Under the pieces are notes generated by a model. That model ran no database searches, was not told the DNA's origin, and worked only from the letters and a program-made list of their open reading frames with translations. The translations under genes were made by a program, and so were the position numbers. This document shows, in pieces, positions 1 to 42,072 of a stretch of DNA of 42,072 bases (position 1 is the first letter of the stretch; each line of letters begins with the position of its first letter). The stretch is from a virus, in IMG/VR virus record IMGVR_UViG_3300028399_000012, positions 1 to 42,072 of that record; one strand, written 5' to 3'.

Positions 1-98
1 GCACTACTATAGGCTTTATTTAGAGTTTTCCATGGATTTGTTTGCGAACCATCACCGTTAGTATCATCACCTGTAGGACTTATATACCAAGTAGCCAT
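1..98 (-). CDS. Tail fibre / beta-helix protein, N-terminal fragment (runs off left edge)
   Basis: An ATG at 98 follows the stop of the upstream gene by two bases and opens a frame that runs off the window. The visible 32 codons begin MATWYISPTGDD and are identical, at DNA level too, to the first codons of the next gene at 1012. It is therefore a second tail-fibre-like gene sharing the same N-terminal cap. The cap has the usual start of phage pectate-lyase-like proteins (a WYISPTG-type strand, then a GDGS turn). What follows the cap cannot be seen. An assembly artefact at the contig end is a real alternative, because the window begins exactly at the repeat edge. Confidence 0.55.
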   Translation of the reverse strand, partial: MATWYISPTGDDTNGDGSQTNPWKTLNKAYSS

Positions 99-99
99 C
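1..99. repeat. 99-bp perfect direct repeat, copy 1 (window edge)
   Basis: Bases 1-99 are identical to 915-1013; base 100 (t) differs from 1014 (a). The repeat covers the first codons of two tandem tail-fibre genes and one base of leader. The first base of the window is also the first base of the visible repeat, so the true repeat may extend further left. Confidence 0.9.
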
Positions 100-100
100 T

Positions 101-1012
101 TTAAATTAAAACTCCTGTATCAATACATGGACTCGAGGGACTCAGATTAAAATCATAAGAATCCTCATCTACAAATAGAGGATCTAGATTTATTACACCT
201 ATTCCTGATGGTGAATTAGAAATATTGTTAAAGCAAGTATAAGAAGCCGAAGTATTTGAAATAGCAGCGGCATTACCATAAAGTATAGACCCTCCCTTAT
301 TACGAAATATGCAGTTTTTAACAATTAAAGTTGTTACATTATTTGTAGATGTTACATAAAAAAGAGAATATATTGGTTTTGTTGTTTCTTTAAAATAGAA
401 CGTAGAATTAAGTATATTCCAAGTTCCAGATGATCCCTCAGATCTCGTAGTGATTAAATGAGAGTTGTTTATAGATCCCGCTTCTTTGAAATCTACGAAT
501 AGACATTTGTCTATCGTAAGATCCAAAATATATTCGGAAGTATTTGTATTAACGCCGATTAACGCTTCTGCATTGTAAGAATTATCTACTGTTATAGTTA
601 TGTTTTGAAACATGCAATTTAATAAATTAATGGTATACGTGCCTTTTCCAGGATTATATAAACCTACAGCAAACAAATTATGATTCCCAGTAGATCCTTC
701 TGTGATAATATTCTCAAATTTTACCCCGTCGAACGTCATTGATTTAGGGGCACCAAACCTGAAGTGCATAAAGTTATTATTTCCGTCGATTATAGCATGC
801 CAAATCCCATTTGATGGGGGGTTTTGTGACCTAAATGTAAGATCCTTAGAATAAGGGTCTATATTTTCTCCACTATATGTTCCATCCATTAGAATAATTG
901 TGTCGCCATCTGCGGCACTACTATAGGCTTTATTTAGAGTTTTCCATGGATTTGTTTGCGAACCATCACCGTTAGTATCATCACCTGTAGGACTTATATA
1001 CCAAGTAGCCAT
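101..1012 (-). CDS. Right-handed beta-helix tail fibre/spike protein
   Basis: The 303 residues start WYISPTGDDTNGDGS and PWKTLNKAYSSAADGDTIIL, the usual N-terminal cap of pectate-lyase-like (DUF1565-type) proteins. Asn- and Ile-rich short beta-coils follow through most of the chain (residues about 40-270), and the end SPCIDTG is typical of these proteins. In phages such proteins form trimeric receptor-binding or polysaccharide-degrading spikes; catalytic residues cannot be assigned here. The start overlaps the stop of the upstream fibre gene as TGATG, so translation is probably coupled. There is no signal peptide, unlike the other beta-helix protein at 7113-8981. A second gene with the identical N-terminus follows. 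Confidence 0.8.
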   Translation of the reverse strand: MATWYISPTGDDTNGDGSQTNPWKTLNKAYSSAADGDTIILMDGTYSGENIDPYSKDLTFRSQNPPSNGIWHAIIDGNNNFMHFRFGAPKSMTFDGVKFENIITEGSTGNHNLFAVGLYNPGKGTYTINLLNCMFQNITITVDNSYNAEALIGVNTNTSEYILDLTIDKCLFVDFKEAGSINNSHLITTRSEGSSGTWNILNSTFYFKETTKPIYSLFYVTSTNNVTTLIVKNCIFRNKGGSILYGNAAAISNTSASYTCFNNISNSPSGIGVINLDPLFVDEDSYDFNLSPSSPCIDTGVLI

Positions 1013-1013
1013 C
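915..1013. repeat. 99-bp perfect direct repeat, copy 2
   Basis: This is the internal copy of the repeat at 1-99, encoding the first 32-33 residues of the 303-residue beta-helix protein. Perfect identity over 99 bp means either a very recent duplication, gene conversion between tandem fibre genes, or an assembly break at a repeat of that length. Confidence 0.9.
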
Positions 1014-2004
1014 AGAATGAACCTCCATCAATTCTTCTTGGAGGCGGCAAAGCACCCATACTTGTTTTATATTCATTTACAAACGGTCTATTATTAGATG
1101 CCTTATTTACACTCATTCCACTCCAGACCTTTATGTCTTCAGCTACGGGTGCGTGTCTGAAATCTCCAGTCTCATAAGTCAGATCGTAAAGAAGAGTTTG
1201 CCATTTATTCCGCAGATATATTTCGAACGTATCAGGGTCTTTTGTTACATCTATTCTAATTGCCCCATTTTCTTTTGTAGAGTTCCCTTTTATGGCACAG
1301 TTATGAAGAGTTTTATCTGTAATATAATTTGCATGGTAACCGCTCCGTGAGCTATCTTGCAGATAACCTATATCAGGACTGCTCTTGTCTTCATAAAGCG
1401 GTATATCCGTTCTATACCATTTTGCTCCATCCCAGAAATAAAATCGCTTCGCATCTAGACCAGCAGGAACAGAAGCTGTATCCGTCGGAATTCCTATCGT
1501 TTTCACTGCCGGCGTCGCTGCCAGAATATTTGCTTCTGTATCCACCATAATCGCCATTACACCCGCCTGCTCCTTCGTAGCACTGGCAAAAGCACCGCTA
1601 GTAACATAAATCACATTCCCATCAGAACCAGGAGCAAGCTGTGTCAGGTTTGATCCTGTAGCATCCGCAACCTGAATGGCATTTGCAGTAAGCGAAGATG
1701 GCGTATCCGTTAAATCCACATATTTTGATGTACCGCCTCCCCCACCTCCAGGGCTACCACCACCAGCAAGATTTACTACATGAGTTTCGCCTTCAAAACG
1801 GATAATAAGTTTTATTGTACCGTCTGGTTCCTTAAATACTCCTAATTCACCTTCTTTGATATTAGCAGGCGAATTAAGGTCTTTCGACTGAAACTTTTTT
1901 ACGCTTCTGGCTTCTTCCAGTCTTTTTTCGACATATTTGAAAAAAGAAAGGAGTTCATTTTCTATTTTTTTAAATTCTGGCGGTAATTTAACTGCAAAAC
2001 CCAT
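1012..2004 (-). CDS. Tail fibre protein with coiled-coil base and Gly-rich hinge
   Basis: The 330-residue protein has a Lys/Glu-rich helical N-terminus (residues 8-40), a short beta segment, a Gly-rich hinge (about residues 80-92, AGGGSPGGGGGG) and then a YVDLTDTPSS-type repeat start common in phage fibres. The middle (FYFWDGAKWYRTD) resembles collar or fibre-tip elements. It probably links the tail to the distal beta-helix proteins encoded just downstream, with which it overlaps by one base (TGATG). Its ribosome binding site (GAGGAG) lies inside the last codons of the 844-residue tail gene. The role is inferred from architecture and position; no receptor specificity can be read. Confidence 0.72.
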   Translation of the reverse strand: MGFAVKLPPEFKKIENELLSFFKYVEKRLEEARSVKKFQSKDLNSPANIKEGELGVFKEPDGTIKLIIRFEGETHVVNLAGGGSPGGGGGGTSKYVDLTDTPSSLTANAIQVADATGSNLTQLAPGSDGNVIYVTSGAFASATKEQAGVMAIMVDTEANILAATPAVKTIGIPTDTASVPAGLDAKRFYFWDGAKWYRTDIPLYEDKSSPDIGYLQDSSRSGYHANYITDKTLHNCAIKGNSTKENGAIRIDVTKDPDTFEIYLRNKWQTLLYDLTYETGDFRHAPVAEDIKVWSGMSVNKASNNRPFVNEYKTSMGALPPPRRIDGGSF

Positions 2005-2011
2005 TTTCCGA

Positions 2012-4546
2012 TCATCTCCTCTTTAATGCTCTGCCAGCCAATTCCAGAAAATCTATTTCAGTATCGGCATTTGTAGATGCTTGCGTAGTCAATTCAATCT
2101 GAATTCTATCGCTCTCAAACGAAACAGGTACATCAATATGCTTTTCCTCTGTTGTCGGAAGAAGATAAATAGTTTCCCTTGGTTGAACCGATGATTTCTC
2201 CACATCATACAATTTTACTGTAATACTATCACTGGATTTATAGCTTGCACGGAAACGCCTTGGTCTTATTCTGGAACTATCGATATGCCCAGATTTCCAC
2301 AGCAGCGATGTTGAATTGGTCTGACTATCAGAATCGATTTCATAGATAGATGAACTCGTTGCTCCAAATAATTCATTATCCGGCGTATTAGCAAAATAAA
2401 CCCATGTCACACCATCGTTTGCCGTCTTCCAGTTTTTATATATTGTATCGAAAATATATGTTGTCCTGGAAACATAAATATAAAACTGTCTTCTTGTCAT
2501 GTTAACGGCCGTTATAGCGTTTTGTCTGTTGCTTAAGCTGATATTCTGCCAATCCTTTTTTATAGGAATACCAATATCAATAACCTCTGAACCGTTGAAG
2601 GCATAAATAGAGTCTTTGCTGCAAAAGTATACAATATTTTCAATAACTTGCACTCCTCTCTGTGATATAAGCCCCTTCTTCTGAAAATGTTCCTTTATGA
2701 AGCTGTTTTGTCCATCCAGTGAAACAATAGCAAAAGCATTCTCTCCAAACACAATAAGAAAATTCAAATAAGGCACGATGGACTGAATATCATAGATACC
2801 TACTTCTCTAAAGCGGAGCCACAAAGAAATAGGCAATACAGCTGGCATGAGATTGTTCCCAACAAGAGCTCCAGATTGCGGAGATATAAAAATCGTATCA
2901 TCATATTTTTTATCGGCATATACAGGGCCAACAGCCCAATTGCCCGTAGTACCGTCAGCAAATTTACCGTTTGCTCCTGTTTTCTGTATGCTAAACCCCG
3001 CATTAAGCGTTCGTTCAAGCTGTTGAGCTATGGCCCACTCTCTACCAGTAATTCTTTCCGTTCTGGTATAAGACACTGTCCCCGACCAGCCAGAATCGAT
3101 ATCGATCTCTTTAACCTGATAAAATGGAGTCGTCAGCTTTATCTTTCCTGCTGAATTGGGAAGCCCCATAGCCATATAAAGGAGTATTTTTTTTATCCTC
3201 CTATTAAATATCGATGTTTCTTTTGCCGTCGGGAACGTCTCCGAATATTCATCCTGTCTGAGATAAGCATTTTCAGGATAAACACTGAATGCCACATCTA
3301 CAGAATTATCCGTTCCCGTTAGTTGCGTCGCGGTTGCAGTGAAATCACTGCTTTCATCAAAGTATAAATTTGTTTCCTGAAAGCCGTCCAACAATCCAGT
3401 CACAAACCACACCGCATGTGTCTGCACACCGGCTATATAAGGCAAACCGTCTGATTCTCCGGTATTTACTGTAAAAGCTGTAGGATCATCAAGCCAGTCA
3501 GGGTTATTGCCATCCGCTCTCATTAGCGGGAACGGCGGCAAATGATCAAAGTGAAACCCAAGATAATCCCAATTAGAATCATTAAAATAGCCCTGTGGTG
3601 TTGTCGCATCTTTACCAATAAACCCAAGCCAGAGGTCAGGACCGTCATCAACCGAATGATTATGCCCTGTATAAATATATACATGTTGCCCAACCGTCTT
3701 AAAAACAGGCAAATCATCTACTTTATAATGAGGATTGGGCGTAGCATTACCAGACACGGGTATAATCGATTCCCTAAAAACAGGAAACCTAAATAAAATC
3801 ACATTTTCTCCGGTCGCACCTGCGAATGTCGTCCCTCTAATCGTAACCTCCGCCGTGCTGCCTTTATAATCCAGTACATATCCGTTTAATGAATTTTCCA
3901 GATTAACGGCAAACCATTTGTTGTAGTAATCATCAAGATTACTAACATCTGCTGTATTCAACGTAAAGACAACCGACGATGTTATAGATTGGATTTTAGA
4001 CGAAACAAATTCCGTCAATTCCTGAAAAGCGCTGATAGCCTGCCATGTCACCGTACCGTCCGTTACCGTATTTCCTATCGTTGTCGGCCAGGACGGTTCT
4101 GACGATCCGCTGTTTCCTGCCGTTTTGCAGTAGTAAGCAAGCCCTGTTTCGTTGCCTATAGTGGGCATAACAATATCACCCACAGAATATGATGTTGATG
4201 CCTGCCAGACCGTATCTGTCCACTTGGCATTCTGGTAAAACGGATAAAGATAGAATCTATCCCGTCCTCCATTATCTCCAAATAAAATAATCAAATCTTT
4301 CTGTGACGGAATTGTTACCCGCCAGACATGAAAAGCTTCCAGTGTCAGTCCAGAAGGTAGTGTAGGAATGGGCCTGCCGTTAAGTTTTGCAGCACCGTAA
4401 CCTCTGGATTTAAGCAATCTGCCAAGCTCATCAAAGCGGCAGTTTTCCGCCTTAACCGCTCTACCGAGTTCAAGATCAGTAGGCGAATACGTTGTATTTA
4501 AACCCCGATCAAAGCGCTCTATTTTTATGGATTCAAAATTACCCAT
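2012..4546 (-). CDS. Large beta-rich tail protein (nozzle / stabilization protein-like)
   Basis: The 844 residues open with a motif typical of phage tail-tube-end or P22 gp10-like stabilization proteins (RFDRGLNTTYSP, then ENCRFDELGRLLKSRGY, residues 11-50). Residues 114-172 form a small Trp/Cys module (YSVGDIV ... AGNSGSSEPSWPTT ... TDGTVTWQA) often inserted in phage structural proteins and perhaps carbohydrate-binding. The last third has propeller-like blades, for example VYFCSKDSIYAFNGSEV and TYIFDTIYKNWKT. With an SU10-like adaptor and P22-like portal upstream and no tape measure, it is best read as the tail nozzle or hub. The start directly abuts the upstream stop (TAAATG). Exact orthology is not established. 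Confidence 0.7.
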   Translation of the reverse strand: MGNFESIKIERFDRGLNTTYSPTDLELGRAVKAENCRFDELGRLLKSRGYGAAKLNGRPIPTLPSGLTLEAFHVWRVTIPSQKDLIILFGDNGGRDRFYLYPFYQNAKWTDTVWQASTSYSVGDIVMPTIGNETGLAYYCKTAGNSGSSEPSWPTTIGNTVTDGTVTWQAISAFQELTEFVSSKIQSITSSVVFTLNTADVSNLDDYYNKWFAVNLENSLNGYVLDYKGSTAEVTIRGTTFAGATGENVILFRFPVFRESIIPVSGNATPNPHYKVDDLPVFKTVGQHVYIYTGHNHSVDDGPDLWLGFIGKDATTPQGYFNDSNWDYLGFHFDHLPPFPLMRADGNNPDWLDDPTAFTVNTGESDGLPYIAGVQTHAVWFVTGLLDGFQETNLYFDESSDFTATATQLTGTDNSVDVAFSVYPENAYLRQDEYSETFPTAKETSIFNRRIKKILLYMAMGLPNSAGKIKLTTPFYQVKEIDIDSGWSGTVSYTRTERITGREWAIAQQLERTLNAGFSIQKTGANGKFADGTTGNWAVGPVYADKKYDDTIFISPQSGALVGNNLMPAVLPISLWLRFREVGIYDIQSIVPYLNFLIVFGENAFAIVSLDGQNSFIKEHFQKKGLISQRGVQVIENIVYFCSKDSIYAFNGSEVIDIGIPIKKDWQNISLSNRQNAITAVNMTRRQFYIYVSRTTYIFDTIYKNWKTANDGVTWVYFANTPDNELFGATSSSIYEIDSDSQTNSTSLLWKSGHIDSSRIRPRRFRASYKSSDSITVKLYDVEKSSVQPRETIYLLPTTEEKHIDVPVSFESDRIQIELTTQASTNADTEIDFLELAGRALKRR

Positions 4547-5134
4547 TTATCTGCTGATGATTCTGTCGTCATAAAAGCTTGCAATGATTCGCAGTGTAAC
4601 AGCAGCAGTAAGTTTGTTCCCGCTTATACCTTCTACCGTTACATAAAACCAGCTTCCAGGAGGCATATCCGCATTTGATCCCAGATAATACCACACCGGA
4701 TTTTGCGTTGTAATATCCACAGAATCAATAGCAGCATAATAACCAAAAGGAGGCGGTAAATCACTTTCGTTTTTTCTGGAGAAAAACTCGCTTTTGGCGC
4801 CGAAATAAAATTTAACCCGCAGTCCCACTGAATCGGTGGTAGCATCATTGGCATCCAACAAAAAACCCATATAAGGCCACGTTCTGTAGGCAAAAGATGT
4901 GTCCTTTGCTGTGCCTTGAATGGAAAAAAGGCTGTCGCCCGTAACTTTTGGCTTTTTGTTAATGGCACCCACCAAAAGGCCGAACCCGCTCCCAATAGAA
5001 TCCTGTTCCACTGTTGTTGTATTCTTTGTGTGGGGCTTAACAATAAACTGGGCATTGCTGTGCCTGTGATGCTGGCCGTAACTGCTGCTCCAGACCGTTA
5101 AAACTATTAAGGAGAAAATAATTCTTTTCAGCAT
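4547..5134 (-). CDS. Exported protein of unknown function in tail cluster
   Basis: The 195-residue protein has a clear Sec signal peptide (MLKRIIFSLIVLTVWSSSYG, then Q at +1), giving a mature chain that starts QHHRHSNAQ. The rest is beta-rich with a segment on particles of SLFSIQGTAKDTS type; no family is recognised. A ribosome binding site (GGGAG) lies 9 nt before the ATG. It sits between the membrane-protein trio and the nozzle-like gene. An exported product is unexpected in a virion gene block, because virions assemble in the cytoplasm. It may be a periplasmic or outer-membrane factor, or a structural protein whose N-terminus only resembles a signal. Confidence 0.65.
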   Translation of the reverse strand: MLKRIIFSLIVLTVWSSSYGQHHRHSNAQFIVKPHTKNTTTVEQDSIGSGFGLLVGAINKKPKVTGDSLFSIQGTAKDTSFAYRTWPYMGFLLDANDATTDSVGLRVKFYFGAKSEFFSRKNESDLPPPFGYYAAIDSVDITTQNPVWYYLGSNADMPPGSWFYVTVEGISGNKLTAAVTLRIIASFYDDRIISR

Positions 5135-5139
5135 GTCCT

Positions 5140-5448
5140 TTACTCCCAGCGGTATCGTTTAAGTTTCTTGTAAACATAGATTCCAATCAATAAACCAATG
5201 AGAATAGAAACTGGAAAACTACTTTCTTTATTGGTAAAATAGAAGTCTTCTTTCAACTCTTTTGGGCTGTCGATCCCTTCATCAGTATAAATAGAAAACA
5301 CAGTAAATGTAATGGAAATACTATCGGGATCAGTACTATCAACTTCGTAATAAACTTTATAGCCATTGGTAACATTGCTTCTTTCGATTGGTACTTGTGC
5401 GGCGACAAGCTGCATAACAATTAGAAGCAAAAACCCGAATACAGACAT
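5140..5448 (-). CDS. Small bitopic membrane protein (lysis-module candidate)
   Basis: The 102 residues show an N-terminal signal (MSVFGFLLLIVMQLVAA, Q at +1), a short beta-like ectodomain (about residues 20-75) and a C-terminal membrane helix (SILIGLLIGIYVY) followed by a basic tail KKLKRYRWE. This topology resembles a unimolecular spanin, but the lipobox cysteine of u-spanins is missing. The start overlaps the upstream stop as TAATG and has a very strong ribosome binding site (GAGGAGGGAATA before ATG). It is grouped with two other membrane proteins, so a role in lysis or envelope disruption is plausible but unproven. Confidence 0.6.
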   Translation of the reverse strand: MSVFGFLLLIVMQLVAAQVPIERSNVTNGYKVYYEVDSTDPDSISITFTVFSIYTDEGIDSPKELKEDFYFTNKESSFPVSILIGLLIGIYVYKKLKRYRWE

Positions 5449-5840
5449 TATTCCCTCCTCTCTCCGTTTATGGCTATTTTTTCCAGGATACTTGTATGGT
5501 GGCCGAGAACAGTTCTGATTTCTGTCAGTACCCGTAAGTTTCCTTCATTAAGAGTAATCAGCTTTTCTATGGATTTGTTGGTATTTTCTGTTCCAAAACC
5601 AAAGCTCTCTGGAGCTTCGTGCATCTGAACAAGCCTTTGTGACAGCTTATGAACTTCTTTAATTTTTTCGTCTACTTTTTCTATTTTTTCCTCATGAATG
5701 GATAACTTGTCAGTGATGGCTTCCATTGTTTTGGCCATACGGATCATATTTTTCACATACCACGACAGCGCAAAACCGATAACGGATATCGCAGCCCACT
5801 GTACAATTCCTTGATCCAGAATAATCTGACTCTGAAACAT
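5448..5840 (-). CDS. Membrane-anchored coiled-coil protein (holin or inner-membrane spanin-like)
   Basis: This is a 130-residue protein with one membrane helix near the N-terminus (WAAISVIGFALSWYV, residues 15-29) and a long heptad-rich region (about 36-80, and again 88-125). Topology of one helix plus coiled coil is shared by some holins and by inner-membrane spanin subunits. It is coupled to the 102-residue membrane protein downstream and lies next to a three-helix membrane protein upstream. No endolysin is seen nearby, so the lysis assignment rests only on topology and clustering. Confidence 0.55.
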   Translation of the reverse strand: MFQSQIILDQGIVQWAAISVIGFALSWYVKNMIRMAKTMEAITDKLSIHEEKIEKVDEKIKEVHKLSQRLVQMHEAPESFGFGTENTNKSIEKLITLNEGNLRVLTEIRTVLGHHTSILEKIAINGERRE

Positions 5841-5861
5841 AAGATGCAGCCCTCGGTTGAA

Positions 5862-6278
5862 TTATCTGAGTGGTTTATCGGAACCATAGAACCAGTCTAT
5901 ATTAGCCGAAACATAATCATACGTAATCGTAAAAAGAAGATAGAAAACCAGAGCGCCTACTATAATTCCAGCAAGACCCCATACGAGTTTTTCAAATTTT
6001 CCTTCCGGAATTTTGTCATTTTTCCAATAATGTCTAAAAATAACAAGATAAGTAATGCTTGCTGGTATATCTCTCGTCAGCCAGAAGAGAACATGAAGCG
6101 CCAGCCAGCCTACAAAAGGCTTTCTGTTAACAAGGGCATTATTCGCCGCATCCCACACAAAGAACCACGACCACCACAAAAGCCATGCAAAGTATATGGT
6201 AAGATATGTGCGGCCACGTTTAAACAGCGAACCAATAGACGTTTCGATTGACTGAAATAGTTTATTCACTGACTCCAA
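5862..6278 (-). CDS. Multi-helix membrane protein (holin candidate)
   Basis: The 138 residues contain about four hydrophobic segments: TIYFAWLLWWSWFFVW, WLALHVLFWL, ITYLVIFRHYW and VWGLAGIIVGALVFYLLFTI. Charged termini flank them. This fits a class I-like holin or another phage membrane protein. The start is uncertain: TTG at 6278 gives this length, and a GTG at 6269 lies only 3 nt after a GGAG. It heads the membrane trio 6278-5140. Confidence 0.5.
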   Translation of the reverse strand: MESVNKLFQSIETSIGSLFKRGRTYLTIYFAWLLWWSWFFVWDAANNALVNRKPFVGWLALHVLFWLTRDIPASITYLVIFRHYWKNDKIPEGKFEKLVWGLAGIIVGALVFYLLFTITYDYVSANIDWFYGSDKPLR

Positions 6279-6295
6279 ACCACATTAAGGCTTAT

Positions 6296-7087
6296 CTAAT
6301 TAGATGTTTTATCTACTCTTTGAACGAGATAAAATAGCTCATCCAGTCTCACACGCATGTCACTATTATCACCAGTCAATGCAGATATAGTTATCCCAAA
6401 CAGCTCGCTTTGTGTGGTTGGTATATTAGTGGTTATTGTTGCAACACTATTTCCGTCAATAAAAAACTTTGCCTCTTTATCGTCATAGACTATTTCAAAC
6501 CAATGCCACTTCAAATGATCAGACACTCCAGTATCAACAGACGTGACTGATCCACCTTTTGACGTTTTTACAAACCAATTTGTTTGTGCGTTATTTGTTC
6601 TGTTATCCATCTCAAACCAGAGCCCATCAGTTATGGCGCCGCTCGGCGATGTAGCATCCCCCAAACCTATTCTAACGAAATCACTATCAGGAGCACTTGC
6701 AACCATTGCTCTAACCGCAAATACTTGTTTTATTCCCAAATTCCCTAGAGCTTCGTACTGAGTTCTTACTATTGAGCCCCCTCCAGACGTTGTGCCTGTT
6801 ATCAACAATACTACTCCAACAGCATTAGCATCCAGGTATGACCAAACGGAAAACAAGCCCCCCGATACAGATATACCTCTCAATCCATAGCCTATCTGCC
6901 CATCTACTCCCTGCCCATATATAAAAGGCTCATGTATTAATATCTGATATTTCGGATTAAAAACGTCCACGTTTTTCTTTGAGCTATATGGACCGTAAGT
7001 TGTTGCTCCCCTGAATGATTTAAATACCGTGTTTTGCGCATTAGCATTGATGCAAAACAGAAGTAATACTATCAAAAAAATTTTCAT
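6296..7087 (-). CDS. Exported concanavalin A-like lectin-domain protein
   Basis: This 263-residue protein starts with a Sec signal (MKIFLIVLLLFCINANA, Q at +1). The mature chain has the pattern of a LamG/ConA-like jelly roll: a strand with RAMVASAPDSDFVRIGLGD, then GLWFEMDNR, a WHWFEIVYDDKEAKFFIDG hairpin typical of such domains, and a final RVRLDELFYLVQRV strand. Such domains bind glycans. It has a good ribosome binding site (GGGAG, 7 nt). It forms a series with the exported proteins at 7113, 8990 and 10492. It might coat the host surface or be part of receptor recognition; which one cannot be told from sequence. Confidence 0.7.
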   Translation of the reverse strand: MKIFLIVLLLFCINANAQNTVFKSFRGATTYGPYSSKKNVDVFNPKYQILIHEPFIYGQGVDGQIGYGLRGISVSGGLFSVWSYLDANAVGVVLLITGTTSGGGSIVRTQYEALGNLGIKQVFAVRAMVASAPDSDFVRIGLGDATSPSGAITDGLWFEMDNRTNNAQTNWFVKTSKGGSVTSVDTGVSDHLKWHWFEIVYDDKEAKFFIDGNSVATITTNIPTTQSELFGITISALTGDNSDMRVRLDELFYLVQRVDKTSN

Positions 7088-7112
7088 ATTAAACTCCCTA
7101 TTTTAATATTTT

Positions 7113-8981
7113 TTACCACTGTGTCGCATAAACCGGCACATATCCGATAAGATTACCAGACTTATTATAGATAGGCAGTGCATAAGCAGTGGCTCCGCTT
7201 GGAGTATTAGTATTTGTTATTGCACTGACTCGCAAAGAATCAGTTTGTAGTGACGTCCCAACATAAGCATTGCCCATTGTTATAAAACCATTCTGTGACA
7301 CTAAAAGACCAGAAGGTGTTGCATATATAGCTGCTTGTACTCCAGATTCTCCTTCACGAAACAAAACCCTTCCATCACTTCTAATCCTTATAGATTTATA
7401 GTTTAAATCCTTTGGTTGCACATATAGATAATCCTTTGCTGAGGAACTATCTATTCGTGTAAATTTTATAACCTTGAAATCACTCGTGTCAGTAAACGTA
7501 AATCTTGCCTCATTAGAGACATTCCATTCCGAAAAATTCTCGCCAGACCCTATAAAGACATTTCCTAACATCATTACCATAGTATTGCTATCCAAAACGG
7601 AACCAAATAAACTATCAGATTCGGTTTGTCCAGAACTATTAAATGAGTTTGCTACAAAATTAACCCCAATAGAATTCGATATTTCAAATGCAGGATGATT
7701 GACAATAGCAGCAAAATCATTTTGAAAAAAAGATACATTAGACGCTTTTACTATCTTTACAATTGGTCCAGATGCTGGACTCCATGCAAACCTGCACTGG
7801 GATATACTCAAATTCTCAAGACTATCAGCATAAATAAATGGCGAAGTTGGATTGTATGCTGATCTACTGGTAGCATCACCCCATCCGTGAAATTTGCTTT
7901 GAATAATATAAAAGCCATGATCCAACCCTCCTCCATTTTCGCCAAGAATGCTTAAATGCCCTCCTCTACCGTTCTCAAAAGTGACATCAATTATTCTTAC
8001 ATTATTAGCATTATCTCCTGTACCGCTGGTTATAGTTAACCCAGCCTTGGTCGAATCTCCATCGCTTCCACAACGATCAAACCTACCATTAGCAATAAGA
8101 ATATCCCATGGCTGAACTATTCTAACTGCCGGCCCAGTAACATCTTCAAAATTGAAATCCCTAATAACAGATTTACCAAAATAGGAAGCATATATATAAG
8201 GACTGGTAAACGACGATGTGCCATCAAATCGTATTCCAGAAATCACTATTTGTTCTATCCTATTGCTCTTATCTATTCCATATAATGCAAAAACAGTATC
8301 ATCGACCGTTCTATTAAACAAAGTATTAAATTTATTCCCAATAATTGATAAACTGTCATTGTATACCCTTATCGTAGAATTAATATCATAATCCCATCCA
8401 CCCAATAAAATATTACCCTTGCCAACGATAGAATTAACTGCATACTGTACTGACGCAGAACTAGAGCTACCAAACCACTCCGGCCTTACATAGTCAACGC
8501 TGCCAGGGGCAAACTCCAAAGAATCCAGATTCCCCTCAAAAACTTGAATCGGACCCGGATCGATAAAATGTCCTTCTATACGGAACTTTCTTGTTATCTT
8601 GATCCGCCCTCCTTGCCTTACAAATAGGGATGCTGTTTTAGGGAGAGTATCTGGTGCTGTTTCGGCAATGCTTTGTCTTGATGCAACAATAACCATTGCT
8701 GTATCGGCCGCAGCCGTATCAATCGCCGCTGCCAGAGAAGCAAACGACGTTGCATCATAACCAAACTGCTTCATCGTCTGCACAATATTGTAAATATGCC
8801 GATTGTACTGATCGAACAGAACAGAATCCAAAACAGTAGCATCATCTTTTACGACTACTATCTCACCGACACTTTTTCCCCACAAATTCTTCAAATAAGT
8901 GCCTGATTGGGGATAAACATTACTGGCAATCACCAAAAATAAAATTACGGCTACAGTCTGTTTCTTATTCAGAACCATCAT
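7113..8981 (-). CDS. Exported right-handed beta-helix protein (pectin-lyase-like)
   Basis: The 622-residue protein begins with a signal peptide (about residues 4-24, ending VYP then Q). It has an oligomerisation or cap region, then the sequence YVRPEWFGSSSS (about residue 165), a motif common at the start of phage and Bacteroidota pectate-lyase-like helices. Repeating Asn/Ile/Phe coils follow from about 175 to 470, and the C-terminus (about 510-622) is beta-rich, ending YALPIYNKSGNLIGYVPVY, like an exchangeable tip. A spike-like polysaccharide binder or lyase is likely. The signal peptide is odd for a virion spike. Two adjacent ATG codons are possible starts. Confidence 0.72.
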   Translation of the reverse strand: MMVLNKKQTVAVILFLVIASNVYPQSGTYLKNLWGKSVGEIVVVKDDATVLDSVLFDQYNRHIYNIVQTMKQFGYDATSFASLAAAIDTAAADTAMVIVASRQSIAETAPDTLPKTASLFVRQGGRIKITRKFRIEGHFIDPGPIQVFEGNLDSLEFAPGSVDYVRPEWFGSSSSASVQYAVNSIVGKGNILLGGWDYDINSTIRVYNDSLSIIGNKFNTLFNRTVDDTVFALYGIDKSNRIEQIVISGIRFDGTSSFTSPYIYASYFGKSVIRDFNFEDVTGPAVRIVQPWDILIANGRFDRCGSDGDSTKAGLTITSGTGDNANNVRIIDVTFENGRGGHLSILGENGGGLDHGFYIIQSKFHGWGDATSRSAYNPTSPFIYADSLENLSISQCRFAWSPASGPIVKIVKASNVSFFQNDFAAIVNHPAFEISNSIGVNFVANSFNSSGQTESDSLFGSVLDSNTMVMMLGNVFIGSGENFSEWNVSNEARFTFTDTSDFKVIKFTRIDSSSAKDYLYVQPKDLNYKSIRIRSDGRVLFREGESGVQAAIYATPSGLLVSQNGFITMGNAYVGTSLQTDSLRVSAITNTNTPSGATAYALPIYNKSGNLIGYVPVYATQW

Positions 8982-8989
8982 AATCCCGT

Positions 8990-10492
8990 TTAATTGACAG
9001 CACTTCTCTTTAAACCACGCCGTCTATGCGGCCATTTTATTAGATTTCCGTACTGTGCTATAATGTTATCGATGTCAGCATATTCACCGTTTGTTCCCAG
9101 GGCATAAACGGTGAAGTCCATATATTCTATATTGGCAGCATTGGAGCCATCTGCCCGGAATCCAAACAGCGTTGATGTATTATTCAATGTTGTTGTGTAG
9201 TTCAACGATTTGGAATCCCCGCCGGAAGCTACAGGAACCACCACATTGACGCTGATCGTATCATTAAATGCCTGCGCTGAAATCAGCGAAGTTCCCTGTA
9301 CCTGTTCTGTTATATCTGCTGAAGCGACTTGATTAAAGGTTCCGTTAAGTCCCCCTGTATATTCCCATATACGGACGTATTGCAAAGTTCCTGTATCATG
9401 GTATCCAACCATAACAAACGAACTATCCTGCGTATTGAAACGAAGAACGAGAAAGGCACTTTCCGGAGTTGTATCACGGTTGATTGCCACCTCAATCAGA
9501 ACGTTCTTTTTGCCGGCATCGGTATAAGCAATTGTGCCAATGGCACCGCTTCCGACAGTAGCAGCTCTGATACGTCTTTGATTGTCGCCGCTCAACTCCC
9601 ATGAACCGTTTACAACATTCCATCCGTTTCCTATTTCTGGTGTTACACTTGTAAAATTTGTACCGGCAGCACCTTTACCGCTGGTATAATGAATGGGATA
9701 AAGATGAGTTAATTTATTGGACTTGCCCACAAGAATCTCATCAATGCGAACATGACCGCACTGGGAGCAGGAATTACCTGTAGAATTCAAAAGGAGAGTT
9801 AAATTGGAGAACTTTCTTTTCGATGACCCAAAAACAAACCAGTTATTGGATATTCTCTTCTTTCTCAAGAAAAACAATGCTCCGCTTGGGTACTTTGCGG
9901 AATCTTTTCCCGCATAATACGGCGCCCAGTGCTCTCCTGATGTAGTGTCTTTATGTCCGTAGGCAATAAAAATTTCAGTTGTATCATTTATTATAGGGCT
10001 GTCCAGAACGGGAAAATTTAAAAATCTCGAGGACCAATTGGAAAACTGCGGATCGTCAACAATAAAGATTGTCTTATTAATATCCCCTCCTTGAAATCCA
10101 AAACCAAGAGCTCTTAAGGAGCTATACAATCCTGTATCGGAAGCATCTGACAACCCGAAAATAATCTGCGGATTTGACGACTCACCAACTGTATTATTGG
10201 TTTGCACATTAACGAGCTTTGCATACATAAACAGCCCTGGTTGCCATGCGATGCTTTCCCTTGCTTTGAAATAGAGTTCACCGCTTGTTGTCGTGGCGGC
10301 TACAATATTATTAAACCACCCGGATTGTGTATACATCTGACCATCGAGAATCGTCACATCTAACGTATCCGATCCCTCGATCCAGAGGTTCGTCATGGGA
10401 TTGGCGTCGGTGGTGAATTTAAAATTCTCAATCTGTGCATGACCACCAACAGACCAGACCATAACGAGTATTGTAAGAATTGCGTATCTCAT
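8990..10492 (-). CDS. Exported lectin-like (LamG-type) protein
   Basis: The start is taken at the ATG at 10492, which overlaps the upstream stop as TGATG. The 500-residue protein has a signal peptide (MRYAILTILVMVWSVGGHA, Q at +1). Two beta-sandwich-like regions can be seen: an N-terminal one (about 20-260, containing GQMYTQSGWFNN and NLTLLLNSTGNSCSQCGHVRIDEILVG) and a C-terminal one (about 275-480, with NGWNVVNGSWEL and YMDFTVYALG). Both resemble jelly-roll lectin modules. The tail is basic (WPHRRRGLKRS). It is part of the run of exported proteins 11553-6296, and a surface or glycan-binding role is inferred. Confidence 0.65.
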   Translation of the reverse strand: MRYAILTILVMVWSVGGHAQIENFKFTTDANPMTNLWIEGSDTLDVTILDGQMYTQSGWFNNIVAATTTSGELYFKARESIAWQPGLFMYAKLVNVQTNNTVGESSNPQIIFGLSDASDTGLYSSLRALGFGFQGGDINKTIFIVDDPQFSNWSSRFLNFPVLDSPIINDTTEIFIAYGHKDTTSGEHWAPYYAGKDSAKYPSGALFFLRKKRISNNWFVFGSSKRKFSNLTLLLNSTGNSCSQCGHVRIDEILVGKSNKLTHLYPIHYTSGKGAAGTNFTSVTPEIGNGWNVVNGSWELSGDNQRRIRAATVGSGAIGTIAYTDAGKKNVLIEVAINRDTTPESAFLVLRFNTQDSSFVMVGYHDTGTLQYVRIWEYTGGLNGTFNQVASADITEQVQGTSLISAQAFNDTISVNVVVPVASGGDSKSLNYTTTLNNTSTLFGFRADGSNAANIEYMDFTVYALGTNGEYADIDNIIAQYGNLIKWPHRRRGLKRSAVN

Positions 10493-11553
10493 CACTTAAA
10501 ATAAAAAACAGCTCCGTGAAATATAACGTCACCAGATTCATTATTGGGAATAGAGGTATCTCTTAACAGTCGCCAGATAACCTCATCGCCAGCCGATAAA
10601 TTAGAAAAAGTTCCCGATATTTTCAGTCTCGTTGATGTATTTGCCGAAGTTCCTAAATCCACTGTATCAGCGAGTGTATTGGATAATCCGCCGCCTGTAG
10701 ATTCTCCAAACGTTCTTGCGTAATAGCTCATTTGAAAAGACACGCTGTCACCTGCCGTGCTCGTCGTAGAAACAATTACTTCTACCGAATCCATAGAAGT
10801 AAACCAATTCGGCAGCCTCATCTTTAGAAAGAGCTGTTCATTTGTTGTTCCGTCGAAAAGATAAACTTCCTCTCTCAAATCAATCGTGTCAAGATCAGCG
10901 CCATAAAGAGAAGGAGGAAACCACGCTACAGCATCATAATATGGAGCCTCGTTCCTCCTGACATATCCGTCCTTTCGGAATGTCACCATCTCCACATTAC
11001 CTGTAGCATCTTTTAGCTTCAATTGATCGTTATCGTCGTTATCGATATACAGCCCATAAACCTGAACCGGCGTTGTACCGCTCATTACCGCCAGTAGAAT
11101 CATTGGGTCTTGTGTTGTGCTGTTTCTCTGAAAATAAACCGACCCACCTTGAAAACGGAACAATTTGCTATATAAATAAAACTGTGTCCCACGAAAATCC
11201 AGAACCTCAATGACAGAATCAGCATTGGAGCCGTCAAATGTAAATGTCGAGTCCGTTGAATAACCAGGAGGCAAAACCAGAACCCAATTAGAATCCCTTG
11301 CCGCTTTTAAAGCGTTACTCAGTGAGCCGCCGTAGTCATAAGGCGTCACTCCTCTTGCAAGAATAGCCTGCGACAGAGCCAGATGCTGACCACCGATTCT
11401 CGTAATAAAGAAACTGGAGTCCATCTTTGTGCCGTGCTTCGCCGAAGCAACAGTACTCGAGTCCTTGCCGATAAACCTTCCCAGATGCCCCTGGCCGTAG
11501 CCAAATTCGCCAAAAATAAATAAAAGTAACAGAGTACAATAAACAAACTTCAT
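10492..11553 (-). CDS. Exported structural-like protein of unknown function
   Basis: The start is placed at the ATG at 11553, which overlaps the upstream stop as ATGA; a longer frame from 11586 would need a TTG and adds residues before a clean signal peptide. The 353-residue product begins MKFVYCTLLLLFIFGEFGYG followed by Q. Its middle (residues about 90-210) has a beta-solenoid or knob-like pattern with repeated short strands, and the C-terminus has a beta-sandwich pattern (NTSTRLKISGTFSNLSAGDEVIWRL in two strands). It was not assigned to a family. It is coupled at both ends to neighbours in the exported cluster. Confidence 0.65.
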   Translation of the reverse strand: MKFVYCTLLLLFIFGEFGYGQGHLGRFIGKDSSTVASAKHGTKMDSSFFITRIGGQHLALSQAILARGVTPYDYGGSLSNALKAARDSNWVLVLPPGYSTDSTFTFDGSNADSVIEVLDFRGTQFYLYSKLFRFQGGSVYFQRNSTTQDPMILLAVMSGTTPVQVYGLYIDNDDNDQLKLKDATGNVEMVTFRKDGYVRRNEAPYYDAVAWFPPSLYGADLDTIDLREEVYLFDGTTNEQLFLKMRLPNWFTSMDSVEVIVSTTSTAGDSVSFQMSYYARTFGESTGGGLSNTLADTVDLGTSANTSTRLKISGTFSNLSAGDEVIWRLLRDTSIPNNESGDVIFHGAVFYFK

Positions 11554-11831
11554 TGGGTTTTCTGATATGTTACGGGAGATGTCCAATCCTGTGCCTGAAC
11601 ATAAACGTACTTATCAATGACTCTTCCGACATAAGCCTCCGGACCACCGACAACAGCATCCGTATCCCCGACAGAAATCATACCGCCTGTAGACAGATCA
11701 ACCTGTGCATATTGCCTCTGATATACAAGAGTTTCATAAATGGTACCGCTGTTAAGCGTAGTCTGGCCTGCCTTTACCCTGCCGGCAACAGCTTCACCGG
11801 CTCTGATGCTGCCTGCTTTAATTTTAGCCAT
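11550..11831 (-). CDS. Small beta-repeat protein of the head-tail region
   Basis: The start at 11831 (MAKIKAGS) overlaps the upstream stop as TAATG; longer versions lack support. The 93 residues begin with a repeating Ala-Gly pattern (IKAGSIRAGEAVAGRVKAGQ) that looks like hexapeptide-type beta turns, followed by YETLVYQRQYAQVDLSTGG. There is no signal peptide. The function is unknown; it may be a small fibre or connector subunit. It ends with ATGA, coupled to the exported gene downstream. Confidence 0.6.
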   Translation of the reverse strand: MAKIKAGSIRAGEAVAGRVKAGQTTLNSGTIYETLVYQRQYAQVDLSTGGMISVGDTDAVVGGPEAYVGRVIDKYVYVQAQDWTSPVTYQKTQ

Positions 11832-12121
11832 TACTGCCTCACGGTTAAGTTCCTTACAGGCGGAACAATGGATTTCCACTCAAATGCATCGCTATAGATA
11901 ATATCACTTCCGCTGTCTCCGATAAAAACCTGCACCCCAATCCGGTAAATACCACTTTTGTTCGGATATACAACTGTTATTTTGTTTCCGTCTACTTTGT
12001 ATTTTGGTATAAGAATTCTTCTGTTTCTCACATCTTCCAGAAAGACTTTAACGGTAATCCCGTTCAGATCAAAATCATAATCGAACGTTACAGTCAGCGG
12101 TTTTGCTAAAAATGTTTTCAA
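11831..12121 (-). CDS. Small beta-sandwich-like protein
   Basis: The 96-residue protein has alternating strands (VTFDYDFDLNGITVKVFLED, KITVVYPNKSGIYRIGVQVFI) and reads like a single Ig-like or jelly-roll domain. It has no signal peptide and no cysteine pattern. It is coupled by TAATG to the next gene. Position between the adaptors and the exported cluster suggests a minor virion component. No specific family is recognised. Confidence 0.55.
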   Translation of the reverse strand: MKTFLAKPLTVTFDYDFDLNGITVKVFLEDVRNRRILIPKYKVDGNKITVVYPNKSGIYRIGVQVFIGDSGSDIIYSDAFEWKSIVPPVRNLTVRQ

Positions 12122-12164
12122 GATTCACCACATATGTTTACACCAGCGCCTTGATAACGGTAGA

Positions 12165-12485
12165 CTATGCAGTCTGGAACAGTTTTATCTCTTGAGGAGG
12201 GGCTAAAAAATTTCCCCAGATAAAGCTCTCACTTTTTACCCGTTCTGAAAAGATATTATTTTGCTTATCATAAGCCTCCACCTCAAAATGAAACTGTCCC
12301 GGCTTTTCAAACGGAGCCGCACAGGAAAAAGCTCCTCCTATAATCTGATCTCTTATTTGATTGGCAATTTGCACCGTTTCCGATGTTGTCTCATCAACAC
12401 GGTACACATTGAAAACAATGGCGTCATCATCAGAAGCTGGATGAGACCATGATATGAGTATGGCCTTTTCCTCAAAGCGTCTCAT
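12165..12485 (-). CDS. Single fibronectin III-like domain protein
   Basis: The 106 residues match an FN3-type domain: an ILISWSHPASDDDAIVFNVYR start (Trp and Tyr core), a middle strand pair, and GQFHFEVEAYDKQNNIFSE near the end, where FN3 domains usually have a Tyr-corner. Such domains decorate phage virions and bind cell surfaces weakly. The start overlaps the adaptor-like gene upstream as ATGA. No signal peptide is present. Confidence 0.6.
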   Translation of the reverse strand: MRRFEEKAILISWSHPASDDDAIVFNVYRVDETTSETVQIANQIRDQIIGGAFSCAAPFEKPGQFHFEVEAYDKQNNIFSERVKSESFIWGNFLAPPQEIKLFQTA

Positions 12486-13360
12486 TTCTCTACTTTCGTG
12501 GTTCCTACGCTTCCCTGATTGATAACAGCAATCCGTTCATCACGCAGGGATTTGTAGTATTCGTAGTTATTAAAGTCTTCACTGGCAAGAAATGCCCTTG
12601 CCGTTGCTCCGAGACATAATATATCAAACAGCCAATCCGGTGCATTAAGGTTCTGACTGCTGGAAATATCCGGCAGCTTGGGAATAATTGTATAAGTCAC
12701 CGTAGCATTATCATTAGGCCGGTATTCCAGCCTTCCGTAAAGACCGCTGGAATCTACAGTAGAATCACCAGAAAAAATTGCAACATAGTTCTGACCTGAA
12801 ACGGCCGGAATCCAGGGATCACTGGTAAAACGGTTTTTTTCATCCGGATTCAAAAGAGCAGCCACACGCCCGCCGATTTCCACGCTGATAATCTTTAAGG
12901 CGTCAACAGGAAGACTGGCGACACCCGACGTTCCAGGTGTTGATGTCTTTTTAACGATTTGAGCCAGCGCATCTCCGGAAAGATATGTCGGTACTGTCGC
13001 CAGTTCAGCATTGATCCAGTCTATGATAGCCGTATCCGTAAAGATGCCTTTATCAAAGACCTCATACGAAACACCGTTACCAACCTGAACCCCTGCTGTT
13101 TCGGCCAGTGTAAATGTTCCTGAAGAGCTGACAAAATCCGTAACCAGAATTTCCTTCTGCCGGGCTCCTGTTCCAGACAGCAAACGGAAATAACAGCCGT
13201 TAAAATAGTCGTCCACAAAACTCGAAGCCGAGCTGTCGACTACCGTTGTTCCGGACGAATTGCCCGCCGAAGTTGTTGTAGATTTTCTGTAACGGATTTT
13301 GTTGTGCTCAAACAAATTCTGCCTTACCGCTACAAGAAAATCAGATAATGTCTTCGCCAT
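12482..13360 (-). CDS. Head-tail adaptor-like protein with beta domain
   Basis: The 292-residue protein starts with a helix (LSDFLVAVRQNLFE), followed by a Ser/Thr-rich beta module (residues about 25-105: SGTTVVDSS, DDYFNGCYFRLLSGTGARQKEILV, GNGVSYEVF) often found in phage structural proteins, and a helical C-terminus (DWLFDILCLGATARAFLA). It follows the SU10-type adaptor gene with a TGATG overlap. A second adaptor or tail-connector role is likely from position and layout. Confidence 0.6.
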   Translation of the reverse strand: MAKTLSDFLVAVRQNLFEHNKIRYRKSTTTSAGNSSGTTVVDSSASSFVDDYFNGCYFRLLSGTGARQKEILVTDFVSSSGTFTLAETAGVQVGNGVSYEVFDKGIFTDTAIIDWINAELATVPTYLSGDALAQIVKKTSTPGTSGVASLPVDALKIISVEIGGRVAALLNPDEKNRFTSDPWIPAVSGQNYVAIFSGDSTVDSSGLYGRLEYRPNDNATVTYTIIPKLPDISSSQNLNAPDWLFDILCLGATARAFLASEDFNNYEYYKSLRDERIAVINQGSVGTTKVEK

Positions 13361-14028
13361 CAGTTGGGACTACTAAAATATCCGCTGTACCGTATGGGTG
13401 TAAACCGACTCATACGCCTGTTGGCTAAAGGCTTATAACGGCGCAGATCAATCTCATAAAGCTGCTTATACAGAGAAGGATCAACACCCGGAAGATGAAC
13501 TGCCGTTATTTCCATTAGCTTCATCGAAATCAAGTCATGATAAAAATCCTTAAAATCCGGTATATCCCCGTCGTCCGTCATATCACTGGGAACAGGAATA
13601 TAAAACACATCAAACCGCAATTCCGAACTCGGCACCGGATCAAAATAAATGATATTATCATCACTCACAGTATACCGCTCTGGCCTTCCCGTAGGCTGTA
13701 GAGTGCTGAACCGGCTTTCTATTTTAACAAGATGAGAATACGGGAAAGGCTCAAGCCGGTACCCCTGAAAGTTTTTGGTAACGTCTCTGCTGATCCACAC
13801 TTCTTTTAACAGAAGCAGATCAGAAGGGAGCGTATAACTTCTCTGATTGGCGACGGTGTTGGAATAATGGTTCTCGGTAACGTCTTCAAGATCAATACGG
13901 ACCAGTCTCTGGGCTCTGTTGCAGAGCTCATTAAGAAGGTCTTCTGGCATCAGTCGGTAACCTTCATTGGTCCATAACTGGAATTTATTCCGAACAATAC
14001 CTTTAAGATGTTTACGTGTGAGAGCCAT
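13360..14028 (-). CDS. SU10-type head-tail adaptor protein
   Basis: The 222 residues follow the pattern of podoviral adaptor (gp6-like/SU10 adaptor) proteins: an N-terminal helix with LLNELCNRAQRLVRID, the segment VANQRSYTLPSDLLLLKEVWI, then GRPERYTVSDDNIIYFDPVPSSE and FDVFYIPVPSDM, and a helical end (DFYHDLISMKLMEITAVHL). These rings sit under the portal and join it to the tail. The gene lies downstream of capsid genes and overlaps both neighbours by a base (TAATG and TGATG). This is one of the better-supported virion assignments here. Confidence 0.75.
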   Translation of the reverse strand: MALTRKHLKGIVRNKFQLWTNEGYRLMPEDLLNELCNRAQRLVRIDLEDVTENHYSNTVANQRSYTLPSDLLLLKEVWISRDVTKNFQGYRLEPFPYSHLVKIESRFSTLQPTGRPERYTVSDDNIIYFDPVPSSELRFDVFYIPVPSDMTDDGDIPDFKDFYHDLISMKLMEITAVHLPGVDPSLYKQLYEIDLRRYKPLANRRMSRFTPIRYSGYFSSPN

Positions 14029-14435
14029 TATTTCCGGCCGGATTCATCAATAGATTTTTCTTTTTTCCCGGTAATCTCCTCAACCGTCACCTTATTCAGA
14101 TAGAAATCGCCGTCGACTTCACCAAAAATTTCCATCAGGATAGTTTTGAGTGTTCCTACAAAGCCTTCACCTTCCGGGTCAAAATTTCTGGACGCCCACA
14201 CAGGCGGCTCATAATCCAGGTGAATAGAGACACGGAACTTCCGAAAGTCTCTTTCATCGGCAATAAGAAACTCCGTCCCGTAACGGGGATGAGCCTTCAG
14301 TGCCTTAACGACACGCTCATCGTCGGTTTCAAACGTCGGTGAAAAAGACGCCGTATAAGCGGTATCGTCGTCCAGCTTAACAATAACTTGTCTTTTACCG
14401 CCGTGAACATTAACAAAAGTAGTCTTTTTAGCCAT
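14028..14435 (-). CDS. Small head protein with FETDD motif (paralogue 1)
   Basis: The start is taken at 14435 (MAKKTTF), 8 nt inside the upstream gene, instead of a longer frame. The 135 residues contain an N-terminal beta part and the segment PTFETDDERVVKALKAHPRY, which is shared with the N-terminal region of the next gene upstream (PTFETDDPVLINALKNHPLH). This suggests duplication of a small head or neck domain. The rest has no recognisable motif. The function is unknown; location points to the capsid vertex or neck. Confidence 0.6.
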   Translation of the reverse strand: MAKKTTFVNVHGGKRQVIVKLDDDTAYTASFSPTFETDDERVVKALKAHPRYGTEFLIADERDFRKFRVSIHLDYEPPVWASRNFDPEGEGFVGTLKTILMEIFGEVDGDFYLNKVTVEEITGKKEKSIDESGRK

Positions 14436-15102
14436 CGGTATTCTCCTCTTTAAGAGATAACCCCACAATATAGGTGCTGTTATCCTTGTTCTTACGGAGT
14501 TCTAAATAAGGAAACCTCTTCAGAATCCGAGATATCATCAAAACGGTAAACGGTTTATACCCTTTAGCATAGCTCCAGTTTTTGTAGACTTTATAGAACT
14601 CTTTAAGAGTAACAGTATCCGCTTTTGACACAGAACACATCTCATTAATAAACTCCGACATGGTATCGCTACCTTTTATCGGCTTTTGGCTTTTTTTTTC
14701 CTGTTCCTCGGAAACGGCTTTGTTCTGCTGTTCCAGTTTAGCCACCTGTGCTTTCAATTCATTAAAGGAACCTTCCTCACCAAAGTTAAGCCCGTATTCC
14801 TTCGCCTTTTTAACGGTCTCCACATAATCCTTTGCCGCCGGGTCAACATCCTGGATTCCCACCACGTCAATATCCGATTCCTCCATAAGCGAAAATACAC
14901 GGTTATGAAGGGGGTGATTTTTCAGAGCATTAATCAGAACCGGATCATCTGTCTCAAATGTAGGGTCCATTGTGCAGAAGACAGAAACCGGTTTGTTGAT
15001 AACCGTAGCAGGATTATGCGGATTCGGCACCTGTTCGTTGCCGATAATCGCCTGAACGCTGATCTTTCTTACGTTCGCCAGAAATTTTGCTTTTTTACCC
15101 AT
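14428..15102 (-). CDS. FETDD-domain protein fused to winged-helix-like C-terminus (paralogue 2)
   Basis: The 224-residue protein has three parts. Residues about 1-75 form the domain shared with the downstream paralogue (PTFETDDPVLINALKNHP). Residues 112-145 are a charged coiled coil. The C-terminus (about 150-218) reads VTLKEFYKVYKNWSYAKGYKPF ... RILKRFPYLELRK, which resembles the winged-helix end of D5-type phage primases. Such a fusion in a capsid gene block is unusual; the wing could bind DNA at the head entry. The primase resemblance is from pattern memory and needs a profile search. Confidence 0.58.
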   Translation of the reverse strand: MGKKAKFLANVRKISVQAIIGNEQVPNPHNPATVINKPVSVFCTMDPTFETDDPVLINALKNHPLHNRVFSLMEESDIDVVGIQDVDPAAKDYVETVKKAKEYGLNFGEEGSFNELKAQVAKLEQQNKAVSEEQEKKSQKPIKGSDTMSEFINEMCSVSKADTVTLKEFYKVYKNWSYAKGYKPFTVLMISRILKRFPYLELRKNKDNSTYIVGLSLKEENTDG

Positions 15103-15140
15103 GTTGATTCCTCATTTTATTGATGGTGTTTAGATGTAAA

Positions 15141-15171
15141 GCTCCCCGGACTCTCCCCCGTGCCAGGGAGC
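15141..15171 (-). terminator. Hairpin between decoration-like gene and head-tail genes
   Basis: GCTCCC (15141-15146) pairs with GGGAGC (15166-15171). On the minus strand it is followed only by a weak T-run (TTTAC), while the plus strand side is T-rich. It may be a partial terminator that lowers transcription after the highly expressed capsid genes. Confidence 0.4.
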
Positions 15172-15187
15172 ACTTTTGTTTTTACGT

Positions 15188-15721
15188 TTAACGAGCATGG
15201 ACCACCCGATCTGGAATGGTAATATAAACTTCAAGATCACCGGTGGTCGTGCTTTTGGCGCCGTTCTCCACCACCCGTAGCCGCAGAAACGGATAGGAAC
15301 CTTTATTGGCAGAAGCCTGCTCGAAAACAGCAGCATCCGATGAAGCCCTACCGAGAGAATCAGCAGAACCCACCGTCAGCCATTCTGGAGCAGAAAAACC
15401 AGTGCCAGGTTTCACTTTCCCAGTCACCTGCCATTCCACTGTTACGCCAATGGTATCCTTCCCAGAACCGCTGGCCGGTGTAACAAACAGCGCCGAGATA
15501 TAATTATCCGGGTCGCCCCAGATGGGAATACCAGCACCGTTACTGCCTAGATGCACCACAAAAGAGTCAGCAGCCGATGTTCTGGGCAGAACAGCCTTAT
15601 ACACGACGAAGTTTTTGTACTGTGCATGCTTCTTCGCCGTTACTGTCCCCACCGCAGCTTCCGCTTCAGCAAACACAACAGCAGACAGAAGAAGCAGCAT
15701 CAGGGTTTTTACGTATTTCAT
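15188..15721 (-). CDS. Exported decoration-like protein downstream of capsid gene
   Basis: The start is set at the ATG at 15721, 8 nt after GAGGAG; a GTG three codons upstream lies against that site. The 177-residue product starts MKYVKTLMLLLLSAVVFAEA, a clear signal peptide with likely cleavage after Ala. The mature part is a beta-rich single domain (VVYKAVLPRTSAADSFVVHLGS ... GVTVEWQVTGKVKPG ... EVYITIPDRVV). Position immediately after the major capsid gene is that of decoration proteins, but an export signal contradicts cytoplasmic capsid assembly. Either it is a secreted factor or the N-terminus has another use. Confidence 0.6.
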   Translation of the reverse strand: MKYVKTLMLLLLSAVVFAEAEAAVGTVTAKKHAQYKNFVVYKAVLPRTSAADSFVVHLGSNGAGIPIWGDPDNYISALFVTPASGSGKDTIGVTVEWQVTGKVKPGTGFSAPEWLTVGSADSLGRASSDAAVFEQASANKGSYPFLRLRVVENGAKSTTTGDLEVYITIPDRVVHAR

Positions 15722-15754
15722 ATTTGACACTCCTCTATTTTTACGGTTTACGCC

Positions 15755-17026
15755 TTACGAGAAGATGAACAGACCGTGCACAGCCGGCTGGGCGGGTTCA
15801 AGAGCCGCCACTGTCCGGTAGGCATATCGTCTGACACGGATTTCATTGCGGGCCTGGGTGTTGCTCAAAAGATGCGTATCCATATTCTTACGGCCCGAAA
15901 TGAAAGGACGGTACCGCACATAGTTGTGGTCTACAGCGATCATGTAGTCTTTATAGAAGCCTTTGCCACGCAGCGACTTGTCCCAGAAAAGATTCAGCAC
16001 ACCAAACGGTGTCCTGATCTTGGTAACGTTCAAGCCAAAGACAGTGGCTTCGTTCATAACCTGAACATTGGCGCCGGCTATAAACGACCCGGAACCCATC
16101 TTCGAGAAGAACGCCAGCACACTGGAACCGCAAATAGCCAGCTTGGCGTCCGTGCCCAGCGCAAACAGTTGTTCCATGTGATCAACAAACTGGTTGTAAT
16201 CATAGGCATTATACGCCGGAGATACAACGCCTTCACCGTTCATCAGAAGAGAATCGTTGTCTTCGCAGAACGTAACGATTCCATAGGTTGTTCTCACGGT
16301 CTTGGCACCGCTGTTGATGCTCGGAAAGGTTACGGCCTTTTTGCTCAAAGCCGACAGAAGAAGGGCTCTGTTGATGCTGGCTTTGTGCTGCTTCAGGGTA
16401 TTGGCAGCCAGTCTATTCCATTCATCCGGACCAAAGATGCCTTCGGCTTCGGCCACATCGGTCATTTCCCATGCATCCTCGAAGTCTTGGCAGTAGGTTT
16501 GATTGGCCGCCAGAACAGTGTTGACAGCAGGGCTGGCCGCAGAGCCGTCACCAGCGGCAGGGCCAATAACCTGAACACGGTCATTATCCGCAATATTGTT
16601 AGGAGAAGCGCTGACCGCCTCAATATCAATCTGATTCTGGCTGTCAACATTGGTAATCAGAAACAGCGTATCTTTTGCACCGCTCTGGTGAACAACACGG
16701 CACAAAAGACCAGGCCGCAAGAATCCCACGGCATTGCCGCTTCCGTCGTCAACAGCCAAGTTGTTGATCACACCGCTGGACCATGTGCCGGCCCCGGCGG
16801 CATAGAATTGATAATTGATCCAGGGCGGATCATCCGAAAAGTGTTTCGGTTCCATAGAATCCGTCGGCTTACGGGACAGCTTCAAGAGAAACGTAAGCCA
16901 CGGAGTTTCTTGCTTTGCCAGTTCATAAACATCGGCAAAGTCGAGATTGTATTTCCTGCGATCAACCAGGAGCTGCTCAAGCCCCTTGGCGCCTGTCACA
17001 GGAGTGCCACCAGTTACGTAAGCCAT
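15755..17026 (-). CDS. Major capsid protein (HK97-fold type)
   Basis: The ATG at 17026 is chosen because GGAGG lies 8 nt upstream; the longer TTG frame would swallow that site. The 423 residues start with an N-arm (GGTPVTGAKGLEQLLVDRR) and helical region, then a central body (EWNRLAANTLKQHKASINRALLLS) and a C-terminal domain with DYMIAVDHNYVRYRPFISGRK near the end, as in P22/SU10-like capsid proteins. The gene follows scaffold and portal, the standard order. A nearly identical N-arm motif reappears at 22185 (see findings). The fold is inferred from pattern and context. Confidence 0.78.
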   Translation of the reverse strand: MAYVTGGTPVTGAKGLEQLLVDRRKYNLDFADVYELAKQETPWLTFLLKLSRKPTDSMEPKHFSDDPPWINYQFYAAGAGTWSSGVINNLAVDDGSGNAVGFLRPGLLCRVVHQSGAKDTLFLITNVDSQNQIDIEAVSASPNNIADNDRVQVIGPAAGDGSAASPAVNTVLAANQTYCQDFEDAWEMTDVAEAEGIFGPDEWNRLAANTLKQHKASINRALLLSALSKKAVTFPSINSGAKTVRTTYGIVTFCEDNDSLLMNGEGVVSPAYNAYDYNQFVDHMEQLFALGTDAKLAICGSSVLAFFSKMGSGSFIAGANVQVMNEATVFGLNVTKIRTPFGVLNLFWDKSLRGKGFYKDYMIAVDHNYVRYRPFISGRKNMDTHLLSNTQARNEIRVRRYAYRTVAALEPAQPAVHGLFIFS

Positions 17027-17073
17027 TTGAACAACCTCCAACCTTGTTTGTTATCCACCTATACACAAAAACC

Positions 17074-17130
17074 GGTCTCCGTCTCATTCAAGGCTTGAAA
17101 CATGACAGGCGCCTGAACAGAACAGAGACC
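17074..17130 (-). promoter_or_regulatory. Structured leader between scaffold and capsid genes
   Basis: An outer pair GGTCTC (17074-17079) / GAGACC (17125-17130) encloses two perfect palindromes, TTCAAGGCTTGAA and CAGGCGCCTG. On the minus strand it is followed by GGTTTTTGTG. It may act as an attenuator, or stabilise the capsid mRNA leader; no promoter was recognised nearby. Confidence 0.4.
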
Positions 17131-17134
17131 ACGG

Positions 17135-18109
17135 CTAATACAGCTCATCTTCAATTTTTGCTTGTTTGATAATCTCCGAAAACGGGCTTTCGATGGTCTC
17201 CTCAAATGAACTGGAACCACCGTCCACCGTCTTCGGAAGCTCCGAACGCAGAGACAACTGGTTAGCCGCCTCTTTTTCGAGTGTTTGTGAAACCTGCTTG
17301 GATGTCAGCTCCGAAAGATACTTCTGATAAGCATCCCAGGATTCCTTGACGCTGTTGAGTCCTTTAGCAGCACCATAGGCGACGGCCGCATAAACAGTGG
17401 CTTCGTCGTTACCCTGATCAACAAGCTGCTTGATCTCCTCCTGCGCCCGCCTTTCCATCTCCTTCTGCTGAATGGTCTGATGAATCGGATCGGCCAGCTT
17501 TTCGGCAAGCGCCTTCTGGAGCTCCGGATTCTTCTCAATAGCGTCCAGAATCCAATCCGGAGAAAGATCAGGCTTCACCGCACTCAAATGCTGCTCAAGT
17601 TCTTTTTTGAACATCTTGTAGGCTCCTTCAGGATCAAATTCAGAATTGTAATAATCCAAAAAGTTGCGGAACTGCTTTCCTTCTTCGGAATCGGGGTCAA
17701 CACCAACACTGCGGATGGCTTCATCGGTCTCGTCCCGAGTAGCGTTCTCGGCTCCTCCTTTCGATTCCAGTTGCTCAAGAACTTGAGCCAGCTTGTCTTC
17801 AAGACTGGAAACAGCTTCCAGTCTTTCTTCAATGGTCTTAAATTTGTCAGCCAGTTCGGCGGTCTGTCCGATCTGATTTTTCAGAGCTCCGAGGTCACCG
17901 CTGAATTTTTTATACAGCTCATCATAGGCGTCAGCCAATCTGTCGGCGTCCAGTTTTCCATCCCTGGAAAAAACTTTCCTGGCATAAGATTCGCCTTTTT
18001 CCTCTTTTTGAGGAGGCTTTGGCGCCGAACGCACCTCTTTGAATTCATCGGAGGTATCCGGGAGCTCCTCCATCGTACCGCCCTGCTGAACTTTGGGATC
18101 GTCAGCCAT
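17135..18109 (-). CDS. Scaffold protein
   Basis: The 324-residue protein is acidic and highly charged, Glu/Lys/Gln-rich and predicted mostly coiled coil (for example LADAYDELYKKF, FKTIEERLEAVSSLEDKLAQVLEQLE, residues 60-120), with a Lys/Asp/Glu-rich disordered N-terminus. It has no cysteines or enzyme motifs. This composition and its position between portal and capsid genes are those of internal scaffolds. Ribosome binding site AAGGAG precedes ATG by 8 nt. A 6-3-6 inverted repeat (TTCTCA-AGA-TGAGAA, 18168-18182) lies upstream and may be regulatory. Confidence 0.72.
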   Translation of the reverse strand: MADDPKVQQGGTMEELPDTSDEFKEVRSAPKPPQKEEKGESYARKVFSRDGKLDADRLADAYDELYKKFSGDLGALKNQIGQTAELADKFKTIEERLEAVSSLEDKLAQVLEQLESKGGAENATRDETDEAIRSVGVDPDSEEGKQFRNFLDYYNSEFDPEGAYKMFKKELEQHLSAVKPDLSPDWILDAIEKNPELQKALAEKLADPIHQTIQQKEMERRAQEEIKQLVDQGNDEATVYAAVAYGAAKGLNSVKESWDAYQKYLSELTSKQVSQTLEKEAANQLSLRSELPKTVDGGSSSFEETIESPFSEIIKQAKIEDELY

Positions 18110-18200
18110 GTTACCACTCCTTATGTTTCAGGCCCAAAAGGGTTACCCTGATTTTTTATTACGGGGGTTCTCAAGATGAGAATTATCCCCGCCATAAAAA

Positions 18201-18238
18201 AAGGCCGAACCAATCTCTTGAGAGTTTGATCCGGCCTT
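18201..18238 (-). terminator. Rho-independent terminator upstream of scaffold gene
   Basis: AAGGCCG (18201-18207) pairs with CGGCCTT (18232-18238), with a second small hairpin (CTCT/AGAG) in the loop. On the minus strand the stem is followed by a run of T (18196-18202). It separates the portal transcript from the scaffold-capsid transcript, implying that the latter has its own promoter. Confidence 0.7.
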
Positions 18239-18282
18239 CCACGGATGTGTGGATCAGGCTTAATTGTTGTTGGTATTATAAG

Positions 18283-18468
18283 CTAGCTCCACCGTGAACC
18301 TTTCTTGTAAATAGAAACATTCACGGAAGCAATTTTGCCTTCATTAAAATTTACTTCAATCTTTCCAGTAAACGTATTCTCAAAGAACATCTTACAGTCT
18401 TCGATAACTTCCCCGACCCTGCGGTAATCCTCAACAATGCGCTGTAGTTCATTGATGTCGTATTTCAT
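18283..18468 (-). CDS. Small protein of unknown function
   Basis: The 61 residues read as an N-terminal helix (MKYDINELQRIVEDYRRV) and a beta part with a C-terminal basic end (YKKGSRWS). No motif is recognised. It lies between the portal-side gene at 18487 and the terminator, in the same orientation, so it is likely a late small gene. Confidence 0.5.
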   Translation of the reverse strand: MKYDINELQRIVEDYRRVGEVIEDCKMFFENTFTGKIEVNFNEGKIASVNVSIYKKGSRWS

Positions 18469-18486
18469 TCAGAAGACCATCTATAA

Positions 18487-18699
18487 TTACCTTACCCGTT
18501 TACGCTTCTGCCCTTGCCCGTCATAACCCATATCCATATTATAAAAAGGAATTCCCTTCAAACGGAACATATGCGGATCATCGGTATTAACATCAAGATC
18601 AATCATTACCGTTCCGGAAGCTCTGTTATCAGACGGCCGCTTTGATTTCCGTCTATCAGGTTTTTCAATAGGTCCCATAATAATCATATGTTTCGGCAT
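18487..18699 (-). CDS. Small basic protein of unknown function
   Basis: This is a 70-residue protein, rich in Lys/Arg at both ends (DRRKSKRP, GQKRKRVR), with a short hydrophobic middle (RASGTVMIDLDVNTDD). No family is recognised. It follows the portal gene closely and could be a minor head component or DNA-binding accessory. Confidence 0.5.
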   Translation of the reverse strand: MPKHMIIMGPIEKPDRRKSKRPSDNRASGTVMIDLDVNTDDPHMFRLKGIPFYNMDMGYDGQGQKRKRVR

Positions 18700-18727
18700 T
18701 CTAAACTCCTTATAAATTTAATTAATT

Positions 18728-20596
18728 TCAAGGAATTGCGGTTCCATTTTGCCCGCCACCGCCGGCAGCATTGACGGCTTTAGCCAATGTTTCAAGAGCT
18801 TTAAGTTCCTGTTCACCGCCTCTCTGGCCTTTGATGATTTCCTGTGCCTGCCTGACCCGCTCGGCCATAATAGAGGCGTTGGGAAGCCCGCTGTTCTCAA
18901 TAAGCATATCAAGAATATAAACGCCGATATCAGGAATATTGCGTACAAGCTCAAGCATGGTAAGAAACGTCTGCTGCTGATTGGTCATGTCGGCATTGCT
19001 CAAGCGGAGTTCAATATCAAATTCTCCCTCCTCAAGCCTCGTCGGCCACGAGCCGATAATACCGTAGTACTGATCCAGAAGCCGTATTTCAGCAGGACTG
19101 CCGTTGACGAGAACAGCAAATTCAGGCTGTACATCGCCCTGTTCCCTCGCGACTTTCTCCAGAAAACCATACTGATCACGGGATATGCGAAAGAGCTTGT
19201 TGGCAGGAAAGAATTTTCGCATAAGGTGAAGGAGTTTGCGGTAGTGAAGTTTGATAGTGCGCTCAAAGTTATCGAGACCCGTTTGCAGACCAATAGCAGC
19301 CTGCGACCGTGCGGCATTAAACACCACACCGGAAGTGCTGGATTTCAACTGTCCCAGAAGAGTTTCTGTAATGCCGACTAAATCCTGAAGCTCTCTCATA
19401 GACATCTGATAAAGCTGCGCCATAGCCGCAACAGCACTATAGTAAGGACTGGTATCCTGAAACTTCACACCGTTAATGTCGCTAACCTTGTATGCACCGC
19501 CGACGGCACTCATGTGAGCAATATCCGTCTCCGACAGTCCCGATGTTTCATCATAAAAGATGAGCCCTTTAGGAGCTCTGCCAAAAAGGTTGCGCATATC
19601 CGACCGGTTGGCGTTGACTTCATCCTGCTGTGATCTCAATTGGTGTGTCATGGAGACATCCTGTCCCATAGCAAAGTAAGGCGAATAGCGGGTAATATCA
19701 AACATTCCTTTATCAGCAAGAAACGGATGAAGCTTATGCTCAAGAAGAAGTGTTCCCGTCAGTCTGGCAACGTAGGTGATAGGTTTTGAATCCACAAATA
19801 CGTTAAACCCAGCCTGCGCAGCTTCGGAAACATCCCGCTTTGTCCGTAAGTTCTCGAGAATCTCCCCGTCTTCCGGCCTATAAGCCCAGATAAACTTCTC
19901 ATAATTCTTATACTGAATATCCAGAACATTAACCCTGCGCCGTCCAGATACGGTACGGATAAACCGCCTATCTTTAGGGTCAATACGGGTATCAATCTGG
20001 GTTTTGATAAGTTCCCGCTCTTCAGGGGTGTCGGCAAAAATAGTGAGAACTTCCTCCTCCCACAGCCAGTTGTTTACAATAACAAAACGATGTCCGCTGT
20101 CATCGTATGTTACGGCTGTCGGGTCTTCATAAACATCGCGGGGATCGAGGGCAATCTGTTCAATTTTCGGCCATAATCCGTGAAACCTTACCCGCCAGCG
20201 GATATGAGAACGGTCGCCGATCTGGGCATTGGCGTAAAGATCACTCTGAACATAGGGAGCATTGGTTTCACTATCAATACTATGAATGGCAAGAGACAAA
20301 AGATCGGCAAGAAGCGGGTCGGAACCCCTGCCTACAGGAAAAGCACGAGCTTGCTGCCTGACCAGACGTTGATACCCCGTAAGCGCATTAAGAAAACGGA
20401 AAACCAGATTATACGTAATCAGAGGCCGCTTTTCCTGATTGGCCTTGAGGCGCTGTTCCTCCGTCCAGTGCCCGTAACCGGAATAGTAATGGAGGTTCTC
20501 ATCGACCATCTGATGATTGGCTTGTGCCGCCGTATAGGCGTCGTTGTAATAGCTCAAAAGTTTATCAATGAGCTTTTTATCCTGATCTGGTATCAC
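18728..20596 (-). CDS. Portal protein (P22-like)
   Basis: The 622-residue protein matches the P22-type portal layout: a helical N-terminus, RPLITYNLVFRFLNALTGYQRLVRQQARAFPVGRGSDP (two neighbouring stretches near residues 60-100), a central DPRDVYEDP segment, and a helical tail with LRSQQDEVNANRSDM. Twelve copies form the DNA channel and assembly initiator at one capsid vertex. The GTG start overlaps the upstream stop as GTGA and is preceded by GGGGAT. It lies between an exported gene and small head genes, and fits a podovirus packaging set with the terminase at 25467. Confidence 0.82.
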   Translation of the reverse strand: MIPDQDKKLIDKLLSYYNDAYTAAQANHQMVDENLHYYSGYGHWTEEQRLKANQEKRPLITYNLVFRFLNALTGYQRLVRQQARAFPVGRGSDPLLADLLSLAIHSIDSETNAPYVQSDLYANAQIGDRSHIRWRVRFHGLWPKIEQIALDPRDVYEDPTAVTYDDSGHRFVIVNNWLWEEEVLTIFADTPEERELIKTQIDTRIDPKDRRFIRTVSGRRRVNVLDIQYKNYEKFIWAYRPEDGEILENLRTKRDVSEAAQAGFNVFVDSKPITYVARLTGTLLLEHKLHPFLADKGMFDITRYSPYFAMGQDVSMTHQLRSQQDEVNANRSDMRNLFGRAPKGLIFYDETSGLSETDIAHMSAVGGAYKVSDINGVKFQDTSPYYSAVAAMAQLYQMSMRELQDLVGITETLLGQLKSSTSGVVFNAARSQAAIGLQTGLDNFERTIKLHYRKLLHLMRKFFPANKLFRISRDQYGFLEKVAREQGDVQPEFAVLVNGSPAEIRLLDQYYGIIGSWPTRLEEGEFDIELRLSNADMTNQQQTFLTMLELVRNIPDIGVYILDMLIENSGLPNASIMAERVRQAQEIIKGQRGGEQELKALETLAKAVNAAGGGGQNGTAIP

Positions 20597-21150
20597 GGAT
20601 AGCCATCCCCGAATAAGTAATCCACAGCTTTAACCAGAAAAGGATCAATGTTAACATTAACCCCAAAACCAATATCCCCCGTTGTAATATAGGAAAACGG
20701 CGCTATCATCTTTAAAGGGTAATAACCGATAAGATAAAGATTCATTTTTGACGACAGCGAATACGCCATGCCGGCATAAAAAAGAGGCCTTGATGGTTTT
20801 CTTTCGTAGATTTTAACCTTTGCATCCCTGACCTTGATCCTACCGTTACGGTAATAGAGCTCACTTTCCCATCCATTGTTTCCTTCCCTGACAACAATAA
20901 CAGGCCTCATAACAGTCCATAGCTTGTAGAAATGAAGCCTGTAAGGTGGAACAACAGAATACACACCAGAAACAAAGGTGTTTCCGTCGTCAAGGAATGA
21001 CTTAAACCTTGCCCATCTCGAGTTAAGGGTGTCATGGATGCAAACATAAACGGTATCGTAGACGTAAATTTTGGTTGTTGTGTTGGTTTGCGAATAACCA
21101 TGGCTTACAAAAAGGGCAAGAAGAAAAATGTAAAAGACAAAAGCCCTCAA
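20593..21150 (-). CDS. Exported outer-membrane-like protein
   Basis: The 185-residue protein has a signal peptide (MRAFVFYIFLLALFVSHGYS, Q at +1), translated from a TTG that overlaps the upstream stop (TTGA) and follows an AAGGA site. The mature chain has amphipathic, aromatic-rich strands (ELYYRNGRIKVRD, RPLFYAGMAYSLSSKMNLYLIGYYP, FGVNVNIDPF) resembling a small outer-membrane barrel or lipid-facing protein. A phage product of this type could alter receptors or exclude superinfecting phage. It is placed between portal and HU-like genes, which is unusual for a surface protein. Confidence 0.58.
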   Translation of the reverse strand: MRAFVFYIFLLALFVSHGYSQTNTTTKIYVYDTVYVCIHDTLNSRWARFKSFLDDGNTFVSGVYSVVPPYRLHFYKLWTVMRPVIVVREGNNGWESELYYRNGRIKVRDAKVKIYERKPSRPLFYAGMAYSLSSKMNLYLIGYYPLKMIAPFSYITTGDIGFGVNVNIDPFLVKAVDYLFGDGYP

Positions 21151-21608
21151 GTTTCCTTTTTCTTGTAATTGGTAACAATCAAGTTTCTTAAATGCCTGTA
21201 GGCAATATCAATGTCATACGACCGGATTTTGCGCATGTTCTCAACATCATAAGCCAAAAGAAGCACACGGATCGACGGCATAAAAGCGATATTAATGGGA
21301 AGCTTTTTTCTGTATCTATGCTTTGTCAGATAAACAGTTCCGAGTCTCGGTATCCATAGCCACCCTTCTCTTAAGAGAACAGCCAACATGGCATACCAGA
21401 CAATATCCAGAACAATAAACGCTTCTTTCTTGGTCAGGTCTGTTAGCGTATAGAGAAAATCAGCAATCATATTCTGATGCTGTGAAGCAATATATCTCGA
21501 CCTCTTACGCAGTTCCCTGACCTCACGATCCTCATAGAGTGTGTCTTTGAGGTAGTTATACGCTTCTTCGGCGTTTTTTCTTGCCAGCCTTCGCCATCGT
21601 ATTAGCAC
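21147..21608 (-). CDS. HU/IHF-like DNA-binding protein
   Basis: The 153 residues contain a region (about 55-110) with LTKKEAFIVLDIVWYAMLAVLLREGWLWIPRLGTVYL and a following TKHRYRKKLPINIAFMPSIRVLL, which matches the helix-turn-beta-arm pattern of HU proteins, with an N-terminal extension rich in Arg. It may bind or bend DNA during packaging or in the capsid. The GTG start overlaps the basic protein upstream by about 50 nt. The HU assignment is by pattern; a profile comparison would settle it. Confidence 0.6.
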   Translation of the reverse strand: MLIRWRRLARKNAEEAYNYLKDTLYEDREVRELRKRSRYIASQHQNMIADFLYTLTDLTKKEAFIVLDIVWYAMLAVLLREGWLWIPRLGTVYLTKHRYRKKLPINIAFMPSIRVLLLAYDVENMRKIRSYDIDIAYRHLRNLIVTNYKKKET

Positions 21609-21750
21609 GTTTACCCCGCTTTCGTGGTTCTGGTTTTAATCCGGTACTTGCTGCACAAATCGCAAAAGCAGCCTGTTTTTTCGTTTGCCCAGGCCGTGGT
21701 TTTACTTTTTTCGCAACTTTACGCACACAGCGCATCAAGCGTTTTGGCAT
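21556..21750 (-). CDS. Small very basic protein
   Basis: The start is set at 21750 (MPKRLMRC), which overlaps the upstream stop as TAATG. The 64 residues are Lys/Arg-rich (KVAKKVKPRPGQTKKQ, EPRKRGKRANTMAKAGKKKRRRS) with one hydrophobic stretch (AAFAICAASTGL). It may be a DNA-associated capsid protein. It overlaps the downstream HU-like gene by about 50 nt in another frame. Confidence 0.6.
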   Translation of the reverse strand: MPKRLMRCVRKVAKKVKPRPGQTKKQAAFAICAASTGLKPEPRKRGKRANTMAKAGKKKRRRSV

Positions 21751-22133
21751 TACCACACCTTTCCGGCATAACGCTTAAGACTCGGCGGCAAATGATGCTT
21801 CGGAACGGGATGGTTTGCCTTTCCGTTGAAATCCGGTACCAGAGGCTCATAAATCCAGCCCTTCCGTAACCGGATACGCTTATCACCCCGCTCGGCACCG
21901 CAATGGGGGCATATAGCGATCATAGAATACGCCACACCTTCGGTAACTGGAGGATCAAACGACTTTGAAACCACACGCTTACACTGTTCGCAAATCCTCG
22001 CCGAATACCGGATGCGGCGGTTATCTTTTCTTTCCAACGGTGCTCCTAACTCCCGATCTATTTCTTCTTGTGTGGGTGACACGTACCCTCGTTCTTCCAC
22101 GCCCAAAAATCCTCCGTTCAACGATGAAATCAT
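21750..22133 (-). CDS. Zinc-ribbon protein, 5' end possibly frameshifted
   Basis: The 127-residue frame holds a four-cysteine zinc ribbon (CEQC ... CPHC, residues about 48-80) inside a basic domain (LRKGWIYEPLVPDF). Upstream of the first ATG at 22133, another frame continues from 22185 and encodes a capsid-arm-like peptide; the frames join if one T is removed from the T5 run at 22105-22109 (minus strand). The upstream ATG is coupled to the preceding gene (TGATG), so the true protein could be about 144 residues. A programmed +1 shift, a mutation or a base-call error are all possible. Confidence 0.6.
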   Translation of the reverse strand: MISSLNGGFLGVEERGYVSPTQEEIDRELGAPLERKDNRRIRYSARICEQCKRVVSKSFDPPVTEGVAYSMIAICPHCGAERGDKRIRLRKGWIYEPLVPDFNGKANHPVPKHHLPPSLKRYAGKVW

Positions 22134-22185
22134 CTACACCTTTCGCCCCAATAACAGGTGTCCCACCAGCCTTATACGTAGCCAT
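22106..22185 (-). other. Capsid-N-arm-like peptide in alternative frame (possible start of zinc-ribbon protein)
   Basis: From the ATG at 22185 the frame reads MATYKAGGTPVIGAKG then VDDFIVERR, closely matching the capsid start MAYVTGGTPVTGAKG then LEQLLVDRR. The ATG overlaps the stop of the upstream small gene as TGATG. The frame continues to 22021 with no further recognisable sequence. Joining it to the zinc-ribbon frame requires a single-base shift at 22105-22109. Confidence 0.55.
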
Positions 22186-22352
22186 CAGTTCAGACAAATA
22201 TCCGACCAATCAAAAAACCCATACCGCTGAACGAATCTCACCCGATCAAGCTCACGGAAAAAGAGCTCAAGAAAGACCATTTCTTTCTCAAGTTCACGGA
22301 GATCAGAAAGGACCTCATCATCCTCTGAAAAATCTTTATCATCCCAATCCAA
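22185..22352 (-). CDS. Small acidic protein (TTG start)
   Basis: A TTG at 22352, 8 nt after GAGG, opens a 55-residue frame (MDWDDKDFSEDDEVLSDL, later FLELFFRELDRVRF). It ends at 22185 with a TGATG overlap to the next gene. The frame is acidic then helical, consistent with a small regulatory or assembly protein. Absence of an ATG makes it easy to miss. The start codon choice is inferred from the ribosome binding site. Confidence 0.5.
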   Translation of the reverse strand: MDWDDKDFSEDDEVLSDLRELEKEMVFLELFFRELDRVRFVQRYGFFDWSDICLN

Positions 22353-22430
22353 GGCAATATCCTCATATTAATAAACCCGACACACCCTAAAAACTTTTAT
22401 ACAAAAATGTCAAGTCTTTTTTTAATAACC

Positions 22431-22466
22431 ATGCAAAAACTTGCATAGTTATGCAATATATTGCAC
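22431..22466. promoter_or_regulatory. Operator-like array of four TTGCAT/ATGCAA half-sites at 10-bp spacing
   Basis: ATGCAA (22431-22436), TTGCAT (22441-22446), ATGCAA (22451-22456) and TTGCAC (22461-22466) alternate in orientation with a constant 10-bp step, so all lie on one face of the helix. This is typical of a cooperative repressor site. It lies upstream of the minus-strand genes starting at 22352. The same half-site appears at 29173 and 29200. Confidence 0.6.
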
Positions 22467-22515
22467 ACCTTTTATAATATTAAACGGAAGAATATGCAGG
22501 AGGGTTCAAATAAAA

Positions 22516-22545
22516 AACCCCGTGATCAATGAAGACCACAGGGTT
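22516..22545 (-). terminator. Rho-independent terminator
   Basis: AACCCCGTG (22516-22524) and CACAGGGTT (22537-22545) form a nine-pair stem with one G-T pair, followed on the minus strand by a T-run (22512-22517). It should end the transcript of the gene 23700-22732. Confidence 0.7.
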
Positions 22546-22731
22546 GGGATAGGGAGGATCACGCACGGAGAAGAAGACGGTATCCTCAAGAAGGGACACA
22601 CCAATATAAGCAATGGAAAGCAGGAATGCAAGGAAAAGATGAATGTTGATTGAATAAGGTAGGTTTAGACATACCAACCCAAATTAAGCAGGGATCGGTC
22701 CTCGGTTAATAAATTTGTGCCCTTGTCGTTT

Positions 22732-23700
22732 CTATGGACGGCTGATAAAATTACCGTCCTCCTCAAGATAACCGACGGTTGTAATATAGCCGTCGTTATC
22801 CTGTTCAACAATAGGTTTAGGCCAGGCATAAGGGCTTGAATCACCGGCTGCTGTAATAGCTTGCTGAATATCCTGATCCGTCTCTAATAAAACTCCGTAT
22901 CTAACCTTAAGCTCATTGATATATGAGCGTCTGGCAAAGTTTTTTAGTTTTGATACTGGATCAGGTGGGTATAACCTGGCCCATTTTGGAGGTAAATCGG
23001 ACTCATCCACTGCTGTTCGTTCGTATATGGTGTAATCGAGTTCCTCTACAGGTCTGTAGGAAACACGAGGGTCGTCGTTTGTATCGACGGATCCCCGCTT
23101 CCCCACGGCATGGGTATCGGCCTTCTTGTGGGAAGTACCTGTGTCTCTTACTACAGATTCCTGTAAAGGCTCTATGGCTTCTCGAAAGAGTTTATTAAAT
23201 TCTTCTTTCCGATATGCATCCCATTCCGGGACTCTGTCTTCTACACCTACATAATGCGGTGCATCATTTTTGAAATAGATTTCTCCTGTTCTTGCATATT
23301 GAATCAGGATGGTGTAAATAACAGAAGGATCAACATCGAGTATTTTGGCAACATAATAAGGGGATGCGTTATACAGAAGATTTTCCTGGGAATAGGGTTT
23401 TAAGCTCTTGAGCTTGTGAATATAAAATTTGATAGCTTTCTTACGGTAGCGGGATACTGGAAGGTTATCGGCATAATGGGTATCATGATCATAGACGAGC
23501 TTGAAGACATTGGCTGGATCAGGTTTGTCTTTATCGCCAAAAGCCAGAAACGTGATTCTCATCTTTAAGGCCAGAATACGGCACATCTCAACGACGAGCT
23601 CACGTTCCTTAACCGAAAGCCAGCGTTTGGACTTCTGATTTTTCTTTTCGATAACCGGCTTCTTTAAGCGGTTCGGGATTTTATCCGATGGGATCGACAT
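22732..23700 (-). CDS. DNA-binding-like protein, possible small terminase or regulator
   Basis: The start is set at the ATG at 23700 (MSIPSDKIP), preceded by AAGGAAA and downstream of a promoter; a longer frame would start inside the promoter. The 322 residues show a basic helical N-terminus (KRWLSVKERELVVEMCRILALKM) and a region like a helix-turn-helix (YYVAKILDVDPSVIYTILIQYARTGEI, about residues 118-145). The rest is charged. Position directly after the large terminase makes a TerS or packaging regulator plausible, but no family is confirmed. Confidence 0.5.
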   Translation of the reverse strand: MSIPSDKIPNRLKKPVIEKKNQKSKRWLSVKERELVVEMCRILALKMRITFLAFGDKDKPDPANVFKLVYDHDTHYADNLPVSRYRKKAIKFYIHKLKSLKPYSQENLLYNASPYYVAKILDVDPSVIYTILIQYARTGEIYFKNDAPHYVGVEDRVPEWDAYRKEEFNKLFREAIEPLQESVVRDTGTSHKKADTHAVGKRGSVDTNDDPRVSYRPVEELDYTIYERTAVDESDLPPKWARLYPPDPVSKLKNFARRSYINELKVRYGVLLETDQDIQQAITAAGDSSPYAWPKPIVEQDNDGYITTVGYLEEDGNFISRP

Positions 23701-23735
23701 GATTTCCTTGTTCTTATAAGATGGTATCGGATAAA

Positions 23736-23764
23736 AAGATAACAAATTTTTGACGTGTTGTCAA
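23736..23764 (-). promoter_or_regulatory. Sigma70-like promoter with palindrome at its -35
   Basis: On the minus strand TTGACA (23764-23759) and TATCTT (23741-23736) are separated by 17 bp, upstream of the gene starting at 23700. The -35 lies in a perfect palindrome TTGACAACACGTCAA (23764-23750), so a regulator could block RNA polymerase. No cognate regulator is visible next to it. Confidence 0.6.
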
Positions 23765-23772
23765 GGGTTATA

Positions 23773-25467
23773 TCATGGAATCATCCAATCTCTATCGTCT
23801 TCGTATGTAGCGTAGAATTCCTCATACCGGTCTCTTTCGGGTTGGGGTACCTTCTTTGGTGCGCGCCATACTCGCATGCAGGCAAGGTTTAAAGCATCCG
23901 CCAGGTCCGGGCTTCTTCCGATCTTTTTCTTGATTTCGGTTTTCTTTTCCACGAAGGTTCTTCCCCTGCTATCCGGATAATGAGAAGCAGCCAGAAGCTC
24001 TCTGGACAAAAGACCTTTCAAAGTATCCGGAAGCCTGGACCACTCGATTTCTTTCTTTCTGGCGAGTTCGACCGTATTGACCCACAGCTCACTGCGGCGG
24101 TTGGCGTATTTGGCCTCTCGTATGGCTCTGTTTGCTCCAGATATTAAAATAAAGCGGTGCTCTCCTTTATGCTGGGCAATGGCGTGGCCAAACATGTCTT
24201 TATCCACCTTGATGGGGATTTCATATTCCGATACTTGAGCTCTTTTGGCCCAGTATCTCGCCAGTTGCTTGGCTTTGCCGGCGGTCCATGATGCTTCCCA
24301 TCCCTGACGGAGCTCGGCATGAACCACGCTTCTTCCCCATATTACCACAATAGCCGTAAAATCCTGCCCTTGATATGCCGGGTCAATACCAATCTCCGGT
24401 ATGCCGTATCTTTTGACAAAGTTTTCAATTTCGTTTAGTGACCAGGTGCCGTCCGGCACAGGGTACGCTGTTTTTTCGCAGTAATCAATTAAAGCTGGAT
24501 TCCACAAAGCATCCGATGAACCGGAAGGCCACTGTCCCAATACCGCATAGCTGAAAAAGGGTGAGGGTCTGTACCACTGATGATCATGCTCGCATTTTCC
24601 TTCTTTGCATAAAACCGTATACCGGGGCGGCCATTCAAAATCGCCGACTTCCACCTGTGACGCCTGTATTGCCATGCACTCATTTTTGAGCTGGGTTACC
24701 ACCCATTCATAGCTTACAGCGGACGGAATAGGGGGCTCAAGCCCCTGAAGCCCGGCAATAATGTTGGGGTGCTCAAGAGCCGAAAGCCTGATTTTATGCC
24801 AGTCTTCTCTTGTATAAAGATCGTATACATAAGAAGTCGGGTCTGTAGGGTTAAAAATAATCAGCCAGCGGTGATCATCCGGATGAGAAATCATTGTGTC
24901 AGCCGCCTGAAAGAACATTCTATCCACGCCAATAGCTTCATCGAATACAATCAACAAATACCTGGGATGCCGGCCTTTAAAGGCTTCCTGATTTCTGGTC
25001 GTAAATCCCTCAGCAAACCAGCTATGCGAATATTCAAGCCTCGGAGCCTTGGGAAGAAGATTTCTTCCCTTGCGCTGCGTTCTTATTTCACGCCACAACA
25101 CGTCAGTTACGTGCTGTTCCGACGGCGCTGTGGATAATGCCATACACGACTCACCCCTATGTTCATCCGGAACATGGGTATCTACCCACCAGGATACTGC
25201 ACACGCTGCAATATGGCTTTTTCCTACCGAGTTTCCCGACATTACCATAACTTTCTGATGCGTAACAAGCGCTTTTAAAATCTCAATCTGCTTATGCCAC
25301 AGCGTTTTTATTCCGAGCACTTTCTCTGCATAACTTACTGGATCATCTTTGTACTGCTCATAAGTTCTTCTGTCTTCTATTTTAATTTTGTCGAGCTTCT
25401 CTTTGTCCCGTGTTGTCATGTTCTCCTTCAGCACACGGGCAAGCTCTCTCAAATAAGAATCATCCAT
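23773..25467 (-). CDS. Terminase large subunit (TerL)
   Basis: The 564-residue protein has an N-terminal ATPase: Walker A SGNSVGKS (residues 77-84), Walker B LLIVFDEA (171-178) and FNPTDP (205-210). The C-terminal RNase H-like nuclease has IGIDPAYQGQD (Asp362), a KVDKDM segment (Asp422/424) and SPDLADALNL (Asp521, Asp524), the pattern of phage large terminases. It cuts concatemers and pumps DNA into the procapsid through the portal. GGAG precedes ATG by 8 nt. It is the first gene of the leftward late region and shares a control region with the rightward genes. Confidence 0.9.
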   Translation of the reverse strand: MDDSYLRELARVLKENMTTRDKEKLDKIKIEDRRTYEQYKDDPVSYAEKVLGIKTLWHKQIEILKALVTHQKVMVMSGNSVGKSHIAACAVSWWVDTHVPDEHRGESCMALSTAPSEQHVTDVLWREIRTQRKGRNLLPKAPRLEYSHSWFAEGFTTRNQEAFKGRHPRYLLIVFDEAIGVDRMFFQAADTMISHPDDHRWLIIFNPTDPTSYVYDLYTREDWHKIRLSALEHPNIIAGLQGLEPPIPSAVSYEWVVTQLKNECMAIQASQVEVGDFEWPPRYTVLCKEGKCEHDHQWYRPSPFFSYAVLGQWPSGSSDALWNPALIDYCEKTAYPVPDGTWSLNEIENFVKRYGIPEIGIDPAYQGQDFTAIVVIWGRSVVHAELRQGWEASWTAGKAKQLARYWAKRAQVSEYEIPIKVDKDMFGHAIAQHKGEHRFILISGANRAIREAKYANRRSELWVNTVELARKKEIEWSRLPDTLKGLLSRELLAASHYPDSRGRTFVEKKTEIKKKIGRSPDLADALNLACMRVWRAPKKVPQPERDRYEEFYATYEDDRDWMIP

Positions 25468-25516
25468 TAAAATTGTCTCCGATTTTTAATGTTGTCAAAA
25501 ACTTTTGATTTTTTTC

Positions 25517-25545
25517 TTGACATTTTCATTCAGCCGTTTTATATT
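25517..25545 (+). promoter_or_regulatory. Rightward sigma70-like promoter (early operon)
   Basis: TTGACA (25517-25522) and TATATT (25540-25545) are 17 bp apart; start of transcription is expected near 25552, giving a leader of about 50 nt to the first gene at 25601. Its -10 overlaps the leftward -10 on the other strand. Confidence 0.6.
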
Positions 25546-25572
25546 ATAGCCGACTTCATTCATCACAGTCAA
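25543..25572 (-). promoter_or_regulatory. Leftward sigma70-like promoter (terminase)
   Basis: On the minus strand TTGACT (25572-25567) and TATAAT (25548-25543) are 18 bp apart; start of transcription is expected near 25536, about 70 nt upstream of the TerL ATG. A second minus TTGACA at 25498 lies too near the gene to serve. Confidence 0.55.
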
Positions 25573-25600
25573 GTTTCATTTTTACAGGGAGATTTTTGTC

Positions 25601-25792
25601 ATGCACTTTTCCGATAATGTTCCTTCCTATGTTAGAGATATGGCTTTAACTGTTTTTGGTAACTCCAATGACGTCTTTATTCAGTTTGATGATGAATACG
25701 GTATTGTTGAAGTGTTTCTCAACAACAAAAAGAAATGCTTCGTCATTTTCCTTGATATACAACCCTTGCGCTACGGAGAATGGTATGGTTAA
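25601..25792 (+). CDS. Small first gene of rightward operon
   Basis: The 63 residues (MHFSDNVPSYVRDMALTVFG) have mixed alpha/beta pattern with a hydrophobic C-terminal strand (KCFVIFLDIQPLRY). GGGAG precedes the ATG. It overlaps the next gene by 8 nt. The function is unknown; being first in the operon it may act early. Confidence 0.6.
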   Translation: MHFSDNVPSYVRDMALTVFGNSNDVFIQFDDEYGIVEVFLNNKKKCFVIFLDIQPLRYGEWYG

Positions 25793-26171
25793 TCTCTATG
25801 GGACACTGGTTTGTAATTTTGGTGATTTGTGCATTGATTTTTCTCTGGCGGACGTGGTTGTTTATGGCAAACGGCTTGAGCTTTCAAAAAAAGAGTTTAT
25901 TCTTTTAATTCAGCTTCTGCGTGCGTTTCCGGAAGCGGTAAACCGGGAGATTCTCGCTGAAGTGACGCTAATCCCCTTACGGAAACAGAACGGCAATGGC
26001 GTTTACAAAGGTTATGCCATGCGGACAGTGGATGTGCACGTATCCCGCATCCGCAATAAATTAAAATCAGCAGGCTCCCGCATTGAAATCGCCAATGAAT
26101 GGGGTACTGGTTACAGGGTTTACATTCCAGAAACTGTTGATAAATATTGCACAGTGGGAAATAGTGAATGA
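25785..26171 (+). CDS. Stand-alone OmpR/PhoB-type winged-helix regulator
   Basis: The start is set at the ATG at 25785, preceded by CGGAGAA and overlapping the stop of the first gene. The 128 residues carry an OmpR-type effector domain: RLELSKKEFILLIQLL (residues 30-45), VNREILAEV, then RTVDVHVSRIRNKLKS (80-95) and IEIANEWGTGYRVYIP (100-115). There is no receiver domain. Such a protein would bind DNA, and could control its own divergent promoters or host genes. It lies in the second gene of the operon, coupled to the following gene by ATGA. Confidence 0.8.
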   Translation: MVNLYGTLVCNFGDLCIDFSLADVVVYGKRLELSKKEFILLIQLLRAFPEAVNREILAEVTLIPLRKQNGNGVYKGYAMRTVDVHVSRIRNKLKSAGSRIEIANEWGTGYRVYIPETVDKYCTVGNSE

Positions 26172-26461
26172 TGACTGTTTATACCTGGTATACCGTCCGG
26201 AAAAGAAATAAGGTTGTGCTGGTGGGGGAGGGTAATGGTTTTGTTATTCTATCGAACCACGCCAAAAATGGAATGCTTTATGGTTGGAGAGGAAATTCAT
26301 TTAAGCCAATGGTAGCGAGATACGACGGTGAATATGATGCTTACATCATTGATAATCTCATCGGTGAGTTCATTGACGAATTAACCAGAGAAGCTAATGA
26401 AAAGCGAAAAAGGAGAAAATCCATTGAAGCCTGGAGAAAGCTACGATCAGCAGGATGTTGA
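26168..26461 (+). CDS. Small protein of unknown function
   Basis: The 97 residues start MMTVYTWYTVRKRNKVV and contain beta strands with a helical, charged end (REANEKRKRRKSIEAWRKL). It may be a small nucleic-acid-associated protein. The start overlaps the regulator's stop (ATGA), so it is likely co-translated with it. Confidence 0.55.
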   Translation: MMTVYTWYTVRKRNKVVLVGEGNGFVILSNHAKNGMLYGWRGNSFKPMVARYDGEYDAYIIDNLIGEFIDELTREANEKRKRRKSIEAWRKLRSAGC

Positions 26462-26711
26462 ATCGCTGGCGCTTATGCAGCTAGTAGGCATGAGCTTGAT
26501 GGACATGACAACAAATGATAGCATCTTCCGGGATGAATTTGCTGATGAAAGGCAAATTCTACGGCTTGTGGCGGTCTTGATCTTGTATATCAAGAGGCGC
26601 ATTGCAGCGTGCCTTGACGTGCCGGATCATGAAATTGACAGCATGATGACAACAACTCTTGAACATTACGGACTTTCCGAACGTTTCCCGGAAGAAGACA
26701 GCGGAGAATAA
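26397..26711 (+). CDS. Small helical protein of unknown function
   Basis: The frame from ATG 26397 is 104 residues, but a TTG at 26424, 8 nt after AAGGAG, is a better-placed start (MKPGESYDQQD). The body (VESLALMQLVGMSLMD, RQILRLVAVLILYIKRRIAACLDV) is helical with a hydrophobic middle. It overlaps the upstream gene by tens of bases. Confidence 0.5.
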   Translation: MKSEKGENPLKPGESYDQQDVESLALMQLVGMSLMDMTTNDSIFRDEFADERQILRLVAVLILYIKRRIAACLDVPDHEIDSMMTTTLEHYGLSERFPEEDSGE

Positions 26712-26714
26712 AAG

Positions 26715-26861
26715 ATGGATTTATCTGTAATCGAACCTGTCTATCCTCTAATCGGTCTTGTCGTTGGTGTAAAGCTCTATGAAAGAGATGATGAATGGAA
26801 AATTATTGGATATTTAATCCTGGTTATATCAGGCGGCTGGCTTTTGAGTTTTGAAAACTAA
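26715..26861 (+). CDS. Mini membrane protein
   Basis: This 48-residue protein (MDLSVIEPVYPLIGLVVGVKLYERDDEWKI, split by a polar hinge) ends in a hydrophobic helix YLILVISGGWLLSF. GGAG precedes the ATG by 8 nt. It is the first of a string of tiny membrane proteins. Confidence 0.55.
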   Translation: MDLSVIEPVYPLIGLVVGVKLYERDDEWKIIGYLILVISGGWLLSFEN

Positions 26862-26876
26862 CCTTTATTTACTGCC

Positions 26877-27083
26877 ATGTGGATTTTTATTCTGGTATTT
26901 ATTGGTATAGTTGCTCTTATCGCGTCCATTTCTTTGTATGAACCCGAATTCCATTCTGGATGGAAGTTGATTTTGAGCGTTATTATAGTTTTCGCCTATC
27001 TTGTTCTGGCCTCTTTAATAGGCGCTATTCTGGGTTTGAGTGCCTTTTATATTAAAACACTTATCTCTTATTGGATTTTTTGA
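26877..27083 (+). CDS. Small two- to three-helix membrane protein
   Basis: The 68 residues have hydrophobic stretches IFILVFIGIVALIASISLY and LILSVIIVFAYLVLASLIGAIL. Its stop overlaps the ATG of the next gene (TGATG). The function is unknown; it could act on the cell envelope. Confidence 0.55.
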   Translation: MWIFILVFIGIVALIASISLYEPEFHSGWKLILSVIIVFAYLVLASLIGAILGLSAFYIKTLISYWIF

Positions 27084-27280
27084 TGATCTTGCCAAACATA
27101 AAAAACGTCCTTATTTATTGCCCGGCTTGTGGCAATGAGTCAAACGCAGAACTGGTAAACGGCATCATTCTTCCCAGCCCTCATATTCCGGTTTTAAAGT
27201 GTCTATACTGTGGAACAATGTGGCGGCTGGGTTTTTATGAAGTTCACTGTAGTGATAAACCAAACAAAAAAGGAGATTAA
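27083..27280 (+). CDS. Small zinc-ribbon protein
   Basis: From ATG 27083 the 65 residues contain CPACG (about residue 14) and CLYCG (about 40), a zinc-ribbon pair, with hydrophobic spacer. It overlaps the membrane-protein gene upstream by TGATG. Likely a nucleic-acid- or protein-binding zinc protein; target unknown. Confidence 0.6.
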   Translation: MILPNIKNVLIYCPACGNESNAELVNGIILPSPHIPVLKCLYCGTMWRLGFYEVHCSDKPNKKGD

Positions 27281-27282
27281 TC

Positions 27283-27426
27283 ATGGATATCTACAAACTA
27301 AACCCCGTTGATCCAGAAGATGAAGAACAGCAGGATCAGAATAATAACGATGAAGATGAAGAACATAATCCTTATGATAATGACCCGCTAGAAGACTGGA
27401 TTCAGGATGATGGCGGTGGTTGGTAA
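27283..27426 (+). CDS. Small acidic, disordered protein
   Basis: The 47 residues are almost entirely Asp/Glu/Asn/Gln (PEDEEQQDQNNNDEDEEH), ending DWIQDDGGGW. An AAGGAG site precedes ATG. A DNA-mimic or inhibitory role is possible from charge alone, but unproven. Confidence 0.55.
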   Translation: MDIYKLNPVDPEDEEQQDQNNNDEDEEHNPYDNDPLEDWIQDDGGGW

Positions 27427-27450
27427 TACAGATAAATGGGGAGAAGAATA

Positions 27451-27606
27451 ATGAAGCTGTTTTTATTCATTGTCTTTATTCTGGTATGTTTCACTCTCGG
27501 AGATCTTTTTGCTAGCAAAGGGGTTGAGCTCTCATCTGGAGCTGCGTTTTTCGTTATTTTGATGCTGGCTTTTTTGTTCACATTTATGTCTGATAGGTTA
27601 AAGTAG
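27451..27606 (+). CDS. Mini membrane protein
   Basis: The 51 residues show a hydrophobic N-terminus (MKLFLFIVFILVCFTLG), a short polar loop (ASKGVELSSG) and a second helix (AAFFVILMLAFLFTFM). GGGGAG precedes the ATG. Function unknown. Confidence 0.5.
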   Translation: MKLFLFIVFILVCFTLGDLFASKGVELSSGAAFFVILMLAFLFTFMSDRLK

Positions 27607-27608
27607 TT

Positions 27609-27701
27609 ATGCTGTTGCTCACTCTAATTCTTCTTGTTTTTGTTCCGATGATTTTAAGCGTAGTCTTTGACAGTGACTCGGATGACGAAGACACTTTTTA
27701 G
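27609..27701 (+). CDS. Mini membrane protein with acidic tail
   Basis: This 30-residue frame starts MLLLTLILLVFVPMILSVVF and ends DSDSDDEDTF. Spacing from the previous stop is 2 nt. Composition suggests a real single-helix membrane peptide, but at this length the call is tentative. Confidence 0.45.
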   Translation: MLLLTLILLVFVPMILSVVFDSDSDDEDTF

Positions 27702-27715
27702 AGGAGACAAGTATT

Positions 27716-27799
27716 GTGGATGCTCAAGCAATTCTTTATGTTGTAGCAGGTTTTGCGCTTGTTCTTTTGGTCAATTATTTATGGCGTAACATCAAGTAG
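27716..27799 (+). CDS. Mini membrane protein (GTG start)
   Basis: GAGGAG lies 9 nt before a GTG. The 27-residue product (AQAILYVVAGFALVLLVNYLW then RNIK) is one membrane helix with a basic end. Tentative owing to size. Confidence 0.45.
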   Translation: MDAQAILYVVAGFALVLLVNYLWRNIK

Positions 27800-27809
27800 G
27801 GATTCTGTC

Positions 27810-27899
27810 ATGAAATATCTTTTGTATTTTGTTATGGCACTTATGCTTCTGGCGTTTTGTTTTATTCTGGCATCGATGTGTTCGTATACGGGTTCGTGA
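27810..27899 (+). CDS. Mini membrane protein
   Basis: The 29 residues begin MKYLLYFVMALMLLAFCFIL and end ASMCSYTGS. It could be a membrane peptide or a short signal-bearing peptide; no lipobox in the usual position. Overlaps another frame that holds the next gene. Confidence 0.4.
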   Translation: MKYLLYFVMALMLLAFCFILASMCSYTGS

Positions 27900-27951
27900 G
27901 ACGGTACCGTTGTTTGGACTGATCAGCAAGTCTAGCATCGAGATAAGTGTC

Positions 27952-28101
27952 ATGGAATCATCTCAACCCGATGCTCCTGTTGAAATTCGCATCGGTAGGA
28001 AGATTTTTGTCTTAACTGTCGAGCAAGCAAGAGAAGTTGCTAATGGTATACTATCGGTTATAGACAGACTTAACAAGAAACAAGATTCGGAGATAAGATG
28101 A
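27952..28101 (+). CDS. Small soluble protein
   Basis: The 49 residues from ATG 27952 (MESSQPDAPVEIRIGRKIFV, then TVEQAREVANGILSVIDRL) form a beta hairpin and helix. A longer start (27911, TTG) cannot be excluded. Its stop overlaps the next ATG (ATGA). Confidence 0.45.
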   Translation: MESSQPDAPVEIRIGRKIFVLTVEQAREVANGILSVIDRLNKKQDSEIR

Positions 28102-28271
28102 AAAATGCTTTAGCTATTTTTATTCGAGTGTTGATTACTATTCTCTTTATTGTTGCAACGGTGGATTATTCTTCATACGGCAAAGAACCTAATAATTATT
28201 TTATCCTCTCTTTTATTGGTCTCTGTTTTGTTTATATTATAGGAAAGTTAGAAGGGTTTCTCAACGATTAA
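28098..28271 (+). CDS. Small two-helix membrane protein
   Basis: The 57 residues carry AIFIRVLITILFIVATV and YFILSFIGLCFVYIIG with a short polar linker. It is coupled by ATGA to the previous gene. Function unknown. Confidence 0.5.
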   Translation: MKNALAIFIRVLITILFIVATVDYSSYGKEPNNYFILSFIGLCFVYIIGKLEGFLND

Positions 28272-28284
28272 TTGGAAGAAAGCG

Positions 28285-28668
28285 ATGAGCAATAACAATC
28301 CTAATATCAAAGAGATTGTCGAGAGTTTTCTTAAAGAAAACGGCTACGACGGTCTGTACAACGCCGAAGATGAATGCGGATGTGAAGTCGGAGATCTCTT
28401 CCCTTGTGGGAATCCTCACGAGATAGATTGCAGAGCTGGATATAAACAGCCTTGCTATCGATGCGATCAAAACTGTGATTTTCATGTAGGACCTAAAAAA
28501 GAATGTTTAATGGTCATGATCGAGGACGGAGGTTTAAATTTATGGTGGGAATGCTCTTACTGTGGCAAAAAATTCAAAGATGATAGTAAGTTTGAAGAAA
28601 ATGAAAGATGCCCTAATTGTAGTAGCGATATAGTAGACTGGGAATACATCGAGGATTATCTTGAGTAG
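28285..28668 (+). CDS. Cys-rich zinc-binding protein
   Basis: The 127-residue protein has eleven cysteines or more in clusters: ECGCEVGDLFPCG, CRAGYKQPCYRCDQNC, then CSYCGKKF and CPNCSSD (residues about 92-117). The last pair is a clear zinc ribbon. The first half resembles small phage Cys-rich proteins of unknown role. GGAAGAAAG precedes the ATG. Confidence 0.58.
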   Translation: MSNNNPNIKEIVESFLKENGYDGLYNAEDECGCEVGDLFPCGNPHEIDCRAGYKQPCYRCDQNCDFHVGPKKECLMVMIEDGGLNLWWECSYCGKKFKDDSKFEENERCPNCSSDIVDWEYIEDYLE

Positions 28669-28673
28669 AATGA

Positions 28674-28949
28674 ATGAATAGTTGTAATACTAAAAAACCT
28701 TGTGATAGTTCATACAACGATAGAGTAGTAGATAGGGAATTTGATAAATGTGCGGAAATACTTAACGAGGTATCTGATCTCGTTTCCTCAAAGAGGATTC
28801 TTGGAAGATCGTTCCGAGCTGCGTCTACTTTGTTCAGAAATGCCGATTATAAACAAAAATGTTTAAAGCATGTTTTGTATCTAACTCTTGGAAGAAAAAT
28901 TTATTTAGAAATAATGCGAGAGTGGAAAAGGGAAAAAACTACTCTATGA
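28674..28949 (+). CDS. Small helical protein of unknown function
   Basis: The 91 residues contain helical segments (CAEILNEVSDLVSSKRIL, KHVLYLTLGRKIYLEIMREW) and two N-terminal cysteines. It follows the zinc protein by six bases. No family is recognised. Confidence 0.5.
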   Translation: MNSCNTKKPCDSSYNDRVVDREFDKCAEILNEVSDLVSSKRILGRSFRAASTLFRNADYKQKCLKHVLYLTLGRKIYLEIMREWKREKTTL

Positions 28950-28970
28950 ATTAAAAAAGGAGATTTGTCT

Positions 28971-29168
28971 ATGAGTCATAAAAAATGTCGTAAAGGAGCA
29001 CAGTTATTAGACAGTTTAATAGATGTCATTTCTGAATCAGTTGATGAAAACGAAAAAACATTGCAGGAAGCATTAGCGGAGGAAGGTTTAAAGTATCATG
29101 AAGTAGTTGAGGGAGGTCTAAAATTCATAAAATCTATCAGACAACAACTAACAAATGACAACAGATAG
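28971..29168 (+). CDS. Small helical protein of unknown function
   Basis: The start at 28971 follows AGGAG by 8 nt. The 65 residues form helices (GAQLLDSLIDVISESVDEN and ETLQEALAEEGLKYHEVVE...). It may be a small DNA- or protein-binding regulator; no match recognised. Confidence 0.5.
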   Translation: MSHKKCRKGAQLLDSLIDVISESVDENEKTLQEALAEEGLKYHEVVEGGLKFIKSIRQQLTNDNR

Positions 29169-29170
29169 AC

Positions 29171-29207
29171 ACTTGCATGGAACATTTAATTAAAAAATTG
29201 TGCAAGT
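29171..29207. promoter_or_regulatory. Inverted repeat with TTGCA half-sites (terminator or operator)
   Basis: ACTTGCA (29171-29177) and TGCAAGT (29201-29207) are inverted, with 23 nt between, followed by TTTTGTG. It could be a terminator on the plus strand or an operator sharing the half-site of 22431-22466. Confidence 0.35.
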
Positions 29208-29361
29208 TTTGTGCGAGAACGAGGTCCCACCGACGGATAGCAATATCCTAAACATCCTCAGACGGTATAATGCAGACATCAGTATCGATCAGGATGAGAT
29301 TTACTCGATTGTTAAGCAGTTGTATCCTCATCCAATATTTGCTCTTGTAAAAGATGTATAA
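29200..29361 (+). CDS. Possible small protein (GTG start)
   Basis: A GTG at 29200 opens 53 codons (ending PHPIFALVKDV). The later part (NILNILRRYNADISIDQDEIYSIVKQLY) has a helical, protein-like pattern. No good ribosome binding site is seen, so the call is weak; it may be a gene fragment. The rest of 29169-29402 shows nothing else. Confidence 0.3.
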   Translation: MQVLCENEVPPTDSNILNILRRYNADISIDQDEIYSIVKQLYPHPIFALVKDV

Positions 29362-29402
29362 AGCGGATAAAGTTAATCATCTAACTAAAGAAAGGTATTA
29401 CT

Positions 29403-29662
29403 CGGCGCTCCTGTAGCGAAATTGGCAGACGCTGCAACTCTCTGGAAGTACCTGCCTTGCCGCAGAGAGGGTATACAGTGCAGATGTTGGCGGTCATCCG
29501 AGGTTGTTTACCTATCAGCTCTGGACTGTGCGGGGGAACAGAGAGCCAAGATTATTAAGAATATGGGAAGGGCAACTCCCAGTGACGTTGAATGATTAAT
29601 ATAAAAAACCGCACTTCGTCGCGAAAGCCTGGTTGCGGGTTCGAGTCCCGCCAGGAGCGCCG
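29403..29662 (+). tRNA. tRNA-Leu-like gene interrupted by a structured insert (possible group I-like intron)
   Basis: GCTCCTG (29407-29413) pairs perfectly with CAGGAGC (29652-29658), extended by four flanking pairs to 11. Next come TA, and a D-arm GCG...CGC with AAATTGGCAGA, typical of tRNA-Leu. At the 3' end GCGGG-TTCGAGT-CCCGC (29635-29651) is a standard T-arm adjoining the acceptor. Between them lie about 200 nt instead of about 40. The insert has its own helices (CTCTCTG/CAGAGAG, AGGT/ACCT, GCTCT/AGAGC, GGGA/TCCC). I could not place the anticodon stem or the splice sites, and group I core motifs are not evident. CCA is not encoded. A pseudogene or a novel tRNA-like RNA remain possible. 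Confidence 0.5.
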
Positions 29663-29745
29663 ATTATTTATTCTTTTTAGAAAGGCTGTTGAGGCTGTAA
29701 ACTCGTGGGTTAAGAACTACTTAGAATAGTAAAAGGCGGGTTGAT

Positions 29746-30153
29746 ATGGAAAGGTTCTTATCATCTGTTAAAGAAGTGCGGATTCTGGCTTTATTTCTCG
29801 GGGCAATGTTTTTGTATGCTGCAATACTGGCTGGTGGGTATGGTTTTGGTTTAATTGAGTTAAGTCAGAAGCAGTTTTATTACAGACAGTTCGCTCTCGT
29901 CATTTTCGTGTCGGCTAGTCTTGTTGCGATGATCCTGTTGATCAATGCTTTCGAGCCTGTCCTGGTCAGGTGGCGATCAATGAGTCGTGAAGTGACGGTC
30001 TTGTTTAAATGTGCTGAATGCGGACATGAAGCAATTGATACGGTTAGGGCTCAATTCGACCTGACAGTGTATGGAGAATGGTCTGAAGCATTCTACTGTA
30101 CTAATTGCAGATTACAACATTATCTGAAATTTTATATTGATAAGAGGAGATAA
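29746..30153 (+). CDS. Two-helix membrane protein with C-terminal zinc ribbon
   Basis: The 135 residues have two membrane helices (LALFLGAMFLYAAILAGGYG, and FALVIFVSASLVAMILLI) and then a cytoplasmic zinc ribbon (FKCAECGHEA ... FYCTNCRLQ, residues about 88-122). The combination suggests a membrane-tethered regulator. No family was recognised. Confidence 0.55.
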   Translation: MERFLSSVKEVRILALFLGAMFLYAAILAGGYGFGLIELSQKQFYYRQFALVIFVSASLVAMILLINAFEPVLVRWRSMSREVTVLFKCAECGHEAIDTVRAQFDLTVYGEWSEAFYCTNCRLQHYLKFYIDKRR

Positions 30154-30254
30154 TCCCAATTGAGACATCTTCCTGAACGTGTTCTTATTTAGTGTTTGGG
30201 GAGAATTAATAAGTAAATTATGTGTAGGGCCGGACCACAAAATGAGGTGTGAAT

Positions 30255-30518
30255 ATGAAAATCAAGTACACTCTATCGGATTATGGCGAAGATGATTTTT
30301 ATGAGTTTGAATACCACGGTAGGCTCGATAAAGATCATCCAGAGCTTTTAGCCGAAAAAGCAGCCGAAGATTACTTCCACAACAAAGGCGGTTGGGAATG
30401 TAGTTGGCCTATAAAGTTAACTATTACGGATGTTGGAGGACACAGTAATTGGCAGCTAACTACATTTGAGGTTGATGTTGAAAACATACCAATGTTTCGA
30501 GCCTATAAAGTCAAATAA
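30255..30518 (+). CDS. Conserved-looking small phage protein
   Basis: The start is at 30255, 5 nt after GAGGTG. The 87 residues contain a pattern AAEDYFHNKGGWECSWPIKLTITD found in many small phage proteins of unknown role, then VDVENIPMFRAY. It is followed by a zinc-ribbon gene. Function unknown. Confidence 0.55.
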   Translation: MKIKYTLSDYGEDDFYEFEYHGRLDKDHPELLAEKAAEDYFHNKGGWECSWPIKLTITDVGGHSNWQLTTFEVDVENIPMFRAYKVK

Positions 30519-30542
30519 GATATAAAGATGCGGGAAGAGGCC

Positions 30543-30809
30543 ATGAACAATTTGCAATCAAAGAATGACACTGTTTCATGTGATATTTGCAACAGTGACA
30601 GTTGTGATTATATAGAGGCTATCGTTTACATACCTGATGATATTGGTTTTATAGATAAAGACGTTCGCCTGGTAATAGGTCATTGCTATGCTTGCGGTTA
30701 TAATTTTATAGATAGCTTTGACTTTATAGAGAAACGACGTCTTTTGACGACAGTAACAAAAATAGTGCATAGCAAGGGTTTAAACGATAATAATGCCAAC
30801 GACAGGTAG
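30543..30809 (+). CDS. Zinc-ribbon protein
   Basis: The start is at 30543 (MNNLQSKND), preceded by GGAAGAGG. The 88 residues have CDICNSDSC (near residue 13) and CYACG (near 45), with a charged helix after it (FDFIEKRRLL). A zinc-binding nucleic-acid protein is plausible; the exact role is unknown. Confidence 0.55.
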   Translation: MNNLQSKNDTVSCDICNSDSCDYIEAIVYIPDDIGFIDKDVRLVIGHCYACGYNFIDSFDFIEKRRLLTTVTKIVHSKGLNDNNANDR

Positions 30810-30894
30810 TAACCCGTAGAGAGATCTTCTATCAAAATTTATTAAACAAGACGGTAAAGTAGTAACAGTAGAAATCTTTTAGAGGGAGTAAAAA

Positions 30895-31122
30895 GTGAGC
30901 CATTTCCAATGCGGAAAATGCGGTTCCAATATTTATGATTCTCCTATAGGTTATGTTACTGGGTGCGAGCATTATCCTATAGAAGACATCTGGAAAATCT
31001 GCAAAGCATGCTTTTATAATCATGACGGGCACTGTGCAAAAGGATATGATACTGCACGATCGAACCCGAAATCACCTATTCACACTGTTGGTTGTGATGA
31101 TTTCAAATTTGTAAACGAATAG
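30895..31122 (+). CDS. Small Cys-rich zinc protein (GTG start)
   Basis: The 75 residues begin at a GTG with FQCGKCGSNIYDSP then GYVTGCEHYP, a pattern that recurs in small phage proteins, and further cysteines at about 40, 50 and 70. GAGGGAG precedes the start by about 8 nt. Function unknown; zinc binding is likely. Confidence 0.55.
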   Translation: MSHFQCGKCGSNIYDSPIGYVTGCEHYPIEDIWKICKACFYNHDGHCAKGYDTARSNPKSPIHTVGCDDFKFVNE

Positions 31123-31179
31123 ATGGTCTATTATGAGTGACCGTAAAATTAAAGGAATAATTTTATACAAGGTATAGCT

Positions 31180-31569
31180 ATGGCTGGTAATACACAAGAT
31201 TTCCTACAAAACCGTGATCCAGGTGATGAATGCGACCATAATGAGAATTCTTACAAGTGCTTCTGCGGAAGCGATATGGTTATAAAAGACGCCGGCAATA
31301 TTCATCTGGTATGTAAAAATAAGAACTGTTATTTCAGCAGCGTTCATGTCCCGGAAACAACGGTAGAATACCCAAACGCAGGTATGGAAAAGGCATACAA
31401 AGATTTTAAAGAGAGAATGCAAGATTACTTGGAGTGTCCTGATTGCTTTGGAAAAGATGTTGAGCTCGTAACGGCTATAGGCAAATTCGGTAAATCAAAA
31501 ATTTTTGCTCTTTTTGCTGTATCAAAATGCTGCAATATGACTGTAATGGTTGATTATATCGTGGATTAA
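31180..31569 (+). CDS. Cys-rich zinc-binding protein
   Basis: The 129 residues have CDHNENSYKCFCG, CKNKNC, then CPDC and KCCN, giving two likely zinc sites. The middle is a helix (MEKAYKDFKERMQDYLE). It may have arisen by fusion of two ribbons. AAGGT is the only ribosome binding-like site. Confidence 0.52.
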   Translation: MAGNTQDFLQNRDPGDECDHNENSYKCFCGSDMVIKDAGNIHLVCKNKNCYFSSVHVPETTVEYPNAGMEKAYKDFKERMQDYLECPDCFGKDVELVTAIGKFGKSKIFALFAVSKCCNMTVMVDYIVD

Positions 31570-31594
31570 CCTTTTAGAGATTGAAAATTAGATT

Positions 31595-31729
31595 ATGATC
31601 GATTACATTTTTAACATGACGATGGGTGATCTCCTTATTACCGCCTCATCAATCATATTAAGTCTCGGTTTAGCTACGTGTGTCATAATTCTCTACTTTG
31701 AAATTAGAGACAAGTTGAATAAGCCATAG
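31595..31729 (+). CDS. Mini membrane protein
   Basis: The 44 residues read MIDYIFNMTMGDLLITASSI, then ILSLGLATCVIILYFEIRDKL: one long membrane helix with a basic end. No strong ribosome binding site is visible. Tentative. Confidence 0.45.
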   Translation: MIDYIFNMTMGDLLITASSIILSLGLATCVIILYFEIRDKLNKP

Positions 31730-31749
31730 AATTGTTTTGGAGACGGGTT

Positions 31750-32085
31750 ATGAAAGACGGGTTTCTTCCTATTATAGGTAAATGGAAGTATCGCAAATCT
31801 CCTTATTTCAGTATATTAGTTGGTATTAGCCAAACAAAAGCTGTATATCTTGATGACATTCCCGTTGAATGGGATGAGTATATCCACACAGATGTTGTTG
31901 TTTCGCTTCAGAAACCCGGCCATTTTTTCGCCGTCATTGAGAAATCTTATGAGTCACGCTTTGCTGTTCGTTATAAACTAGCTGAGTTAGAAGTTGATGC
32001 TTGTTTGGAATTAAATAAAAGCTGTTTAAAGACAACATTCGGATTTGTACCTGATGCTTTTTTCATCGTCAGAAATGGAAAGTGA
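31750..32085 (+). CDS. Small protein of unknown function
   Basis: The start at 31750 (MKDGFLP) follows GGAG by 8 nt. The 111 residues are beta-rich (KYRKSPYFSILVGI, DVVVSLQKPGHFFAVIEKSYESRFAVRYKL) with a helical end. No motif is recognised. Confidence 0.5.
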   Translation: MKDGFLPIIGKWKYRKSPYFSILVGISQTKAVYLDDIPVEWDEYIHTDVVVSLQKPGHFFAVIEKSYESRFAVRYKLAELEVDACLELNKSCLKTTFGFVPDAFFIVRNGK

Positions 32086-32106
32086 AACAGCTTTTGATAA
32101 AGTAAC

Positions 32107-32742
32107 ATGATCGCTGATTACAAAGATTCGGGGCATGGAATTTTGAATGTTTCGGTAAAATATCCATCTCTCAGGTATATAAATGAGTTCATCAGATTAA
32201 AATGTGCTACAGACTTATTGGAACTGGAAGTATTCCCCAACGCCAAAGAAATTACAGAATCTTTCGCATCATGGAATGCTGTCAGGAAGCACCTATGGAA
32301 ACGGGGTTTTAGTCCAGATCGAAATTTGAATTGCTATGTGATCGGAGATGGAACAACGCCACGAACCGCTGCATTGGTAGCCTTTGTAAGCAATTTCCAT
32401 GTTTTTTCCATAGACCCAAATTTAAGATGGAAGGAAAAATACCGTAATATAAAGAGGCTTACAATTTGTCAATGCAAAATAGAGGATTACGGCAAGCTTC
32501 CTGATAATTCACTAATTTTGCTGGTTCACAGTCACGCAGATCCAAACAACGTATTGAATGCTCTGAATAAAGAGTGCAGCTACGGCATCGTTGTTATACC
32601 TTGTTGTGTTCCGTATAACTCATTCGATAAAGAAGATAGATTAACCAAAATTGCCGATTACGAAGATTGGGGGATTCATTCTCCAGAGAGAAAAGTTAAA
32701 GTTTATGTTCATTACGGTTCTAAACGAAGTATAGCGTCATGA
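32107..32742 (+). CDS. Rossmann-fold, methyltransferase-like protein
   Basis: The 211-residue protein has CYVIGDGTTPRTAALVAF followed by FHVFSIDPNL (residues about 77-102), a motif like the SAM-binding loop of methyltransferases, and LILLVHSHAD and IVVIPCCVPYN in the second half. Catalytic residues are not clear. The stop overlaps the next gene's ATG (ATGA). It may act on RNA or a small substrate; that is inference. Confidence 0.5.
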   Translation: MIADYKDSGHGILNVSVKYPSLRYINEFIRLKCATDLLELEVFPNAKEITESFASWNAVRKHLWKRGFSPDRNLNCYVIGDGTTPRTAALVAFVSNFHVFSIDPNLRWKEKYRNIKRLTICQCKIEDYGKLPDNSLILLVHSHADPNNVLNALNKECSYGIVVIPCCVPYNSFDKEDRLTKIADYEDWGIHSPERKVKVYVHYGSKRSIAS

Positions 32743-33356
32743 GACAGCAGAAAAGAATTACTAAGAAACGTATAATTGAATTTCTTGAAATGATTGGAAA
32801 AAAAGAGAAGCGTAAGTTTAAAAGGGAAACCTACGTCGTTTGGGCCAGCAAGGTTGACGGTAGCTATATTTGCTCCGATGACTTCTCAGTAAAAGATTTT
32901 TACTGGGTTCCAAGGATGTTATTAAAACTCGGAATAACGGAGCAAATCCAGAACTCAAAAAACGACCCGAACAGAGCTGCAAATATTGGTTTTAATCCTC
33001 AAGAACAAAAATGGTATGGATGGTCGTATCGGTCAATGTCATACGGTTTTGGTGTGGGTTCTAAAGTACGCAGAGGAGACATTGCTTATAAACCCACTGA
33101 TCCAGATGACTTTGCAAGAGACGTAGTCGAGTTCTGGAAGGAACCTTTTAAAGACAATGTCAGAGCGGTTATTGAAAAGGACGGTGTTAAGATAGAATGG
33201 GAGTATAACAAAAGACACAAAAACAAGGAACTAATTGGAAAGACAGGTTCAGTTTTCCACCATTTTCCTGAACATTGGGGGCGTGGCGAATGGGAAGCCA
33301 AAACGCTTGAAGACGCAAAACAGATGGCAATTGATTTTGCAGAGAATGTGAGCTGA
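32739..33356 (+). CDS. Conserved phage protein of unknown function
   Basis: The 205 residues contain IGFNPQEQKWYGWSYRSMSYGFGVGSK in two steps, then RRGDIAYKPTDPDDFARDVVEFW, and the C-terminal AKTLEDAKQMAIDFAENV, a pattern I recall from many uncharacterised phage proteins. The N-terminus is basic. It is coupled by ATGA to the Rossmann-fold gene, suggesting a shared role. Confidence 0.52.
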   Translation: MRQQKRITKKRIIEFLEMIGKKEKRKFKRETYVVWASKVDGSYICSDDFSVKDFYWVPRMLLKLGITEQIQNSKNDPNRAANIGFNPQEQKWYGWSYRSMSYGFGVGSKVRRGDIAYKPTDPDDFARDVVEFWKEPFKDNVRAVIEKDGVKIEWEYNKRHKNKELIGKTGSVFHHFPEHWGRGEWEAKTLEDAKQMAIDFAENVS

Positions 33357-33429
33357 CGCAGATATGAGTTGTACAAAACGATTGCCAAATGTACAGGAGC
33401 GATAAAACCTGAACTAACAGGAGTTGAAC

Positions 33430-33645
33430 ATGGACAGTATGAGAGTCTATCAAGTTCACGTGAAGACGACAAACGCTATGAAAGACACTACTACAAATAA
33501 CTGGAAAGATAAGAATAGAGAATATTTTGATTGTGAAAATGGTGTGCTTTACGTCGTAACAAACGATCCAAAAAAGATTTACGATAAATTTTCAAAAGAA
33601 ACAGTAATCAGCATTACAGATATTGGTGTCGGATATGCCTTATAG
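33430..33645 (+). CDS. Small protein of unknown function
   Basis: The start at 33430 follows AGGAG by 6 nt. The 71 residues (MDSMRVYQVHVKTTNAMKD, later NDPKKIYDKFSKETVISIT) are alpha/beta. The gene overlaps the next by about ten bases. Confidence 0.5.
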   Translation: MDSMRVYQVHVKTTNAMKDTTTNNWKDKNREYFDCENGVLYVVTNDPKKIYDKFSKETVISITDIGVGYAL

Positions 33646-33994
33646 TCTTTTGGTTATAGTTGGGCTCATTCTTATATCGCTATATCTTCAATTTCGGGAC
33701 GGTAGCAGATTCCGTCTACTTTTTAAATATATATTGGCTTGGCTGGGCATACTCATTCTGGTTCATGAGTTACCTGTCTTTTTTGGTGATCTTTACGTAG
33801 ATGGGGAGTTATTCATAAACGGCGAATACATTAGCAAAGAGTTTATAAGCTCTCCAGAAGTCAAAAAAATGCTCAATATGCTGCGATTTGAAGAATCTTT
33901 AGCATTTTCACTACCGTTCTGGGCTTTATTTTTAATGTTCGATTGCCTTATTTGGTATTCTAGAGAAGAGAAAAATTTCGTAATGAGACCGTAA
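33635..33994 (+). CDS. Membrane protein of unknown function
   Basis: The 119 residues start MPYSLLVIVGLILISLYLQF, then a second helix (YILAWLGILILVHELPVFF), a short polar domain and a final helix (AFSLPFWALFLMFDCLIWY). It precedes the structured RNA at 34010. Possible envelope or exclusion protein. Confidence 0.5.
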   Translation: MPYSLLVIVGLILISLYLQFRDGSRFRLLFKYILAWLGILILVHELPVFFGDLYVDGELFINGEYISKEFISSPEVKKMLNMLRFEESLAFSLPFWALFLMFDCLIWYSREEKNFVMRP

Positions 33995-34009
33995 GCAAGC
34001 ATCAATACA

Positions 34010-34112
34010 CCCCTGGCAGCGTCAGGATAAACCTGAGCCATACGTACGGCCGTATCGGCTCCCGAGGCGCATAAAATGAAGCCGCTTGCGCTGATAGGGA
34101 ACGCTGCCGGGG
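34010..34112 (+). ncRNA. Compact four-way-junction structured RNA
   Basis: CCCCTGGCAGCGT (34010-34022) pairs with ACGCTGCCGGGG (34101-34112) with one bulged T. Inside, CAGG-ATAAA-CCTG (34023-34035), AGCC-ATACG-loop-CGTAT-C-GGCT (34036-34060) and CCC...GGG with inner GCGC/GCGC (34061-34099) leave almost no unpaired base at the junction. There is no coding frame across it. It does not match a tRNA (no TTCGA) or any ribozyme or riboswitch I can name. Transcription direction is taken from neighbours. Confidence 0.65.
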
Positions 34113-34133
34113 ATAATTTATTGCGATTATATT

Positions 34134-34394
34134 ATGAAAAGACCAATCGAAGATGAGTTTGGTATAAATACGATCCTCATTAAGAGAGATGGCGATGGCT
34201 TTCTGGTAAGTTCTCCGGACGTGCCAAATATCTACGCCTACGCTCCGAATGTTAGAAAGGCAGTAACGGACTATTTGCATGAGCTGAATGAACTATGGCT
34301 TGACCCGTTTTCAACCGATGATAATAAGCTGTCAGAAGAGTGGCTTGAATTAAAGAACAAATTGAGAGAAAACATAGGGAGACGAAAACAATGA
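34134..34394 (+). CDS. HicB-like small protein
   Basis: The 86 residues read TILIKRDGDGFLVSSPDVPNIYAYAPNVRKAVTDYL in two stretches, resembling the partial RNase H-like fold of HicB antitoxins (strand, Asp, Pro, helix). No HicA toxin is adjacent. It may be an orphan regulator. Its stop overlaps the next ATG (ACAATGA context). Confidence 0.45.
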   Translation: MKRPIEDEFGINTILIKRDGDGFLVSSPDVPNIYAYAPNVRKAVTDYLHELNELWLDPFSTDDNKLSEEWLELKNKLRENIGRRKQ

Positions 34395-34549
34395 ATAATT
34401 TGGCTCCGTGGTATGTTATACTTTGGCGGTTACTCTTTCTACCTATATTATATCTTGGCCTTATCATTACTTTTATTGGGTTACTTCTTATTTTTGGAAA
34501 AAGAGAAGCAAAAGAATTTTGGATGGATAACTGCCCACGTCCCAAATGA
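34391..34549 (+). CDS. Mini membrane protein
   Basis: The 52 residues start MNNLAPWYVILWRLLFLPIL and continue YLGLIITFIGLLLIFG, with a basic, polar C-terminus. The stop overlaps the next ATG (ATGA). Confidence 0.52.
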   Translation: MNNLAPWYVILWRLLFLPILYLGLIITFIGLLLIFGKREAKEFWMDNCPRPK

Positions 34550-34734
34550 AAGTTCTAGATAACCTTTTGCTTATTTTGCTTGTTATCGTTCTCTTTGTTT
34601 CATCGTATCTTTATGAAAGTAGACTGGTATCAAGAGCAAGAGGCGAGAAACCGAAAAACGATGTTGCATTTGTAGTCTCTACCGTTTCGGCACTAGTATT
34701 AGCAGTCTATTTCTTTATCAGGATAGTGTTATGA
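34546..34734 (+). CDS. Small two-helix membrane protein
   Basis: The 62 residues have NLLLILLVIVLFVSSYLY and AFVVSTVSALVLAVYFFI with a basic loop (RLVSRARGEKPKND). It is coupled to the mini membrane protein upstream. Function unknown. Confidence 0.52.
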   Translation: MKVLDNLLLILLVIVLFVSSYLYESRLVSRARGEKPKNDVAFVVSTVSALVLAVYFFIRIVL

Positions 34735-34761
34735 CCAGCTAAATTTTATGACGGAGAGAAA

Positions 34762-35310
34762 ATGAAGCCTATTACTATAACTTTGCAGCCTCCAGTTACA
34801 GAATACTGCACGAAATGTGATTATGAAGCGTCAAAATCGTTTGCAAGTAGACCCAGTGTTTGCCCTAAATGCGGCGAAAAATATGCTATCAGCAAAGGGC
34901 CAAAATATCCAGAAGAAGGCCTTATATATGTATACAAAGATAAAGGAAAGTTCGATTTGCTATCTCCAAACGATGAACTATATAACTATGTGTTCTTACA
35001 TGTTCCAGGGGGGAAAAGAGAGTATTCTTTTATAGTGCATTTTGATATCGAAATTGACGACCCTTATAATCCGTTAGAAGTTGCGCATACTTTGAGAAAT
35101 ATGGTCAATAGGGAATATTTATTTTACAGTAGAAAACGTGAACTAGATGAGCTAATAACTATACTCGAATGCGAAGAAGTAATGGAAAAGCAAAAGGAGC
35201 TTGTAATAAAGAGACGCTTCCTGAATTTGTTATATCACCTATACGAGATGCTGCATTATCATCCAGGCTTGAAAGACGAAGTTAACGCTATTACAGTAGA
35301 ACAAGTGTAA
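34762..35310 (+). CDS. Zinc-ribbon protein with helical C-terminus
   Basis: The 182 residues open with CTKCDYEASKSFASRPSVCPKCG (two pairs at about 16/19 and 34/37), followed by an alpha/beta domain and a helical C-terminus (FLNLLYHLYEMLHYH). The ribosome binding site GGAGAGAAA lies before ATG. Likely a nucleic-acid-binding protein; no family recognised. Confidence 0.55.
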   Translation: MKPITITLQPPVTEYCTKCDYEASKSFASRPSVCPKCGEKYAISKGPKYPEEGLIYVYKDKGKFDLLSPNDELYNYVFLHVPGGKREYSFIVHFDIEIDDPYNPLEVAHTLRNMVNREYLFYSRKRELDELITILECEEVMEKQKELVIKRRFLNLLYHLYEMLHYHPGLKDEVNAITVEQV

Positions 35311-35340
35311 GGCATAGGATAGCAGAAGACAAAGAGGTAA

Positions 35341-35451
35341 ATGCACAGAGAAAGCGATTATCACTCCTTTTCGGGGAGTTATACAGGCGGAAAATCGTTG
35401 GAGAGCTCTTGTTTCGAGGAAAAAACAATGAAATTAAATCGATCAGTTTAA
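35341..35451 (+). CDS. Possible very small protein
   Basis: A 36-codon frame (MHRESDYHSFSGSYTGGK ...) follows GAGG by 4 nt but overlaps a hairpin (ACTCC/GGAGT, with flanking TAT/ATA). It might instead be part of an untranslated leader of the methyltransferase gene. Weak. Confidence 0.25.
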   Translation: MHRESDYHSFSGSYTGGKSLESSCFEEKTMKLNRSV

Positions 35452-35502
35452 ATCTAGATGTAGAAAAGTAGAATAAAATAGAAAAGCAAGATAATATAAA
35501 TA

Positions 35503-36363
35503 ATGAAAACAATGCATCTCTTCTCTGGTGCTGGCGGCGGTCTTTTGACTGATTTAATTCTCGGACACGATCCAGTTGTGGCGGTAGAAATTGATAAATT
35601 TTGCTGTGATGTTCTAAAAAAAAGGAAAGAAGATGGCTGGTTTCCAAATCTGCATGTGTGGGAAGGAAACATCCAAATGTTCGACCCATCCCAATGGCAA
35701 GGAAAAGTGGATTGTATTCATGCAGGGTGGCCTTGCCAGGATATTAGTGTTGCTGGGTCAGGAAAAGGTATTCAAGGAGAAAGAAGTGGATTGTGGAAAG
35801 AAGTTGTCCGCATTGCTGGCATTATTCGACCACAATACTTGTTCTTGGAAAACAGCCCAGCAATCACTTATAGAGGACTCAATGTTGTTATTACGGACCT
35901 TGCCAGGTTGGGGTATGATGCAGTCTGGGCGGTTATACCAGCTTCCGCAGTTGGTGCGCCACACAGACGTGACAGATGGTGGTGTCTTGCAAAAGCGGCC
36001 GACTCCAAATGCGAGGGATTACAAGGGACAACCAAGAAAGGGAACACGCAGCCGTGGTGGGCGCCGTTCATCCTTACTGGCAGCAGTGAGATATTGGCCA
36101 ACGCCGACAGCGTCGATGCATCACGGTTGGCATCCGAACATGAAAAGAGCTTCGACAGACGACCGATTGGATTATACAATAGAGCGGGAGGCATATCAGA
36201 ATTCAACTGGTGGAAGATTGAATCCAACGTGGGTAGAGTGGCTCATGGGGTGGCCAATAGAGTGGACAGAATTAAAGCGTTAGGTAATGGGTGGGTACCT
36301 TTACAAGCTGCTTTGGCGTTTGTATTGCTTTACAAATTGATTAATTCTGCCCACGAAGAATAA
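35503..36363 (+). CDS. C5-cytosine DNA methyltransferase
   Basis: The 286-residue enzyme has the ordered motifs of this family: LFSGAGGG (residues 6-13, SAM), HAGWPCQDIS (73-82, catalytic Cys78), LENSP (115-119), PHRRDRWW (153-160) and, at the C-terminus, VGRVAHGVANRVDRIKALGNG (about 244-264, motif IX-X). It transfers methyl groups to cytosine in DNA, protecting phage DNA or modifying host expression. The target-recognition region is short. No restriction enzyme is adjacent. A second protein-like frame overlaps residues about 107-260 (see next entry). Confidence 0.85.
   Translation: MKTMHLFSGAGGGLLTDLILGHDPVVAVEIDKFCCDVLKKRKEDGWFPNLHVWEGNIQMFDPSQWQGKVDCIHAGWPCQDISVAGSGKGIQGERSGLWKEVVRIAGIIRPQYLFLENSPAITYRGLNVVITDLARLGYDAVWAVIPASAVGAPHRRDRWWCLAKAADSKCEGLQGTTKKGNTQPWWAPFILTGSSEILANADSVDASRLASEHEKSFDRRPIGLYNRAGGISEFNWWKIESNVGRVAHGVANRVDRIKALGNGWVPLQAALAFVLLYKLINSAHEE
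35633..36283 (+). CDS. Overlapping +1-frame protein inside methyltransferase gene
   Basis: A 216-codon frame runs without stop inside the methyltransferase. From codon about 64 it reads CSWKTAQQSLIED, LPGWGMMQSGRLYQLP, PTPNARDYKGQP, YWPTPTA and GGRLNPTWVEWLMGWP, a set of motifs that I recall from phage proteins annotated as methyltransferase-associated. An AGGAAAGAAG site precedes ATG 35633. The first 60 codons look unspecific. Whether it is translated separately, by frameshift, or not at all is open. Confidence 0.45.
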   Translation: MAGFQICMCGKETSKCSTHPNGKEKWIVFMQGGLARILVLLGQEKVFKEKEVDCGKKLSALLALFDHNTCSWKTAQQSLIEDSMLLLRTLPGWGMMQSGRLYQLPQLVRHTDVTDGGVLQKRPTPNARDYKGQPRKGTRSRGGRRSSLLAAVRYWPTPTASMHHGWHPNMKRASTDDRLDYTIEREAYQNSTGGRLNPTWVEWLMGWPIEWTELKR

Positions 36364-36420
36364 AATACCTCTCTGAGTTTGGGATCAGATAAAATAAAAA
36401 AACTGGAAAAGCAAGATGAG

Positions 36421-36768
36421 ATGAAACTTTGCTATGTAACGGAGTGTCTAGCTTATTTTACTAGTCTTCCTCTGGAAAATCAGTGGGGAGACGATTGGGA
36501 TGACGTGCCGTATGAGTATAACGCCGGTCCTCCTTATCACGACGAAGGCTCCAATACAATTAAAATTATGGCGTACATGGGTGATTTTCTCTTGCCTTGT
36601 TCCGGTTATATTAACAGCCCCTACAGCGTGGAAGATATTAATAAAGGTAAAGTTCCGTGGTTGAGAACTTTTCTGGATAATTTTGATTTTCTTCTTGCCG
36701 GAGCAACTGTTGATGAATTTATTGATTTTGTAAAACGGAATGGCGGCCGTATCTTTAAAGAAATATGA
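36421..36768 (+). CDS. Conserved-looking small phage protein
   Basis: The start is at 36421 (MKLCYVTE), preceded by GATGAG. The 115 residues contain WGDDWDDVPYEYNAGPPY and later NSPYSVEDINKGKVPWL, a pattern seen in many uncharacterised phage proteins. Function unknown. Confidence 0.55.
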   Translation: MKLCYVTECLAYFTSLPLENQWGDDWDDVPYEYNAGPPYHDEGSNTIKIMAYMGDFLLPCSGYINSPYSVEDINKGKVPWLRTFLDNFDFLLAGATVDEFIDFVKRNGGRIFKEI

Positions 36769-36823
36769 ATAACAGGATCAGCTATTAAAATCAAGCAGAA
36801 CAACAAAACAACGGAGGAATACA

Positions 36824-37897
36824 ATGATTACCAGGCTATATCCTATTCCGACGGGATTTTTGTTTGTCGGCGAATATTCAAAGGGCGAATTAGAGACTCT
36901 ATCTATCGGTGATTACGGAAAACAGAAGAACATAAAAGCTGATTTTCTTGGTTACAGAAAAGAAATTAACGGGGTTGAGAACGGTTGGTGTATGCCTCTT
37001 TCTGAAAAATGGGTTATCACGGTAAGTACACAGTACGGATGCCCGATGAAGTGTAATTTTTGCGATGTGCCTAATGTCAATTTTAAAGGAAATGCCACTT
37101 TCGACGATTTACGCCGGCAGTTTTATAATGCTATTAGTTTATTTCCGAGTGTAAAGTATACAGATCGTTTGAATCTTCACTATGCAAGAATGGGAGAACC
37201 TATATTTAACCGTAATGTCTTTGATTTTAGTATCTGGCTCCGTAAAAACAAAAGACAGATACAAAATGAAACTGGTCTGCGAATTGAAGTGCTTCATCCT
37301 GTTCTTACAACTTCTCTACCGAGAAAGTTTAAAGAGCTGGAAGATCGTATTATAGAATGGTGCGAGATAAAAAACAACTTGTATTGCGGTCAGGCGGGGC
37401 TTCAGTTTTCTATAAATTCAACAGATGAAAAACAGCGTACTGTAATGTTTGGGGATCAGCAGTTGCATCTTGAGGATCTGTCAGAAATCGCAGAGAAAAT
37501 GCCTGAACCTCTGGGAAGGAAATACTGCTTGAACTTCGCCTATTCAACAGATTTCAAAATTGATGCCAGGAGGCTATCCAGTCTTTTCGACCATAATAAG
37601 TTCATGGTAAAGATTACGCCTATTCACAACAACAATGCTTGCAGAGCCAATAACATAAAAACAGAAAAAGGTTATGAGAGTTATCAACCCTACCGGCGTG
37701 TGGAAGAAGATCTCAAAGAAGAGGGTTTTGATGTTATTGTTTTTGTCCCTTCGATAGACGAAGAAAAAGGGCTGGTAACATGCGGTAATGCTGTACTCGG
37801 AGGAAGTACTTTACAAATAGATACATCAATCATCAAAATAAGAGGAATCGACAATGACTCTCTTGGTGTATCCAGGCAGATTCCAACCACCGCATAA
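36824..37897 (+). CDS. Radical SAM enzyme, RlmN/Cfr-like
   Basis: The 357-residue protein has the radical SAM cysteine motif C73-PMK-C77-NF-C80, the SAM-binding MGEPIFN (residues 123-129) and a C-terminal VTCGNAV (Cys320) where RlmN/Cfr proteins carry their methylene-bridge cysteine (ACGQL). The family methylates C2 or C8 of adenine in 23S rRNA or tRNA. The usual N-terminal domain is reduced. GGAGG precedes ATG. The gene overlaps the nucleotidyltransferase gene by 44 bp. The substrate in phage is unknown. Confidence 0.75.
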   Translation: MITRLYPIPTGFLFVGEYSKGELETLSIGDYGKQKNIKADFLGYRKEINGVENGWCMPLSEKWVITVSTQYGCPMKCNFCDVPNVNFKGNATFDDLRRQFYNAISLFPSVKYTDRLNLHYARMGEPIFNRNVFDFSIWLRKNKRQIQNETGLRIEVLHPVLTTSLPRKFKELEDRIIEWCEIKNNLYCGQAGLQFSINSTDEKQRTVMFGDQQLHLEDLSEIAEKMPEPLGRKYCLNFAYSTDFKIDARRLSSLFDHNKFMVKITPIHNNNACRANNIKTEKGYESYQPYRRVEEDLKEEGFDVIVFVPSIDEEKGLVTCGNAVLGGSTLQIDTSIIKIRGIDNDSLGVSRQIPTTA

Positions 37898-38309
37898 AGG
37901 CCATTTTAAAGCTATTAAAACCTGCCTGGAGAAGTTTCCTGACGCAAAGATAATTGTATCCATAGACGTAAGAAAAAAAGACGAAAACAATCCATTTACT
38001 CTTGAGTTTAGAAGGGCTATATTTGAAAAATATTTATCCGATTTCATTGATTGCGGCCGTGTCGTAATTAGCTGTCATCGCTGTAATGAACTATCAGTAA
38101 ACGGATGCTTAACAGCAATTAAAGACTGTTATCCTATTGCCGATGGTATAATCGCAGGAAAAGATAGGGCTCCTTTATTCAGAAACTTCGGCTTTAACGT
38201 TATAGAAATACCAGAAAGATACTATAATTTGTCATCATCCAAAATCAGAGAAAAGATAAAAAACAAGAACAAGATAACTACTGATTTATACCAATCCTTT
38301 TGCTGCTAA
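37854..38309 (+). CDS. NMN adenylyltransferase-like nucleotidyltransferase
   Basis: The 151-residue enzyme has GRFQPPHKGHF (residues 8-18, HxGH) and SSSKIRE (127-133, ISSTxIR-like), the two signatures of the cytidylyltransferase superfamily, and length and layout close to NadM-type NMNAT. It would make NAD from NMN and ATP. It overlaps the radical SAM gene and has its own AGAGGAA site. No nicotinamide phosphoribosyltransferase is adjacent, so the pathway is not complete here. Confidence 0.72.
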   Translation: MTLLVYPGRFQPPHKGHFKAIKTCLEKFPDAKIIVSIDVRKKDENNPFTLEFRRAIFEKYLSDFIDCGRVVISCHRCNELSVNGCLTAIKDCYPIADGIIAGKDRAPLFRNFGFNVIEIPERYYNLSSSKIREKIKNKNKITTDLYQSFCC

Positions 38310-38342
38310 ATCAGACAGAAAGGATCAAAAAGGAGTCTGACT

Positions 38343-38588
38343 ATGTTTTTCGTAAAAGCCTTGAAGAGTTTATCCGGCGTATATGAACGTGGTAACACTT
38401 TGTTGGTACTGCATGTTGATTCATCTTCATCAGACGAATGTGTACTTTTTTTTGTCGCTACAAAAGACAACAGCTCCACATGGGTCGCCAGCGACGAATG
38501 TAAATTTGCAGGTGTGCTCGGAATGATCTTCCGAGAATCCTCTTCGAGGAAGCCAGGAAGATACTTTATGGAAGCAGAAAATATCTAA
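38343..38588 (+). CDS. Small protein of unknown function
   Basis: The 81 residues (MFFVKALKSLSGVYERGN, then LLVLHVDSSSSDECVLFFVATKD) suggest a small beta barrel; the end is basic with GRYFMEAENI. No motif. It stands after the nucleotidyltransferase gene with AAGGAG upstream. Confidence 0.5.
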   Translation: MFFVKALKSLSGVYERGNTLLVLHVDSSSSDECVLFFVATKDNSSTWVASDECKFAGVLGMIFRESSSRKPGRYFMEAENI

Positions 38589-38619
38589 CACATCAGCAAG
38601 TAGACTTGAGCTTTTACTC

Positions 38620-38652
38620 ATGAAACCTTTATTAAAATATAAAATCCAGTGA
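38620..38652 (+). pseudogene. Probable 3' remnant of a paralogue of the 148-residue gene
   Basis: A short frame ends PLLKYKIQ-stop and lies in a 47-bp stretch (38631-38677) that is about 81% identical to 39682-39728, where the 148-residue gene ends LLSKYRIQRDGV. It looks like the decayed tail of a duplicated gene. Confidence 0.4.
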
Positions 38653-38680
38653 GATGAAATGTAGAGAAGAAAGAACAGTA

Positions 38681-39253
38681 ATGACTCCGAAAACCGTGTG
38701 GTGTGTTGTCTACGGCAATTATTCTCCACGTGAAGTGGACAGCATTTGGGCTACCAAAGATGATGCACTTGCAAGAGCTGATGAACTCCGTAAAGAAACT
38801 GGGGACGACAATTGGGATATAGAGATGTGGAGAATTCAAGATTATGGAATGACCTACAAGAATGAGAAAGTTCTGGCAAAAGATTATTCGCATGTTCCAA
38901 AGCCAAAACCCAGGTTATGGAAATGTACACGGTGCGGGGGACGGATACATCAGAGTGATAGTTCTATGTGGGAAATTTCCCTTGATTTGAGGCTTTCTTA
39001 TAGTTACCATCCAGAAGATATTATCCATTCAATTCCAAGAGACGGCTTCCGGAGAGATTACAATATATTTAAACGATATGGCAGAGTCACTTATAAGGAG
39101 ATAAAATTCTCTTACGACCTGTCTAAAGAATGGAAAGAAGAAGACTATCTAATTTGCCGGCACTGCCAGGGAGAGCTTGTAAAAGTTTTAGGAGAATTCT
39201 TCACAAGAATCAGCGACGAAGAGTATGAAAAATTAAAAATGATTAATCAATAA
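38681..39253 (+). CDS. Zinc-binding protein with N-terminal small phage domain
   Basis: The start is at 38681 (MTPKTVW). The 190 residues start with VWCVVYGNYSPREVDSIWATKDDALARADEL in two parts, a pattern common in short phage proteins, then CTRCGGRI (about 85) and CRHCQGEL (about 163), two halves of a zinc site. Function unknown. Confidence 0.55.
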   Translation: MTPKTVWCVVYGNYSPREVDSIWATKDDALARADELRKETGDDNWDIEMWRIQDYGMTYKNEKVLAKDYSHVPKPKPRLWKCTRCGGRIHQSDSSMWEISLDLRLSYSYHPEDIIHSIPRDGFRRDYNIFKRYGRVTYKEIKFSYDLSKEWKEEDYLICRHCQGELVKVLGEFFTRISDEEYEKLKMINQ

Positions 39254-39269
39254 TGGCATCAAGAACAAG

Positions 39270-39716
39270 ATGAAGCTCGATTATACGAAATGGAAGAGAG
39301 ACATAAGCCTGGATTCCGTAGCCCGTGCTCTATATAAAGCTCATAATGAAGTAAGAAAACTCCAATTAAGAAAGCATAAATACCCTGAACCTTTCCACGA
39401 CGTTGGTTGCGGCTTTATTTACCCGTTAGCTGATTTGAACAGTCTGTTCCAGAAAGATCAAAAGAGATTTTTTGAAATCACTGACAATCCTAAAGGTGTA
39501 TGGTTAAGAAGTAACAAACTGTTTTGCACTCATAATTCGTGCGTTATCTATTTCGGCTGCAAAGATGAGAAAATTAATGATCTTACATATATAAGCAAGG
39601 AACCGATAAGTTTTGCTATAAAACTTATAAAAAAGCTAAAAGAAGAAAGGTTAAGAGAATTAAGCGGAGATAAGGAACTTCTATCAAAATATAGAATCCA
39701 GCGTGATGGGGTGTAG
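39270..39716 (+). CDS. Small protein of unknown function
   Basis: The 148 residues (MKLDYTKWKRDISLDSVAR, later FHDVGCGFIYPLADLNSLF) have a C-terminal basic helix (FAIKLIKKLKEERLREL). No motif is recognised. Its 3' end is duplicated upstream as a remnant (38620-38652). Confidence 0.5.
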   Translation: MKLDYTKWKRDISLDSVARALYKAHNEVRKLQLRKHKYPEPFHDVGCGFIYPLADLNSLFQKDQKRFFEITDNPKGVWLRSNKLFCTHNSCVIYFGCKDEKINDLTYISKEPISFAIKLIKKLKEERLRELSGDKELLSKYRIQRDGV

Positions 39717-39764
39717 AAAGGAAAGAACATCTCGATAACGGAAAATAATAGAAGGAGCTTTATC

Positions 39765-40127
39765 ATGAGTTTAAATGAACGCAGAGCAAAGTTCGTTTAC
39801 GAGGGTGCAAGGTTGCATGCAATCCAGTTAGAATGTCCAGTTATCCCAAAGTCGTGGGAGGAACGTGAAGAAGATTTCAAAGAACAATTTAGAGAATTAA
39901 TATTTGATTTATGCTCTGGTAAAAAGGAATTCCAGGATTTCGAAGAAGCGCACAACTCGTGGATGAGAAAGTATTTTGAAATGGGCTGGATTCATGGTGA
40001 AAAGTATGATCCGGAAAATAGAATACACCCGGATTTAGTGCCATACAATGAGCTTGATCCAAAGGAAAAAGTCAAAGATGAGGTCTTTGTTAGATTAGTT
40101 GAGATCGCGAGAGACTGCATTTGGTAG
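39765..40127 (+). CDS. RyR-domain protein
   Basis: The 120 residues contain the RyR-domain pattern: ARLHAIQL, PVIPKSWEER, then HNSWMRKYFEMGWIHGEKYDPENRIHPDL and VPYNELDPKEKVKDEVF. Such small proteins are common in phages and in Bacteroides, where their ligand may be nucleotide-like. GAAGGAG precedes ATG. Role here unknown. Confidence 0.75.
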   Translation: MSLNERRAKFVYEGARLHAIQLECPVIPKSWEEREEDFKEQFRELIFDLCSGKKEFQDFEEAHNSWMRKYFEMGWIHGEKYDPENRIHPDLVPYNELDPKEKVKDEVFVRLVEIARDCIW

Positions 40128-40311
40128 TCATTACAACAATAGCACCTCAATGACGGAAAATGACAAATGAAAGACAAGACAAATTCCTTATTTTGGGTCA
40201 AGTGTTCATTTGCTGTAAATTGTAAAGTATTAATAAGCCTAAAATAGCCGTTTAGATCACTCGAAATAAGCCAAAGAAATTTTTGTTCTGATGGAAAAGG
40301 GAGATTATAGC

Positions 40312-40608
40312 ATGAGCTATGATGTAAAAATTATAATAAGAATTGAACCAGAGAAAATTGGACGATCTTCAAGGGCAGTATGCATGGTAAGAAAGTTGAA
40401 AGTTGATTTTCCATTGCTAGCTCCTATACAATTGGTTATGACGGATAATAACGGATCTGAAGTTGAGCAAATAAATGTCTACAAACTGAGCTACGATGTC
40501 GACGATAAATCATTCTGCGTTTCGTTTATGTATAGAATAGACGATGATTCTGTAACATTGGAAGAAGAAATAAAACACTGGGAAAAATTTGGCTTCAAAG
40601 AGGTATAA
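40312..40608 (+). CDS. Small protein of unknown function
   Basis: The start is at 40312 (MSYDVKII), 9 nt after GGGAG. The 98 residues are mostly beta strands with an acidic helical end (VTLEEEIKHWEKFGF). No family recognised. The 184-bp gap before it (40128-40311) shows nothing but AT-rich sequence. Confidence 0.5.
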   Translation: MSYDVKIIIRIEPEKIGRSSRAVCMVRKLKVDFPLLAPIQLVMTDNNGSEVEQINVYKLSYDVDDKSFCVSFMYRIDDDSVTLEEEIKHWEKFGFKEV

Positions 40609-40780
40609 GATTCTGGCACAGATACTCTCTATTTAAAGTGCTGATAGAAGATAGATATTATCAAATGAGATGATAGCTGGTCCTTGTATGAGAATATTTA
40701 TAATAAAATTGTTGCAAAATTTTGACAGTTTATATGGTAAAAAAAAGAGAGAAAACGACCGACAGCAAAAGGAGAAAAGT

Positions 40781-40990
40781 ATGATCAGAATTTCAGAACT
40801 TACCAAGAATCACATTGGCAAATGGGTAATCTACAACGACGGATTTAAAGAACCAGAAAGAGGAAGGATCAAAAGCTGGAATGATGAATATATCTTCGTC
40901 GTCTATGATCGCCCTGGAAGAGATATGAATAAGTTCACAGATTATACTGGAGTAGCAACAAAACCAGAAGACTTGAACTTTTATCCGTAA
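40781..40990 (+). CDS. SH3-like small protein
   Basis: The start at 40781 follows AAAGGAG by 7 nt. The 69 residues have the pattern GKWVIYNDGFKEPERGRIKSWNDEYIFVVYD in two pieces, as in small phage proteins with an SH3-like barrel. Possible RNA or protein binding; unproven. Confidence 0.58.
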   Translation: MIRISELTKNHIGKWVIYNDGFKEPERGRIKSWNDEYIFVVYDRPGRDMNKFTDYTGVATKPEDLNFYP

Positions 40991-41031
40991 AAGAGAAAAC
41001 GTCAATTAATCATTTTTGGATGGAGAAAAAG

Positions 41032-41361
41032 ATGACGAAGAAGAATAACGACTGCTATCTTGATAGCAAGTTTAAGCAATGTTGTTGTAATTGCAAATAC
41101 TGGTGGCCTGTGCATTTCCACTGCAAATCCAATGAAGGCAAATCTTTGCGAAATCAGTTGCAATGTGCCTGTTCTATTCAAAAAGGATGGATCTGTGCAC
41201 ACCCAGAATTCAATATTGCCTATTATTTCGATATATCTGAACAACATTCAATCGGATGCGAACTATATGTGCCGAAAGCCGAGAAGATTCTTTGCGAGCA
41301 GCTTGACCACCCGTCATTCGTTGCACAGGGTGAGACTTTACCACCCGAAGATAGCCCGTAA
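41032..41361 (+). CDS. Cys-rich protein
   Basis: The start at 41032 (MTKKNND) follows GGAG by 6 nt. The 109 residues have many cysteines (CCCNCKYWWPVHFHC, CACSIQKGWIC, later GCELYV), suggesting a multi-zinc or disulphide fold. No family was recognised. Confidence 0.5.
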   Translation: MTKKNNDCYLDSKFKQCCCNCKYWWPVHFHCKSNEGKSLRNQLQCACSIQKGWICAHPEFNIAYYFDISEQHSIGCELYVPKAEKILCEQLDHPSFVAQGETLPPEDSP

Positions 41362-41489
41362 TATACAAGCAAACGGCACGGGAAAGAGATCACCGAAAAG
41401 CATCCGCTCCACCTATAGGCGATGAAATTCAGGATAAAAGTGTTACGAAAGTTTAGCAATTTATGTAGTGGAAATTGAATAGAAAAAAC

Positions 41490-41532
41490 GGCTCTCTGTC
41501 TCACAGTATTCCTATATATCCACTTCTTCCAA
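41490..41532. repeat. 43-bp imperfect repeat, copy A
   Basis: About 84% identical to 41988-42030 and containing CTGTCTCACAG then TATTCCTATATATC. Both copies are intergenic, and A lies just before the leader peptide at 41551. It may be a promoter or operator element. Confidence 0.6.
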
Positions 41533-41561
41533 AAGGAAAGGAGGCCAACAATGAAGTGGAT
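41518..41561 (+). promoter_or_regulatory. Stem that partly sequesters a strong ribosome binding site and start codon
   Basis: ATCCACTTC (41518-41526) pairs perfectly with GAAGTGGAT (41553-41561), with TTCC-AAAA-GGAA inside. AGGAGG (41539-41544) is in the loop side and the last G of the ATG is paired. Translation of the small frame at 41551 may thus be regulated. Confidence 0.5.
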
Positions 41562-41580
41562 TTTCTTATATTGGAGCTGA
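41551..41580 (+). CDS. Possible leader peptide (9 residues)
   Basis: ATG 41551, 6-7 nt after AGGAGG, encodes MKWIFLYWS then stop, ahead of the 68-residue gene at 41613. The strong site for so short a frame suggests a leader peptide controlling the following gene. Confidence 0.35.
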   Translation: MKWIFLYWS

Positions 41581-41612
41581 CTTAACGGAAAATTTATGGA
41601 GGACATATCGAG

Positions 41613-41819
41613 GTGCAGTACAGCGTCAAACAGCAAATTCAGGTTGTAGAGTGGGAAATCAAGCGAAGACAAAAAGTCTACCAGCGTCTGGTAGCATCCG
41701 GAAAAATGCGCCAGGTTGAAGCGGATTATCAGATCGGCGTTATGAAGGCCGTTCTCGTTACGCTGAATAGCATGAAAGAGCATATGGACCTGGTAAAAAC
41801 AGACAACCAGAACGAATAA
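41613..41819 (+). CDS. Small helical phage protein (GTG start)
   Basis: The 68 residues read VEWEIKRRQKVYQRLVASGKMRQVEADYQIGVMKAVLVTL in parts, a coiled-coil-like pattern common in small phage proteins. A GGAGG lies about 11 nt before the GTG. Function unknown. Confidence 0.6.
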   Translation: MQYSVKQQIQVVEWEIKRRQKVYQRLVASGKMRQVEADYQIGVMKAVLVTLNSMKEHMDLVKTDNQNE

Positions 41820-41987
41820 ACGGCAAAATCGAGCATTATTAGTACGAGAACTAAACACTTCCAACTCTGCAAATAATCGAATGGATAGCAACTATTGTAA
41901 TCTACTGCATACATATTATAAATACATTTTGATATAATATTACGGAGTTTCAATTTTGTGTCGCTGTTGAAGCTGAACCTAAAAATT

Positions 41988-42030
41988 GGCTTTCTGTGTC
42001 ACAGTATCCCTATATATCTACCTCCCCCAA
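41988..42030. repeat. 43-bp imperfect repeat, copy B
   Basis: The second copy of the element at 41490-41532, with a perfect palindrome CTGTGTCACAG and a conserved TATATATC. It is followed to the window end by C- and G-rich sequence; the gap 41820-42072 has no convincing gene. Confidence 0.6.
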
Positions 42031-42043
42031 GCCTACCCCGGTG

Positions 42044-42063
42044 CCCCCGCCTATAGGGGGGGG
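42044..42063. other. C5/G8 hairpin near right edge
   Basis: CCCCC (42044-42048) and a G-run (42056-42063) flank GCCTATA. It could be a terminator or an assembly break at a homopolymer; the sequence ends shortly after. Confidence 0.25.
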
Positions 42064-42072
42064 TAAAAATTC

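What the first reader, a model, noticed from the sequence alone, without database searches (positions are those of the whole stretch)
4547..11553. A series of Sec-exported proteins inside the virion gene block, most with Gln at +1
Six genes in 4547-11553 start with classical signal peptides (SYG|Q, VAA|Q, ANA|Q, VYP|Q, GHA|Q, GYG|Q), and two more lie at 15188 and 20593. They include lectin-like and beta-helix proteins that would normally be assembled into virions in the cytoplasm. Sequence shows the signals; the Q-rule is known for Bacteroidetes signal peptidase substrates. I infer either a phage system that exports surface-coating or glycan-binding proteins from the infected cell, or virion proteins that mature through the periplasm. 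It also points to a Bacteroidota/FCB host.
Basis: partly seen in the sequence, partly recalled or inferred. Interest (0 to 1): 0.85.

Follow-up and report, generated by a model that had tools for sequence, protein, structure and literature searches.

The report
Phage tail-like proteins exported by host
This virus of bacteria encodes a run of sugar-binding, tail-spike-like proteins that carry the host's own export tags, and cultured marine phages with the same arrangement were found to carry such tagged proteins in their particles, which suggests that some phage parts leave the cell's interior before they join the virus.

Summary
Eight late genes of this phage contig start with convincing Sec signal peptides; six have Gln right after a plausible Ala/Gly/Ser cleavage site, one more has Pro|Gln, one has Ala. 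Of 2157 ORFs in 167 related phage loci only 3% score as signal peptides and 8 have the Q type. Four consecutive large ones (6296-11553) are the core: a phage pectin-lyase-like beta-helix, a LamG/GH16-like lectin, a possible truncated spike and an unassignable protein. They sit directly upstream of holin/spanin-like genes; 5140-5448 is probably a lysis protein.

The decisive lead came from elsewhere. Cellulophaga phages of three families carry the same cassette: 3-5 consecutive signal-peptide tail lyase/fibre genes before the lysis genes. In phi18:3, phi10:1 and phi19:1, eleven of these proteins are recorded as found in virions by MS/MS (ten Q-type). Homologous tail proteins of crAss-like phi14:2 lack the signal.

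Most likely, tail-spike-like proteins are exported, processed in the periplasm and join virions at lysis (confidence 0.5). Trans-acting secreted lyases/lectins are the main rival. Host: Q-rule fits FCB, but Shine-Dalgarno use and the non-Q bin leave it open.

The parts
10492..11553 (-). Exported protein 1 (353 aa), MKFVYCTLLLLFIFGEFGYG|Q; by eye a tail-spike-like motif (VTPYDYGGSLSNALKAARD...VLPPG)
   Evidence: Signal score 4.3-4.6; ATG at 11553; no Pfam/PHROG/PDB match
8990..10492 (-). Exported protein 2 (500 aa), MRYAILTILVMVWSVGGHA|Q
   Evidence: Signal score 5.8; no family match; no phage tblastn match; AlphaFold model unusable, pLDDT 33
7113..8981 (-). Exported protein 3 (622 aa), right-handed beta-helix tail-spike/pectin-lyase-like, ...VIASNVYP|Q (cleavage site uncertain)
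   Evidence: Signal score 6.8; PDB 7chu 'Putative pectin lyase' E 3.9e-6; Geobacillus virus E2 'putative pectin lyase' E 1e-3
6296..7087 (-). Exported protein 4 (263 aa), concanavalin A-like lectin, MKIFLIVLLLFCINANA|Q
   Evidence: Signal score 8.0; PF22237 SO2946-like_C E 7.5e-10, Laminin_G_3, GH16
5862..6278 (-). Holin-like membrane protein, no signal peptide
   Evidence: TM-like stretch 95-123; position; no family match
5448..5840 (-). Holin/spanin-like protein, hydrophobic N-terminus then coiled coil by eye
   Evidence: phrog_4898 holin E 0.0046, phrog_739 Rz-like spanin E 0.0077, phrog_2990 E 1.3e-5
5140..5448 (-). Signal peptide (VAA|Q) plus C-terminal TM-like stretch: candidate spanin-like lysis protein
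   Evidence: same layout as phi18:3 gp095
4547..5134 (-). Exported small protein (195 aa), SYG|Q
   Evidence: Signal score 6.4; no family match
15188..15721 (-). Exported small protein downstream of the major capsid gene, AEA|A (not Q)
   Evidence: Signal score 6.2; no family match above cut-off
20593..21150 (-). Exported small protein overlapping the start of the portal gene, GYS|Q
   Evidence: Signal score 4.6-5.3; phrog_15326 E 0.0027, unknown function
2012..4546 (-). Virion/tail protein without signal peptide (contrast)
   Evidence: phrog_511 internal virion protein E 1e-9, phrog_20658 E 2e-12; no signal
101..1012 (-). Beta-helix-like protein (DUF1565) without signal peptide (contrast)
   Evidence: PF07602 E 3.8e-4, phrog_4577 tail E 0.0018; no signal
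15755..17026 (-). Major capsid protein
   Evidence: phrog_1328 E 4e-15
18728..20596 (-). Portal protein
   Evidence: phrog_156 E 4e-57; 43% identical to L253 portal
23773..25467 (-). Terminase large subunit
   Evidence: phrog_2 E 8e-29; 40% to L253

Best explanation
The phage carries a late-gene cassette of tail-spike/lectin-like proteins that use the host Sec pathway. The signal peptide takes the place of the N-terminal virion-anchoring domain. The proteins are exported, signal peptidase I exposes Gln (pyroglutamate in Q-rule hosts), they fold in the periplasm, and when the holin/spanin genes directly downstream open the envelope they dock on emerging virions as glycan-binding or depolymerising appendages. 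Shown here: the signals, their Q bias, the tail-lyase and lectin domains of two proteins, the gene order, and the same arrangement in cultured phages whose records list such proteins as virion proteins. Inferred: export and cleavage in this phage, periplasmic folding, docking at lysis, glycan target.
For: Eight signal peptides in 30 late genes, far above the control loci. Four large consecutive ones sit next to holin/spanin-like genes. 7113 resembles phage pectin lyase 7chu and 6296 a ConA-like lectin. In Cellulophaga phages phi18:3 gp085-087, phi10:1 gp091-094 and phi19:1 gp101-104, every protein has a signal peptide (10 of 11 with Q), all are annotated from virion MS/MS, and all lie just before lysis genes. 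Homologues in phi14:2 (g085, 32% identical to gp087 over 288 aa; g086 with the Mtd_N domain) have no signal and are also virion proteins by MS/MS. Single tail-fibre-like proteins with Ala after the cut occur in L079, L151 and L185.
Against: No proteomics on this phage. MS/MS records do not state cleaved N-termini. No sequence homology was found between the window proteins and the Cellulophaga ones, so the link is by analogy of anatomy. N-terminal modules of the Cellulophaga proteins are shared by phages with different tails, which fits docking to something other than a family-specific tail. How a periplasmic protein finds virions at lysis is unknown.
Confidence: 0.5

Rival explanations
1. The exported proteins act in trans and are not virion parts. 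They collect in the periplasm and at lysis degrade or bind extracellular polysaccharide so that progeny can leave the debris; they turn up in virion preparations by sticking to particles or through outer-membrane vesicles.
For: Signal peptides, lyase/lectin-like domains and position beside the lysis genes. N-terminal modules are shared by phages with and without a tape-measure protein, so they need not fit a tail. PMC8776804 proposes that such lyases may help progeny escape the extracellular matrix.
Against: Eleven such proteins from three phages were annotated from virion MS/MS, and homologues without signal peptide are virion tail proteins in phi14:2.
Confidence: 0.3
2. Receptor masking: exported tail-spike-like proteins bind the host's own surface glycans, block superinfection and stop progeny from being lost on debris.
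For: Phage lipoproteins that mask receptors are known (T5 Llp; from general knowledge, not checked here).
Against: No lipobox and no T9SS sorting-domain match that would place them at the cell surface; late-gene position; virion MS/MS in the analogues.
Confidence: 0.1
3. The hydrophobic N-termini are not processed: the proteins are assembled in the cytoplasm like normal tail spikes and the N-terminus serves as a hydrophobic anchor.
For: No experimental cleavage data; 7113 has Pro at -1 and 15188 lacks Q.
Against: The Gln sits exactly where host signal peptidase would cut, in the window and in most signal-peptide genes of the Cellulophaga phage regions (32 of 40), which is expected only if cleavage and export are under selection. 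Control loci rarely have such N-termini.
Confidence: 0.08

Closest known systems
Signal-peptide tail lyase/fibre cassette of Cellulophaga phages (phi18:3 gp085-087, phi10:1 gp091-095, phi19:1 gp101-104, phi46:3, phi13:2, Nekkels, Ingeline)
   Same: Run of 3-5 consecutive large tail-like proteins with Q-type signal peptides, immediately before holin/lysis genes; lyase-like proteins; small signal-peptide lysis protein nearby
   Different: No detectable sequence homology to the window proteins; the two Cellulophaga phages checked lack Shine-Dalgarno motifs; the window has extra signal-peptide proteins near capsid and portal genes
Q-rule secreted proteins of Porphyromonas gingivalis phages ('Nixviridae', PMC10367356)
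   Same: Phage genes with Sec signal peptides that expose Gln
   Different: Described there as five genes of unknown function that may modify the outer membrane, not as virion-block tail-spike-like cassettes
Tail-spike/pectin lyase of Geobacillus virus E2 (PDB 7chu)
   Same: Sequence similarity to 7113 over about 220 residues, E 3.9e-6
   Different: Only the beta-helix part of 7113 matches; its signal peptide and about the first 175 residues lie outside the match
Sec-exported phage endolysins (fOg44 Lys44, SAR endolysins; PMC6116005)
   Same: Tailed phages using host Sec for a late protein
   Different: Those are lysis enzymes, not virion or tail-like proteins

Membership tests
Bacteroidetes Q-rule signal peptidase I substrates | Sec signal peptide with Gln at +1 after a small residue | tested here: met
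   6 of 8 with A/G/S|Q by inspection; 5 of 8 under a uniform automatic rule; bin genes 12 of 76 under the same rule
Bacteroidetes Q-rule signal peptidase I substrates | N-terminal pyroglutamate in the mature protein | not testable with these tools
   Needs N-terminal mass spectrometry
Bacteroidetes Q-rule signal peptidase I substrates | Host is a Q-rule organism | tested here: inconclusive
   The bin's own exported proteins have Q exactly at +1 in only 4-6%, no M28-type glutaminyl cyclase was found, and the contig may be mis-binned
Phage beta-helix tail spikes / pectin lyases | Sequence homology to a known phage beta-helix lyase (7113) | tested here: met
   7chu E 3.9e-6
Phage beta-helix tail spikes / pectin lyases | N-terminal virion-anchoring domain and cytoplasmic assembly | tested here: not met
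   A signal peptide stands in its place, so 7113 is called tail-spike-like, not a canonical tail spike
Exported virion-protein cassette as in Cellulophaga phages | Three or more consecutive large signal-peptide genes directly before lysis genes | tested here: met
   10492, 8990, 7113, 6296, then 5862, 5448, 5140
Exported virion-protein cassette as in Cellulophaga phages | Proteins present in virions | not testable with these tools
   Known only for the Cellulophaga phages
Exported virion-protein cassette as in Cellulophaga phages | Sequence homology to those proteins | tested here: not met
   blastp E 0.05: only 2012-4546 matched anything, and not a Cellulophaga protein
Bacterial lipoproteins | Cys at +1 (lipobox) | tested here: not met
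   No Cys after any of the eight predicted cleavage sites
Type IX secretion cargo | C-terminal sorting domain | tested here: not met
   No Pfam or NCBIfam sorting-domain match
Spanins (5140-5448) | Export signal plus C-terminal TM, in lysis cassette | tested here: met
   TM-like 78-96, between holin/spanin-like and tail genes; the exposed residue is Q, not lipobox Cys, so not a canonical u-spanin

The most novel reading that the evidence does not exclude
Tailed phages have an extracytoplasmic assembly step: Sec-exported tail-spike and lectin proteins mature in the host periplasm (with pyroglutamate N-termini in Q-rule hosts) and are added to virions only at or after lysis, as an exchangeable cassette shared by phages with unrelated tails.
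Probability: 0.42. Interest if true: 0.92.

Novelty: new variant of a known kind. Interest (0 to 1): 0.72.

Why it matters
Tailed phages are taught to assemble wholly in the cytoplasm. A cassette of exported tail-like proteins, recurring in unrelated phages and recorded in virions of cultured ones, would mean that receptor-binding parts can be made on the far side of the membrane and added at lysis. It would also explain how such modules move between phages with different tails, and it can be tested now in laboratory Cellulophaga phages with N-terminal proteomics.

Tried and rejected
Close relatives of capsid, portal, terminase and lectin in viral contigs: none. Profiles found distant relatives only; the nearest is L253, a contig in a Candidatus Brocadia bin (portal 43%, terminase 40%), too short to reach the cassette, and the rest of that genome has no capsid or tail match. 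AlphaFold without alignment was unusable for 7113 (pLDDT 40) and 8990 (pLDDT 33), so no fold search was made. Bin taxonomy could not be fixed: no 16S or rpoB match in it. Seven other Bacteroidota phages (11b, P12024S, B40-8, crAss001, RAP44, phi12:1, phi38:1) and Salinibacter phage 5_4 show signal peptides mainly on small lysis-type or unassigned proteins, so the cassette is not universal in such hosts. Few Cys in the exported proteins (5 in 2221 versus 26 in 4578 residues, p 0.055) is only suggestive. The original Cellulophaga phage proteomics paper is not held.

Full report
The window is contig C81 (42,072 bp) of a 67% complete bin of 240 contigs. It is a phage contig: terminase 23773-25467, portal 18728-20596, capsid 15755-17026, two SU10-type adaptors (13360-14028, 12482-13360) and a large tail protein 2012-4546, all on the - strand, with early genes on the + strand.

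The observation. I scored charge, hydrophobic core and -3/-1 residues with a script, since SignalP was not available. All eight pass; none of the other 22 late genes does. The consensus sites are SYG|Q, VAA|Q, ANA|Q, VYP|Q, GHA|Q, GYG|Q, GYS|Q and AEA|A. VYP|Q has Pro at -1, so the cut there is uncertain. In 167 related viral and phage loci, 67 of 2157 ORFs score as signal peptides and 8 have the Q type; among ORFs of 250 aa or more in the viral contigs, 7 of 805. In the window late block it is 8 of 30, with 6 of Q type.

What the proteins are. 7113-8981 matches a phage pectin lyase (PDB 7chu, E 3.9e-6). 6296-7087 matches a SO2946-like/LamG lectin domain. 10492-11553 shows by eye a tail-spike-like stretch, and 8990-10492 has no match. 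5140-5448 has a second TM-like stretch at its C-terminus and lies beside holin/spanin-like genes, so I assign it to lysis. 4547, 15188 and 20593 are small and unassigned. Other tail-like proteins of the same phage (2012-4546, 101-1012) have no signal, so the phage makes both kinds.

Cultured precedent. Cellulophaga phage phi18:3 has three consecutive large genes, gp085-087, each starting with a Q-type signal peptide (SFGYS|Q, SGVSA|Q, IGLNA|Q), followed by holin-like genes and endolysin; the records annotate all three from virion MS/MS. phi10:1 gp091-094 and phi19:1 gp101-104 do the same, again with MS/MS notes. phi46:3, phi13:2, Nekkels and Ingeline share the arrangement. N-terminal modules are 65-89% identical between many of these phages of three families (about 53% for the Ingeline lyase module), whether or not they have a tape-measure gene, while the C-termini differ. 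In the crAss-like phi14:2, the tail protein g085 is 32% identical to gp087 over 288 residues and g086 carries a Mtd_N domain; both lack a signal peptide and are MS/MS virion proteins. So related tail domains occur with a signal peptide or with an ordinary virion N-terminus. Single large tail-fibre-like proteins with signal peptides and Ala at +1 occur in uncultured phages L079, L151 and L185.

Mechanism. I think it most likely that these proteins are exported by Sec, cut by signal peptidase I, fold in the periplasm and join virions at lysis. The signals, gene order and domains are shown; export, cleavage, docking and glycan target in this phage are inferred. The main rival is that they act in trans on polysaccharide and only co-purify with particles. 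The N-terminal module shared by phages with different tails fits either.

Literature. The Q-rule is described in PMC5837995, with high values also outside Bacteroidetes (Ignavibacterium album 77%). PMC10367356 reports Q-rule signal peptides in five P. gingivalis phage genes of unknown function. PMC8776804 mentions in one sentence that the lyase-domain proteins of Ingeline and Nekkels carry signal peptides. I found no paper in the held library that proposes a periplasmic route to tailed virions; the original Cellulophaga proteomics paper is not held. Sec export of phage endolysins is known (PMC6116005).

Host. The bin's own signal peptides have Q at +1 in 4-6% of cases, or 12 of 76 under a looser rule, against 5 of 8 in the window and 32 of 40 in the Cellulophaga phage regions. 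GC of the sampled bin contigs (39-45%) is like that of the phage (41.6%), so mis-binning is plausible. The phage's late genes use Shine-Dalgarno motifs (63%), unlike two Cellulophaga phages (0-7%). A Q-rule host that uses Shine-Dalgarno would fit, for example Ignavibacteria, but this is not shown.

Limits. No SignalP, no proteomics for this phage, no homology between the window cassette and the Cellulophaga ones, unusable structure models.

Noticed in passing
window 32739-33356 (+): Strong match to Pfam Tad6, a type I Thoeris inhibitor (E 2.8e-33): a candidate anti-defence gene.
   Followed up: no
window 35503-38309 (+): DNA C5-cytosine methylase, a radical-SAM-like protein and an overlapping cytidylyltransferase-like protein near each other; possible DNA or nucleotide modification or NAD metabolism.
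   Followed up: no
window 25656-26171 (+): OmpR-type winged-helix DNA-binding domain (Trans_reg_C, E 1.2e-10), first gene of the + strand block; possible regulator of the divergent late genes.
   Followed up: no
window 1-98 and 915-1012: The first about 98 bases repeat the start of the beta-helix gene 101-1012 (reverse strand), so a second copy probably runs off the contig.
   Followed up: partly
L253 9104-13048: A contig in a Candidatus Brocadia bin is the nearest relative of this phage (terminase 40%, portal 43%).
   Followed up: partly
L079 12484-14304, L151 10976-12829, L185 8928-11096: Large tail-fibre-like proteins with signal peptides and Ala at +1 in uncultured phages.
   Followed up: partly
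bin G000 versus window: The bin does not follow the Q-rule although the phage does, which suggests the contig is mis-binned.
   Followed up: partly

Follow-up and report, generated by a model that had tools for sequence, protein, structure and literature searches.

The window, a 42,072-nucleotide phage contig, carries on its plus strand at 29402-29663 a tRNA-like element with an acceptor stem, a Leu-type D-arm and a perfect T-arm, the last following the D-arm after 202 nt. We predict that the element specifies a non-decoding, tRNA-shaped phage RNA, perhaps used as a decoy, a reading that we hold with about even confidence. The preliminary description had offered a tRNA-like RNA with another job as one of its possibilities; we now favour it, and it gains context from many viral tRNA shells that lack a canonical anticodon arm.

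Architecture and setting of the element

The terminal stem, formed by 29402-29413 and 29652-29663, comprises 12 bp, of which seven are the canonical acceptor pairs (GCTCCTG at 29407-29413 against CAGGAGC at 29652-29658, 7/7 paired) and five are additional Watson-Crick pairs. The preliminary description had recognized this extension but counted four extra pairs and an 11-bp acceptor. Five extra pairs are the largest extension among the 258 unique-insert shells of the pooled set described below. The D-arm (GCG-AAATTGGCAGA-CGC, 29416-29432) and the T-stem and T-loop (GCGGG-TTCGAGT-CCCGC) are without defect. Since all three parts named earlier, the acceptor, the Leu-type D-arm and the T-arm, could be located, and the pattern combining them was matched once in the window and in 0 of 100 shuffles, this portion of the preliminary description stands, as does its spacing of about 200 nt between the D- and T-arms. 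The features are as follows.

29385..29401 with 29664-29680 (+): A+T-rich, imperfect extension of the terminal inverted repeat
29402..29413 (+): terminal stem, 5' strand; 29407-29413 GCTCCTG acceptor, 29402-29406 extra pairs
29414..29415 (+): TA linker at tRNA positions 8-9; TG in 111 of the 112 canonical-arm shells of the pooled set
29416..29432 (+): Leu-type D-arm, GCGAAATTGGCAGACGC
29433..29634 (+): 202-nt insert replacing the anticodon arm and variable region
29438..29545 (+): predicted branched arm closed by CTCTCTG/CAGAGAG (29438-29444 with 29539-29545; z -2.18)
29550..29597 (+): predicted weak hairpin (z -1.40 for 29548-29600)
29607..29634 (+): predicted weak, variable-arm-like hairpin abutting the 5' side of the T-stem (z 0.40 for 29605-29636)
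29635..29651 (+): T-arm, GCGGG-TTCGAGT-CCCGC
29652..29663 (+): terminal stem, 3' strand; CAGGAGC at 29652-29658, then discriminator G at 29659

CCA is not encoded, CAGGAGC being followed by GCCGA. The whole terminal inverted repeat spans 29 nt with 76% complementarity, and its A+T-rich extension may be due to chance.

Over its full length, the insert folds with no greater stability than its shuffles (z -0.04, 230/500 as good), whereas the part at 29438-29545 is marginally more stable (5/200 shuffles as good), so the earlier term "structured insert" applies, marginally, to this part and not to the whole. For the complete RNA, to which the shell contributes, the z-score is -2.50, with one of 200 shuffles as good. 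A branched arm at the place of the anticodon arm, followed by a weak hairpin and by another resembling a variable arm, makes a plausible though unproven fold; CTCTCTG (29438-29444) could alternatively pair with CAGAGAG at 29464-29470. An a-b-a'-b' arrangement can also be drawn, in which CTCTCTG is followed by GAAGT (29445-29449) pairing with ACTTC (29613-29617), but these 5 bp could be chance and we do not claim them as evidence of a pseudoknot.

The window is recognizable as a phage contig by portal, major head and terminase families on the minus strand, with small plus-strand genes from about 25.6 kb. It is one of the 240 contigs of a 2.65-Mb genome that is 67% complete. The host probably belongs to the Gammaproteobacteria, judging from sequences, in genomes of the same class, that we take to be uptake signals of the Pasteurellaceae type. 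The element lies between the ORFs at 28965-29168 and 29746-30153, on the same strand as its neighbours; the only other plus-strand ORFs upstream of it or inside its stretch are short (53 and 57 aa), and no promoter-like site was found near it on the plus strand. At 32739-33356 (+), 3.1 kb downstream of the element, there is a homologue of the Thoeris inhibitor Tad6 (PF25188, E 2.8e-33), a probable counter-defence gene. Searches with the terminase (including E<=1e-60 in 369 genomes) and with the portal returned no phage relatives.

Searches with the element in phages, plasmids and 95 relatives matched only pieces of the T-arm or D-arm, and further pattern searches gave no matches. The insert alone gave three weak matches among 398 genomes of the phylum. 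We rejected these as homologues; they sit in ordinary DNA without tRNAs, and two of them centre on the 9-mer ACCGCACTT, which we take to be the Pasteurellaceae uptake signal. The copy of ACCGCACTT in the window, at 29608-29616, is the complement of what is presumably that signal, and one copy per 42 kb fits chance. A protein reading was likewise without match, in PHROG for six of the 12 stop-to-stop frames and by tblastn for one frame; a single Pfam match among the six (E 0.11) was dismissed as chance. Because the window RNA is a single sequence without homologue in these searches, it offers no covariation of its own.

Comparison with known RNA families

No tRNA was found in the window by ARAGORN, and Rfam reported nothing over the window at the gathering cut-off. 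Within the 202-nt insert, no canonical anticodon arm (5 bp and a 7-nt loop) following the D-arm could be assigned. In intron mode, ARAGORN proposes a tRNA-Glu(ctc) whose stem is mismatched, but shuffled inserts placed in the same shell also yield an "intron tRNA" in 192 of 200 cases, and the proposal is therefore uninformative. The earlier failure to find a normal anticodon stem thus agrees with our results.

Group I introns of tRNAs occupy the anticodon arm and measure near 200 nt, and the insert resembles them in both respects; as in a tRNA-Leu with such an intron, it lies near the anticodon of a Leu-like tRNA and has a similar length. This likeness might suggest a tRNA interrupted by a group I intron, or by a small kind of intron not yet known, whose excision would yield a working tRNA. 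However, no match to a group I intron was obtained over the element at E<=10 in Rfam, in keeping with the earlier remark that core motifs are not evident, and the group I model RF00028 found nothing in the window's own genome while being positive in 4 of 14 control genomes. No splice junction restored a tRNA better than in shuffled inserts, which this test does not separate from the real insert, and the junction chosen by ARAGORN leaves the mismatched stem already mentioned. We consider an intron improbable, and the "minimal intron" of the preliminary description is not supported.

The plan of the element is also that of tmRNA (SsrA), in which a large domain takes the place of the anticodon arm of a tRNA domain, and the only tRNA-clan match listed by Rfam over the element at E<=10 is the tmRNA model, which covers 17 positions of the T-loop region (E 0.0086). 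A reduced tmRNA-like RNA that carries a reading frame for a tag is nevertheless the least credible of the alternatives considered here, and very improbable: the match is limited to the T-loop, the element has a normal D-stem, no tag frame was found, and tmRNA was detected neither by ARAGORN in default mode nor by Rfam at gathering. With a lowered threshold, ARAGORN returned only a permuted tmRNA candidate on the minus strand, for which no tag was identified. Y RNA-like RNAs (YrlA) carry tRNA-like arms in a non-decoding RNA, a plan that the window RNA would share, but its score with the YrlA model (RF02553) is 17.6 bits against a cut-off of 69, and we rejected this identity.

The label tRNA-Leu given in the preliminary description holds for the D-arm, which is Leu-like, but is weakened by the remainder. 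The discriminator is G, the linker before the D-stem is TA instead of TG, and the 3' half has its best match in tRNA-Arg(tct), found in 4 of the 95 relatives; these features make a Leu identity, judged by sequence, doubtful. The single host tRNA-Leu seen, tRNA-Leu(caa), has TG at positions 8-9 and A73. According to one review, leucine identity in Escherichia coli requires A73 and neither the anticodon nor the variable arm, G73 in tRNA-Ser acts as an antideterminant against LeuRS, and the anticodon arm, required for editing, is dispensable for charging (PMC9976931). With G at the position where tRNA-Leu has A73, the window RNA is predicted to accept leucine poorly.

Viral tRNA-Leu-like shells without a canonical anticodon arm

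A pattern of a Leu-type D-arm followed by a T-arm 190-220 nt later matched at least 120 viral contigs. Among the matches listed, 37 of 145 shells, the window included, fail a test for the anticodon arm (at least four of five pairs and T at loop position 2), most being canonical, and many of the failing shells have the acceptor AGTCAGG in common. When the AGTCAGG shell was searched with 40-70 nt between the arms, 109 viral contigs were found, and a script extracted 163 shells of this kind from 117 of 226 loci, with 124 different inserts, four of them canonical. The D half is identical in 116 and the T half in 121 of the 161 shells starting with AGTCA. The main viral set thus has a near-constant shell, AGTCAGG...CCTGACT, with variable and often pseudoknotted inserts; its carriers are the viral contigs L168-L273, L008, L028, L032, L052, L083, L084 and L110. 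A locus may hold up to five different shell copies, and in loci with three or more the insert sequence varies between copies. More than half of the non-canonical shells (102/180) have a predicted tRNA no more than 1 kb away, in all 102 cases encoded on the strand of the shell.

In the pooled set, 146 of 258 unique-insert shells, the window included, fail the test, a proportion that is not a frequency because the loci were fetched with patterns, several of which favour long inserts. The test is simple and passes some odd RNAs as canonical, for example L278, with a 4-of-5 stem, and L283 and its like. The latter (L283, L285, L286, L291, L292, L295, L298, L299 and L300) have a regular anticodon arm with the loop CTGTCTC or TTGTCTC and 91-100 nt from D- to T-arm, that is, a very long variable region. 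The median insert of the 146 non-canonical shells is 57 nt; 11 exceed 100 nt, some of these being tandem artefacts, and those above 200 nt include two shells in tandem (L110, L250). The discriminator is G in 18 of the 146 and in 5 of the 112 canonical shells. Contigs L026 (8714-8859) and L072 share another tRNA-Leu-like shell, in which the Rfam tRNA alignment places 68 nt inside the anticodon loop; this insert may be a small intron whose flanks, by eye, could join to a CTTAAAA loop.

The inserts of the AGTCAGG set were analysed for pseudoknots on 97 non-redundant sequences, derived from 113 unique AGTCA inserts of 39-85 nt. The pseudoknot score was reached by 38 of the 97, whereas over 20 rounds of shuffling the count averaged 7.85 and never exceeded 12. 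Four alignments (A1-A4) were examined, all of them small and with structures deduced from the very sequences that they contain; in these structures each cell is paired. The helix with its 3' strand abutting the T-stem has two pairs changed on both sides in A1, four in A2, two in A3 and none in A4, where two-sided changes occur in two inner helices. Shuffle control (a) reaches the observed value in 21, 43, 55 and 121 of 500 cases for A1 to A4, respectively, so that no single alignment is strong by itself; the slid controls give clearly lower values. The pseudoknot excess, together with two-sided helix changes in three of the four alignments, suggests that viral tRNA shells devoid of an anticodon can be RNAs that are maintained. 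L205 (AGTCAGG, D-arm start 2098) and L276 (AGCAAGG, D-arm start 1640) have related inserts behind different acceptors, as if cargo had moved between shells.

No phage record covers 80% of one AGTCAGG-type RNA, the best among the matches listed covering 32%; a protein of one carrier contig is closest to a DUF932 protein of Flavobacterium phages (43% identity). In a limited search of open papers we found no description of phage tRNA shells with a replaced anticodon arm, and a term search of a review of non-canonical tRNAs (PMC7609411) gave neither "phage" nor "pseudoknot".

The window RNA shares with the AGTCAGG set its plan, a tRNA shell whose D-arm is of the Leu type and which lacks a canonical anticodon arm. 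It differs in having GCTCCTG/CAGGAGC in place of AGTCAGG/CCTGACT and a G where the set mostly has an A discriminator, in being a single copy whereas the others sometimes occur in several copies and often near tRNA genes, and in its 202-nt insert, most of theirs being 40-70 nt. The pseudoknot helix abutting the T-stem, common but not universal in the set, was sought in the window insert and not found; the best 3'-end helix there scores 11 and is equalled in 264 of 300 shuffles. Since the plan is shared but the acceptor and pseudoknot differ, membership in the set by descent is unproven. Seven viral contigs have TA preceding a Leu-type D-arm; six fail the canonical test, one of them (L279) with an unpaired acceptor (2/7), and the seventh has a 4-of-5 stem. 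In the pooled set, TA occurs in 1 of 112 canonical and 5 of 146 non-canonical shells and, being rare in both groups, is only a hint. The exact D-arm of the window, with about 56-116 nt between the arms, was found in 22 contigs, among which L288, L290, L293 and L294 are non-canonical shells with other acceptors.

Possible function and the case for a dead gene

As a non-decoding RNA, the element would be transcribed together with the neighbouring small plus-strand genes, and its ends would fold into a tRNA elbow made of the acceptor, D-arm and T-arm. The elbow could provide stability and access to tRNA-handling proteins, while the 202-nt replacement would expose a different RNA domain. Such an RNA should not decode codons; its action might lie in the domain that takes the place of the arm or in keeping a host protein that binds tRNA occupied, and it would work on the same plan as many viral anticodon-less tRNA-Leu shells. 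The likeliest use would be as a decoy or regulatory RNA in infection, for example against a tRNA-binding defence enzyme. This reading is favoured by the complete shell with its 12-bp stem, unique in the window, by the negative results of ARAGORN and Rfam for tRNA, group I intron and tmRNA, and by the position on the same strand among small ORFs with a Tad6 homologue downstream. The viral precedent, that is, the non-canonical shells of the pooled set and the six TA contigs, points in the same direction. Against it stand the lack of any homologue in the searches made, the stability of the whole insert, which is no greater than that of shuffles, the mismatch to the AGTCAGG type in pseudoknot, acceptor and discriminator, and the lack of a promoter-like site on the plus strand. 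The positions at which CCA would start are, moreover, base-paired within the 12-bp stem, an arrangement expected to interfere with the usual maturation of tRNA ends.

The main rival is a dead or chimeric tRNA gene without function, arisen by a 202-nt interruption or by the joining of Leu-like 5' and Arg-like 3' halves. The combination of a Leu-like D-arm with a 3' half closest to tRNA-Arg(tct) fits a chimera, and an insert no more stable than shuffles and without homologue in the phages, plasmids and 398 phylum genomes searched, in a gene that does not encode CCA, is also consistent with loss of function. However, unless it arose recently, a decaying gene should have lost some of its pairing, whereas the seven acceptor pairs, the D-arm, the T-stem and the T-loop are all intact and five further pairs lengthen the stem. 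Non-canonical shells moreover recur in viral contigs, and we regard a dead gene as rather unlikely.

A bolder version of the non-decoding reading, which we put forward tentatively, is that the window RNA might be a long member of an unrecognised and diverse viral class in which a tRNA-Leu shell carries variable structured cargo replacing the anticodon domain. The shell would be the invariant part, a handle for tRNA processing or for a protein that binds tRNA, and its cargo would differ between copies within a genome, as expected for decoys or antitoxin-like RNAs directed against varied host defences. Phage tRNAs with altered anticodon loops have been proposed to evade host anticodon nucleases (PMC10264068). 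Like these, the window RNA is a tRNA-shaped phage RNA that would escape anticodon cleavage, but theirs are loop mutations, whereas here the anticodon arm itself is missing. RNA mimicry by a phage has a reported precedent in pseudo-ToxI (PMC3475682).

The carriage of tRNA genes by phages is an old question, and tRNA-like non-decoding RNAs would separate tRNA shape from codon reading, allowing a direct test of decoy models. Because leucine identity in E. coli needs A73 and not the anticodon (PMC9976931), members of the viral set with A73 could be charged and yet not decode; leucine charging is not expected for the window RNA with its G73.

Elsewhere in the window, genes for a DNA methyltransferase, cytidylyltransferase-like and RyR-domain proteins lie close together at 35503-38309 and 39765-40127 (+), together with that for a PHROG 24834 protein, which has a weak radical SAM match (E 0.002). 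An exact 99-bp direct repeat occupies 1-99 and 915-1013, one copy at the very end of the contig, and could be an assembly edge or a duplicated gene start.

Follow-up and report, generated by a model that had tools for sequence, protein, structure and literature searches.

A predicted four-way-junction RNA in a GC-rich intergenic gap of the early region of a divergent tailed phage

Introduction

Structured non-coding RNAs can be found by looking for GC-rich gaps in genomes that are otherwise poor in GC (PMC8723152). The candidates from the DIMPL pipeline are stable multi-helix folds in such gaps, and their motifs have homologues and display covariation (PMC8723152). Phages are also known to carry small intergenic RNAs, the Racrs, which are RNA anti-CRISPRs that mimic the CRISPR repeat (PMC10651486).

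The element described here was found in a viral contig and resembles the DIMPL candidates both in its GC-rich setting within a GC-poor genome and in its stable multi-helix intergenic fold, but differs from them in that no homologue was found. With the Racrs it shares small size, an intergenic position in a phage and the nearness of an anti-defence gene. Unlike these, it is a 102-nt four-way fold with no recognisable repeat; Cas1 was not found in the 67% complete genome bin (MAG) that holds the contig. The four-way form of the hairpin ribozyme and other small Rfam ribozymes are similar to the element in having a four-way junction with almost no unpaired junction bases. The element is, however, without an Rfam match, and the loop sequences that are conserved in the hairpin ribozyme were not seen in it.

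Results

The window analysed is an entire contig of 42,072 nucleotides (IMG/VR virus record IMGVR_UViG_3300028399_000012) in a 2.65-Mb bin. It represents a divergent tailed phage whose terminase, portal and major head protein are encoded by the − strand. Small early genes occupy the + strand from about 25.6 kb, and the element is located among these; the skew of the contig switches at about 25.5 kb. The early region encodes a Tad6-family protein (Thoeris inhibitor), and further counter-defence genes may be present there. This protein displayed only a distant similarity to Phage NCTB (30% identity). The bin appears gammaproteobacterial from its proteins, but its role as host is uncertain, since the tetranucleotide correlation between window and bin (0.80–0.83) is lower than that of two bin contigs between themselves (0.94). 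Several virion proteins start with signal peptides ending in AQ or GQ, which are common in Bacteroidota-like groups. Based on these signal peptides and a k-mer composition unlike that of the bin, the phage may have been misbinned.

Three other features of the contig were recorded. The second very stable structure (18130–18290, − strand, z −5.6) is a GC-rich hairpin followed by a T run, a clear intrinsic terminator, with another strong hairpin directly after it; its neighbours are the portal region on one side and the gene at 17135–18109 on the other. A radical-SAM protein (36824–37897, + strand) is weakly similar to RlmN/Cfr. Its identity is 53% with a Bacteroides phage Versailles protein and reaches 72% with IMG/VR contigs that otherwise have little in common with this phage, and its gene overlaps a nucleotidyltransferase-like gene (37854–38309). 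At its start the contig carries two identical copies of a 99-nt sequence (1–99 and 915–1013), probably an assembly artefact of the contig end.

On the + strand, which is the coding direction of both flanking genes, the MFE structure and the pair probabilities delineated a closing stem (P1) and three hairpins meeting in a four-way junction (Table 1). A sequence-only reading had proposed a 103-nt element closed by twelve pairs; the 12-pair stem was recovered, one of its pairs being G-U, whereas the start had been set one base early, position 34010 being unpaired. The same reading had described three abutting hairpins with one or two unpaired junction bases, in agreement with the fold, where A34036 is the sole such base. 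Hairpin III is more complex than a simple hairpin by virtue of its internal loop and long apical loop. The loops of hairpins II and III are complementary over four pairs (−6.3 kcal/mol by duplex calculation) and could form a kissing contact, as predicted from this complementarity. Every pair was retained when 20–250 nt of flank were added, and the mean pair probability was 0.96. The + strand folded with an MFE of −52.1 kcal/mol compared to −47.6 kcal/mol for the − strand, a difference due to two G-U pairs.

Table 1. Coordinates of the element, its parts and the surrounding genes.
Feature	Position	Strand	Description
Gap	33995–34133		139 nt
Paired element	34011–34112	+	closing stem and three hairpins
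P1 5′ arm	34011–34022	+	pairs with 34101–34112; MFE and pair probabilities
P1 3′ arm	34101–34112	+	pairs with 34011–34022; MFE and pair probabilities
Hairpin I	34023–34035	+	4 pairs, loop AUAAA, abuts P1; MFE and pair probabilities
Hairpin II	34037–34059	+	3+5 pairs flanking bulged C, loop UACGGC; MFE and pair probabilities
Hairpin III	34060–34100	+	4+6 pairs, 2x4 internal loop, 15-nt apical loop including AUG; MFE and pair probabilities
Upstream 123-aa ORF	33623–33994	+	probable start 33635; no family match
Downstream 86-aa ORF	34134–34394	+	without Shine-Dalgarno; no family match
Possible 26-codon ORF	34076–34156	+	AUG in hairpin III apical loop; GAGG at 34064–34067
Tad6-family protein	32739–33356	+	Pfam E 2.8e-33
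C5-cytosine methyltransferase	35503–36363		

The MFE of the element corresponds to a z of −4.8. A single one of 20,000 dinucleotide shuffles reached this energy, and the p estimated by fitting an extreme-value tail was about 3e-6; a closed four-way fold of similar span was seen in 2.7% of the dinucleotide shuffles. When a 103-nt window was slid along the contig, the element had the lowest + strand MFE (−52.9 compared to −40.8 kcal/mol at the next site, approximately 12 kcal/mol apart) and was also the most extreme site after GC correction. The minima of 16 block-shuffled contigs ranged from −35.8 to −45.7 kcal/mol, none reaching the element. In this single sequence, the fold is real and statistically exceptional, beyond what is expected by chance.

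The gap is of ordinary length for the region and contains no long ORF reading the same way as its neighbours, which bears out the earlier description of a clean intergenic gap. Its GC content of 53% is the highest among the contig gaps of 20 nt or more, the other gaps being mostly at 28–44%, and the element itself reaches 62% in a contig of 42%. The stop codon of the upstream ORF lies 16 nt 5′ of the P1 stem. The start of the 86-aa ORF has an anti-SD energy of 0.3 kcal/mol; most early genes have a good SD, whereas some early ORFs, including the Tad6-like gene, are likewise without one. A single-sequence structure prediction for the 86-aa protein gave a strand-strand-strand-helix-helix order at low confidence (pLDDT 55) and was dropped as evidence, being too uncertain. 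The GAGG and AUG of the possible 26-codon ORF form a start with an anti-SD duplex of −5.9 kcal/mol, and this ORF runs beyond the AUG at 34134 and thus overlaps the start of the 86-aa ORF. The GAGG-AUG start could be a chance occurrence.

No match to Rfam 15 was obtained at gathering threshold in the whole window, nor at E up to 5 in positions 33900–34200 with riboswitch, ribozyme and phage RNA families included, and ARAGORN found neither tRNA nor tmRNA. The earlier statement that the element belongs to no recognised RNA class is in line with these searches. A resemblance to group II intron domain V was dropped as it had no Rfam match, and one to the tail of a type I-E repeat (GGATAAACC) was dropped as post hoc. 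Blastn against phages yielded only short matches with E of about 8, against plasmids and E. coli records no meaningful match to the element, and against 185 related genomes short chance matches only.

A covariance model (R1), built from the single sequence and therefore of low power for distant relatives, was scanned against 369 class-level and 398 phylum-level genomes, which are overlapping samples. It retrieved the element itself and one 30-bit match, and hence no homologue among several hundred genomes, the match (L012, genome G284) being rejected for its location inside a high-GC coding sequence. Scans of the whole IMG/VR and GTDB genome collections, which take exact patterns only, gave chance matches only. 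In IMG/VR, the first half of the element had three matches, which were rejected as the fold was absent. Patterns of the closing stem matched 95 IMG/VR and 9 genome sequences, from which R1 left one, a weak match with its stem forced by the pattern. Also rejected was locus L026, which matches the loop of hairpin III over 20 nt; the match is located on the opposite strand of a phage capsid-like gene and is without extension.

For the phage itself, the searched collections yielded no close relative, including an IMG/VR search by way of the terminase, capsid, portal and 86-aa proteins. A search with the radical-SAM protein led to eight loci in which this was the only clearly shared gene, with an additional methyltransferase-like match in one (L016); the element was present in none of the eight. 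This absence of homologues in the collections searched does not count against the structure. Homologues with compensatory changes are the defining evidence of a class, and because such were not found we have kept the element out of any new class. It is best regarded as a putative structured intergenic phage RNA, of a broad kind already known.

Discussion

Of what was first read from the letters, the structure, its junction and the lack of a known class have stood, while the suggested functions of riboswitch, ribozyme or small RNA have gained no positive support. The reading we prefer, held at somewhat less than even confidence, is that of a structured intercistronic RNA of the + strand early transcript, acting in cis on translation or stability. 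It is suggested by the 86-aa ORF being without an SD and by the GAGG-AUG 26-codon ORF overlapping its start. The element would be transcribed within an early polycistronic mRNA, on which a ribosome terminating at the upstream stop would just clear the stem. In its closed form it would shut off the 86-aa ORF from upstream translation. Expression of the 86-aa ORF would hinge on whether the 26-codon ORF, which begins in hairpin III and overlaps it, is translated: ribosomes entering there would unwind the 3′ arm of P1 and, by coupling, bring translation to the 86-aa ORF. The closed fold would keep this coupling in check or shield the mRNA. Additionally or instead, the fold may be a stability or processing barrier separating the two cistrons. 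Both the translation of the 26-codon ORF and its coupling to the 86-aa ORF are proposed from the arrangement of the reading frames.

In favour of this cis-acting role are the stability of the fold relative to shuffles and to other + strand sites, its persistence in longer context, its position in the most GC-rich gap, and the more stable strand having the same direction as the flanking genes. Against it, the GAGG-AUG may have arisen by chance, other early ORFs are also without a good SD, and the AUG of the 86-aa ORF is outside the fold, so that the fold alone leaves it unoccluded.

The main rival, less probable but to be taken seriously, is a discrete small RNA, either processed at the stem from the early transcript or expressed from a promoter of its own. 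It would act on the host in trans, as decoy, antisense or protein-binding RNA, and possibly serve counter-defence. Being compact, closed and free of unpaired ends, the fold resembles a free-standing RNA, the 15-nt loop of hairpin III is open, and the Tad6-like anti-Thoeris gene and the cytosine methyltransferase gene lie approximately 650 bp upstream and 1.4 kb downstream, respectively. However, no promoter-like or terminator-like site was called at the element, and an intrinsic terminator with GC stem and U-run was not found there, the tail 3′ of the stem (AUAAUUUAUU) being without a U-run in contrast to the clear terminator near 18200. Nor does the element look like a CRISPR-repeat mimic, and the incomplete MAG gave no Cas1. 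That the element constitutes a new class of phage RNA, with a compact four-way fold and docked loops, processed from the early transcript and either targeting a host process in trans or regulating the following gene in cis, we consider unlikely.

An element acting at the DNA level, such as a small inverted-repeat insertion, a recombination site or an origin hairpin, would make the fold a property of a single DNA strand. A GC content foreign to the contig, a 12-pair terminal inverted repeat with an imperfect middle and a − strand folding nearly as well would all be accommodated by this. Such an origin is nevertheless improbable: the element occurs in single copy in both contig and MAG, its flanks are by eye without convincing target duplication, so that neither mark of a mobile inverted repeat was found, no match was detected in plasmids, E. 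coli or phages, and the skew switch is located elsewhere. More doubtful again is a fold produced by chance and without function. The availability of one sequence only, with no homologue in the collections searched, is compatible with it, but the rarity of equally stable shuffles, the distance to the next + strand site and the uniformly weaker block-shuffled contigs argue against it.

Least probable of all is a ligand-binding cis-regulatory RNA (riboswitch) or self-cleaving ribozyme of an undescribed class, a proposal without positive support for which a four-way junction with stacked helices, an internal loop, the possible kissing of loops II and III, the position before a gene and the missing Rfam match might be cited, but for which the single sequence reveals no conserved core, one unpaired junction base and near-perfect helices leave scant room for a pocket, and the downstream gene points to no ligand.

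Many functions in counter-defence and take-over are encoded, still unassigned, in the early regions of divergent phages, and those based on RNA are easily overlooked because annotation seeks proteins only. A single well-folded sequence, from a phage that is itself an orphan, is a lead for homologue searches in metagenomes and not an established class; if expressed, the element would be a clean candidate for an RNA-based counter-defence or take-over function.

Follow-up and report, generated by a model that had tools for sequence, protein, structure and literature searches.

This locus raises the question of why a cytosine methyltransferase gene should hold a second, protein-like reading frame. 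The stretch of DNA analysed here (the window, 42,072 nucleotides) was identified as phage DNA by its portal, terminase and major head families, all on the minus strand, and is included as one of the contigs in a 2.6 Mb draft genome. The first-pass annotation placed both ORFs correctly, alpha at 35503-36363 and beta, with 216 codons in the +1 frame, at 35633-36283, and the motifs it quoted are present in the sequence. It had offered genuine dual coding, a frameshift product and an inherited overlap across a gene family as possible explanations. In the reading that we favour, with a probability of about 0.83, one C5 methyltransferase is made as two nested polypeptides, of which alpha would carry motifs I-VIII and X, and beta the target-recognition region and motif IX. 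The argument draws on the following features.

35503-36363, plus strand: alpha, large-domain polypeptide of a C5 cytosine methyltransferase, 286 aa, motifs I-VIII and X (PF00145, phrog_363, AlphaFold model, M.HhaI match)
35615-35617, plus strand: TAA that ends the +1 frame shortly upstream of the beta start (sequence; same stop at the same place in L019)
35623-35629, plus strand: Shine-Dalgarno-like AGGAAAG preceding the beta ATG at 35633 (sequence)
35633-36283, plus strand: beta, nested +1 ORF, 216 aa, target-recognition region, motif IX at the C-terminal end (phrog_1008; 233 bits vs 107 +/- 15 when shuffled; +1 ORF in 160/160 and 80/80 related loci)
35651-35689, plus strand: CMCGKETSKCSTH in beta, C-x-C-x6-C-x2-H, putative metal-binding motif (same spacing in the clade of the window)
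35731-35739, plus strand: alpha motif IV, catalytic PCQ (sequence; invariant in alignment A1)
35956-35982, plus strand: alpha motif VIII region, APHRRDRWW (sequence; HxRxR invariant in A1)
36095-36112, plus strand: WPTPTA in beta, repeat-type motif of the variable region (sequence; single-chain actinophage enzymes have the same repeats in their methyltransferase frame)
36218-36268, plus strand: LNPTWVEWLMGWPIEWT in beta, motif IX; the identical bases read VGRVAHGVANRVDR in alpha (hhalign against single-chain enzymes; GTG bias under the tryptophans)
36274-36300, plus strand: alpha motif X, KALGNGWVP (alpha profile match to motif X of single-chain enzymes; confident C-terminal helix, residues 264-285)

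Methyltransferase motifs in the two frames

Alpha has the large domain of the C5 cytosine-specific methyltransferases (PF00145), with motifs I-VIII including PCQ. It matches PF00145 with an E-value of 2.7e-33, over the first half of the profile only (1-168 of 324), and phrog_363 with 2.7e-58, and it matches the structure of M.HhaI with Z 21.5 over 183 residues. In the AlphaFold model of alpha the pLDDT exceeds 80 in the C-terminal helix and at about residues 1-80 and 101-170. Residues 182-251, where the small domain is expected, are predicted to be disordered (pLDDT about 35-55). Motif X (KALGNGWVP) lies in the same polypeptide as the large domain, and motif IX and the small domain are absent from alpha according to the Pfam profile, hhalign and the AlphaFold model. 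Alpha is therefore not a complete single-chain member of the family. The earlier claim that the main frame carries intact motifs IV-X has to be corrected in this respect, as motif X is found in the main frame and motif IX in the +1 frame.

In hhalign, the end of beta, LNPTWVEWLMGWPIEWT, aligns over a short stretch of 21 columns with motif IX of actinophage methyltransferases of the single-chain type (96.5%, E 9.2e-10). In the single-chain enzymes Wachhund gp69, Jabberwocky gp4 and McProf gp6, motifs I-VIII, PTP repeats, EWMM(G/M) and GNGV(V/C)P follow in one frame. The alpha profile matches I-VIII of these enzymes (hhalign E 2.7e-41) and, further on, X; the PTP repeats and motif IX in between are matched by the beta profile. 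The alignments thus establish that motif IX is present in beta and absent from alpha, and that relatives hold the same parts in order in one frame. We interpret beta as very probably the missing piece of the same methyltransferase.

Under the favoured reading, alpha in frame 0 would supply the AdoMet-binding, catalytic large domain (I-VIII) together with motif X, and beta would contribute the variable target-recognition region and motif IX, i.e., the small DNA-reading domain that alpha presumably cannot fold. A single mRNA would serve both polypeptides, each with its own initiation of translation, and the two are predicted to form the active enzyme together. No nuclease was recognised in the ORFs adjoining the methyltransferase in the window, and an orphan phage methyltransferase of this kind would most likely protect the phage DNA from host restriction. 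The methyltransferase also adjoins a Radical SAM-like protein (phrog_24834, E 7e-116), which overlaps a cytidylyltransferase-like gene (PF01467; window 36824-38309).

Selection on both frames

A frame that merely accompanies a conserved gene may stay open and look conserved itself, and chance has to be assessed against a suitable null model. We shuffled synonymous codons within the alpha gene, which keeps the alpha protein and its codon usage. In the window the +1 frame stays open for up to 221 codons, compared with a mean maximum of 78 in shuffled genes (p < 0.002), and the number of +1 stops is 6 vs 11. Over 96 related genes, the +1 frame contains 295 stops where 680 are expected from the alpha protein and codon usage, and the +2 frame shows no depletion (1616 vs 1458 expected). 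Scored against a leave-one-out profile built from the +1 proteins of its relatives, the +1 reading of the window reaches 233 bits, vs 107 +/- 15 for 1000 shuffles, the best of which scored 164; the +2 frame scores -2.5. In 68/68 relatives the real +1 reading scores above every synonymous shuffle.

Part of the +1 likeness among relatives is a by-product of the conserved alpha, as even shuffled genes reach about 107 bits. This beta-like residue is what one would expect if the +1 frame were open and similar only via a conserved alpha whose codons happen to avoid +1 stops, and a junction-preserving codon shuffle, which yields 357 stops and so comes near the 295 observed, points the same way. However, that shuffle is over-conditioned, because an amino acid and the next base nearly fix the +1 stops, and our stop counts do not rest on it. 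Alpha does not account for the full extent of the signal in stop depletion, profile score, rate pattern, start codon or tryptophan codons, and the +2 and flanking-gene controls are without signal. We consider a mere shadow of alpha scarcely credible, and refuted as far as sequence allows.

The same kind of shuffling disposed of another candidate in the window, a 440-aa plus-strand ORF antisense to the major head gene (15776-17098). It remained open in 500/500 synonymous shuffles, and its openness is therefore fully explained by the composition of the head protein.

The rate pattern comes from 37 independent pairs of relatives that are at least 78% identical, with the flanking genes of the same pairs as control. 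This comparison is given more weight than column conservation against the codon shuffle, because the latter ignores common descent and rises in the +2 frame, too. Differences at alpha codon positions 1:2:3 amount to 1336:710:1608, compared to 282:160:685 in the flanking genes. Sites at which a change alters beta and leaves alpha intact evolve far slower than sites silent in both: dSN/dSS is 0.19 for the +1 frame, vs 0.91 for +2 and 0.65 for +1 in the flanking genes, the raw pSN/pSS is 0.33 (bootstrap 0.27-0.41), and dNN is smaller than dNS in 37/37 pairs.

The balance between both frames shifts along the gene. Alpha dominates in the region of motifs I-VIII, and the +1 frame is better kept in the variable region (624 differences at position 1 vs 433 at position 3) and in the IX-X region (133 vs 98). 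This excess of position-1 over position-3 differences is the reverse of an ordinary gene, and position 1 of alpha is the third position of beta. The valine codons of alpha beneath the four beta tryptophans of WVEWLMGWPxxW are GTG in 536/570 cases (94%), compared with 28% elsewhere, and where alpha changes at these codons it mostly does so to ATG, TTG or CTG, all of which keep the tryptophan.

Taken at the level of sequence, these data show that beta is a real, conserved nested gene and that its dual coding is under selection. The suggestion of genuine dual coding is borne out by stop depletion, profile scores, rate pattern, GTG bias and the fixed start described below. Lack of +1 conservation beyond that of the main frame, or stops in close relatives, had been named as evidence that would speak against it; neither was found when we checked.

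A +1 ORF also occurs in another family of C5 methyltransferases, which appear to be complete single-chain enzymes. It measures about 159 aa (2203-2679 inside the methyltransferase at 2049-2999 in L001; same in L002-L009), matches phrog_16143 (E 6.7e-9) and exceeds the length reached in shuffled genes (p at most about 0.01). Most changes between close pairs of this family hit codon position 3, however, which is the pattern of an ordinary gene.

Start site and N-terminal part of beta

In most of the family beta starts four bases after alpha, within (A/G/T)TGAATGAG. The asparagine codon at the beta start is AAT in 121/121 genes that have asparagine there, against a background of 420/1112 (38%). 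The +1 frame reads TGA|ATG at this place in 108/121 genes, and with a TGA directly before its ATG, beta is not an extension from upstream. In some relatives with a kept beta ATG, such as L016 and L048, the codon four bases upstream is not a start codon (TTA, CTA), and alpha must therefore start elsewhere. In the clade of the window the beta ATG is internal, 32 codons before PCQ, and lies at the same aligned position in L019 and L023. The window itself has its own ATG 130 nt inside alpha, preceded by AGGAAAG and an in-frame TAA. These comparisons establish a conserved start for beta.

The start site bears directly on the possibility that a +1 frameshift joins motifs I-VIII of alpha to the +1 variable region and motif IX in one fused enzyme. 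Such fusion has parallels, as the second methyltransferase part lies in the +1 frame in phiBT1, Heather, Polka14, Vagabond and DrYang, and as both parts share a single frame in single-chain enzymes. However, beta has its own conserved start in the family of the window, it is conserved upstream of any sensible shift site, and motif X, which stays in alpha, would be lost by the shift. We regard a frameshift product as very unlikely. It is not needed, either, to explain the overlap as the first-pass annotation had considered: in most relatives the +1 frame opens with a conserved ATG after TGA, and in the window with an ATG that has its own Shine-Dalgarno-like sequence and an upstream TAA.

The split relatives include Heather, Vagabond, DrYang and Polka14, in which the methyltransferase occupies a pair of overlapping ORFs with the second one in +1, and the Streptomyces phages phiBT1 and Heather, in which the second methyltransferase part is in the +1 frame. 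Of the actinophage loci with a methyltransferase split into overlapping ORFs, 4/4 that were read have the second ORF in +1, which is AquI-like (L263 891-1980, L265 42-1983, L266 1014-1959, L017 1365-2418). In Wachhund, the N-terminal half of phrog_1008 matches the +1 frame and its C-terminal half the methyltransferase frame, a pattern that would follow from a frame change joining the pieces.

The nature of the N-terminal part of beta is less clear-cut. Beta as a whole matches phrog_1008 (E 1.3e-28). Its first approximately 150 residues have a match in phrog_1008 only and none in Pfam, NCBIfam or PDB, and the beta profile is without meaningful match among PDB sequences. The model of beta alone is of poor quality (pLDDT 60.7, pTM 0.26). 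These N-terminal residues are overprinted on the catalytic domain of alpha, i.e., on motifs I-VIII, and their column conservation is above the codon-shuffle null. Beta is therefore more than a carrier of motif IX, or has another role. In the clade of the window the stretch at the start of beta keeps the spacing C-x-C-x6-C-x2-H (L019, L020, L022-L024, L100, L106, L179-L181), and this stretch possibly binds metal, to judge from its pattern of residues.

A conserved N-terminal part that matches no known methyltransferase part could mean that beta is a selected protein with a function separate from the methyltransferase, e.g., a second anti-restriction protein, which shares the sequence by overprinting. 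We consider this improbable, because the C-terminal end of beta matches motif IX, exactly the part that alpha is without, and because no beta without overlapping alpha occurs among the best 160 loci of two collection scans. As an extension of the favoured reading of one enzyme in two nested polypeptides, we tentatively suggest, at somewhat less than even odds, that about 290 codons, nearly the whole gene, are coding in two frames across a large phage and prophage family. Beta would then combine the small domain with an overprinted N-terminal domain of further function (metal-binding in the clade of the window), and frame changes in the repeat region may have converted nested, split and single-chain forms into one another in the course of lineage evolution.

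Occurrence and comparison with known systems

The overlap is inherited across a gene family, as had been suspected. Beta is found in the +1 frame in the 80/80 best alpha relatives of the viral collection, and alpha in an overlapping frame at 160/160 beta loci (best 80 viral and best 80 genome), these loci being the best matches of two collection scans and not a census. Genomes with the nested pair include Pseudomonas, Acinetobacter, Halomonas, Sphingomonas, Paenibacillus and many uncultured lineages; within the order of the host no relatives were found in 12 other genomes. Annotation programs usually discard long overlaps between genes on the same strand. The overlap described here persists among related phages and prophages from many groups of bacteria for what would be a readable reason, namely an enzyme divided between two frames. 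A nested beta would explain the truncated look of methyltransferase annotations that cover alpha only, and cloning the gene as a single recoded ORF would abolish beta and, probably, the activity. Research on overlapping genes likewise gains a large natural data set in which the relation between the two proteins is known.

We found no description of the phage overlap in the open-licence literature, and the portions seen of a survey of conserved frame transitions make no mention of it (PMC3711429). Annotations of Paenibacillus larvae phages record the same kind of nested ORF, Lily gp63 as 'g62 internal gene' and Diva gp50 as 'g49 internal gene', and phrog_1008, labelled DNA methyltransferase only, matches the ORFs of both Lily and the window. 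Neither dual-coding analysis nor subunit role was found for these internal genes in the records or in PMC6070908. The single-chain Wachhund gp69, Jabberwocky gp4 and McProf gp6 have the same motifs, but in one frame and one polypeptide.

M.AquI (CYCGRG) is a C5 methyltransferase of two polypeptides, the small subunit of which has motifs IX and X (PMC3404938). The window is predicted from its sequence to resemble it in forming one C5 methyltransferase from two polypeptides, but keeps motif X in alpha and thus falls outside the AquI type. The AquI-like arrangement is that of the split pairs in Heather, Vagabond and DrYang.

M.EcoHK31I, too, has its beta ORF inside alpha and read in a different frame. 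The window shares such a nested small-subunit ORF. The large subunit of M.EcoHK31I (YGGCCR) has motifs I-VIII and X, and the smaller polypeptide only motif IX (PMC3404938); compared by description of motif layout, the motifs of alpha and beta in the window are distributed alike. However, the predicted target-recognition domain of M.EcoHK31I has been placed in the large subunit (PMC3404938), and the target-recognition region of the window is instead dominated by the +1 frame. M.EcoHK31I furthermore belongs to a restriction-modification system, unlike the phage enzyme, for which the adjoining ORFs include no recognised nuclease. With the nested pairs described here, what was a single biochemical oddity in M.EcoHK31I would become a testable family.
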